Below are positions 1-35,278 of a DNA stretch of 35,278 nucleotides, piece by piece. The stretch lies in the NCBI GenBank assembly GCA_012514535.1, contig JAAZAA010000010.1, forward strand, positions 1 through 35,278. Direction: 5' to 3'. The position numbers and the translations under genes were made by a program. The notes beneath the pieces were generated by a model. It did no database searches, had not been told where the DNA came from, and saw only the letters and a program-made list of their open reading frames with translations. This stretch comes from Myxococcales bacterium. Its GTDB lineage: Bacteria; Myxococcota_A; Polyangia; Polyangiales; Polyangiaceae. Position 1 is the first letter of the stretch, and the number at the start of each line of letters is the position of its first letter.

Positions 1-1
1 G

Positions 2-613
2 AGGGCGGGTTTTCCGTGGGGGAGGAGCGCTCGGCGGGGGAGTGGGGCGTGTCGGGGGCGCTTTCCAGCGTGGCGTGCCGTCGTCCTGTGCGGTGCGCTG
101 ATCGCGGGAGGCGCTCTGGTCGGTTGTGGTCCCAACATCCACGTCCACACGAGCTACGACGAGCGCGCCGACTTCCGGAGCTACGGGACGTTCGCGATGC
201 TCGAGCCCGATCGCGCCCTGCCTACGGATCCCGACGTGGACCCGTTCCTGATGCAGCGGCTGCGGCGCATGGTGCGCGAGACGATGTTGGCTCGAGGCTT
301 TCGGGAAGCCGCCCCGGAGGCAGCGGAGCTCCGCGTCGGCGTGATGGCCGTGGTGCGGGGGCGGATCGTCGTGTATCCGAGCTCCTTCGGTTACGGCTAT
401 CGCTGGGGATCGCCCTGGCGTGGCTACGACGTGCGCGAGTATGACGAGGGCACCATCGTGATCGATCTCATCGACGCGCGTCAGCGCGCGGTCGTGTGGC
501 GCGGGACGGGCACTCGCGTCGTCACCAGCCGCACCTCCGAGGAAGATCTGCGGGAGGTCGTCTGGGAGATCCTCGACGAATACCCTCCCGGTGTTCCAGC
601 CGAGTCCCCATGA
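2..613 (+). CDS. DUF4136-type lipoprotein, 5' end outside window
   Basis: The frame is open from the left edge with no ATG, GTG or TTG before position 197, so the start lies upstream of the window (a CTG at 86 is the only near-start). A hydrophobic stretch ends in the lipobox LVGC, with the lipid-anchored Cys codon at 125-127. The mature part then begins with a tyrosine/phenylalanine pattern (TSYDERADF, then SYGTFAML) typical of DUF4136 outer-membrane-type lipoproteins. About 162 residues follow the Cys, the usual size for this family. The function of DUF4136 proteins is not established, and many are small envelope lipoproteins. A GYGYRWG segment and an alternating hydrophobic C-terminal half (TIVIDLIDARQRAVVWRG) suggest a beta-rich fold. 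The stop TGA at 611-613 overlaps the ATG of the next gene (ATGA), so the two are translationally coupled. The ATG at 197 would delete the signal peptide and is not the real start. Confidence 0.8.
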   Translation, partial: RAGFPWGRSARRGSGACRGRFPAWRAVVLCGALIAGGALVGCGPNIHVHTSYDERADFRSYGTFAMLEPDRALPTDPDVDPFLMQRLRRMVRETMLARGFREAAPEAAELRVGVMAVVRGRIVVYPSSFGYGYRWGSPWRGYDVREYDEGTIVIDLIDARQRAVVWRGTGTRVVTSRTSEEDLREVVWEILDEYPPGVPAESP

Positions 614-1881
614 AGAACGACGTGGAGCTGATCGTCGAGAAGGTCGTGCCCGGTGGGCGAGGCTTCGGGCGACTTCCCGACGGGCGCCCCGCGATGATCT
701 CGGGCGCCTTCCCGGGAGAGCGCGTGCGCCTGCGGTTGGTGCGCGATCGGAAGAGCTACGTGGAGGCGGAGGCGGAGCTCCTGGAGGGGGAGCGGCGCGT
801 GACGCCGGGCTGTCCGGTGGCGGCGACGTGCGGCGGGTGCGATTGGATCCCCCTCGAGCTCGAGGCGCAGCGGGAGCACAAGCTCGAGCTCCTGCGGGAG
901 GCGCTGCGGCGCACGGGCGGTTTCGACGAGCCGCCGGGGCTCCGCATCGTGACCGCGGGCGAGCCGTGGGGCTACCGCACGCGGATTCGCCTCCAGCTCC
1001 GAGGAGGAAAGGTGGGGTTCCACGCCGCCGGCTCCCACGATCTCGTCGAGATCGAGGAGTGCCTCGTGAGCGCGCCGGAGGTGGGAGCGGCGCTATCTCG
1101 GCTGCGACGAGCGCTCGGGCGGGGGACGCCGCTCGGTGACGAGTTCGCGTCCGTCGAGATCCGCTGCGCGCCGGGGTCGTCGCGGGCCACCTACTTCTTC
1201 GCGCGGGCGCGCGGCCGTGCCCTCTCCGCGCGCGGGCGCGCGTTGCTCGCGGAGCTGGGGCGCGAGGACGTCGTCGTCGTGGAGGGGGAACCGGGGACGG
1301 AAGCGGAGCTCGAGCGCTTTGAGCTCGGCGAGTGTTACCTCCTGGCGGCGCCGGGCACCTTCACTCAGGTCAACTGGGCGGTGAACCGAGCCCTGGTGCG
1401 GGAGATCGTCGAGGGGGCACGCCGTCGGGGCGCGCGCTCCTTTGCGGATCTGTACTGCGGGAGCGGCAACTTCAGCCTCCCGTTGCTCGCCGCGGGGCTG
1501 ACGGGGAAGGGCGTCGAAGCGAGCGCCCCCTCGATCGCCGCGCTGCGCCGCGCCGCGACGGAGCAGGGCATCGAGGCCGCGTCCTTCGAGGTGGGACGGG
1601 TCACGGAGGTGGCCCGGCGCTGGGCCCGAGCGGGGGAGCGCTTCGAGCTCGTGATCGTCGATCCGCCGCGCGCGGGAGCGAAGGACGCCCTGGAGGCCAT
1701 CGAGCGGCTCACGGCGGGCACCCTGGTCATGGTGAGCTGTGACCCGGTGACGTTCGCTCGGGATCTGCGCGCCCTGACGGGGCGAGGGCTCGTGCTGGAG
1801 GAGGTCCTCGCCTTCGACATGTTCCCGCAGACCCACCACGTGGAGTGCGTGGCGTGGTTGCGGCGCGCTCAGGCCGCATGA
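610..1881 (+). CDS. rlmD: 23S rRNA (uracil-C5)-methyltransferase, RlmD/RumA type
   Basis: A 423-residue SAM-dependent enzyme that makes 5-methyluridine in 23S rRNA. An N-terminal TRAM RNA-binding domain covers roughly residues 1-60. Four cysteines for a 4Fe-4S cluster are visible: C68, C74 and C77 in CPVAATCGGC, plus C151 in EIEECLV. The Rossmann methyltransferase domain has FTQVN (Q253), the SAM loop DLYCGSGNFSLP (from D280) and IVDPPRAG (D351). The nucleophilic Cys377 is in VSCDP and the general base Glu412 is in HHVECVA. The Fe-S cysteines favour RlmC/RlmD over TrmA; which uracil (747 or 1939) is modified cannot be told from sequence. The ATG at 610 was chosen because it overlaps the preceding stop as ATGA and places the TRAM domain at the N-terminus. 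A longer in-frame reading from 496 would run through the upstream gene. Confidence 0.93.
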   Translation: MKNDVELIVEKVVPGGRGFGRLPDGRPAMISGAFPGERVRLRLVRDRKSYVEAEAELLEGERRVTPGCPVAATCGGCDWIPLELEAQREHKLELLREALRRTGGFDEPPGLRIVTAGEPWGYRTRIRLQLRGGKVGFHAAGSHDLVEIEECLVSAPEVGAALSRLRRALGRGTPLGDEFASVEIRCAPGSSRATYFFARARGRALSARGRALLAELGREDVVVVEGEPGTEAELERFELGECYLLAAPGTFTQVNWAVNRALVREIVEGARRRGARSFADLYCGSGNFSLPLLAAGLTGKGVEASAPSIAALRRAATEQGIEAASFEVGRVTEVARRWARAGERFELVIVDPPRAGAKDALEAIERLTAGTLVMVSCDPVTFARDLRALTGRGLVLEEVLAFDMFPQTHHVECVAWLRRAQAA

Positions 1882-1913
1882 GGCAGTGACCAGGCAGTGA
1901 CCAGGCAGTGACC
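1881..1913 (+). repeat. three perfect 11-bp tandem repeats after the rlmD stop
   Basis: The unit AGGCAGTGACC occurs three times without mismatch, starting at the last base of the rlmD stop codon (TGA 1879-1881). Each unit holds a TGA. Because 11 is not a multiple of three, the copies at 1887, 1898 and 1909 fall in three different reading frames. The repeat fills most of the gap before the convergent gene that ends at 1929. Confidence 0.9.
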
Positions 1914-1928
1914 TCCGAGGCGCGGCGT

Positions 1929-3065
1929 TCAGTCGAAGACCCGCACGACCACCCAGAACAAGCCCATCAGCGCGATGGCGCCGCTCGCCGGGACGCGAAT
2001 CCAGCGCGGATGCTCCCCATCCACGCGTGAGCGCCAGGTGAGGGCGAGGGCCGCGAGCACGACCGCGATCTGACCCAGCTCCACGCCCACGTTGAAGGCG
2101 GCGAGAGCGAGCCAGCTGTGCCCCTCCGGGAGCCCCAGCTCGTGCAAGACGCCCGCGAACCCCATGCCGTGGAGCAGGCCGAAGGCGGCCACCACGGCGA
2201 GGCGTGTGGGACCGAGACGTCGTCGGCGCAGGTTCTCCACCCCCACGAACACGATGGACGCGGCGATGAGCGGCTCGACCACGGACGCCGGAGGGCTCAT
2301 CACCCCCATCGCCACGAGCGCGAGGGTGAGCGAGTGGGCGAGGGTGAAGGTGGTGAGCTGCAGGAGGAGCGGAGCGAGCCGCGGGCTCAGCAAGAACAAC
2401 GCGAGGACGAAGAGGACGTGATCGACCCCCAGCGGCACGATGTGCTCGAACCCGAGCACGAGGTAGCGGCCCGCGGTCTCCGCGAACCCCGGCGTGACGT
2501 GCGACGCAGCGTCGGGGCCGAGGGCGGCCATGGCGAAGTCCGCGCCGTCCGACGACGGTCCGGACCAGGGGGCGGCGGCGCCCCTCGGCAGCCCGACGAG
2601 AGCCAGCCGAGGGCTCTCGTCGCCAGGGGCCAGTAGGTGGCGCGTCGGCTGGGCGGCGTCGGCGTCGACGAGCTCCAGGTTCAATGCTCCGAAGCGGTGG
2701 GTGGCTTTGACGGTGACGTCCGCGGACGCGGCGGGGAGAGGGCAGTCGAGGAGGACGCGGTGCGCGGCCGTGCTGCCCTGCCCGTCGGGATCCCCCAAGG
2801 TCACTACCTGGACGTCGCAGCGGATCGGGACGCCGTCCGCTTTGACGAACACACCGCTCGCCACCTCGCGCTGCACCTTCGTCCGCCACCGCGCCGCGTC
2901 GAGGCCCGGCTCCGGGAGCGCGTCGACCCGGAGCTCGGCCGAGACCGCGTCCGCGATCTGCACGACGCGCATTTCCGCGACGGGCATCCAGTGAGCCGCG
3001 ACGCCGCGCGGCGCGAGCACCAGCAAGAGCAGGAGGAAGAACGAAGGAAGTGTGACGCGCGGCAT
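1929..3065 (-). CDS. HupE/UreJ_2-family membrane protein
   Basis: A 378-residue inner-membrane protein. A signal peptide (hydrophobic run at residues 8-18, probable cleavage after GVAA at 24) leads into an extracytoplasmic domain of about 180 residues. A multi-pass C-terminal half starts near residue 201. The membrane part carries the family motif GFEHIVPLGVDHVLF (H208, D215, H216), FTLAHSLTL (H244), GLLHGMGFAG (H299) and FNVGVELGQ (E329). In HupE/UreJ relatives these polar residues are thought to bind nickel or another divalent metal. No hydrogenase or urease gene is nearby, so transport of metal for those enzymes is not supported by context. The arrangement of periplasmic domain plus HupE/UreJ_2 domain is common in gene-poor contexts in proteobacteria and myxobacteria. 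It is convergent with rlmD and divergent from ftsH, with 154 bp between the two starts that should hold both promoters. Confidence 0.85.
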   Translation of the reverse strand: MPRVTLPSFFLLLLLVLAPRGVAAHWMPVAEMRVVQIADAVSAELRVDALPEPGLDAARWRTKVQREVASGVFVKADGVPIRCDVQVVTLGDPDGQGSTAAHRVLLDCPLPAASADVTVKATHRFGALNLELVDADAAQPTRHLLAPGDESPRLALVGLPRGAAAPWSGPSSDGADFAMAALGPDAASHVTPGFAETAGRYLVLGFEHIVPLGVDHVLFVLALFLLSPRLAPLLLQLTTFTLAHSLTLALVAMGVMSPPASVVEPLIAASIVFVGVENLRRRRLGPTRLAVVAAFGLLHGMGFAGVLHELGLPEGHSWLALAAFNVGVELGQIAVVLAALALTWRSRVDGEHPRWIRVPASGAIALMGLFWVVVRVFD

Positions 3066-3219
3066 CCGAAGTTCGATGGCTTTACCGGGTGGAACGGCGT
3101 GGATCCAGGACGAAAACCGCGCATTTTGCGTCCAACACCCTCACTCGAGCGCTCGATTCCGGCTGGAAGACCGCCAAGCGGGGTTGAGAGGGGCGCGCCA
3201 TGCTAGCGTAGGGGGACCG

Positions 3220-5244
3220 ATGAGCGACGAGACGGATAGGCCCCCCAAGAGAACCTCGAACGAGCCCGGTTTCGGGCCCTTTGGAGGTGGTCCCTTCGGG
3301 GTCTCGAACCGCCGGCCCCCGGACGGATCACCAGGGCCGAGCCAGCCGCCCCGGGGCCCCGGATCTCCGCCAGGCGGGCCCTGGCGCGGCTGGCTCCTCC
3401 CGCTCGCTTTGTTCCTCGTCTACCTGGCGTGGAACTACAGCAACACGGCGGGCAGCGCCGAGCCGAGCATCCCGTACACCCAGTTCTTCGAGCAGGTGGA
3501 GCAGGGGACGATCGCCCGCGTCCAGATCACGGGGCAGAACGTCACCGGCGAGTTCTCGGAGCCAAGGAGCGTCAACGGCCGCGAGTTGCGTCGCTTCAGC
3601 ACGACGCTGCCGCCGATTCAGGATGACGCGCTGCTGCCCCTGCTCCGCGAGCGCAACGTGGAGGTCACCGTCCGCTCCGACGAGCCGTCGTTCGCGCTGT
3701 ACACGCTGCTGAACGTCTTCGTGCCGTTCCTCCTCATCATCGGGTTTTTGGTCTGGGCCTCCCGGCGCACCTCCAAGATGATGGGCGGCGGCCCCTTCGC
3801 GGGCATGATCAAGGGGCGCGCGAAGCGCTTCGAGAAGGAGTCCCAGGTCAGCGTCAGCTTCGCGGACGTGGCGGGGCACAAGGCCGCGAAGCGCGATCTC
3901 AAGGAGGTCGTGGACTTCCTGAAGGAGCCGGAGCGCTTTCGGCGGCTCGGCGGCAAGGTGCCGCGGGGGATCCTCCTGGTGGGGCCGCCGGGCACGGGAA
4001 AGACGCTGCTCGCCCGCGCCGTGGCAGGCGAGGCCGGCGTGCCGTTCTTTTCGATCAACGGCTCGGAGTTCATCGAGCTGTTCGTCGGGGTGGGCGCCTC
4101 CCGGGTGCGTGAGCTCTTCGAGGAGGCCAAGAAGGTCGCCCCGGCGATCGTCTTCATCGACGAGATCGACGCGGTGGGTCGCTCCCGCGGCGCTGGGCTC
4201 GGGGGTGGTCACGACGAGCGTGAGCAAACCCTGAACCAGCTCCTCAGCGAGATGGACGGCTTCACCCGCAACGATCTCACGATCGTGCTGGCCGCGACCA
4301 ACCGCCCCGACGTGCTGGATCCGGCCCTGCTCCGCCCGGGGCGGTTCGATCGACGCGTGGTCGCCGATCGGCCGGAGTTCGAGGCGCGGCGGGCGATTCT
4401 GCAAGTCCACACCAAGGACAAACCTCTGGGTCCCGACGTGGACCTGGAGAGCGTGGCCCGCAATACTCCCGGCTTCTCCGGGGCGGATCTCGCCAACCTC
4501 TGCAACGAGGCGGCCCTGTCCGCCACGCGGCGCGGCGCGGATCACCTCGAGGCGCGCGACTTCTCCGCGGCCTTCGACAAGATCGTGTTGGGGGATCCCC
4601 GAGAGACGAAGCTCGATCCGGAGGAGAAGCGCCGCGTGGCCATCCACGAGTCCGGTCACGCGGTGGTCGCCCACTTCTCGCCGTACGCCGAGCCACTCCA
4701 CCGGGTGACGATCCTGCCGCGGGGCATGGCCCTCGGCATCACGCAGCAGACGCCCCAAGCGGAGCGCCACGTGCTGACACGTCCGGAGCTCGAGGCCCGG
4801 CTGCGGGTGTTGATGGGAGGCTACGCCGCGGAGGCGGTGGTGCTCGGGGACACGAGCTCCGGCGCCGAGAACGATCTCAAACAGGCCACGGATCTGGCCT
4901 TCAAGATGGTGGCGCACTTCGGCATGAGCGAGAAGATCGGCCCCGTCTTCCACGAGCATCGCTCGGAGCACCCCTTCCTCGGCCAGAAGATGGCGACGGA
5001 GACGGCCACGAGCGACGCGACGGTGCACATCATCGAGGAAGAGGTGCGCCGGGTCCTGACGGAGGCTGCCGAGGACGCCAAGCGCATCATCAACGAGAAG
5101 CGGACCTACGTGGACGCGCTCCGAGACGCGCTCCTCGAGCAGGAGACCCTCGAGAAGGCAGAGCTCGGCGTGATCCTCGGGCCCTCCGTCAAGCCATCGC
5201 CGCGGGGCGAGACGGACGCGCTCCACTACGACTCCGGCGACTGA
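3220..5244 (+). CDS. ftsH: ATP-dependent zinc metalloprotease FtsH
   Basis: A 674-residue membrane-anchored AAA+ protease for quality control of membrane proteins and short-lived regulators. The order is a Gly/Pro-rich cytoplasmic N-tail (1-56), TM1 (about 57-73), a periplasmic domain, TM2 (about 165-181), the AAA+ module and the peptidase. Visible motifs are Walker A GPPGTGKT (255-262), Walker B VFIDEID (D314, E315), the second region of homology RPGRFDRR (372-379) and the zinc site HESGH (H476, E477, H480). The third ligand Asp552 is in [10 protein letters not shown]. The ATG at 3220 is preceded by a GGGGG-containing ribosome-binding site; an earlier in-frame start at 3052 would run through the promoter region and is unlikely. 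The N-tail before TM1 is unusually long and rich in P and G compared with E. coli FtsH, where TM1 is at the very N-terminus. Confidence 0.97.
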
Positions 5245-5364
5245 GGGCCTCGAGCGCGGGCCAGATCCGGCAGGTCAGGGCCGACAGAAATCGAGGACGG
5301 GCCTCGACGACGGCTCGAGGAGGCGAAAGACTCGGGCGGCGGAGGGCGGTATGCTCCGCGCCCG

Positions 5365-7017
5365 ATGAACGCCGCCTGGGTGTGTTTGTGGGGGCTCGGG
5401 GCCTTCGCCTTGGGTTACCGCTTCTATTCGCCGCGCGTTGCTGCCGCTCTCCAGCTCCGCGCGGACGAGCCCGTGCCGGCGCGCACCCACGAGGACGGCA
5501 TCGACTACGTCCCCACCCGGCGAGCGGTGCTGTTCGGGCATCACTACGCGTCGATCGCGGGGGCCGCGCCGATCATCGGTCCTGCGATCGCGGTGCTGTG
5601 GGGGTGGCTGCCGGCGTTCGTCTGGATCGTCGTGGGCAGCGTCTTCCTCGGCGCCGTCCACGATTTCGCGGTCCTGGTGCTGTCGATGCGTCACGGGGGC
5701 AAGAGCGTGGGACGGATCAGCGCGCAGGTGCTGAGCCCGCGAGCGCGCCCCCTGCTTCTGCTGGTGATCTTCTTTTTGGTGACCCTCGTCATCGCGGTGT
5801 TTGCCAGCGCGATCGCCTCGCTGTTCATCAGCACGCCCGGGTCCGTCCTGCCGGTGAACTTCCAGATCTTCGTGGCGGTGCTCATCGGTTGGCTCTGCTA
5901 CCGCCGGAAGTGGCGCCTGCTCGGTCCCTCCGTGATCGCCTTGCTCGCGCTCTATGGGATGATGCTCTTGGGGGAGCGGGTGCCCCTGTCCCTGGCACCC
6001 TGGGTCGGCGCGGAGCACGAGCACCTCGTCTGGGTCGCCCTGCTCCTGGTCTACTCCTTCGTCGCGAGCGTGCTCCCGGTCTGGGTGCTCCTCCAGCCCC
6101 GCGATTATATCAATAGCCACCAGCTCTTCGTTGGCCTCGCGGGGTTGATCGTGGGGATCCTGGTGGCGCGCCCGGTCATCACGGCGCCTGCGTTGGCGAC
6201 GCCCCCCGCCGACGCGCCTTCGCTGCTGCCCTTCCTGTTCGTCACCGTGGCGTGTGGTGCGATCAGCGGGTTCCACGGCCTCGTCGCTTCGGGCACGACC
6301 AGCAAGCAGCTCGCTCGTGCACCCGACGCGCGCCCTGTCGGGTACGGAGCGATGTTGGGGGAGGGAGTCGTCGCTCTGGTCGCGACCCTGGCCGTGAGCG
6401 CGGGGCTCGCGGACTGGGCGACCCATTATCACTCCTACGCGGCGGCGGCGGGTGGGGGAGTCGAGGCCTTCGTGGAGGGCTCGGCGACCTTCCTGGGCGC
6501 TTTGGGCCTGCCTTCGGGGATGTCTCGGGTGCTGGTGGCGGTCATGGTGATCTCCTTCGCGGCCACGAGCCTCGACACGGGGGTGCGCATCCAGCGCTAC
6601 ATTTTGGCGGAGCTCGGCGAGCACTACGAGCTCCCGTGGCTGACGCGTCGCTACGTGGCCGGGTTCGTGGCCGTGGCGATCCCCTTCGCGCTGTGCGTCA
6701 CGGGAACCGAGGGGGCGCTCTGGCCGCTCTTCGGCGCCACCAACCAGATCCTGGCGGGGCTCTCCCTGGTCGTGGTGACCGTCTGGTTGAAGCAGAGCGG
6801 CCGCGCCTGGCTGTATACGGGGTTCCCGATGGCCTTCGTGCTCCTGGTCGCCGGGATCTCTCTGTTCGGCAACCTCGCCACCTATTGGGCAAACGGCGAG
6901 TACCTGCTCTTCGGCGTGGGAGGACTCATTTTGGTTCTGGAGATCTGGATCGTCCTGGAGGGATACCACGCCGCTTTTCGGACCAAGACGCTCCCGGTGG
7001 GAGGCGTGGGCTCGTGA
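5365..7017 (+). CDS. cstA: CstA-family carbon-starvation transporter
   Basis: A 550-residue polytopic inner-membrane protein of the CstA family, whose characterised members import pyruvate or peptides under carbon limitation. Family hallmarks are the N-terminal GYRFYSP, then DYVPTRRAVLFGHHYASIAGAAPI near residues 48-71, FLGAVHDFAVL, SGFHGLVASGTTSKQ and WPLFGATNQILAGL in the last third. Hydrophobic segments are spread evenly over the whole length, so most of the chain is in the membrane. It is shorter than E. coli CstA (about 700 residues) and matches the shorter form found in many bacteria. The stop overlaps the GTG of the next gene (GTGA, 7014-7017), so the two are coupled. The substrate cannot be decided from sequence. 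A 120-bp gap separates it from ftsH. Confidence 0.92.
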   Translation: MNAAWVCLWGLGAFALGYRFYSPRVAAALQLRADEPVPARTHEDGIDYVPTRRAVLFGHHYASIAGAAPIIGPAIAVLWGWLPAFVWIVVGSVFLGAVHDFAVLVLSMRHGGKSVGRISAQVLSPRARPLLLLVIFFLVTLVIAVFASAIASLFISTPGSVLPVNFQIFVAVLIGWLCYRRKWRLLGPSVIALLALYGMMLLGERVPLSLAPWVGAEHEHLVWVALLLVYSFVASVLPVWVLLQPRDYINSHQLFVGLAGLIVGILVARPVITAPALATPPADAPSLLPFLFVTVACGAISGFHGLVASGTTSKQLARAPDARPVGYGAMLGEGVVALVATLAVSAGLADWATHYHSYAAAAGGGVEAFVEGSATFLGALGLPSGMSRVLVAVMVISFAATSLDTGVRIQRYILAELGEHYELPWLTRRYVAGFVAVAIPFALCVTGTEGALWPLFGATNQILAGLSLVVVTVWLKQSGRAWLYTGFPMAFVLLVAGISLFGNLATYWANGEYLLFGVGGLILVLEIWIVLEGYHAAFRTKTLPVGGVGS

Positions 7018-8318
7018 GCGGGTCCCGAACGCGTACGAGCCGGGGCGCGATCGTTTTCCTGGCGCTCTTGCTCGGGGGATGTCCGGAACGGACGGGACCC
7101 ACCCCGCCCTCGAGCTCTCTGGGGCAGGCGACCGCGACACCCGCCCCCAGCGCTCCTGCGGGTGACCCCATCGGGGCCGGTTCGGCTGCGCCTGCTGCGG
7201 GAGACCCCGTTCCGCCCGGTGCTGCTCCCAGTGTTGCTGCTCCCGGCTCCGCTCCGGACTCTATCTCCGCGCCCGAGGGCACGGCCTCCAGCAGTCCGGA
7301 CGAGCCCACCACGCCGCGGCCGTCGGGGTTGTCCGCGACCTCTCCCTGGAGCTCGCGGGAGGCCTGTCAGCGATTCCTCGCCACTGCGAAGGCCACCGCG
7401 CCCGCGAACACCCGCGCCGCCGAGCCCTCTGCGGGCGCGAAATCCCGGGGAGCTCGTGTCGGCACCTGGAACATCCGCTGGTATCCGGACGGTCGCCCCG
7501 GCAAGAAGGCCGCCGTGCCGGGGACGGACATCCTCTGGCTGGCGTGCGCGATCGCCGTGCTCGAGGTGGACGTGCTCGCCGTGCAGGAGATCAAGACCTT
7601 GCCTCGGGCCCGGGAGCGTACGGCGGAGCTCCTGGCGGAGCTCGATCGGCTCACCGGCGGTCGTTGGCGCGCGGAGTTCGACGACTGTCCTCAGCAGGCG
7701 ACCCAACACGTCGGGCTGCTGTGGAACGAGACGCGGGCGACGCTGACTCGACTCCACACGGAGCCGGCCTTGAATCCCCATGGCACCCCCTGCAAGGACA
7801 GCCTGCGGCCGGGGTTCGTCGCCGACGCGCGCTTCGTGGGTGGAGCGACGGCCCGCATCGTCTCCGTCCACTTCAAGAGCGGCGCCGAGCGCCGTTCCGT
7901 CGATCTGCGGAAGAAATCCTTCACGGCCCTCGAGGACGTCGTGAAGCGGGCGCGGCGCGACGCGCCCGCCACCCAGCTGATCTTCGCCGGAGACTTCAAC
8001 ACGATGGGTTGCTCCAGCTGTTCCCCCAAGATCGCGGCGGAGGAGGAGCGCGCCAGCGTGGAGGCGCAGCTGGCCTCCTTCGGGCTGCGCTGGCTCCCCA
8101 CCGAGCCGGGCTGTACCGAGTACTACCGGGACCGGGGGCACCTGCTGGATGGGTTCGTGGTGACCGAGGCCATGGCGCAGCAGGCCCATTTACCTGCTCG
8201 GGCCGAGGGCCTGTGCCGGGAGCTCGCCTGTGAGCGAACTCCCCAGGTCGGGCTAGCGCCGGCGATGCGCCAGCTGAGTGATCATTGTCCGGTGGTCATC
8301 GAGTTCGGCAACGAGTAG
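7014..8318 (+). CDS. endonuclease/exonuclease/phosphatase-family lipoprotein
   Basis: A 434-residue secreted lipoprotein. The GTG at 7014 overlaps the cstA stop and gives an ideal type II signal peptide: arginines, a hydrophobic core AIVFLALLL, then lipobox LGGC with Cys23. About 110 residues of Pro/Ala/Ser/Thr-rich linker follow. The catalytic domain of the EEP (DNase I-like) fold carries VGTWNIRW (metal-site Asn), LAVQEIK (catalytic Glu), FAGDFNTMG (Asp/Asn pair) and C-terminal LSDHCPVV (Asp/His). All core residues look intact, so an active metal-dependent phosphodiesterase is likely. Candidate substrates are extracellular or periplasmic nucleic acid, or phospho-lipids and sugars, and I cannot choose between them. 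Several cysteines in the domain (DDCPQQ, TPCKDS, GCSSCSP, PGCTEY, LCRELACE) would suit disulphides outside the cytoplasm. It sits between a transporter gene and a lipid-carrier transporter gene. Confidence 0.87.
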   Translation: MSGSRTRTSRGAIVFLALLLGGCPERTGPTPPSSSLGQATATPAPSAPAGDPIGAGSAAPAAGDPVPPGAAPSVAAPGSAPDSISAPEGTASSSPDEPTTPRPSGLSATSPWSSREACQRFLATAKATAPANTRAAEPSAGAKSRGARVGTWNIRWYPDGRPGKKAAVPGTDILWLACAIAVLEVDVLAVQEIKTLPRARERTAELLAELDRLTGGRWRAEFDDCPQQATQHVGLLWNETRATLTRLHTEPALNPHGTPCKDSLRPGFVADARFVGGATARIVSVHFKSGAERRSVDLRKKSFTALEDVVKRARRDAPATQLIFAGDFNTMGCSSCSPKIAAEEERASVEAQLASFGLRWLPTEPGCTEYYRDRGHLLDGFVVTEAMAQQAHLPARAEGLCRELACERTPQVGLAPAMRQLSDHCPVVIEFGNE

Positions 8319-8332
8319 CCTCCGACCCCACC

Positions 8333-9328
8333 ATGAACCTGCCCGCCGTACAGAGCCCGACGGAGAGCGAAGCGCCGGCGTCGAGCGCCGCCCCTGCGGG
8401 GGACATCTCCTGGAAAGACCTGCCTCGCGTGATGGGGAGCGGGGTCGCCATGGGGACCGCCGACGTGGTCCCGGGCGTCTCCGGCGGCACGATGGCGGTG
8501 GCGTGCGGGATTTACATGGAGCTCCTCGGCGCCATCAACTCCATCAACGCCCGTGCGCTCCAGGCTCTGGCCCGGCTGCGCCTCCGCGACGCGCTGCAGG
8601 AGATCCATTGGCGTTTCATGCTGAGCCTGGGGATCGGCATCGTGATGGCCTTCGTCGTGATGTTGCGTGTCGTTGGCCTGCCGCGGCTCCTCCAGGAGCA
8701 CCCGGAGCACGTCTTCGGGGTGTTCTTCGGGCTGGTCCTCGGCAGCGTGTTCGTCCTCGGGCGGCGCATCTCGGGCTGGAGCGTCCAGCTGGCGGGGATG
8801 CTCGCGCTGGGGGCGGCCCTGGGTTTCGGAATCGTCAACCTCGTGCCCGTGTCCACCCCCGAGAGCCCGGTGTTCGTGTTCTTCTGTGGGATGATCGCGA
8901 TTTGCGCGATGTTGCTGCCCGGCATCAGCGGCTCGTTCGTACTGCTCATCCTCGGCAAGTACGAGTACGTGATGGGCAGCGTGGAGCGGCTGCTGCGCTT
9001 CGATCTGAGCGCCCTGGCCGTGGTGGTGCCCTTCGCGCTCGGCTGCCTCGTGGGGATCGCCTCGTTCTCCCGAGCGCTGACGTGGCTCTTGCGCCGCTGG
9101 CAGCAGCCCATGATGGCGCTGCTCACGGGGCTCCTGGTCGGCAGTCTCTGGCGGATCTGGCCATTCCAGGTCGTCGTCGAGCAGGAGGTGCGCGGCAAGG
9201 TCCGGGTGATCTCCGCGACGCCCCAGTGGCCTGCGAGCTTCGATGGAGCGGTGCTGGCGCTCATGGTCGGCGGGCTCCTGGCCGTGGCCGCCGTCGAGCT
9301 GATCGCTGCGCGTCGTCAGGTTTCTTGA
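8333..9328 (+). CDS. DUF368 (PopT-type) polyprenyl-phosphate transporter
   Basis: A 331-residue multi-pass membrane protein of the DUF368 family. The diagnostic N-terminal motif MGTADVVPGVSGGTMA lies near residues 43-58, and a second, similar motif LLPGISGSFVLLILGKYE lies about 160 residues later. The internal repetition of the GxSGx motif is typical of this inverted-repeat fold. DUF368 proteins (PopT) were recently shown to recycle undecaprenyl-phosphate across the cytoplasmic membrane for cell-wall and surface-polymer synthesis, alongside the DedA family. The start at 8333 (15 bp after the preceding stop) puts a polar tail of about 30 residues before the first conserved helix; an upstream in-frame start at 8285 lies inside the preceding gene and is less likely. 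It probably belongs to the same transcription unit as cstA and the nuclease lipoprotein. Confidence 0.9.
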   Translation: MNLPAVQSPTESEAPASSAAPAGDISWKDLPRVMGSGVAMGTADVVPGVSGGTMAVACGIYMELLGAINSINARALQALARLRLRDALQEIHWRFMLSLGIGIVMAFVVMLRVVGLPRLLQEHPEHVFGVFFGLVLGSVFVLGRRISGWSVQLAGMLALGAALGFGIVNLVPVSTPESPVFVFFCGMIAICAMLLPGISGSFVLLILGKYEYVMGSVERLLRFDLSALAVVVPFALGCLVGIASFSRALTWLLRRWQQPMMALLTGLLVGSLWRIWPFQVVVEQEVRGKVRVISATPQWPASFDGAVLALMVGGLLAVAAVELIAARRQVS

Positions 9329-9337
9329 TACGGTCGC

Positions 9338-9375
9338 CGAGCTTCGCCTCGACTTTCCCCGCAGGGCGAAGCTCG
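9338..9375 (+). repeat. 11-bp perfect inverted repeat before the EVE gene
   Basis: Arms CGAGCTTCGCC (9338-9348) and GGCGAAGCTCG (9365-9375) pair perfectly around a 16-nt loop. The right arm runs into the purine-rich GAGGAG just upstream of the ATG at 9383. No T-run follows on the + strand, so it does not look like a standard terminator. A processing or translation-control stem is possible. Confidence 0.7.
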
Positions 9376-9382
9376 AGGAGCC

Positions 9383-9802
9383 ATGGCCCGACAGTACTGG
9401 CTGATCAAGTCCGAGCCCGACGCGTTCTCCTGGGATCAGTTCGTCCGTGACGGCCGCGCCGTCTGGGACGGCGTGCGCAACTACGTCGCCCGCAACAACC
9501 TGCGGGCGATGAAGAAGGGCGATCGCGCGCTGTTCTACCACTCGAACGTGGGCAAGGAGGTGGTGGGGATCGCCGAGGTGGTGCGGGAATACTATCCCGA
9601 TCCGACCGCTAAGGGGGCCGACTGGAGCGTCGTGGACTTCGTCCCCGTCGAGGCCCTGCGTCGTCCCGTGACCCTCCGGGAGATCAAGCAGGACCCGGCC
9701 CTCGCGGACATGCCCCTGGTCAAGCAACCCCGGCTGAGCGTGCAGCCGTGCACCGCCGAGCAGTTCCGCCACGTGGTGAACCTCAGCAAAAAGAGTCCAT
9801 GA
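9383..9802 (+). CDS. EVE-domain protein
   Basis: A 139-residue single-domain protein of the EVE (PUA-like) family, related to human THYN1. The signature QYWLIKSEPDAFSWDQF opens the protein. WDGVRNYVARNNLRAMKKGD and ALFYHSNVGKEVVGIAEV follow, then VDFVPVEAL and a C-terminal QPRLSVQPCTAEQF. The length matches the family (about 135-155). EVE domains bind modified bases in DNA or RNA and are often fused to or near restriction enzymes and other modification-dependent effectors. Here the gene is stand-alone and no nuclease or methylase of that type is next to it. The stop at 9800-9802 overlaps the following ATG at 9799 (ATGA). GAGGAG lies only 2 nt before the ATG, unusually close for a ribosome-binding site. 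Confidence 0.93.
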   Translation: MARQYWLIKSEPDAFSWDQFVRDGRAVWDGVRNYVARNNLRAMKKGDRALFYHSNVGKEVVGIAEVVREYYPDPTAKGADWSVVDFVPVEALRRPVTLREIKQDPALADMPLVKQPRLSVQPCTAEQFRHVVNLSKKSP

Positions 9803-11466
9803 CGAATCGACGGCTGCTGTTCTCCCTGATCGTCTTCCTGAGCTGCCTCTGGGGCGCCCCGGGGGTAGCGCTGGCGCAGGAGCCCGCCGGCTGCTCCTCC
9901 CCCCGCGCGGCGGTCCAGTCGGTCTTCTACTGGTTGGAGTTGGGTCGCTTCGACCCGGCGCGGGCGGCCCAGTGCCTGGATCGCAGCGGGCGCTCGGCGC
10001 GTCAAATCGAGATCAGCGCCCAGCGGGTCCGCTCCGTGTACGCGGATCGGCGGCTGTTCATCGACTACGAGCGGCTGAGCGAGGACCCCCACTGGGTGAA
10101 CCCGGAGACGGGCCGCCCGGAGGTGGCGCCTCACCCCGATCTGCCGGAGATCGTGGTGCGGCGAAGCGGGGACGGCCACTGGCACTGGCCGCGGGCGTCC
10201 CTCGATCGGATCGACGTTCTCGAGCAGGAGCGCTCCCTCGTGTCCGAAGACATCATCGCAGAGCTTCCGGACTGGATGCGCAACGACCTGTTCGGGATCG
10301 AGATGTGGCAGTTCCTGGCGCTGTCCGCGATCCTCGTCTTCGGGCTGGTGATCCGGAAGATCATCCAGTTCATCGTCAAGCGCCGTGTGACCGCGCTGGT
10401 GGCGCGCTTCGGCAAGCAGGGCGCCGCGAACCTGGTGGATACGTTCGCCTCCCCGGGAGCGACCCTGGTGATGGCGATCCTACTGCGCATCCTCTATCCG
10501 CAGCTGCGCCTGCCCTACGGGGCCGTGATGGCGCTGAACGTCTCCGTGCGGGTGATGGTGGTGCTGTCCATCATCTGGGCGGCTTATCGCTTCGTCGACG
10601 TCATCGCCGGCGTGATGTCGGAGAAGGCGGCGCTCACCGAGTCCAAGCTGGACGACCAGCTCGTCCCCCTCGTCCGCAAGGCGCTGAAGATCCTCACGGT
10701 GGTCGCGGGGGTCCTCTCGATCCTGCAGAACCTCAACGTCAACGTGGGCTCGCTCCTGGCGGGGCTCGGTATCGGTGGCGTGGCGGTGGCCTTGGCGGCG
10801 AAGGACACGGTCGCGAACTTCTTCGGGAGCGTGATGATCTTCATCGACAAGCCCTTCCAGATCGGTGACTGGGTCGTCGTCGCCGGGGTGGAGGGCATCG
10901 TCGAGGAGGTGGGGTTCCGCTCCACCCGCGTGCGCACCTTCTACAACTCGGTGGTGACCATCCCGAACGCGAAGTTCACGGAGGCGTCCATCGACAACTA
11001 CGGGCGACGACGCTACCGCCGGACCTATGCGACCCTGCGGCTCACCCACGACACCACACCCGAGCGCATGCAGGCGTTCGTCGAGGGGATCCGCGCCATC
11101 ATCCAGGCCAACCCCTACACTCGTAAGGACTATTACGAGGTGCACATGTCCGGGATCGGGGAGCACAGCCTGGACGTGATGCTCTATTACTTCTTCGAGG
11201 TGCGCACGTGGTCGGAGGAGGTCCGCGAGCGCCACAACGTGTACCTGGAGATCATGCGCCTGGCGAAGGCGCTCGGGGTGGAGTTCGCCGTTCCCACGCG
11301 GACCCTGCACATCGATCGGGCGGTGGCGCCCGGGAGCGCAAAGGAGCTAGCGCCGCCCACGTCGGAGGAGCGACTCGCGGAGATCTGCCGCAGCTTCGGG
11401 CCCGAGGGGGAGCAGGCGCGCCCCTCCGGGCCACGGATCACGGACGGGTTCTTGGCGACGAAGTGA
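9799..11466 (+). CDS. MscS-family mechanosensitive channel
   Basis: A 555-residue small-conductance channel homologue. A signal peptide (hydrophobic residues 6-19, cleavage near ALA-Q at 26/27) leads to a periplasmic domain of about 140 residues that is not part of minimal MscS. About four hydrophobic segments follow (near 170-192, 221-233, 247-268, 294-310). The pore helix is VGSLLAGLGIGGVAVALAA (316-334), and the cytoplasmic beta-domain includes KPFQIGDWVVV and TIPNAKF. The C-terminal domain ends in a polar tail. The family releases solutes on hypo-osmotic shock. This larger version with an N-terminal periplasmic domain may sense envelope state, which is inference. The ATG at 9799 overlaps the EVE stop and immediately begins the signal peptide, which fixes the start. 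It ends only 6 bp from the convergent gene at 11473, with no visible terminator between. Confidence 0.93.
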   Translation: MTNRRLLFSLIVFLSCLWGAPGVALAQEPAGCSSPRAAVQSVFYWLELGRFDPARAAQCLDRSGRSARQIEISAQRVRSVYADRRLFIDYERLSEDPHWVNPETGRPEVAPHPDLPEIVVRRSGDGHWHWPRASLDRIDVLEQERSLVSEDIIAELPDWMRNDLFGIEMWQFLALSAILVFGLVIRKIIQFIVKRRVTALVARFGKQGAANLVDTFASPGATLVMAILLRILYPQLRLPYGAVMALNVSVRVMVVLSIIWAAYRFVDVIAGVMSEKAALTESKLDDQLVPLVRKALKILTVVAGVLSILQNLNVNVGSLLAGLGIGGVAVALAAKDTVANFFGSVMIFIDKPFQIGDWVVVAGVEGIVEEVGFRSTRVRTFYNSVVTIPNAKFTEASIDNYGRRRYRRTYATLRLTHDTTPERMQAFVEGIRAIIQANPYTRKDYYEVHMSGIGEHSLDVMLYYFFEVRTWSEEVRERHNVYLEIMRLAKALGVEFAVPTRTLHIDRAVAPGSAKELAPPTSEERLAEICRSFGPEGEQARPSGPRITDGFLATK

Positions 11467-11472
11467 CGGCGC

Positions 11473-11673
11473 TCACTCGCCGGACTTCTCGTCGCGCGCG
11501 TCGGCGATGTCGATCAACGTCGTCAGCGCCTCGATCTTGCGCTTGGCCTGGAGCTCCCGCTGACGCACGGTCTTGAGCTCCGCCTCGATCCGACGCTGCT
11601 CCGTCTCGATCTCCCTCAGCTCAGCCTTGAGGCTGTCCCGTTCGCTCTTCAGTTCGTCAATCGATAGGGCCAC
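11473..11673 (-). CDS. small coiled-coil protein
   Basis: A 66-residue soluble protein that is almost entirely a charged heptad-type helix: LKSERDSLKAELREIE, then RRIEAELKTVRQRELQAKRK. Leu and Ile recur at coiled-coil spacing, and a short hydrophobic turn (ALTTLIDIAD) precedes the acidic end. The start is a GTG at 11671-11673 with GGGAGG about 8 nt upstream, a good ribosome-binding site that supports a real gene. I do not recognise a named family. Small proteins of this shape often act as oligomerisation or scaffolding partners. It lies 102 bp downstream of the VWA lipoprotein gene on the same strand and may be in its operon. Confidence 0.72.
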   Translation of the reverse strand: MALSIDELKSERDSLKAELREIETEQRRIEAELKTVRQRELQAKRKIEALTTLIDIADARDEKSGE

Positions 11674-11775
11674 AGGTGCCTCCCGTTGGGTTCGATGGCC
11701 TCACAGCCGGTTTCGGCTGGCGGCGTCGAAGGCGGCGACAAGGTAGGCAGGGGGTGCGCATCGGGTCAAGGACTC

Positions 11776-13032
11776 TCAGTCCGCGTAGTCCCCGGAGGCG
11801 GGCGGCGCGACGATGGTCTCCTGGGGCGCCTCCGGTGCCTCTCCTGCTTCCCCTCCGGCTTCAGGCGTGCCGGCGTCGGAGCCGCCCGGCGGCTCGGTAG
11901 CGGCGGCGTCTCCGCTTGGGCTCGTCCCCGAACTGCTCTCGCCCGCCCCGGAAGCGCCCTCCGACGGCTTGCGGGTGCGCTGCTTCGCTGCCTCTGCTTC
12001 GGCCCGCTTCGCCTCGAGTTCCCCGGGCGCCGACAGGGAGGTCACGAAGGCGGGGCGGGCGGTCGGATCGCAGCCGCCCCGGAACCCCGTCGCGTCGAAC
12101 TCGAAATCCAGAGATCCCGTAGAGGCGCTCCCCTCGTCGTCTTCATGGCGCACCTCGAAGCGGACCTTGCGGATGCCCGTGCGCGCGGGGGAGCAGTACT
12201 GCACCAGATAATACTTGGACCATCCCTTCTTCAGCCGCATGGCGAGCTCTTCGAAGGCGATGGGGAGGGAGTTCGTGTCCTGGCTCCGCTCCACCCCCTG
12301 GCGTCCGATGGCGTCGAGCTGTCGGGCCTCTCGGCCCCCGATGCCGACGGCGTAGACCTGGTGGGACGTCTCCGCGAGGGCGTCGAGGAGCGCCTGTTCC
12401 GTGACTCGCCCCGCGAGGTCGTCACCTTGGCTGAAGACGATCAGGGTCCCGACCCGCACCGGGCGCTTCACCCGCATGAGGCGGCTGTCCAGCTGACGCA
12501 GACCCTCGATCACGGCGCCGTTCAGGTTGCGAGATTCGTCCCTCGCCTTGAAGCGCTCGATGGTCTCGAGCTCCGGGCGCGGGGCGTCCGCGGCGCGCGA
12601 AAACTCCCCGAGGGGATGCAGCCGGGGGGAGCCGTCGAAGCCGAGCACGGTCACCCCTTGGGTCGGTCGCAGCTTGGCGACCAGGTTCTGTACGCCCTTC
12701 CGGATCGCGCTGCGCTGGGGATCCGTCCCCTGCGCCGCCCCGCTGAGATCGACGAGCACCACCGTGTGATGCAGGGCGACCGCGTCACGATCCAGCAGCG
12801 TGAGGCGGGTTTCGTTCGGTTCGAGGAGCACGCCGTCCTCACGGACGCTGAAGTCCTCCGCGCGCAGGTCCGTCACCGGCTCGCCTCCGTCCTCCACGGA
12901 CACGTAGATCGCGACGTTGCTCGGGCGTTGCACGGAGCTGTGCACGTGCTCGAGCTGCACTCCGCCGCAGGCGCTCACGAGCCACGCCGCGCAGAGCGCC
13001 ACCAGGGTGGTGGAGGAGAGAAATGGCTTCAT
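11776..13032 (-). CDS. VWA-domain lipoprotein
   Basis: A 418-residue lipoprotein with lipobox LVSAC (Cys22). A short Ig-like/VWFA-related entry segment (VTDLRAEDFSVREDG, 53-67) leads to a von Willebrand A domain beginning at HHTVVLVDLSG. The last 80 or so residues are Glu/Ala/Ser/Gly/Pro-rich low complexity. The MIDAS motif normally reads DxSxS. Here it is D95-L-S97-G-A99, so the second serine is missing and metal binding may be altered. Later VWA strands (TLIVFSQGDDLAG, HQVYAVGIGG) are well kept. Cysteines at YCSPA and GGCDP near residues 280-320 could form a disulphide outside the cytoplasm. The role is unknown; VWA lipoproteins generally mediate protein-protein contacts in the envelope. 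The start lies 34 bp after the Nudix gene, probably the same transcript. Confidence 0.85.
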   Translation of the reverse strand: MKPFLSSTTLVALCAAWLVSACGGVQLEHVHSSVQRPSNVAIYVSVEDGGEPVTDLRAEDFSVREDGVLLEPNETRLTLLDRDAVALHHTVVLVDLSGAAQGTDPQRSAIRKGVQNLVAKLRPTQGVTVLGFDGSPRLHPLGEFSRAADAPRPELETIERFKARDESRNLNGAVIEGLRQLDSRLMRVKRPVRVGTLIVFSQGDDLAGRVTEQALLDALAETSHQVYAVGIGGREARQLDAIGRQGVERSQDTNSLPIAFEELAMRLKKGWSKYYLVQYCSPARTGIRKVRFEVRHEDDEGSASTGSLDFEFDATGFRGGCDPTARPAFVTSLSAPGELEAKRAEAEAAKQRTRKPSEGASGAGESSSGTSPSGDAAATEPPGGSDAGTPEAGGEAGEAPEAPQETIVAPPASGDYAD

Positions 13033-13066
13033 GGCCCTTCGCTGGTTCGAGCGCGTATTGCGGGGC

Positions 13067-13651
13067 TCATTCCCAATGGGTGCCGCCGCTCCGCGCGTGC
13101 TCGAGCATGGTCGTCATGCCGTGGGAGAGATTGTCAGGCAACTGGTCGTCTCGGAAGAGGCGCGCTTCGGCGATCTCGACCGGGTTGACCGGAGGTAGGG
13201 TGGGCGCGCCGACCGTCGCCCTCACGACCACCGTCACCGCATGGAAGCGGGGATCTCGAGCGGGGTCGGAGTAGACCCCGACGAGCTCGCCGAGCTCCAC
13301 GTCGACCACCCCCGCCTCTTCGCGGAGCTCGCGTACGAGCCCCGTGCGTAAGGTCTCACCCCACTCGAGGGTCCCTCCAGGCAAGGCCCAGCGGCCGCTG
13401 TCCGTGCGCCGCACGAGCAACCACTCACCGTTCCGGGTGCGCGCCGCCGCGCAGACACCGACCACGGGTCGCCGCAGGAGATGGCGGAGGATTTCTTTGC
13501 CGAGGACCCAGAAGCCTGCCGGGATGCGCATGCCGCAGGGAGGATGCCGCCCGGAGGCCTGGGACGCCAGGGGCGCCCCGACCGAGAGCGCATGCTTTGC
13601 AGGCTCGACGTGGGTAGCCAGCTTCCGCGCTGCCAACCTCCGGGAGACCAT
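13067..13651 (-). CDS. Nudix hydrolase
   Basis: A Nudix-fold pyrophosphohydrolase, 194 residues from the ATG at 13651. The Nudix box is complete: GGTLEWGETL, then RELREEAGV, matching Gx5Ex7REUxEExGU with all catalytic glutamates. The domain begins at RRPVVGVCAAARTRNGEWLLVRR. The substrate (a nucleoside diphosphate linked to X) cannot be told. Start choice: the ATG at 13651 has GAGGG 5 nt upstream and its extra N-terminal codons keep GC-rich third positions. An ATG at 13531 (154 residues) would start right at the domain and is a fair alternative, and an ATG at 13708 would overlap the divergent gene. It is 34 bp upstream of the VWA lipoprotein on the same strand. Confidence 0.85.
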   Translation of the reverse strand: MVSRRLAARKLATHVEPAKHALSVGAPLASQASGRHPPCGMRIPAGFWVLGKEILRHLLRRPVVGVCAAARTRNGEWLLVRRTDSGRWALPGGTLEWGETLRTGLVRELREEAGVVDVELGELVGVYSDPARDPRFHAVTVVVRATVGAPTLPPVNPVEIAEARLFRDDQLPDNLSHGMTTMLEHARSGGTHWE

Positions 13652-13665
13652 GGTAGCCCTCGACC

Positions 13666-15309
13666 GTGCCCTGGTCGGCCTCTTCTCCGGCGTCCTCGGT
13701 GTCGTCACCGTCTTCAGCGTCTCCCCCGCGCCGCGTGGGGGAGCTCGCGTTGCTGACCGCCATCGTGGCGCTGATCGGCTGCGGAGCGGCCGCCCTGACG
13801 GTGCTCCGCGCTGGGGAACCCCCGGGAGCCGAGTCGGGGGATCGCGCGCAGGAGCCGCGCCGGGCGGTCTTGCAGGGCGCCGCGCCCGTGTCGGCGGGCA
13901 GCGGCGAGAGCCGGACGGCGGCGAGCGAGCTCGAGCCGGGGGTGCTCGGCACCATCGACGACAGCATGCCCTTCGAGCCGACGGGTGAGCAGTTGGTGAG
14001 CATCGCCTGGCGGACCTGGGTGTACACGGACACGGGGCCCAAACGCTCGCGCTATGGCTACCTGCGGGCGGGGGCGCGGGTGGACGCGCGGGGTCCGGCC
14101 ATCGTCAACGCCGGCTGCCCGGGCGGCTGGTACCGGATCAACCCGCGGGGCTTCGTGTGCGTGGGCTTGGGTTCGACCACGGATCTCGAGCACCCCACGG
14201 CGGTGCAGATGACCCGACGACCGATCCGTCGCGAGGGCCTCCCCTATCTGTACGCGATGTCGGGGCAGCCGGCGCCTCATCGCTACTTCCGCTTGCCCAC
14301 CAAGGCCCAAATGGCGGAGGTGGAGGGGCCGGAGGTGCACGAGCGGGCGGCGCGCTGGCAGATCACCGCAGAGCAGAACGGGCTGCGCGATCTGATCGGT
14401 CCGCCCCAGGAGCCGCCGGCGTTCCTCTCGGGGGGCGGCTCGGTGCACAAGCCCTACGGCGTGGAGCAGCCGATCCGGTACCGCGTGCACGCCGGACAAG
14501 TGACGCGCGGGACGGGGTTCGCGTTCTTGACCACGTTTCAGTGGGAGGGACGGGAGTTCGGGTTGAGCTCGGAGCTCGACGTGATCGCGCTCGACCGGAC
14601 CCGGCTCGTGCAGCCGAGCGAGTTCCGCGGCGTCGTGCTCGAGGAGGACGAGGGACTTCCCGTGGCCTTCACGGAGCGCTCACACACGACCGTATGGGAG
14701 CAAGGGGAGGGCGGGGGGCTCCGGATCCACGGGACGGCCCCGCGCCGCCGCGCCTTCAAGCTCACGGGGCGCGAGCTGGCGGGAAACATGCTGGAGACCA
14801 CGGAGGGGACCTACGTGCCGCGCTCGGCCCTGCGCATCATCGAGCCTCGCAGCGATTTCCCGAGCTTCGCGACGGGGGATCGCAAGTGGCTCGACGTTTC
14901 CATCACGCAGCAGGCCCTCATCGCCTACCAGGGACGCAAGCCGGTGTTCGTGACCTTGGTGAGCACCGGGCGCGGCGGCCTGGGGGATCCCGAGACGGAG
15001 GCCGCGACCGTGCGGGGGACCTTCATGGTCCACCACAAGGACGTGAGCAGCACGATGGACGGGGACGACGACCGGCCCGACGCCCTCAACCTGGTCGACG
15101 TCCCCTTCGTCCAGTACTTCCACCGGGGGTTCGCCCTCCACGGGACCTACTGGCACGACGATTTCGGGCGCCAGCGTAGTCAGGGCTGCGTCAACCTCTC
15201 ACCTCGCGACAGCGCGTGGCTGTTCGAGTGGACCGATCCACCGGTGCCCGAGGGATGGCACGGCGTGCTCAACAAGGAGCGCGGCACCGTCGTGCACGTT
15301 CGCCCCTGA
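13666..15309 (+). CDS. L,D-transpeptidase (YkuD) with SH3-like domain
   Basis: About 547 residues. A Pro/Ser-rich N-terminus with two arginines precedes a hydrophobic stretch (LALLTAIVALIGCGAAALTVL) that could be a signal anchor or a lipoprotein signal (LIGC). An SH3-like segment follows (YLRAGARVDARG, GWYRINPRGFVCVG), then a long middle region. The C-terminal YkuD domain carries HGTYWHDDFG and SQGCVNLSP, with catalytic His492 and Cys508. YkuD enzymes crosslink peptidoglycan (3-3 links) or attach proteins to it in the periplasm. The start is uncertain: GTG 13666 has no clear ribosome-binding site, GTG 13735 is possible, and TTG 13750 has GGGGAG 6 nt upstream but a very short n-region. The protein is much larger than minimal YkuD enzymes (about 300) because of the middle region. 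Confidence 0.88.
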   Translation: MPWSASSPASSVSSPSSASPPRRVGELALLTAIVALIGCGAAALTVLRAGEPPGAESGDRAQEPRRAVLQGAAPVSAGSGESRTAASELEPGVLGTIDDSMPFEPTGEQLVSIAWRTWVYTDTGPKRSRYGYLRAGARVDARGPAIVNAGCPGGWYRINPRGFVCVGLGSTTDLEHPTAVQMTRRPIRREGLPYLYAMSGQPAPHRYFRLPTKAQMAEVEGPEVHERAARWQITAEQNGLRDLIGPPQEPPAFLSGGGSVHKPYGVEQPIRYRVHAGQVTRGTGFAFLTTFQWEGREFGLSSELDVIALDRTRLVQPSEFRGVVLEEDEGLPVAFTERSHTTVWEQGEGGGLRIHGTAPRRRAFKLTGRELAGNMLETTEGTYVPRSALRIIEPRSDFPSFATGDRKWLDVSITQQALIAYQGRKPVFVTLVSTGRGGLGDPETEAATVRGTFMVHHKDVSSTMDGDDDRPDALNLVDVPFVQYFHRGFALHGTYWHDDFGRQRSQGCVNLSPRDSAWLFEWTDPPVPEGWHGVLNKERGTVVHVRP

Positions 15310-15332
15310 CCGACCCCGGCCCTGACCGACCC
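15304..15332 (+). repeat. 13-bp direct repeat across the transpeptidase stop
   Basis: CCCTGACCGACCC occurs at 15304-15316 and again at 15320-15332 (period 16). The first copy contains the stop codon TGA of the L,D-transpeptidase and the second carries a TGA in another frame. Confidence 0.85.
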
Positions 15333-15489
15333 GGTCGGGAGCGGGGCAGCCCTGCGCGGTTTCATCCGGCGGAGCTTTCGTCCCGTACGCGGCGGTCTGC
15401 GTCATCCGCGGGTCTCGGCGTCCGAGCCGGTCCTTGCTAACGTCCTCACTGGAAGCCCGTTGGAGGCACCGCAGCTGTCCGGAGGTCGC

Positions 15490-17220
15490 GTGCTCAAGCT
15501 GAGTTTGAAGGATCTGTTGAAGCGGGCGCTCATGGTCGACGCACAGGAGGTGCGGCTCATCCCGGGCCGGCGCACCGTGGTGGTGACGTCCCAAGGAGAG
15601 AACGAGGTCCGCGGTGATCCGCAGACCCCTGACCGCATCAACGCGCTGCTCGAGGAGGTCCTCACCGCGGAAGCGCGCCGCTCCCTCGCGACCGGGTGGG
15701 CCGAGTGGGATTTCCTCTTGCCCGACAAGGGCCGGGTCCGCGCGACCGCGGAGCTGAAGATGGGCTTGGTCCATGCGGCCTTCGACCTGACGAGGCTCGA
15801 CGAGCCGGCGCCCTTCGACGAGCTCCCGCTGCCTCAGGCGGCGCCGACGCCCCCCAACGCCGTCCCGCCGAACCGCGCCGCCCCGCACGCTGCCGCCCCG
15901 CACCTCGGGATCCCCCCCGCGGCGCTCGACCCGGACCCGCTGCCCTCCCCCGATCTCGCGCAGCCGGACCCACCCCGGGCGCGCCCGACGGTCGCCTCCG
16001 CGCGGATGCCGGAGCCCTCCGAGCTCGCGGTGCGCATCGACGAGCAGGCCCAGAGCACCCCGGCGCGCCCTTCCCACGGCGGCGCCATCGCCATGCCGGC
16101 GCGCGGCTTCGACGCGGCCCCCGGCGCAGAGTCGACGGAGAAGATCGACTCCCTGCTGCGCCAGATGGTCGCCATGAAGGCCTCGGATCTGCACGTCTGC
16201 GCGACGGCGCCGCCCATGGTCCGGCTCGATGGAGACATGGTCGCGCTGCCCGGCGCGCCCCCGCTCGGCCCGGACGACGTGCGCGCCCTGCTCTGGCCGA
16301 TGGTGCCTCCGCGCAACCGCCAGGAGTTCGAGGAGACGCACGACACCGACTTCGCCCACGAGATCCCGGGGGTCGCCCGCTTCCGCGCGAACCTGTTCGT
16401 CGACCTCCGTGGCATGGGCGGCGTCTTCCGCGTCATCCCCTCCAAGATCCTGACGGCGCAGGATCTCGGGCTTTCGCCCCAGATTCTGTCGCTCTGCAAC
16501 CTGTCGAAGGGGTTGGTCGTCGTCACCGGACCGACGGGCTCGGGCAAGTCCACCACCCTGGCGGCGCTCATCGACTACATCAACCAGACGCGCGCCGCCC
16601 ACATCATCACGATCGAGGACCCCGTCGAGTTCGTGCACCCGAACAAGAAGTCCCTCATCAATCAGCGGCAGGTGGGGGAGCACACCCACTCCTTCAAGAA
16701 GGCGCTCCGAGCGGCCCTGCGCGAGGACCCGGACATCGTCCTGCTCGGTGAGATGCGCGATCTCGAGACCATCTCCATCGCGATGGAGACCGCGGAGACC
16801 GGTCACCTCGTGTTCGGCACCCTGCACACGTCGTCGGCGCCCAGCACCATCGATCGCATCATCGATCAGTTCCCGTCCGAGGAGCAGAACCAGGTGCGCA
16901 CGATGCTCTCCGGCAGCCTCAAGGGGGTGATCGCCCAGATGCTGTGCAAGAAGCGCGGCGGCGGGCGCGTCGCCGCGCTCGAGGTGATGTTCGGTGTCCC
17001 GGCGATCGCGAACTTGATCCGGGAAGGGAAGATCTTCCAGATCCCGTCGGTGATGCAGACGTCGCGCAACATGGGGATGCGCCTCATGAACGACAGCTTG
17101 CTCGAGCTCGTGAAGAGCGGCCAAGTCGAGCCCGACGAGGCCCTCTCGAAGTCGACCGACAAGTCGACGCTGCAGACACTCTTTCGTCAGAACAACATCT
17201 CCTTCTCCGCGACGGCTTGA
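15490..17220 (+). CDS. PilT-like type IV pilus ATPase with duplicated N-domain
   Basis: A 576-residue hexameric secretion/retraction ATPase. Residues from about 218 onward are a full PilT (about 359 residues). The N-domain has LLRQMVAMKASDLHVCATAPP and GVARFRANLF; Walker A is GPTGSGKST (347-355), the Asp box is ITIEDPVEFVH, Walker B is LLGEMRDLET (Glu421) and the His box is AETGHLVFGTLHT. PilT powers pilus retraction from the cytoplasmic face. Residues 1-105 look like a second, degenerate copy of the PilT N-domain: LLKRALMVDAQEVRL, then TPDRINALLEEVL and KGRVRATAEL. A Pro/Ala-rich linker (106-217) follows. GTG 15490 was chosen for its GGAGG ribosome-binding site; TTG 15460 (10 residues longer) is an alternative. 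The agpilus AIRNLIREGKIFQ-type motif is kept as AIANLIREGKIFQ. No pilin genes are nearby, so it may be a paralogue or belong to a dispersed pilus system. Confidence 0.9.
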   Translation: MLKLSLKDLLKRALMVDAQEVRLIPGRRTVVVTSQGENEVRGDPQTPDRINALLEEVLTAEARRSLATGWAEWDFLLPDKGRVRATAELKMGLVHAAFDLTRLDEPAPFDELPLPQAAPTPPNAVPPNRAAPHAAAPHLGIPPAALDPDPLPSPDLAQPDPPRARPTVASARMPEPSELAVRIDEQAQSTPARPSHGGAIAMPARGFDAAPGAESTEKIDSLLRQMVAMKASDLHVCATAPPMVRLDGDMVALPGAPPLGPDDVRALLWPMVPPRNRQEFEETHDTDFAHEIPGVARFRANLFVDLRGMGGVFRVIPSKILTAQDLGLSPQILSLCNLSKGLVVVTGPTGSGKSTTLAALIDYINQTRAAHIITIEDPVEFVHPNKKSLINQRQVGEHTHSFKKALRAALREDPDIVLLGEMRDLETISIAMETAETGHLVFGTLHTSSAPSTIDRIIDQFPSEEQNQVRTMLSGSLKGVIAQMLCKKRGGGRVAALEVMFGVPAIANLIREGKIFQIPSVMQTSRNMGMRLMNDSLLELVKSGQVEPDEALSKSTDKSTLQTLFRQNNISFSATA

Positions 17221-17246
17221 GCAGGGTGGGCAAGGACTCGATCGAT

Positions 17247-18431
17247 ATGGACGCGGGCCCGCGCAATGCGCGGCCCGGCATGCAGTACCGCCGCTTCGGG
17301 AAGACTGGCAAAGCGCTCAGCGTGATCACCCTCGGCGGCATGCGCTTCCACGACGGCTGGAGCAAGCCGCGGACGGAGCCGCACCCGGAAATGCTCGCGC
17401 AGTGCGCGCGCATCGTGAAGCTGGCCCTGGAGCACGGCATCAACCACATCGAGACGGCGTACGGCTACGGCAAGAGCGAGCACTGCTACGGCCGGGTCCT
17501 CGAGGAGCTGGGCGTGCCCCGCGGGAGCTATTACCTGATGACGAAGGGTGCTCCCAAGACGGCGGAGGAGACGCATCGCCTCGTCGAGGAGCAGCTGCGC
17601 GGCCTACGCACGGATCACATCGACTTCTACGGCTGGCACGGCATCAACACCGCCGAGCTCCTGAAGGGTGCCCTGGCGCCGGGCGGCCCGGTGGACACCC
17701 TCGAGCGCTATCGGGAGCAAGGGGTGATCGGGCACATCGGCTTCAGCACCCATGGACCGCTCGACGTGATCTGTGAGGCGGTGTTGAGCGGGAGGTTCGA
17801 GTTCGTCAACCTCCACTACTACTACTTCTTTCAGAGGAACGACGCGGCCGTCCAGCTGGCGGGCGCGCGCGATCTCGGGGTCTTCATCATTTCGCCGAAC
17901 GACAAGGGCGGGCGGCTCTTCGACGCGCCCTCCCTGCTCCGGGAGCTCACGCAGCCCCTCACTCCCATCCAGTTCAACGCGCGCTGGTGCCTGCGGACGC
18001 CGTTCGTCCACACGCTCAGCTTCGGCATGACCGAGCCGGAGCACTTCGCCGAGATGCGCGGCATCTTCCCCGTCAGCGTGCCGCTCGCTCAGAGCGATCG
18101 CGAGATCACCGCGCGGCTCGACGCGCGGCGCTTGCTGGATCCCTTCGGCGACTACGACGGCTACGAGCTCGTCGGAGATCCGAGCGGCATCAACATCCCC
18201 GAGGTGCTCCGCTTCCGGCGCATGGTGCGCTGTTACGACATGGAGGGCTTTGGCCGGTATCGCTACAACATGTTCGAGCCGGACAGCCATTGGGTGGGCG
18301 GGAACTTCGCGACGGAGGAGCACCTGGCGCGGCTCGACACGTCGCGGGTCCCCGAGGGGGTGCCGTTGCGGGAGCTGCTCGCGGAGACGCACCAGGCGCT
18401 CTACGACCCGAAGCGGAAGACGAGCGACTGA
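17247..18431 (+). CDS. aldo/keto reductase family protein
   Basis: A 394-residue TIM-barrel NAD(P)-dependent oxidoreductase of the COG1453 type. Barrel motifs are MQYRRFGKTGKALSVITLGG, HIETAYGYGKSE, YLMTKGAP, DHIDFYGWHG and IGHIGFSTHG. Of the AKR tetrad, Tyr74, Lys100 and His131 are in place, but the usual Asp is Glu69. The C-terminal segment (NIPEVLRFRRMVRCYDMEGFG) aligns in character with the part of COG1453 enzymes that normally carries a cysteine-rich 4Fe-4S motif. Here only one cysteine remains there, so the cluster is apparently lost. The substrate is unknown. The start ATG at 17247 is 26 bp after the pilT-like stop; an in-frame GTG at 17226 would add seven residues. It probably shares a transcript with the ATPase, though the functions look unrelated. 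It ends 60 bp from a convergent gene. Confidence 0.85.
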   Translation: MDAGPRNARPGMQYRRFGKTGKALSVITLGGMRFHDGWSKPRTEPHPEMLAQCARIVKLALEHGINHIETAYGYGKSEHCYGRVLEELGVPRGSYYLMTKGAPKTAEETHRLVEEQLRGLRTDHIDFYGWHGINTAELLKGALAPGGPVDTLERYREQGVIGHIGFSTHGPLDVICEAVLSGRFEFVNLHYYYFFQRNDAAVQLAGARDLGVFIISPNDKGGRLFDAPSLLRELTQPLTPIQFNARWCLRTPFVHTLSFGMTEPEHFAEMRGIFPVSVPLAQSDREITARLDARRLLDPFGDYDGYELVGDPSGINIPEVLRFRRMVRCYDMEGFGRYRYNMFEPDSHWVGGNFATEEHLARLDTSRVPEGVPLRELLAETHQALYDPKRKTSD

Positions 18432-18491
18432 GTGTTGCTCCGGTGGCGACGCGGGACGCCGCGGGCGGGGCGCCTGGGCCCCACGCCTGCG

Positions 18492-20234
18492 TCACTCGAG
18501 GAGATCGAGGCGGTCCGCGTGGGCCTCGAAGGCGACGGCGTCTTCGGCGCCCATCGACGCGAGGTCGAGGGTGGTGTGCACTCGCATCCCCGAGTGGGCG
18601 CTCAGCGCCTCGGGCAGCGCCCACTTGCGATCGCCGAGGAGGGTGGGGGGCGTGTCCAGGGGGCGATCTGGCGTGAGCTGGCGATCGAGGGCGACCAGCT
18701 GCAGGCCAACGCCGTCGCGGTCTTCGTCCGTCGCGTTGTACACGCAGGCCTCCACGTGACGGCGGGGCTGCTGCCCGTGGACACGCAGATCGCACACCCG
18801 CACGTCGGCCAGGGCGGCGAGCAAGCGGCGCAAGTACGGAGCCTCCGCGGAGCGGAGGGCTTCCTTGAGCTGGAGGGTGGCCTGGGCCGCCGAGGCGTCC
18901 CCGAGGAACGCCAGCATGCGGGCCGCGTGGAGCCGCACGGGCCGGTGATTGGCCCGTAGCAGCTCGCGGAACGCCTCGCTCGGGGCGGCGTTGCTCCCGG
19001 AGGGATCGAGCTCGCCGAAGAAGGGCGGATCGATCTCCCAGTGGGTGCCGCGGGCCTCCGTGCTCCACTTGATGGCGCGGCCCGGGCCCAGGGGGCCCGC
19101 GAAGTAGAGGGGCCGGGTGGCGGTCTCCTCACGCTGCGCGCCGGTCCCCTCGAAGAAGGTCACGTGCACGGTGATCTCCTCGAGGGCTCGGTGTCCATTG
19201 TTGACCACGGCCACCTCGAGCTGCGTGCGGATCCTGTCCCGGCGCACGGTTTGGGACGAACCGATGACGATCAGCCCCAGGGTGGGGATGGGCTCCTCCC
19301 AGAGGGGGGAAGAGGCGCGCGCGCAGGCGCAGCGCTGCACGACCTCGAGGCCGTCGGTGCGGGCAGGCGTGTCGCGATCGGGCGGAGGTGCGGGCTGGTC
19401 CGTCGGCCGCGGCCTCGCCGGATCCGCGGGTGGAGACGCAGGTTCGGAGAGGTCGGCGCCGAGCGTCTCCGCCGCGCGCGCTCCTCGAGGATCGGCGAGC
19501 GCGGCATGGACGCGGGGCTCCGTCGGCGCGCGCAGGAGCTGCCGGGTGGTGCCGATGGCCGCGAGGATGCCCGCGGCGAGGGTGATCGCGACGGCGGTCG
19601 TCGTGCGAGGGAGAAAGCCCGCGAGGTTGGGGAGCGGGCGGCGCGTCTGCGCGGGGGTAGGGGCGACCGGCGTGCGGACGAGGTGAGGGACGTAGCGCTC
19701 GAGCTCCGTGACGAACGCCGCGCGCAGGGCCGCCTCGCGGATGGGGCTCCCGAGGAGCCGCTGATCGACGAGCAGGGCGATGGCGAGCACCAGGAGCGCC
19801 GCGGCCGCGCCCACGGAGAGGGTCAGGGTGGCGGTCGCGCTCGGGGTGAGGTGAGGGACCACCGCCGCCGCCACCAAGCTGGCGATGGCCGCCGCCGCCA
19901 CCGAGCTCACGTGCAGGATCAGGCGCTGGCGGCGGAGCTCCAAGGGGTGAGCGGCGTTGCCCAGGGAGAAGCGCTTCAGGGTCAGCTTGTCGTGAGGTAA
20001 GCCGGGCCAGTCGAGCTCGAGGTAGAGCTGGTCGCCCTCCGCGCGCGCCTGGCGCACCGCGTTCCACGGCACCGTGAGCTGAACCCCACTCGCGAGGGCG
20101 CCGGGCGCGTACCCTTCACTGAACGCTCCCACACCGAGAAACCCGAGCAGGAGCCCGTGAGGAGTGCAGTCGAGCTCCACGACGCCGATGGCGTTGCTCC
20201 TCGTGCTCGCGGATGCGATGGCCCGGATCCTCAT
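18492..20234 (-). CDS. conserved-looking membrane protein of unknown function
   Basis: 580 residues, no family recognised. The first 100 residues look like a soluble beta-rich domain (VVELDCTPHGLLLGFLGVG, VQLTVPWNAVRQAR). Two adjacent TM helices follow (about 107-128 and 137-157), then a loop and a third TM (about 211-230). The linker from 235-295 is rich in Pro and Ala. Next comes a short Cys motif, RCACARASSPLW (C302, C304). A probably immunoglobulin-like strand region (TQLEVAVVNNGHRALEEITVHVTFFEG, split here by me only for description) and a HEAT-like helical stretch (VRLHAARMLAFLGDASAA) complete the protein. The length, intact frame and GC-rich third positions support a real gene. Its ATG at 20234 lies 355 bp from divergent amtB. 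A role in envelope sensing or assembly is guesswork. Confidence 0.75.
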   Translation of the reverse strand: MRIRAIASASTRSNAIGVVELDCTPHGLLLGFLGVGAFSEGYAPGALASGVQLTVPWNAVRQARAEGDQLYLELDWPGLPHDKLTLKRFSLGNAAHPLELRRQRLILHVSSVAAAAIASLVAAAVVPHLTPSATATLTLSVGAAAALLVLAIALLVDQRLLGSPIREAALRAAFVTELERYVPHLVRTPVAPTPAQTRRPLPNLAGFLPRTTTAVAITLAAGILAAIGTTRQLLRAPTEPRVHAALADPRGARAAETLGADLSEPASPPADPARPRPTDQPAPPPDRDTPARTDGLEVVQRCACARASSPLWEEPIPTLGLIVIGSSQTVRRDRIRTQLEVAVVNNGHRALEEITVHVTFFEGTGAQREETATRPLYFAGPLGPGRAIKWSTEARGTHWEIDPPFFGELDPSGSNAAPSEAFRELLRANHRPVRLHAARMLAFLGDASAAQATLQLKEALRSAEAPYLRRLLAALADVRVCDLRVHGQQPRRHVEACVYNATDEDRDGVGLQLVALDRQLTPDRPLDTPPTLLGDRKWALPEALSAHSGMRVHTTLDLASMGAEDAVAFEAHADRLDLLE

Positions 20235-20365
20235 TTGGGGTGGCGCATCCTAGCCGCGCCGGGCGCCGTGGCGAATCGATGGCCGGGGGAGCGGGCACCG
20301 CGACGGGAGCGTGTTCCGCGGAAAACCGAGCAAGTTCAGGGGCTTGCCCGGTCCGTGGGCCGTGT

Positions 20366-20385
20366 GTGTTTCCGACGCGAAACAC
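20366..20385. promoter_or_regulatory. inverted repeat, candidate operator
   Basis: Perfect 7-bp arms GTGTTTC and GAAACAC flank 6 bp (CGACGC), giving a 20-bp dyad of the size bound by dimeric regulators. It lies about 205 bp upstream of the amtB ATG. No regulator could be named. Confidence 0.45.
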
Positions 20386-20405
20386 GCGCGGGTGGGCCCT
20401 CGGGC

Positions 20406-20436
20406 GGGAAAGGGCGCGTGAATTCCGCCCTTTCCC
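20406..20436. promoter_or_regulatory. 11-bp perfect inverted repeat upstream of amtB
   Basis: Arms GGGAAAGGGCG (20406-20416) and CGCCCTTTCCC (20426-20436) are perfectly complementary around a 9-bp spacer. There is no T-run on either side, so it is more likely an operator or an RNA leader stem than a terminator. It ends 153 bp before the amtB start. Confidence 0.55.
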
Positions 20437-20589
20437 CACAAAACGAGCGCCGGCCACGACGTTCACCTGCGCGTCCATGGGTCGAAACGCGCGGGAAACA
20501 GCCCACCACGTATCCAATCGGCACACCTGGATGGACCGGATGGAGGCCCGATGGGCCGCCCGGCCAGCGCATAAGGAGTGCTTGGAACC

Positions 20590-21966
20590 ATGAAGAAACT
20601 CGCTGCACTGACCCTCGCCGGCCTCAGCCTGCTGGCTCCGGCTCTCGCTCTGGCCGAGGAAGCTGCCGAGGCGGCCGAAAGCGTCTCACCGGAGATGTTC
20701 ACGGTGAACAACGTGTGGATGATGATCTGCACTGCCCTCGTGTTCATCATGCACATGGGCTTCGCGACCTTGGAGTCGGGGCTCACCCGCGCCAAGAACA
20801 CCGTGAACGTTCTCTTCAAGAACATCTTCGTCATCTGCGTCGGTCTGCTGACGTACTACGCGATCGGCTTCAACCTGATGTACCCGGGCGACTTCAGCAT
20901 CGGGGAGTTCTTCGGGTTCGCGGGCTTCGGGATCCCGCTGCCGGAGGGAGGCGAGACCTCCGCCTACAACGAGGGCTACACCTACTGGACGGACTTCATC
21001 TTCCAGGGGATGTTCGCCGCCACGGCCGCGACCATCGTGTCGGGCGCGGTCGCCGAGCGCATCAAGCTCTCGAGCTTCATGGTGTTCGCAGCCGTGTTCG
21101 TTGCGGTCGTGTACCCGATCTCCGGATCGTGGAAGTGGGGCGAGGGCTGGCTGGACGCGATGGGCTTCTATGACTTCGCGGGCTCGACCGTCGTGCACTC
21201 GGTCGGCGGCTGGGGCGCGCTCATCGGCGCCGCCATGCTCGGACCGCGCCTCGGCAAGTACTCCAAGGACGGCAAGATGACCCCGATCCCGGGGAGCAAC
21301 ATGCCCCTGGCCACCATCGGCGCGCTGATCCTCTGGCTCGGCTGGTTCGGCTTCAATGGCGGCTCGGTGCTGACCGCCGCGGCGGGCGACACCTCCCGCG
21401 TGCTCGTCACGACGTCCTTGGCGGCGGCAGCTGGCGGCGTGGGCGCCATGATCGCCTACAACTTCGTGAGCCGGAAGCCGGACCTCTCCATGGCCCTCAA
21501 CGGCATCCTGGCGGGTCTCGTCGGCATCACCGCGGGCGCCGACGTGATTACGCCGAACTCCGCCGTGTTGGTGGGCTTCATCGCCGGTGGGATCGTCGTG
21601 GGCTCGGTCATCCTGATGGACAAGATCAAGGTCGACGATCCCGTGGGCGCCATCTCCGTGCACCTGAGCTGTGGCATCTGGGGCACGCTCGCGGTGGGCA
21701 TCTTTTCCGAAGAGGCGTCCTTGGGAGTGCAGGCGCTGGGCGTGGCTGCCTACGCCGTCTACACGGTCGTCTGCGCCGCCGCGCTCTTCGGGATCATCAA
21801 GGTGACGATGGGCCTGCGCGTGTCCATGGAGGAGGAGATCGAGGGCCTCGACTACGGCGAGCACGAGATGCACGCTTACGACATGGGCGGCGCCAGCACC
21901 TCGAGCGTGCTCGGTGCGCCGGCGAGGTCTCCTGCGGCGGTCGCCAGCCTCGAGCCCGCCGAGTGA
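20590..21966 (+). CDS. amtB: ammonium transporter AmtB
   Basis: A 458-residue Amt/Rh channel with a cleavable signal peptide (MKKLAALTLAGLSLLAPALA, cut near ALA-EE) followed by the usual 11-helix body. Key residues are in place: the ammonium-site Asp195 in YDFAGSTVVHSVGG, and the pore twin histidines His203 and His358 (ISVHLSCGIWGT). The signature region around GALILWLGWFGFNGGS is also clear. The acidic C-terminal tail (EEIEGLDYGEHEMHAYDM) contains the conserved segment that contacts PII in AmtB-GlnK complexes. The ATG at 20590 is chosen over GTG 20578 because it begins the signal peptide directly. Nitrogen control is expected from the family, but glnB is 6.6 kb away rather than adjacent as in the usual glnK-amtB pair. 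Two strong hairpins follow the stop. Confidence 0.97.
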   Translation: MKKLAALTLAGLSLLAPALALAEEAAEAAESVSPEMFTVNNVWMMICTALVFIMHMGFATLESGLTRAKNTVNVLFKNIFVICVGLLTYYAIGFNLMYPGDFSIGEFFGFAGFGIPLPEGGETSAYNEGYTYWTDFIFQGMFAATAATIVSGAVAERIKLSSFMVFAAVFVAVVYPISGSWKWGEGWLDAMGFYDFAGSTVVHSVGGWGALIGAAMLGPRLGKYSKDGKMTPIPGSNMPLATIGALILWLGWFGFNGGSVLTAAAGDTSRVLVTTSLAAAAGGVGAMIAYNFVSRKPDLSMALNGILAGLVGITAGADVITPNSAVLVGFIAGGIVVGSVILMDKIKVDDPVGAISVHLSCGIWGTLAVGIFSEEASLGVQALGVAAYAVYTVVCAAALFGIIKVTMGLRVSMEEEIEGLDYGEHEMHAYDMGGASTSSVLGAPARSPAAVASLEPAE

Positions 21967-21990
21967 CGTCACCCCAAATCGCAGAGCACC

Positions 21991-22023
21991 CACCGGTTCC
22001 CGTCTGAGCCACGGGAACCGGTG
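21991..22023 (+). other. 13-bp perfect hairpin after amtB
   Basis: CACCGGTTCCCGT (21991-22003) pairs with ACGGGAACCGGTG (22011-22023) around a 7-nt loop. It lacks a T-run and sits just before the true terminator. It could protect the amtB mRNA 3' end. Confidence 0.7.
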
Positions 22024-22028
22024 ATGCG

Positions 22029-22072
22029 GAGCGCCCCAGGACCCTGAGCACCTGGGGCGCTCTTTTTATTTT
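22029..22072 (+). terminator. intrinsic terminator of amtB
   Basis: The stem GAGCGCCCCAGG (22029-22040) pairs perfectly with CCTGGGGCGCTC (22051-22062) around a 10-nt loop. TTTTTATTTT follows directly (22063-22072). This is a textbook rho-independent terminator and ends 26 bp before the convergent ruvB stop. Confidence 0.95.
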
Positions 22073-22097
22073 GCGCCTTCGTGCGCTCGCGGGGAAC

Positions 22098-23165
22098 TCA
22101 GAAGAGGTTGCCCTGGGTGCCTGGCTCCTTGCGGCTCCCGTCGCGTCGCTTCTGGGTGGCGCCGAGGTGCTCGTAGGCCTTCTTCGTCGCGATGCGCCCG
22201 CGCGGGGTCCGGCCCAAGTAGCCCTGCTGGAGGAGGTACGGCTCGTACACGTCCTCGATGGTGTCCCGCGGCTCCGCGAGGGCCGCGGCCAGGGTCTCCA
22301 CGCCGACGGGGCCTCCGTCGTAGTGCTCGATGAGCACGCCGAGCAGGCGGCGATCCATCGTGTCGAGGCCCGCGTCATCGACGTCGAGGCGCGCGCAGGT
22401 CAGCTCGACGATCTCTCGATCGATCTTGCCGCTGCCGTGCACGTCGGCGAAATCGCGCGCCCGGCGGATCAGGCGGTTGGCGACGCGAGGCGTGCCCCGG
22501 GAGCGCACCGCCAGGGCGTAGGCGCCGCCCTCGTCGCAGGGGGTGCCCAGCAGAGCGGCGCTGCGGCTGATGATGCGCGCCAGATCCTCGGGCGGATAGA
22601 AGTCGAGGCGCAGCGTGACGCCGAACCGCTCCTGGAGGGGCTTCGTGAGGAGGCCGGTCCGGGTGGTCGCGCCCACCAGGGTGAAGGGCTTGAGGTCCAG
22701 GGGGATGCTCTCCGCGTAGGCGCCCTCGCCCATCATCACGTCGATGCGGAAGTCCTCGATGGCGGGGTAGAGCGCCTCCTCCACGGGCGCGCTCAGGCGG
22801 TGGATCTCGTCGATGAACAGGACGTCGTTCTTCTGGAGGCGGGTGAGCAGCCCCGTCAGCATGCCCTTGTGTTCGATGGCCGGGCCGCTCGACAGGTGCA
22901 GGTTCACCCCCATCTCGTAGGCGAGGATGTAGGCCAGGGTCGTCTTGCCGAGGCCGGGGGGGCCGCAGAGCAGGATGTGATCGAGGGGCTCGCCGCGCTT
23001 GAGGGCGGCGCGCACGAAGACCTGGAGGTTCTCCTTGTGCTTCGTCTGCCCCACGAAGTCGGCGAGGGAGTCGGGGCGAAAGATCCGATCGAAGCGGCGG
23101 TCTTCGTCACGGCCCTCCGCGTCGAGGAGGCGCTCGGAGGGCGGCGGAGAGCTCTGCTTGGCCAT
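22098..23165 (-). CDS. ruvB: Holliday junction branch-migration helicase RuvB
   Basis: A 355-residue AAA+ motor that, with RuvA and RuvC, migrates and resolves Holliday junctions during recombinational repair. It has the family start [12 protein letters not shown], Walker [10 protein letters not shown] (68-76), Walker [11 protein letters not shown] (D119, E120), the sensor region [12 protein letters not shown] and sensor 2 [16 protein letters not shown]. The C-terminal winged helix ends with [13 protein letters not shown]. Length is near the usual 335-350, with a short polar extension at each end. RuvA and RuvC are not in the window, so ruvB is separated from its usual partners. It converges on amtB. 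The 165 bp between ruvB and the leftward histidine kinase gene upstream hold no gene. Confidence 0.97.
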
Positions 23166-23330
23166 GGCGCGGCAACCTTACAGCACTTTGGCGTGGTCGG
23201 GGCGGGGCTCTGCCGGTGAAGGGGCCGCGGGGAGGGCCCGCGAAGGAGGAGGCCGCGACCGCGCCCTGAGCCGACCGGGGGCGGGCGGCGCGCGCGCCGA
23301 GGGCGTGCGGAGGACTCCGCCTCCGGGGCG

Positions 23331-24812
23331 CTAGCCCTCTCGAATGAGCGGCTCTCGCGCGCCCCAGGGACGGGGCGGGATGCTCGACAGGGACCCGGCG
23401 CCGACGTCGATGGGCAGGGAGATGGAGAAGCTCGCGCCCTCTCCCAGCGTGCTCTCCACCCGGACCGTCCCCCCGTGCATCTGCACCAGGCGCCGCGTGA
23501 TCGCGAGGCCCAAGCCGGTCCCGCTGCGCTGGGCGGTGGGGCCGCCGGTCTGCTGGTACTCGTGGAAGATGCGCTCGAGGGCCTCGGCGGGGATGCCGGG
23601 GCCCGTGTCGGAGACGACCACGCGCACGTCCTCGGTGTCCTGGGAGACGGTGACGCGGACGTAGCCGTCCGTGGTGAACTTGACGGCGTTGCCGACGACG
23701 TTGCTCAGGATCTGCCGTACGCGTCGGGCGTCCACGTGCGCCAGGGCCGGCGCCTCGGGGACCTCCAGCAGGATGGGCAGCCCCTTCTGCTCCGCGGTGA
23801 CGCGGGCCTCGGCGACGACGTCCCGGGCGATGCTGGCGACGTCCGCCAGCTCGCGGCTGAGGCGCAGCTCGCCCGACTCGATGGCGCTCAGGGCGAGGAT
23901 GTCGTCGATGAGGGAGCGCAGGTGCTCACCGCTCGTGCGCACGATGGTCAGGTTCTCGCGGGCCTCCTCCGAGAGCGGGCCGTCCACCTCCGCCAGGAGC
24001 ACGTCGGCGAAGCCGAGGATCGCGTTGAGGGGCGTGCGCAGCTCGTGGCTGAGGGCAGCGAGGAAGTCGCTGCGATCCCGATCGAAGGCGGTCGCGCCCG
24101 ACAGATCCTGCCGGTAAGCGCGCTCGGCCGCCTTGAAGCGCTCGAGCAGGACGTTGAAGGAGGCGGTGAGCTGCCCCACCTGGTCGATGGTGCGCACGGG
24201 GATCGGCTCTCCCTCCGGAGCACGCTCTTCCTTGGCCATCTCCACGATCCGGGTGCGCACGAACATGACGTCCCCGTGGACGTCGCGCGCGAGCGCCCAG
24301 GCCACGAAGGCCGCGGCGGCGATCAGGAGCGCCGCGAAGGTGGCCACGGAGGTCGCCAGGGAGCTCGAGGCGAAGGGGACCTCCGGCGCGCCGACGAGGG
24401 CGACGGCGAGCCGTTCGCCCCCCGCGAAGGGCGCCGCTGAGAAATGGGTGAGGCCCAGCTCCGTCTCCAGGGTGCCGGTGGTCTCTTCGACGAAGCGCCG
24501 GGCCAGCGCCGCGTCGACGGTCGCCAGGGAGCTCTCGAGGACGGCGGCGGTCTCCACCTCCAAGACGAGGAACTCGGCCCCGGCGCGCCGGGCGCTCTGT
24601 TGAACGAAGGGGCCGTGGTGCTCACTCGTGATCGCGTCCAGGCGCGCGGCGCAGGTGACCGCCAGGAGCTCGCTGCGGAGGTGGGCCGCGTCCTCTCGCT
24701 GAGAGCGGAGCTCGCGCACCCCCAGCGCGGCCACGGCCGCCGCGACCGCGACGCCGAGGAGCACGACGACGAGCGGAGCGACGATCTGGAAGGGGACGGC
24801 CGAACGCGCCAC
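23331..24812 (-). CDS. membrane sensor histidine kinase
   Basis: A 493-residue inner-membrane kinase. TM1 is at 9-32, an extracytoplasmic sensor of about 120 residues follows, and TM2 is at about 154-176. A HAMP-like linker comes next (VRTRIVEMAKEE, TIDQVGQLTASFNVLLERF). The HisKA box ALSHELRTPLNAILGF has phospho-accepting His256. The ATPase domain shows the N-box NVVGNAVKFT, G1 SDTGPGIP and G2 GTGLGLAI. All catalytic boxes are intact. No response regulator gene lies in the window, so the partner is elsewhere. The start is GTG at 24812, 1 nt after the stop of the acetyltransferase gene, so it is the third gene of a tightly packed operon with that gene and a Ser/Thr kinase. The ligand of the sensor part is unknown. 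Confidence 0.93.
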   Translation of the reverse strand: MARSAVPFQIVAPLVVVLLGVAVAAAVAALGVRELRSQREDAAHLRSELLAVTCAARLDAITSEHHGPFVQQSARRAGAEFLVLEVETAAVLESSLATVDAALARRFVEETTGTLETELGLTHFSAAPFAGGERLAVALVGAPEVPFASSSLATSVATFAALLIAAAAFVAWALARDVHGDVMFVRTRIVEMAKEERAPEGEPIPVRTIDQVGQLTASFNVLLERFKAAERAYRQDLSGATAFDRDRSDFLAALSHELRTPLNAILGFADVLLAEVDGPLSEEARENLTIVRTSGEHLRSLIDDILALSAIESGELRLSRELADVASIARDVVAEARVTAEQKGLPILLEVPEAPALAHVDARRVRQILSNVVGNAVKFTTDGYVRVTVSQDTEDVRVVVSDTGPGIPAEALERIFHEYQQTGGPTAQRSGTGLGLAITRRLVQMHGGTVRVESTLGEGASFSISLPIDVGAGSLSSIPPRPWGAREPLIREG

Positions 24813-24813
24813 G

Positions 24814-25437
24814 TCAGCTCGAGACTTCGTCGGTGGACAGCCGCGCGAACAGGGCGTGATCCAGCCAGCGGGAGGCGACGTACTCCGCCTGGCGCGCCAC
24901 CCCCTCGAAGCGGAACCCCAGCCGCTGGATCACCCGCAGGCTCGGGTAGTTGTCCGTGGCCGCCGCGCAGCGGATGCGGTGGACGTTCATGCGCTCGAAG
25001 GCGAAGCGCACGGCCTCTGCCGCCGCCTCCGCCATGAGGCCGCGACCGGTCGCGTCCCGACGTAGCCAGTAGCCGAGCTCACAGCTGCGGTGCAGGTGCA
25101 CGCAGGAGTCGAGGCCGACGACGCCCAACAGCGCGCGCGTCGTCTTGTCCCGCACGGCGAGGCGCACCGCCCGCCCGTTGTCCCAGTCCTTCTCGCAGGC
25201 GTCCGCGTAACGGTCGCTCGCTTCGGGGGTGTTGTTGAAGGGGACCCAGGGCAGCCAACGCTCCAGGTGCCAGCGCGACTCATCGATGACGTCCCAGAGC
25301 TCGGCGCTGTCCGGGCGCTCGACGGGGACGAGCACGGTGCGGGCCGTCTCCAGAGGGTGCCGGCGCAGGGACAGGCGTGAGGGGATCGTCAGCGACGTCG
25401 CGGGGCGCGGGCTGGATGCCAGCGGAGAGCGACTCAT
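24814..25437 (-). CDS. GNAT-family N-acetyltransferase, RimJ/RimL type
   Basis: 207 residues. After a short polar tail comes a GNAT domain that transfers acetyl from acetyl-CoA: TARTVLVPVERPDSAELW, then LERWLPWVPF (a RimL-like segment). CELGYWLRRDATGRGLMAEA follows, containing the acetyl-CoA loop (R/Q-x-x-G-x-G/A, here RDATGRGLM). NVHRIRCAAATDNYPSLRVIQRLGFRFEG completes the fold. RimJ/RimL relatives acetylate protein N-termini or small molecules; the target here is unknown. The ATG at 25437 overlaps the stop of the upstream Ser/Thr kinase (ATGA), and its own stop is 1 nt from the histidine kinase start. The acetyltransferase is therefore made together with two kinases, which hints at a regulatory rather than housekeeping role (inference). 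A start at 25521 would overlap the kinase gene deeply and is rejected. Confidence 0.9.
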   Translation of the reverse strand: MSRSPLASSPRPATSLTIPSRLSLRRHPLETARTVLVPVERPDSAELWDVIDESRWHLERWLPWVPFNNTPEASDRYADACEKDWDNGRAVRLAVRDKTTRALLGVVGLDSCVHLHRSCELGYWLRRDATGRGLMAEAAAEAVRFAFERMNVHRIRCAAATDNYPSLRVIQRLGFRFEGVARQAEYVASRWLDHALFARLSTDEVSS

Positions 25438-28025
25438 CGCCGACCCGCCCCCTGACACGCCGCCCTCGCGACGAAGATCTCGAGGTGCCCCGCCTCGTAG
25501 TCCCGCCAGCCCACGATCCACTCACCGGGCGCGGTCCCCGCGGTCAGCGCCGGGCGTGGCTGAAAGCCGCTGACACGGCTGATGATGCTGCTCGGCCCGA
25601 CGCCGTCCCGGTGGATCGGCGCCAGGCGCAGGCGCGAGCCCGCGAAGTAGGCGACCATGCCGCGCGCTCCGGTGGAGCCCCCGGCGGTGGCAGGCACGGC
25701 CACCACCGTGGGGCGGATGGCTTCGGGGGCGAACTCGCGATGCCAGAGGGGCTCCTTCTTGTCGTGAGGCACGAAGGCCGCGAGAGCGCCCGCGCCCTCC
25801 TCGTCCCACACCAGGAGGCAGCCGTCGTCGCCGCACACGAGGTTCGGCTCGGAGTGGGGCCCGGGGCCGTGGACCTGCACGAGCTCGCCGGCGAAGACGT
25901 CCTGTCTGGGATGGGGCGTCACGCCGGAGGAGAGCTCCGGGGCGCTCAGGGGGACCCGCAGCAGCTGGATGTTCCCCTGGGCGGGGGTGGGGCTGTGGCG
26001 CAGCGCCACGAACAGCGTGTCACCGACGACCGTGGCCGAAGTGTGAGAGACGCCGCCCTTGGCGAAGGCGGTGAGCGCCACCATGTTCCCGAGGGGGTTG
26101 AGGTCCGCGTCGAGCCGGCGCACCACGATGTCCGAGACCGTGGCCTTGTTCTTGCGCTCACTCCAGAGGGCCACGAAGCCCCCGTCCTGCAGGGGCGCCA
26201 GGGTGGGGTAGTACTTGTCCTTGCGGGCCTCGGAGAGCAGCCGCGCGGGGCTGGCGATGCGGCCGTCGGCCTCGAGCCGCCGCACGTAGACGCCGGGCTC
26301 CTTGCCGCCGGACTCCCAGTAGATCAGCGCGAGATCGTCGCCCGCGGGGTGCAGCGCCGGGCTGATCGTGGAGCTCGACTCCGGGGTGATGTTGAGGGCC
26401 GGGGAGATCCGACGCATCGCGCGGTCGAGCATGGCCACGTAGGCGTGCCGCCGGCGGCCGTCCTGGTGCATGTCCGTCCAGGCCGCGAGGAGGGTGCCCT
26501 GGCTGATGACGAGCGCCGGGTAGGAGGCGGGATCCATCACCTCGAAGGGGCGCGGACGTCCCATGCCCACGAGGCGACAGTCTCCCGGAGGCTCCTCGAA
26601 GGCGGCCTCCGTGTGCGCGAGCAGCGATTGCCCGACGATCTTGCCGCCCTGGAGGTCGAGGGCCTCCTTGAGCTTGGCGATGGCGGGCTCGTGCTCCCCC
26701 GTGGAGAGCAGCCGCTGGGCCTCGTTGATGACCACCGCGTAGGGCGCGGTCTCCACGGGTTCCCGCTCCGCCTCGCTCGTCGCCGCGTGGGTCTCGGAGG
26801 TCAAGCCCGGCGGGTGCAGCACGTACAGCCAGACGGCGTAGCCGCCGAGCGCCACCGCGGCGGCGCCGAGCAACCAGGCGATCGCCGTCCCGGCGCCCTT
26901 GCGCGGGGGCGGAAGGGAGGTGGGCTGGACGCTCTGCGGCTCCTGGGAGGAGCCCGCGAAGGGAGCGTCTCCGAAGGCGGGGTTCAAGGGCTTCAGGGCG
27001 CCCGTTCCCGGCTCCGTGCTCCGGGGAGTCGCGTCCGTCCCCGCGCCGTGGAGCGCCGCGTCCGGCAAGGGGCGCCCCTCGACGAGCGCGTCGACGAGGT
27101 GCCCCTCGAGCTCGCTCGGGAGAGGAGAGCGCATGCGCTGCGCCTCGGGGCCGAGGGCGCGCAGGAGCGAGTCGATCAACGCCTGAGAGGTCTGGAAGCG
27201 GCGCGTCGGATCCCGATCGAGGGCACGTTGAAACCACTCATCGAAGCTAGGGGGCAGATCCGGTCGCAGCTTCGACGGGACGGGGATGGGGGCGCCGGCG
27301 ATCTGCGCCAGGATCATGGCGACGCCCTGCTCCACGTTCCACACGGTCTGCCCCGTGAGGCACTCGTAGATGATGCAGCCGAGGGCCCAGAGATCCGCCC
27401 GGTGATCCACTTCGCCCTGGCCCTTCGCTTGCTCGGGGCTCATGTACGCGGGCGTCCCGAACAAGGCGCCTTCCCGCGTCAGGCGGACGTTCTTCTCGTC
27501 GCTCGCCGTCTCGTAGAACTTGGCGAGCCCGAAATCGACGAGCTTGGCCAGGAGCTCGCCGTCCTCGTCGCGCGTGAGGAAGATGTTCTCGGGCTTGAGA
27601 TCCCGGTGGACGATGCCGGCCTCGTGCGCCTTCCTCAGACCTCGGGCCACCTGCGTCGCGATCTTGACCGTGCTCTCCACGGGCATCTGTCGCACGCGGG
27701 TCATGCGGTCGTAGAGGCTCTCCCCCTCGAGCAGCTCCATCACCAGGAACGGCCGGTCGTCGTACATGCCGACGTCGTAGACCTCGCAGATGAACGGGCT
27801 GCGGATGGCGGCGGCGGCGCGGGCCTCGCGCATGAACCGCTCCCGGACGACGTGGGAGGAGAGCAGCTCGTCCGCCAGGATCTTCACGGCGACCCGCTTG
27901 CCGATATCGACGTTCTCGGCCTCGTAGATCGCCGCCATTCCGCCCCGGCCAATTTCCTGGGTGATACGGAACTTCCCCTCGAGGACGGTACCGATGGGGA
28001 CCTTGGACCTGTTCTGCGAGGGCAT
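25434..28025 (-). CDS. membrane Ser/Thr protein kinase with propeller-like sensor
   Basis: An 863-residue PknB-type (Hanks) kinase. The cytoplasmic catalytic domain covers about residues 20-290: glycine loop IGRGGMAAIY, Lys48 in VAVKIL, HRDLKPEN (Asp142), DFG (164-166), and SPEQAKGQ in the APE position. A Pro-rich juxtamembrane linker precedes one TM helix (about 378-402). The extracytoplasmic part (403-863) has a short helical stretch (INEAQRLLSTGEHEPAIAKLKEAL, TPR-like). Repeated strands follow, ending in patterns such as LLAAWTD, LALIYWES, FVALWSE, IVVRRLDADLNPLG and LLVWDEE, which suggest a beta-propeller. Such kinases are typical of myxobacteria. The stop overlaps the acetyltransferase start. 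The first residues MPSQNRSKVPIGTVLEGKF put the domain right at the N-terminus, supporting the start at 28025. Confidence 0.93.
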   Translation of the reverse strand: MPSQNRSKVPIGTVLEGKFRITQEIGRGGMAAIYEAENVDIGKRVAVKILADELLSSHVVRERFMREARAAAAIRSPFICEVYDVGMYDDRPFLVMELLEGESLYDRMTRVRQMPVESTVKIATQVARGLRKAHEAGIVHRDLKPENIFLTRDEDGELLAKLVDFGLAKFYETASDEKNVRLTREGALFGTPAYMSPEQAKGQGEVDHRADLWALGCIIYECLTGQTVWNVEQGVAMILAQIAGAPIPVPSKLRPDLPPSFDEWFQRALDRDPTRRFQTSQALIDSLLRALGPEAQRMRSPLPSELEGHLVDALVEGRPLPDAALHGAGTDATPRSTEPGTGALKPLNPAFGDAPFAGSSQEPQSVQPTSLPPPRKGAGTAIAWLLGAAAVALGGYAVWLYVLHPPGLTSETHAATSEAEREPVETAPYAVVINEAQRLLSTGEHEPAIAKLKEALDLQGGKIVGQSLLAHTEAAFEEPPGDCRLVGMGRPRPFEVMDPASYPALVISQGTLLAAWTDMHQDGRRRHAYVAMLDRAMRRISPALNITPESSSTISPALHPAGDDLALIYWESGGKEPGVYVRRLEADGRIASPARLLSEARKDKYYPTLAPLQDGGFVALWSERKNKATVSDIVVRRLDADLNPLGNMVALTAFAKGGVSHTSATVVGDTLFVALRHSPTPAQGNIQLLRVPLSAPELSSGVTPHPRQDVFAGELVQVHGPGPHSEPNLVCGDDGCLLVWDEEGAGALAAFVPHDKKEPLWHREFAPEAIRPTVVAVPATAGGSTGARGMVAYFAGSRLRLAPIHRDGVGPSSIISRVSGFQPRPALTAGTAPGEWIVGWRDYEAGHLEIFVARAACQGAGRR

Positions 28026-28181
28026 GGACAGAGAAAGCGTGCCGGGGAACGTCTTGGAAAGTTACGGGAGGTTCTGGACTTACCGCCTCGAACGGGGAAG
28101 GGTCGAGCTCGACGGTGATTGGAGCCCAGACGTCGCCCTTTCGCCAGCCTCCAGAGGACCCTCCTCCAGGCTCTCGCCCCC

Positions 28182-28199
28182 GCTCGCCGGCTGGCGAGC
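28182..28199. other. 7-bp perfect hairpin upstream of kinase operon and glnB
   Basis: GCTCGCC and GGCGAGC pair around GGCT. It is about 160 bp upstream of the kinase start and 350 bp upstream of glnB. No T-run; the function is unclear. Confidence 0.4.
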
Positions 28200-28410
28200 C
28201 ATTCTCCGGGGCCAGGGGGCGAGTCGTGAGCACACTTGCCTACACTGGGTCACGCCACCCCAGGAGCAATCGATCCAAATCGTTGGGTCCCTGGGCCGTG
28301 AAGTGAATCGGAAACATTTAGGAAACAGCGAGCCAGGTACTCGATGGTGCGCCCCGGAGGCGCCGAGGCGCCCGAGGCCTCGAGGTGGGCGCTTGCGGCT
28401 CAGGAGCAGG

Positions 28411-28426
28411 TGGCACGCTACAGTCA
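28411..28426 (+). promoter_or_regulatory. possible degenerate sigma-54 promoter for glnB
   Basis: TGGCACG matches the sigma-54 -24 consensus exactly, but after the correct 4-bp spacer the -12 box reads AGTCA instead of TTGCA and lacks the key GC. It lies about 120 bp upstream of glnB, a gene classically under nitrogen control. Treat as a weak candidate. Confidence 0.25.
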
Positions 28427-28525
28427 TTCAACCGCCCCGAGACTTCGGGGACAGCAGAAAACGACCCCCTGGGACGGAATCGAAGGCCCCGGAGTGGGCC
28501 AAGCAACTTCCCCCGCGGGGGCTAG

Positions 28526-28885
<360 letters not shown>

Positions 28886-29273
28886 GGGGGCGCGCCGGGG
28901 GCTCCCGGAGGTCGAGGGGCCCCTCCGTGCGCAACGGCCTCGTTTCTTGATGGCGCCCCGACGGGCGACTCCAGGGCAGCGTCCGTGGGGGCGCTGCCCT
29001 GTCGCACGTCGAGTGGGTGGAGTGTGGGTGGAGCCAGGGGGGGAGGCGTCGTCCTCCGCTGGAGGTGGGCGCGTATCCGACACTCCGAGGGCGGGCCGTG
29101 TCTGTGATGGGCTCCGGTTCATCGGCGGTGAGTCGAGCGTGAGCCATTCCGCTACCTCGCTCTAGGTATTGCGAGTCGACTAACCGTAGACTCCTCCCCG
29201 CAGGTCGGTGGGCGCGTGCGGCGCTGGGCTTGCGAAAGGCAGCCCGAGAGCGGGCGCGGGAGATCGCTACGGA
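28886..29273 (+). promoter_or_regulatory. 388-bp glnB-glnA intergenic region
   Basis: No gene is seen. It contains a palindrome GAGGGGCCCCTC (28914-28925) and a perfect 10-bp stem: CAGGGCAGCG (28972-28981) pairs with CGCTGCCCTG (28992-29001). The stem has no T-run and could attenuate read-through from glnB. A separate glnA promoter probably lies in the last 150 bp, but no boxes could be assigned with confidence. Confidence 0.5.
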
Positions 29274-30686
29274 ATGGACGCGAAGCAAGCAATCGAGCTG
29301 GGCAAGAAGAGCGGGGCCGTCATGGTCGATTTGAAGTTCATCGACCTGCCCGGGAAGTGGCACCACACCACGGCTCCGTTCCACCGCTTGGAGGTAGAGA
29401 GCTTCGAGGAGGGCTTCGGGTTCGACGGCTCGTCGATCCGCGGCTTCCAGCCGATCAACGAGAGCGACATGCTGCTCATCCCGGATCCTGCCACCGCGCG
29501 CATGGATCCGTTCACGAAGCACCCGACGCTGTCCTTGCAGTGCACCGTGCGCGACACGATCACGCGGCAGAAGTACACGCGCGATCCCCGCCACGTGGCG
29601 GCCAAGGCGGAGGAGTACCTACGCAGCACCGGCATTGCGGACACCTGCTACTTCGGCCCCGAAGCGGAGTTCTTCGTGTTCGACGACGTGCGCTTCGACT
29701 GCGGGCCGAGCGGCTCCTTCTATTTCATCGACAGCGTCGAAGCGGACTGGAACTCGGGGCGCGACGAGCGCCCGAATCTCGGCCACAAGATCCGCCACAA
29801 GGAGGGCTACTTCCCGGTCCTGCCCCAGGACACCATGCACGATCTGCGCACGGAGATCTGCCTGGAGATGGAGCGCTGCGGGCTGGAGGTGGAGCTCAGC
29901 CACCACGAGGTCGCGACCGCCGGTCAGGGCGAGATCGACATGCGCTACGACTCGCTGCTGGCGATCGCCGACAAGCTGATGTGGTTCAAGTACATCGTGA
30001 AGAACGTCGCGGCTCGCTACGGCAAGAGCGCGACCTTCATGCCGAAGCCCATCGCCGGCGACAACGGCAACGGCATGCACTGCCACCAGTCCCTGTGGAA
30101 GGACGGCAAGCCCCTGTTCGCGGGGGACGGCTACGGCGGGCTCAGCGAGATGGCGCTCTGGTACGTCGGTGGCCTCCTGCGCCACGCGCCCGCGCTCGCG
30201 GCGCTGACCAACCCCACCACCAACAGCTACAAGCGCCTGGTCCCGGGCTTCGAGGCCCCCGTGAACCTCGCCTACTCCAGTCGCAATCGCTCGGCGGCGA
30301 TCCGCATCCCGACCTACTCGCAGGCGGCAAAGGGCAAGCGCCTCGAGGTGCGCTTCCCCGACCCCACCTGCAACCCCTACGTGGCATTCCCCGCCATGCT
30401 CATGGCGGGCCTCGACGGCATCAAGAACCGCATCGATCCGGGCGATCCCCTCGACAAGGATCTCTACAGCCTCAGCCCCGAGGAGCTGAAGGACGTCCCG
30501 AAGCTCCCCGTCTCCTTGGAGGACGCCCTGACGGCTCTGGAGCGTGATCACGAGTTCCTGCTGCAAGGAGACGTGTTCACCCGGGACGTCATCGAGACCT
30601 GGATCGAGTACAAGCGCGAGCACGAGATCGCCCGCCTGCGTCAGTACCCGGCGCCCATCGAGTACGAGATGTACTACGACATCTGA
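29274..30686 (+). CDS. glnA: glutamine synthetase, type I
   Basis: A 470-residue dodecameric enzyme that makes glutamine from glutamate, ammonia and ATP. Family motifs are visible: the N-terminal beta-grasp with [12 protein letters not shown], metal and glutamate site residues in [11 protein letters not shown], the catalytic-domain loop [29 protein letters not shown], and RSAAIRIP with [12 protein letters not shown]. The adenylylation tyrosine is kept: Tyr398 in [10 protein letters not shown], equivalent to Tyr397 of the E. coli enzyme. This makes it a GSI-beta type open to control by adenylyltransferase together with PII. The ATG at 29274 was chosen because it matches the usual N-terminus and has GGGAG about 10 nt upstream; a more upstream in-frame start would add a non-family tail. 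Confidence 0.98.
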
Positions 30687-30862
30687 CCTATCTCGCCGCG
30701 TGAAGGCTCCGCGGGGAATGGCGCGGGGCGTTCGGTTGCTTGCCGAGGCGACACGGGCCGCACCCCCCGCGGCCGTCCGCGCCCACTCCGGCCGCACGTC
30801 CGAAGTGGGTGTGGGGCACCGTCGCACCTTCCCTCGTTCAGGGAAGTGGTGCTGAAATCGTA

Positions 30863-30892
30863 GGATCCACGCGGGGCGGAGCCGCGGGATCC
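30863..30892 (+). repeat. interrupted inverted repeat upstream of the GGDEF gene
   Basis: GGATCC (30863-30868) pairs with GGATCC (30887-30892), and inside it CGCGG (30870-30874) pairs with CCGCG (30882-30886). The result is an 11-bp stem with one bulged base. It ends 18 nt before the GTG start at 30911, in the probable 5' leader. Confidence 0.5.
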
Positions 30893-30910
30893 GAAGAGTG
30901 AGAAGCGCAG

Positions 30911-31801
30911 GTGGCTAAGGACGACATTCTCGAGTCGACGGTGGAGATCACCGTGGCGCGCAGCGCGGACGGCCTCGTGCGCCCCGTGGGCGTGGATCGC
31001 AGCGCGCTGCTCGTGGTGCTCTCGGGAGGGCGGATCGGGCAACGGGCGGTGGTCGGAGAGGCGCCCGTGGTGATCGGTCGGGGCTCCGGGTGCTCCCTGA
31101 TGCTGCAGGGCGACTCCGTCAGTCGGCAGCATGCCCGCATCGAGTGGACGGGAGCGGGTCACGTGCTCACGGACATGCGCTCCACCAACGGATCGTTCGT
31201 GAACTATGAGCGGGTCACCCGGGGTCAGCTGCGGGACGGAGATCACATCCAGATCGGCAAGACGCTGATCAAGTACCTCGCTGGCGACAACCCCGAGGCG
31301 GCCTATCACGAGAACCTCGATCGTCTGGTGCGTCACGACGCCCTCACGGGCGCGCTGAACAAGGCGGCCTTCGAGGAGGAGCTGCGCGTCGCCTGCGGCA
31401 GCGACGGCGGGGTGAGCCTGGTGCTGTTCGATCTGGATCACTTCAAGGTGGTCAACGACGACCACGGGCACACCGCCGGCGACATGGTGCTGCGGGGGGT
31501 CGGCGCGCTTGCCCGAGGGATGGTGGACGACCGCTCCCGGTTCGCGCGCGTGGGCGGGGAGGAGTTCGCCGTCGTGGTGCCGGGCGCCTCCTTGAACGGA
31601 GCGTTCGAGCTGGCGGAGGGCCTGCGGCGCGCCGTGGCGAGGCAGAGCTTCGTGTTCGACGGCGTCCAGATCCCCGTGACGCTCAGCCTCGGGGTCTGCC
31701 AGCGGTTGCCCGGAGAGTCCGCCGCCGAGCTCTACGAGCGCACGGACCGCTCCCTGTACGCCGCGAAGCACGCGGGGCGAAACTGCGTGCGCGCGGGCTG
31801 A
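30911..31801 (+). CDS. FHA-GGDEF diguanylate cyclase
   Basis: 296 residues, soluble. An FHA phosphothreonine-binding domain (about 45-122) shows GRGSGCSLML, SRQHARIEW and STNGSFVN, with the Arg and Ser of the phospho-site in place. The GGDEF domain (about 140-295) has RHDALTGALNKAAF, VLFDLDHFKVVND, the active-site GGEEF (215-219) and YAAKHAGRN at the end. It should make cyclic di-GMP from two GTP. The stretch before GGEEF (DDRSRFARV) has no RxxD at the inhibitory-site position, so product feedback through the I-site is probably absent. The FHA domain suggests activation by a phosphorylated partner, and the membrane Ser/Thr kinase about 3 kb to the left is one candidate (inference). The start is a GTG; 224 bp separate it from glnA. 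Confidence 0.93.
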   Translation: MAKDDILESTVEITVARSADGLVRPVGVDRSALLVVLSGGRIGQRAVVGEAPVVIGRGSGCSLMLQGDSVSRQHARIEWTGAGHVLTDMRSTNGSFVNYERVTRGQLRDGDHIQIGKTLIKYLAGDNPEAAYHENLDRLVRHDALTGALNKAAFEEELRVACGSDGGVSLVLFDLDHFKVVNDDHGHTAGDMVLRGVGALARGMVDDRSRFARVGGEEFAVVVPGASLNGAFELAEGLRRAVARQSFVFDGVQIPVTLSLGVCQRLPGESAAELYERTDRSLYAAKHAGRNCVRAG

Positions 31802-31856
31802 GGCGTCCTCGCGCCCCACGGTGCGCGGGTGCGGGTGTCTCCCGGCGCTCTCCTTG

Positions 31857-31888
31857 AAAAGAAAAAGGCCCTCCGTCGGGGGAGGGCC
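31857..31888 (-). terminator. intrinsic terminator of metK
   Basis: Read on the minus strand, GGCCCTCC pairs with GGAGGGCC (31881-31888 and 31867-31874) around a 6-nt loop, followed by TTTTTCTTTT (complement of 31857-31866). It lies 56 bp after the metK stop and between two convergent genes. Confidence 0.93.
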
Positions 31889-31943
31889 CATGATCCGTGC
31901 GGAGGGGCCCCTGGAGGGCCCCGTCCGGAGGGGGCGGCTCGCT

Positions 31944-33227
31944 TCAGCTGGCCTGCCGCGCGGCGCGGGGACGCGGGCTCGACTTGGGAGCGGCCTTGCC
32001 GTTGCTCTTCTTGGCGCGAGCGCTGCGCTCCTTGGCGTTCGCCTTGGGCGCGGAGGAGCTGGAGGCCTTCGAGCCGAGCAGATCGCTGGCGATCTTCTTG
32101 GCGCGGGTCGTCTTCTCCCACGAGAACTCGCTGCGGCCGAAGTGACCGTAGGCGGCGGTGGGGGCGTAGATCGGGCGGAGCAGCCCGAGCTCTTCGATGA
32201 GCGCGCGCGGGCGGAAGTCGAACTCCTTGGACACGTAGTCGGCCAGCACCTGGTCGTCGACCTTGCCGGTGCCGAAGGTGTTCACGTAGACGCCCATGGG
32301 CTTGGCCACGCCGATGGCGTAGGCGACCTGCACCTCGCAGCGCCGCGCCACGCCGGCCGCGACGAGGTTCTTGGCCACGAAGCGCGCGAAGTAGCACGCG
32401 GAACGATCCACCTTCGAGGGGTCCTTCCCGGAGAAGGCGCCGCCGCCGTGGCGTCCCATGCCGCCGTAGGTGTCCACGATGATCTTGCGGCCCGTGAGGC
32501 CGGCGTCACCGAAGGGCCCGCCGATGACGAAGCGCCCGGTGGGGTTGATGAAGTACTTGGTGTTCTTGTCGAGGAGGTTCGCCGGGAGCGCCTTCTTGAT
32601 GACGAGCTCCATCACCGCCTCCTTGATCGCGGCGTATTTCACGCTCTCCGAGTGCTGCGTGGAGATGACGACCGTGTCGATGCGCTTCGGGCGATCGTTC
32701 TCGTACTCCACCGTGACCTGGCTCTTGCCGTCGGGGCGCAGGAAGTCGACCTGCCTCTTCTTCCGCACGACCGCGAGCTGCTTCGTCAGCTTGTGGGCGT
32801 ACATGATGGGGGCGGGCATCAGCTCCGGCGTCTCGTCGCAGGCGTACCCGAACATCAGGCCCTGATCGCCGGCGCCCTGCTCCTTGAACATCCCCTTGCC
32901 CTCGGTCACGCCCTGGGAGATGTCGGGGGACTGCTCCTCGACGGCGACGAGGACGCCGCAGGTCTTCGCGTCGAAGCCCATGGCGGAGTCGGTGTAACCG
33001 ATCTCGGTGATCGCCCGACGTGCGACGCTCGCGTAGTCGATGTTGCTGCGGGTGGTGATCTCACCAGCCAGGAGCACGAAGCCGGTCTTGATCGCGGTCT
33101 CACACGCGACCCGGCTCGCTTTGTCACCCTTGAGGGCTGCATCGAGGACCGCGTCCGACACTGCGTCGCAGATCTTGTCGGGGTGCCCCTCGGTCACGGA
33201 CTCGGACGTAAAGACGTAGTTAGCCAT
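31944..33227 (-). CDS. metK: S-adenosylmethionine synthetase
   Basis: A 427-residue enzyme that makes SAM from methionine and ATP. The N-terminus [18 protein letters not shown], signature 1 [12 protein letters not shown] (118-129), signature 2 GGGAFSGKD (261-269) and [12 protein letters not shown] near the end are all present, so the enzyme is complete by about residue 385. A tail of about 41 residues rich in Lys, Ala, Ser and Arg follows ([17 protein letters not shown] onwards). Typical MetK proteins have no such tail. The ATG at 33227 gives the standard N-terminus; an in-frame start at 33344 would add an unrelated leader. It is followed by its own terminator and preceded by a 328-bp gap with several hairpins. 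The upstream genes on the same strand are a PDZ lipoprotein and argJ. Confidence 0.97.
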
Positions 33228-33555
33228 GTCTCTCCAATGTTTTCGTCGCAGCGTCGCGGCGGAGCGGCATGGCCCTGGGGCAACCCCCCAGGGGGCTGCT
33301 CGACTCGCACGGGGCTCCCCAAACCTTCCTTGGGGTGGGCTCACCAGATGCGATGAGAGGCCGAGACGTCTCGGCTGCGAACGGCGCGGGACCCTAGCAC
33401 GGAAACGGCAGCCCCCTAAGGCGCGAAACCCTCACGATCCAAGATGGAGCGGCGAACCGGATCCCGGCGCCTCGGCAAGCCCGCTTCGGGAGCCCCGCTT
33501 CGGGGGCCTCTCCGCAAGGGCCCGTCTTCAGGAGCCGGTCTTCAGGGGCCTGTCT
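33228..33555 (-). promoter_or_regulatory. metK upstream region with structured leader
   Basis: No gene is seen in 328 bp. On the minus-strand transcript, a 6-bp stem CCCCAA/TTGGGG (33317-33335) comes first. A perfect 8-bp stem CCCTGGGG/CCCCAGGG (33273-33293) follows, about 45 nt before the ATG. Further upstream is a 16-bp palindrome (33360-33375). No conserved core of SAM-I, SAM-II or SAH riboswitches was recognised. The distal part of the gap is occupied by a 14-bp tandem repeat. Confidence 0.5.
33360..33375. promoter_or_regulatory. 16-bp perfect palindrome, candidate operator of metK
   Basis: GCCGAGACGTCTCGGC is fully self-complementary and lies about 135 bp upstream of the metK start, where a promoter would be expected. 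It has the size and symmetry of a dimeric repressor site. The regulator is unknown. Confidence 0.5.
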
Positions 33556-33563
33556 TCAGGAAC
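33480..33563 (-). repeat. six-unit 14-bp degenerate tandem repeat at the PDZ gene end
   Basis: Six consecutive 14-bp units run from 33480. The first two on the + strand are CCCGCTTCGGGAGC and CCCGCTTCGGGGGC, the third is CTCTCCGCAAGGGC, and the last three share GTCTTCAGG (for example CCGTCTTCAGGAGC). The array covers the stop codon of the PDZ lipoprotein (33556-33558). On the minus strand the last three units each carry TGA (33556, 33542 and 33528), in three different frames. The first two units can form CCCG/CGGG stems. Confidence 0.85.
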
Positions 33564-33927
33564 CAGGTGCGGCCGTGCGTTCGAGGGTCACCCGGATCAC
33601 GTCGTCGCCGCGCACGAGCGTCAGCCGCACGGGGTCGCCCACCTGCCCGCCGAGAGCCCGGTGCAGATCCTGCTCCGTCATCACGCGGACGTCGCGGCCC
33701 TCGATGAGCAGGATTTCGTCGCCCTCTTGGAGCCCGGCGCGCTCCGCGGCCAGCCCCGGGGGGACCTCCCTCAAAAAGACGCGACCGTCGTTCTGCTGGC
33801 CCAGGATGGCGCCGATCGTCCCGCGCGGCGCGCTGCAGGCCAGGACGCCGCAGCACAGGGCCACGCAGACGAGGCCCACCAGCTCCTGCGCCGGGCTCCT
33901 CGTCGAACTGCCCAGGCCGCTCCGCAC
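33556..33927 (-). CDS. small PDZ-domain lipoprotein
   Basis: About 123 residues from a GTG at 33927. Two arginines, a hydrophobic core (ELVGLVCVALCCGVLAC) and a Cys make a likely type II signal peptide. One PDZ domain follows: VPPGLAAERAGLQEGDEILLIEGRDV holds the carboxylate-loop and GxxxGD-type motif, then VGDPVRLTLVRGDDVIRVTL. PDZ domains of this kind occur in HtrA and secretion proteins and bind C-terminal peptides. No protease domain is present, so it may be an adaptor or substrate sensor (inference). The start is uncertain: an ATG at 33999 would overlap the end of argJ by 38 bp, and longer readings are shadow translation of argJ. It ends inside a 14-bp tandem repeat. Confidence 0.75.
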   Translation of the reverse strand: MRSGLGSSTRSPAQELVGLVCVALCCGVLACSAPRGTIGAILGQQNDGRVFLREVPPGLAAERAGLQEGDEILLIEGRDVRVMTEQDLHRALGGQVGDPVRLTLVRGDDVIRVTLERTAAPGS

Positions 33928-33961
33928 AGGGAGGCGATGGCGCGGGCGCCTCGCGGGGAGG

Positions 33962-35167
33962 TCAGCTCCGGTACCCCGCGTTGACGTCGACGTAGCCATG
34001 GCCCAGGTCCGAGGTGACGTAGGTGAACTCGCCGGGCCCCTCGCCGAGCACGAGCTCGATGGCGTAGGTGTTCTCTCGCATGATGACGGCGGCGCGCGCC
34101 TCCGCCTCCGCTCCCGTCGGCAAGCCGCGCTCGCAGATGCAGACGTCGCCGACCCGCACGGAGGCGACCCGGGGATCGAAGGGCACACCTGCCCGCCCAG
34201 CCGCGGCGAGGAGCCTCCCCCAGTTGGCGTCCTTGCCATAGAGGGCGGTCTTCACGAGGGGCGAGGTGGCGACGGTCTTGGCGATCTGGCGCGCGGCGGC
34301 TTCGCTCTCGAGCCCGCGCACGACGATGTCCACGGCGTGCTCGGCCCCTTCGCCGTCCCGCACCATCTCCCGGGCGAGGGGGCGGCACACCTCGACGAGC
34401 GCCGCGGTGAGCTCTTCGGCGGACGGGGTCACGCCGGAGCGCCCCGACGCGAGCACGAGGAGCGTGTCGTTGGTGCTGGTGTCGCCGTCGACGCTGCAGG
34501 CGTTGAAGGTGAGGTCCGCGGCGCGCTCGAGGCACTGCTGGAGGAGCTGGACGTCCACGACGGCGTCGGTGACGACGAAGGCCAGCATCGTCGCGTGGGG
34601 GGGCCCGGCGGGTTGGAGAGGCCGCTGGGGTCCGAGATCCGGGTGGATCATGCCGGCGCCCTTGGCGATGCCGAGGAAGCGGGCGACCTGCTCGCCCTGC
34701 CGGACCTCTGCGGTCGCGGTCTTCGTCCAGCGGTCCGTCGTGAGGATCGCCTCGGCGAAGCGCCCGGCGCCGTCCGCGCTCAGCTCGGCGACGAGGGTGG
34801 GCACGACCGCGACGATCTGCTCGGTGGGCAGCACCTTGCCGATGACGCCCGTCGACGCGGGCGCGACCCGGCTCGGCTCCACGCCGAGGGCCTCGGCGAC
34901 GGCGGCGGTCGTGTCGAGGACCGCCCGCAAGCCCGGCTCACCGGTGCAGGCGTTGGCGTTACCGGCGTTCACGAGGACTGCCTGGAGCCGCCCGCGTGAC
35001 ACCCGCTCTTCGGCGACGTCCACGGGCGCGGCGCGCACGAGGTTGCGCGTGAACACACCAGCGGCGGCGACGGGCTCGTCTGCGACGACCAGGGCGACAT
35101 CGAGGCCGCCGTTTTTCTTGATGCCGGCGGCGGCGGCGGAGAAGCGAAATCCTGCGATCGAGGTCAT
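33962..35167 (-). CDS. argJ: ArgJ glutamate N-acetyltransferase / ornithine acetyltransferase
   Basis: A 401-residue self-cleaving Ntn-type enzyme of arginine synthesis that moves acetyl from N-acetylornithine to glutamate and may also use acetyl-CoA. Family motifs are AAAAGIKKNGGLDVALV, AVLVNAGNANACTG, STGVIGKVLP, AKGAGMIHPD, ATMLAFVVTDA, CSVDGDTSTNDT, GKDANWGR and GYVDVNAGYRS. Cleavage is expected between Ala192 and Thr193 (ATML). The usual sequence around it reads MIHPNMATML, but here 14 residues (LGPQRPLQPAGPPH, 178-191) replace the single Met, directly before the cleavage pair. ATG 35167 gives the usual N-terminus; a GTG at 35191 would add eight residues. A promoter should lie in the last 111 bp of the window. 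Confidence 0.95.
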   Translation of the reverse strand: MTSIAGFRFSAAAAGIKKNGGLDVALVVADEPVAAAGVFTRNLVRAAPVDVAEERVSRGRLQAVLVNAGNANACTGEPGLRAVLDTTAAVAEALGVEPSRVAPASTGVIGKVLPTEQIVAVVPTLVAELSADGAGRFAEAILTTDRWTKTATAEVRQGEQVARFLGIAKGAGMIHPDLGPQRPLQPAGPPHATMLAFVVTDAVVDVQLLQQCLERAADLTFNACSVDGDTSTNDTLLVLASGRSGVTPSAEELTAALVEVCRPLAREMVRDGEGAEHAVDIVVRGLESEAAARQIAKTVATSPLVKTALYGKDANWGRLLAAAGRAGVPFDPRVASVRVGDVCICERGLPTGAEAEARAAVIMRENTYAIELVLGEGPGEFTYVTSDLGHGYVDVNAGYRS

Positions 35168-35278
35168 GGCGGCGTGGGTGCGCGACGGCACGAAGAGAGG
35201 GCGAGAGCAGCGCCGGAGAGGCCTCGAGCGCTGCGGAGCCGACCGGCGGCGGGAGCGCCGACCGTATCAGGTTCCCCC
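35168..35278. promoter_or_regulatory. region upstream of argJ to window edge
   Basis: No gene or clear promoter boxes seen in these 111 bp. The sequence is GC-rich except for a short ATACGG/GTATCAGG patch near 35262-35272. Confidence 0.3.

Follow-up and report, generated by a model that had tools for sequence, protein, structure and literature searches.

The window analysed here, a stretch of 35,278 nucleotides from a Polyangiaceae bacterium, carries on its minus strand three closely packed genes coding for STK, a transmembrane Hanks-type Ser/Thr kinase of 863 residues (25434..28025), a GNAT acetyltransferase of 207 residues (24814..25437), and HK1, a membrane histidine kinase of 493 residues (23331..24812). 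All three reading frames are intact. STK runs from an ATG at 28025 to a TGA at 25434; GNAT starts with an ATG at 25437, which overlaps the STK stop codon as ATGA, and ends with a TGA at 24814; a single C at 24813 separates this stop codon from the GTG of HK1 at 24812, whose frame closes with a TAG at 23331. This is the packing described in the initial annotation, but its proposal that the three proteins are made in fixed proportion cannot be read from the sequence, and the STK–GNAT and GNAT–HK1 spacing varies among relatives. The trio is flanked downstream by ruvB (22098..23165, minus strand), with orthologues at the same place in relatives, and on the other side by the divergent genes glnK, coding for PII (28547..28885, plus strand), and glnA (29208..30686, plus strand), which synteny in relatives identifies as flanks of the same conserved block. 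Each gene type alone is ordinary, since Pkinase has 89 matches in the genome and the kinase core of HK1 has 63. Elsewhere in the window, two long putative genes on the minus strand (18492-20234 and 11776-13032) have no Pfam match at E 1e-5.

STK shows the features of a Hanks-type receptor kinase, namely, HRD and DFG motifs, one transmembrane segment and an outer sensor domain. The kinase domain (27177..27968, minus strand; PF00069, residues 20-283) matches Pkinase with 163.9 bits and carries the catalytic motifs HRDLKPEN and DFG, and STK is, judged by these residues, a catalytically intact Hanks kinase. Hydropathy predicts the transmembrane segment at residues about 382-403 (26817..26882, minus strand). 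The last 470 residues (25437..26846, minus strand) were modelled by AlphaFold with high confidence (pLDDT 92.9, pTM 0.90) as TPR-like helices followed by a beta-propeller, probably seven-bladed, which in structure comparison matches the propellers of sialidase, YncE and prolyl-oligopeptidase. Four Cys (483, 731, 736 and 857) are invariant in 43 relatives, and two of them, located where the propeller begins and where it ends, may close the ring. The membrane segment and the propeller-like outside domain proposed earlier are thus both recovered. STK is not a PASTA-type PknB: the NF033483 model reaches 266.9 bits against a cut-off of 450, over the kinase part only, and the outer domain is a propeller rather than PASTA repeats.

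The acetyltransferase had been assigned to the RimJ/RimL type, which agrees with its match to Acetyltransf_3 (PF13302, 92.9 bits) and with its nearest solved structure, 1nsl, the fold family being common to both. However, its scores with the RimJ and RimL equivalog models, 56.6 and 55.7 bits, are far under the respective cut-offs of 190 and 184 bits, and it forms a separate Polyangiaceae family. Close homologues, mostly 48 to 74% identical, are present in most genomes of the family, and the best matches in members of the order outside the family reach only E about 1e-27. HK1 possesses two predicted transmembrane segments (residues 14-32 and 156-174), HisKA (72.1 bits) and HATPase_c (105.2 bits) domains, and all catalytic boxes in intact form, including the H-box SHELRTPLN (24024..24050, minus strand). 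In accordance with its earlier description as a histidine kinase without a response regulator, no regulator gene is found in the locus.

In many Polyangiaceae relatives, the usual arrangement consists of glnA and glnK on one side and, divergently, STK-GNAT-HK1-HK2-ruvB on the other, where HK2 is an extra gene between HK1 and ruvB that most relatives possess. The family of the window genome (f1) covers Polyangiaceae including Sorangium, Polyangium, Minicystis and Byssovorax, and the block was found in Sorangium cellulosum So ce26, So ceGT47 and So0157-2 as well as in several Polyangium strains. The same gene order and strand recur in dozens of non-redundant Polyangiaceae loci, so the adjacency of the trio exceeds chance, and the possibility that the three genes are neighbours in this strain only is ruled out by the synteny in relatives. 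The trio, adjacent and co-oriented in many of these genomes, is a real conserved Polyangiaceae operon, usually with HK2 as a fourth member. The conservation that the initial annotation envisaged across Myxococcota therefore holds within Polyangiaceae and not phylum-wide, as the HK2 profile finds matches in 21 of 282 genomes of the phylum, 19 of them in f1; a few HK1–HK2 pairs are found in another family of this taxonomic order. Nitrogen control shared with glnK was considered and rejected: the sigma-54 core pattern has 10 matches in the window, against 6.2 expected, and none of them lies in the STK–glnK gap. With regard to the other flank (window 30911-31801; L040:15457-16314, L043, L045 and L046), the position downstream of glnA is occupied by an FHA-GGDEF protein in the window and in several relatives, and by an extra Hanks kinase in some others, Sorangium-like ones included.

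HK2 crosses the membrane several times and combines an outer alpha/beta domain with a HisKA/HATPase core, as modelled with pLDDT 88.4 and pTM 0.64. To compare the motifs, 66 HK1 and 68 HK2 non-redundant proteins were aligned together. The key catalytic residues of HK1 are kept in all 66 proteins. In HK2, the S-H-D of the H-box is kept in 68 of 68, as is the H-box Asn, whereas the G1-box Asp is found in none (0/68) and the N-box Asn in only three and two proteins at its two positions, the second being His in 48. The degeneration is also visible in Pfam scores, HATPase_c giving 17-36 bits for HK2 versus 105.2 for HK1. HK2 is, on the evidence of these motifs, a "dead" histidine kinase that has retained its phosphoacceptor His; its sequence would allow phosphorylation but is incompatible with the usual mode of ATP binding. 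Phosphatase-competent kinases carry Thr or Asn four residues after the H-box His. In HK2, Ser, Ala or Gly occupies this position in 66 of 68 proteins, and the H(E/D)xxT/N phosphatase motif is accordingly lacking, nor did Pfam detect a receiver domain in the three HK2 proteins scanned. The reading frames are open in dozens of genomes and the dN/dS of the degenerate domain, at 0.05-0.35 in ten pairs, is well below 1, which rules out a decaying pseudogene; the domain is under purifying selection.

In the window itself, the TAG of HK1 lies 165 nt before ruvB, which follows directly. The gap between them (23166..23330), where HK2 is located in most relatives, contains no remnant of it, and HK2 queries have no match in the window other than the HK1 core. 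HK2 has not been deleted from this genome, however, since it is present on another contig (G000:C278, locus L064:5071-6906), alone and with neighbours on the opposite strand; in two further genomes (G001 and G002), it likewise resides on other contigs. As HK2 is usual in relatives and relocated in the genus of the window, the trio is most simply a derived state of the four-gene unit STK-GNAT-HK1-HK2. The detachment also indicates that tight co-translation of HK1 and HK2 is not essential. In relatives, the two form an adjacent pair of histidine kinases, one of which has a degenerate ATP-binding domain; in the window genome, the members of this pair are unlinked. In G011 and G012, STK and GNAT are kept and no HK2 match is found.

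Within the family, no two members of the unit are linked more tightly than HK1 and the pseudokinase HK2. Of 65 non-redundant junctions between them, 61 overlap by exactly 4 nt, and the same overlap occurs in 17 of 44 STK–GNAT and 12 of 46 GNAT–HK1 junctions; the start nearest to -4 was taken at all three junctions, which makes the comparison fair and each count an upper bound. The two genes stay adjacent in loci where STK and GNAT are dispersed. After removal of the ruvB and glnA components, the partial distance correlation is 0.87 for HK1–HK2, 0.71-0.72 for STK with either histidine kinase, and 0.49-0.54 for GNAT, values that are suggestive only, as they come from 23 related loci with no fast-evolving unlinked control pair. 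These correlations suggest that STK is a likely pathway partner of the histidine kinases. As to the origin of the pair, a search with the HK2 core in its own genome returns HK1 as the closest canonical core, by a small margin, but the reverse search with HK1 ranks HK2 only about 33rd; with such one-way support, a recent tandem duplication is not established.

GNAT, with the lowest partial correlation, is the loosest member of the unit, the one that drops out or separates most easily. In the genus-mate G001, it is absent from the locus, where STK is followed directly by HK1 and then ruvB (L149, G001:C23:20000-36000, about 6200-10100), and in G016 it is inverted. In three loci (L097, L131 and L136), GNAT and HK1 are separated by an insertion-sized stretch of 1 to 4.5 kb, which in L097 includes another gene, and HK1 and HK2 are still adjacent. 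In the GNAT tree, the G002 protein sits on a very long branch. This behaviour bears on the idea of one integrated machine, in which STK, GNAT and the histidine kinase would work on one another or on a common target and join Ser/Thr phosphorylation, acetylation and His phosphorylation. The co-oriented adjacency retained in many genera fits such a machine, and so does the correlation of STK with both histidine kinases beyond that with ruvB and glnA; however, GNAT is missing, inverted or least correlated as described, and in one clade, STK, GNAT and the histidine kinase pair lie at three separate places although all are kept. We regard the integrated machine as quite improbable, and because GNAT drops out or separates so easily (G001, G016, L097), the single machine with three chemistries is the least supported part of the earlier interpretation. 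A more elaborate version, a heteromeric Polyangiaceae surface receptor in which the propeller kinase STK, made from the same transcript, would gate a live/dead pair passing phosphate while GNAT resets it, the three chemistries converging on one unlinked regulator, appears far-fetched.

A further possibility is an inherited neighbourhood, glnA-glnK/STK-GNAT-HK1-HK2-ruvB being an ancestral order kept by inertia, with shared function in the HK1–HK2 pair only. Unrelated housekeeping genes (ruvB, glnK and glnA) do belong to the same conserved block, and the linkage of GNAT to its neighbours has been broken repeatedly, its adjacency to STK changing at least 5 times and that to HK1 at least 8 times on a GNAT tree in which many of the inner branches are weak. 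Yet the junctions of the four genes are short and often overlapping despite only 30-50% protein identity between genera, and the 4-nt overlap of HK1 and HK2 is nearly fixed. We consider inertia for the whole block a possible, if somewhat unlikely, explanation. The likelihoods given to the different explanations overlap, since STK and GNAT may owe their place to an inherited order even if the HK1–HK2 pair is functional.

It is safest to regard HK1 and HK2 as the functional core. We propose, with about equal weight for and against, that the Polyangiaceae operon STK-GNAT-HK1-HK2 is built around a two-protein sensor, akin to FasB/FasC or GacS/RetS, in which HK1 supplies the kinase domain and HK2 the acceptor His, the response regulator being located elsewhere. 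HK1 would sense through its small outer domain and carry the only working ATP-binding domain, while HK2 would sense through its polytopic membrane domain and outer alpha/beta domain. Within a heterodimer, HK1 would most likely phosphorylate the His of HK2, from which the phosphate would pass to a response regulator encoded elsewhere. HK2 would be acceptor and donor and, since its motif lacks Thr or Asn, should not act as a phosphatase. STK, presumably translated from the same mRNA, would provide a second sensor at the cell surface, and GNAT may be an accessory modifier of some substrate. A cognate regulator beside the kinase, as in classical two-component systems, is absent from the window locus, and among the clustered neighbours of HK1–HK2, some of which were scanned, no recurring extra gene family was seen that could be the regulator, also where the pair has moved. 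The lack of a nearby regulator weighs against the proposal, as do the detachment of HK2 in the genus of the window and the absence of an HK2 match in G011 and G012. Orphan two-component genes are common in myxobacteria, accounting for 34-43% in the genomes shown (PMC4603909).

A role of the RetS/DivL type would dispense with phosphotransfer: HK2 would bind and tune HK1 as an allosteric partner or sink, its His being structural or needed for dimerisation and never in the signal path. In structure comparison with the PDB, the best matches of the HK2 core model are GacS and the pseudokinase RetS, and RetS, whose H-box is intact while its ATPase domain is dead, inhibits GacS autophosphorylation (PMC5992135). 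The ChrS pseudokinase functions without its His (PMC9491836). As RetS and a ChrS mutant act without their own His as acceptor (PMC5992135, PMC9491836), the His of HK2, although invariant, does not have to be an acceptor, and its retention alone does not decide between acceptor and modulator. However, in HK2, the His and the following Asp are invariant in 68 of 68 proteins while the other catalytic machinery has been lost, and neither the phosphatase-motif Thr nor the receiver domains used by RetS in its mechanisms 1 and 2 are present. We hold pure modulation by HK2 to be unlikely.

To our knowledge, live/dead histidine kinase pairs are known from a few cases, FasB/FasC, GacS/RetS and CckA/DivL, and retS is not encoded beside gacS. 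A close parallel to the proposed phosphotransfer within HK1/HK2 is FasBCA of group A Streptococcus, in which adjacent genes encode two sensor-kinase-like proteins, one of them a proposed pseudokinase; FasC can do without its kinase domain but requires H246, and two-hybrid assays indicate a heterodimer (PMC12675982). However, the response regulator FasA lies in the same locus, with a small-RNA output, whereas the HK1/HK2 locus has no regulator; furthermore, HK2 shares its operon with genes for a Hanks kinase and for an acetyltransferase, and its likeness to the fas proteins is that of a shared histidine kinase architecture. RetS of Pseudomonas aeruginosa resembles HK2 in its dead ATPase domain and intact H-box but has receiver domains and an HExxT motif, while HK2 has neither and mostly reads HDxxS or HDxxA (PMC5992135). 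In the CheA3/CheA4 split kinase of Rhodobacter sphaeroides, kinase activity and phosphoacceptor likewise reside on different proteins, but CheA3, of the chemotaxis type, wholly lacks a kinase domain, whereas HK2 keeps a degenerate HisKA-type one and HK1 its own His; the authors of that study noted that 3.66% of HisKA proteins had no detectable HATPase domain (PMC3591291). DivL of Caulobacter, also a pseudo-histidine kinase that controls another kinase, is the mirror image of HK2, having lost the His (replaced by Tyr) and kept the other characteristic motifs (PMC4211667).

Our literature search found no paper on this locus and no family-wide operon combining a live/dead histidine kinase pair with a propeller Hanks kinase and an acetyltransferase. 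The parts are each of a known kind and live/dead pairs have precedents; as far as this search goes, their combination in one family-wide operon is new. A live/dead pair kept over a whole bacterial family offers dozens of natural variants, a nearly fixed overlap and one genus in which the genes are unlinked, so the role of a dead histidine kinase with a live His becomes addressable by evolution-guided mutants in cultured strains of Sorangium and Polyangium. Furthermore, a kinase that seems orphan in a given genome may still have its partner there and lack no more than the adjacent gene.

Where the genes have moved, their new surroundings differ. In dispersed loci (L069, L074, L082 and L138), the HK1–HK2 pair is often near UppS- or CdsA-like genes or a thiolase, as identified by eye. 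In the window genome, the detached HK2 lies beside a MatE transporter and a DUF1552 gene, and nearby on the minus strand (L064:470-2743, G000:C278) is a protein with M12B (reprolysin; PF01421, 83 bits) and disintegrin (PF00200, 59 bits) domains, a domain architecture like that of ADAM proteins and seemingly unusual in a bacterium.
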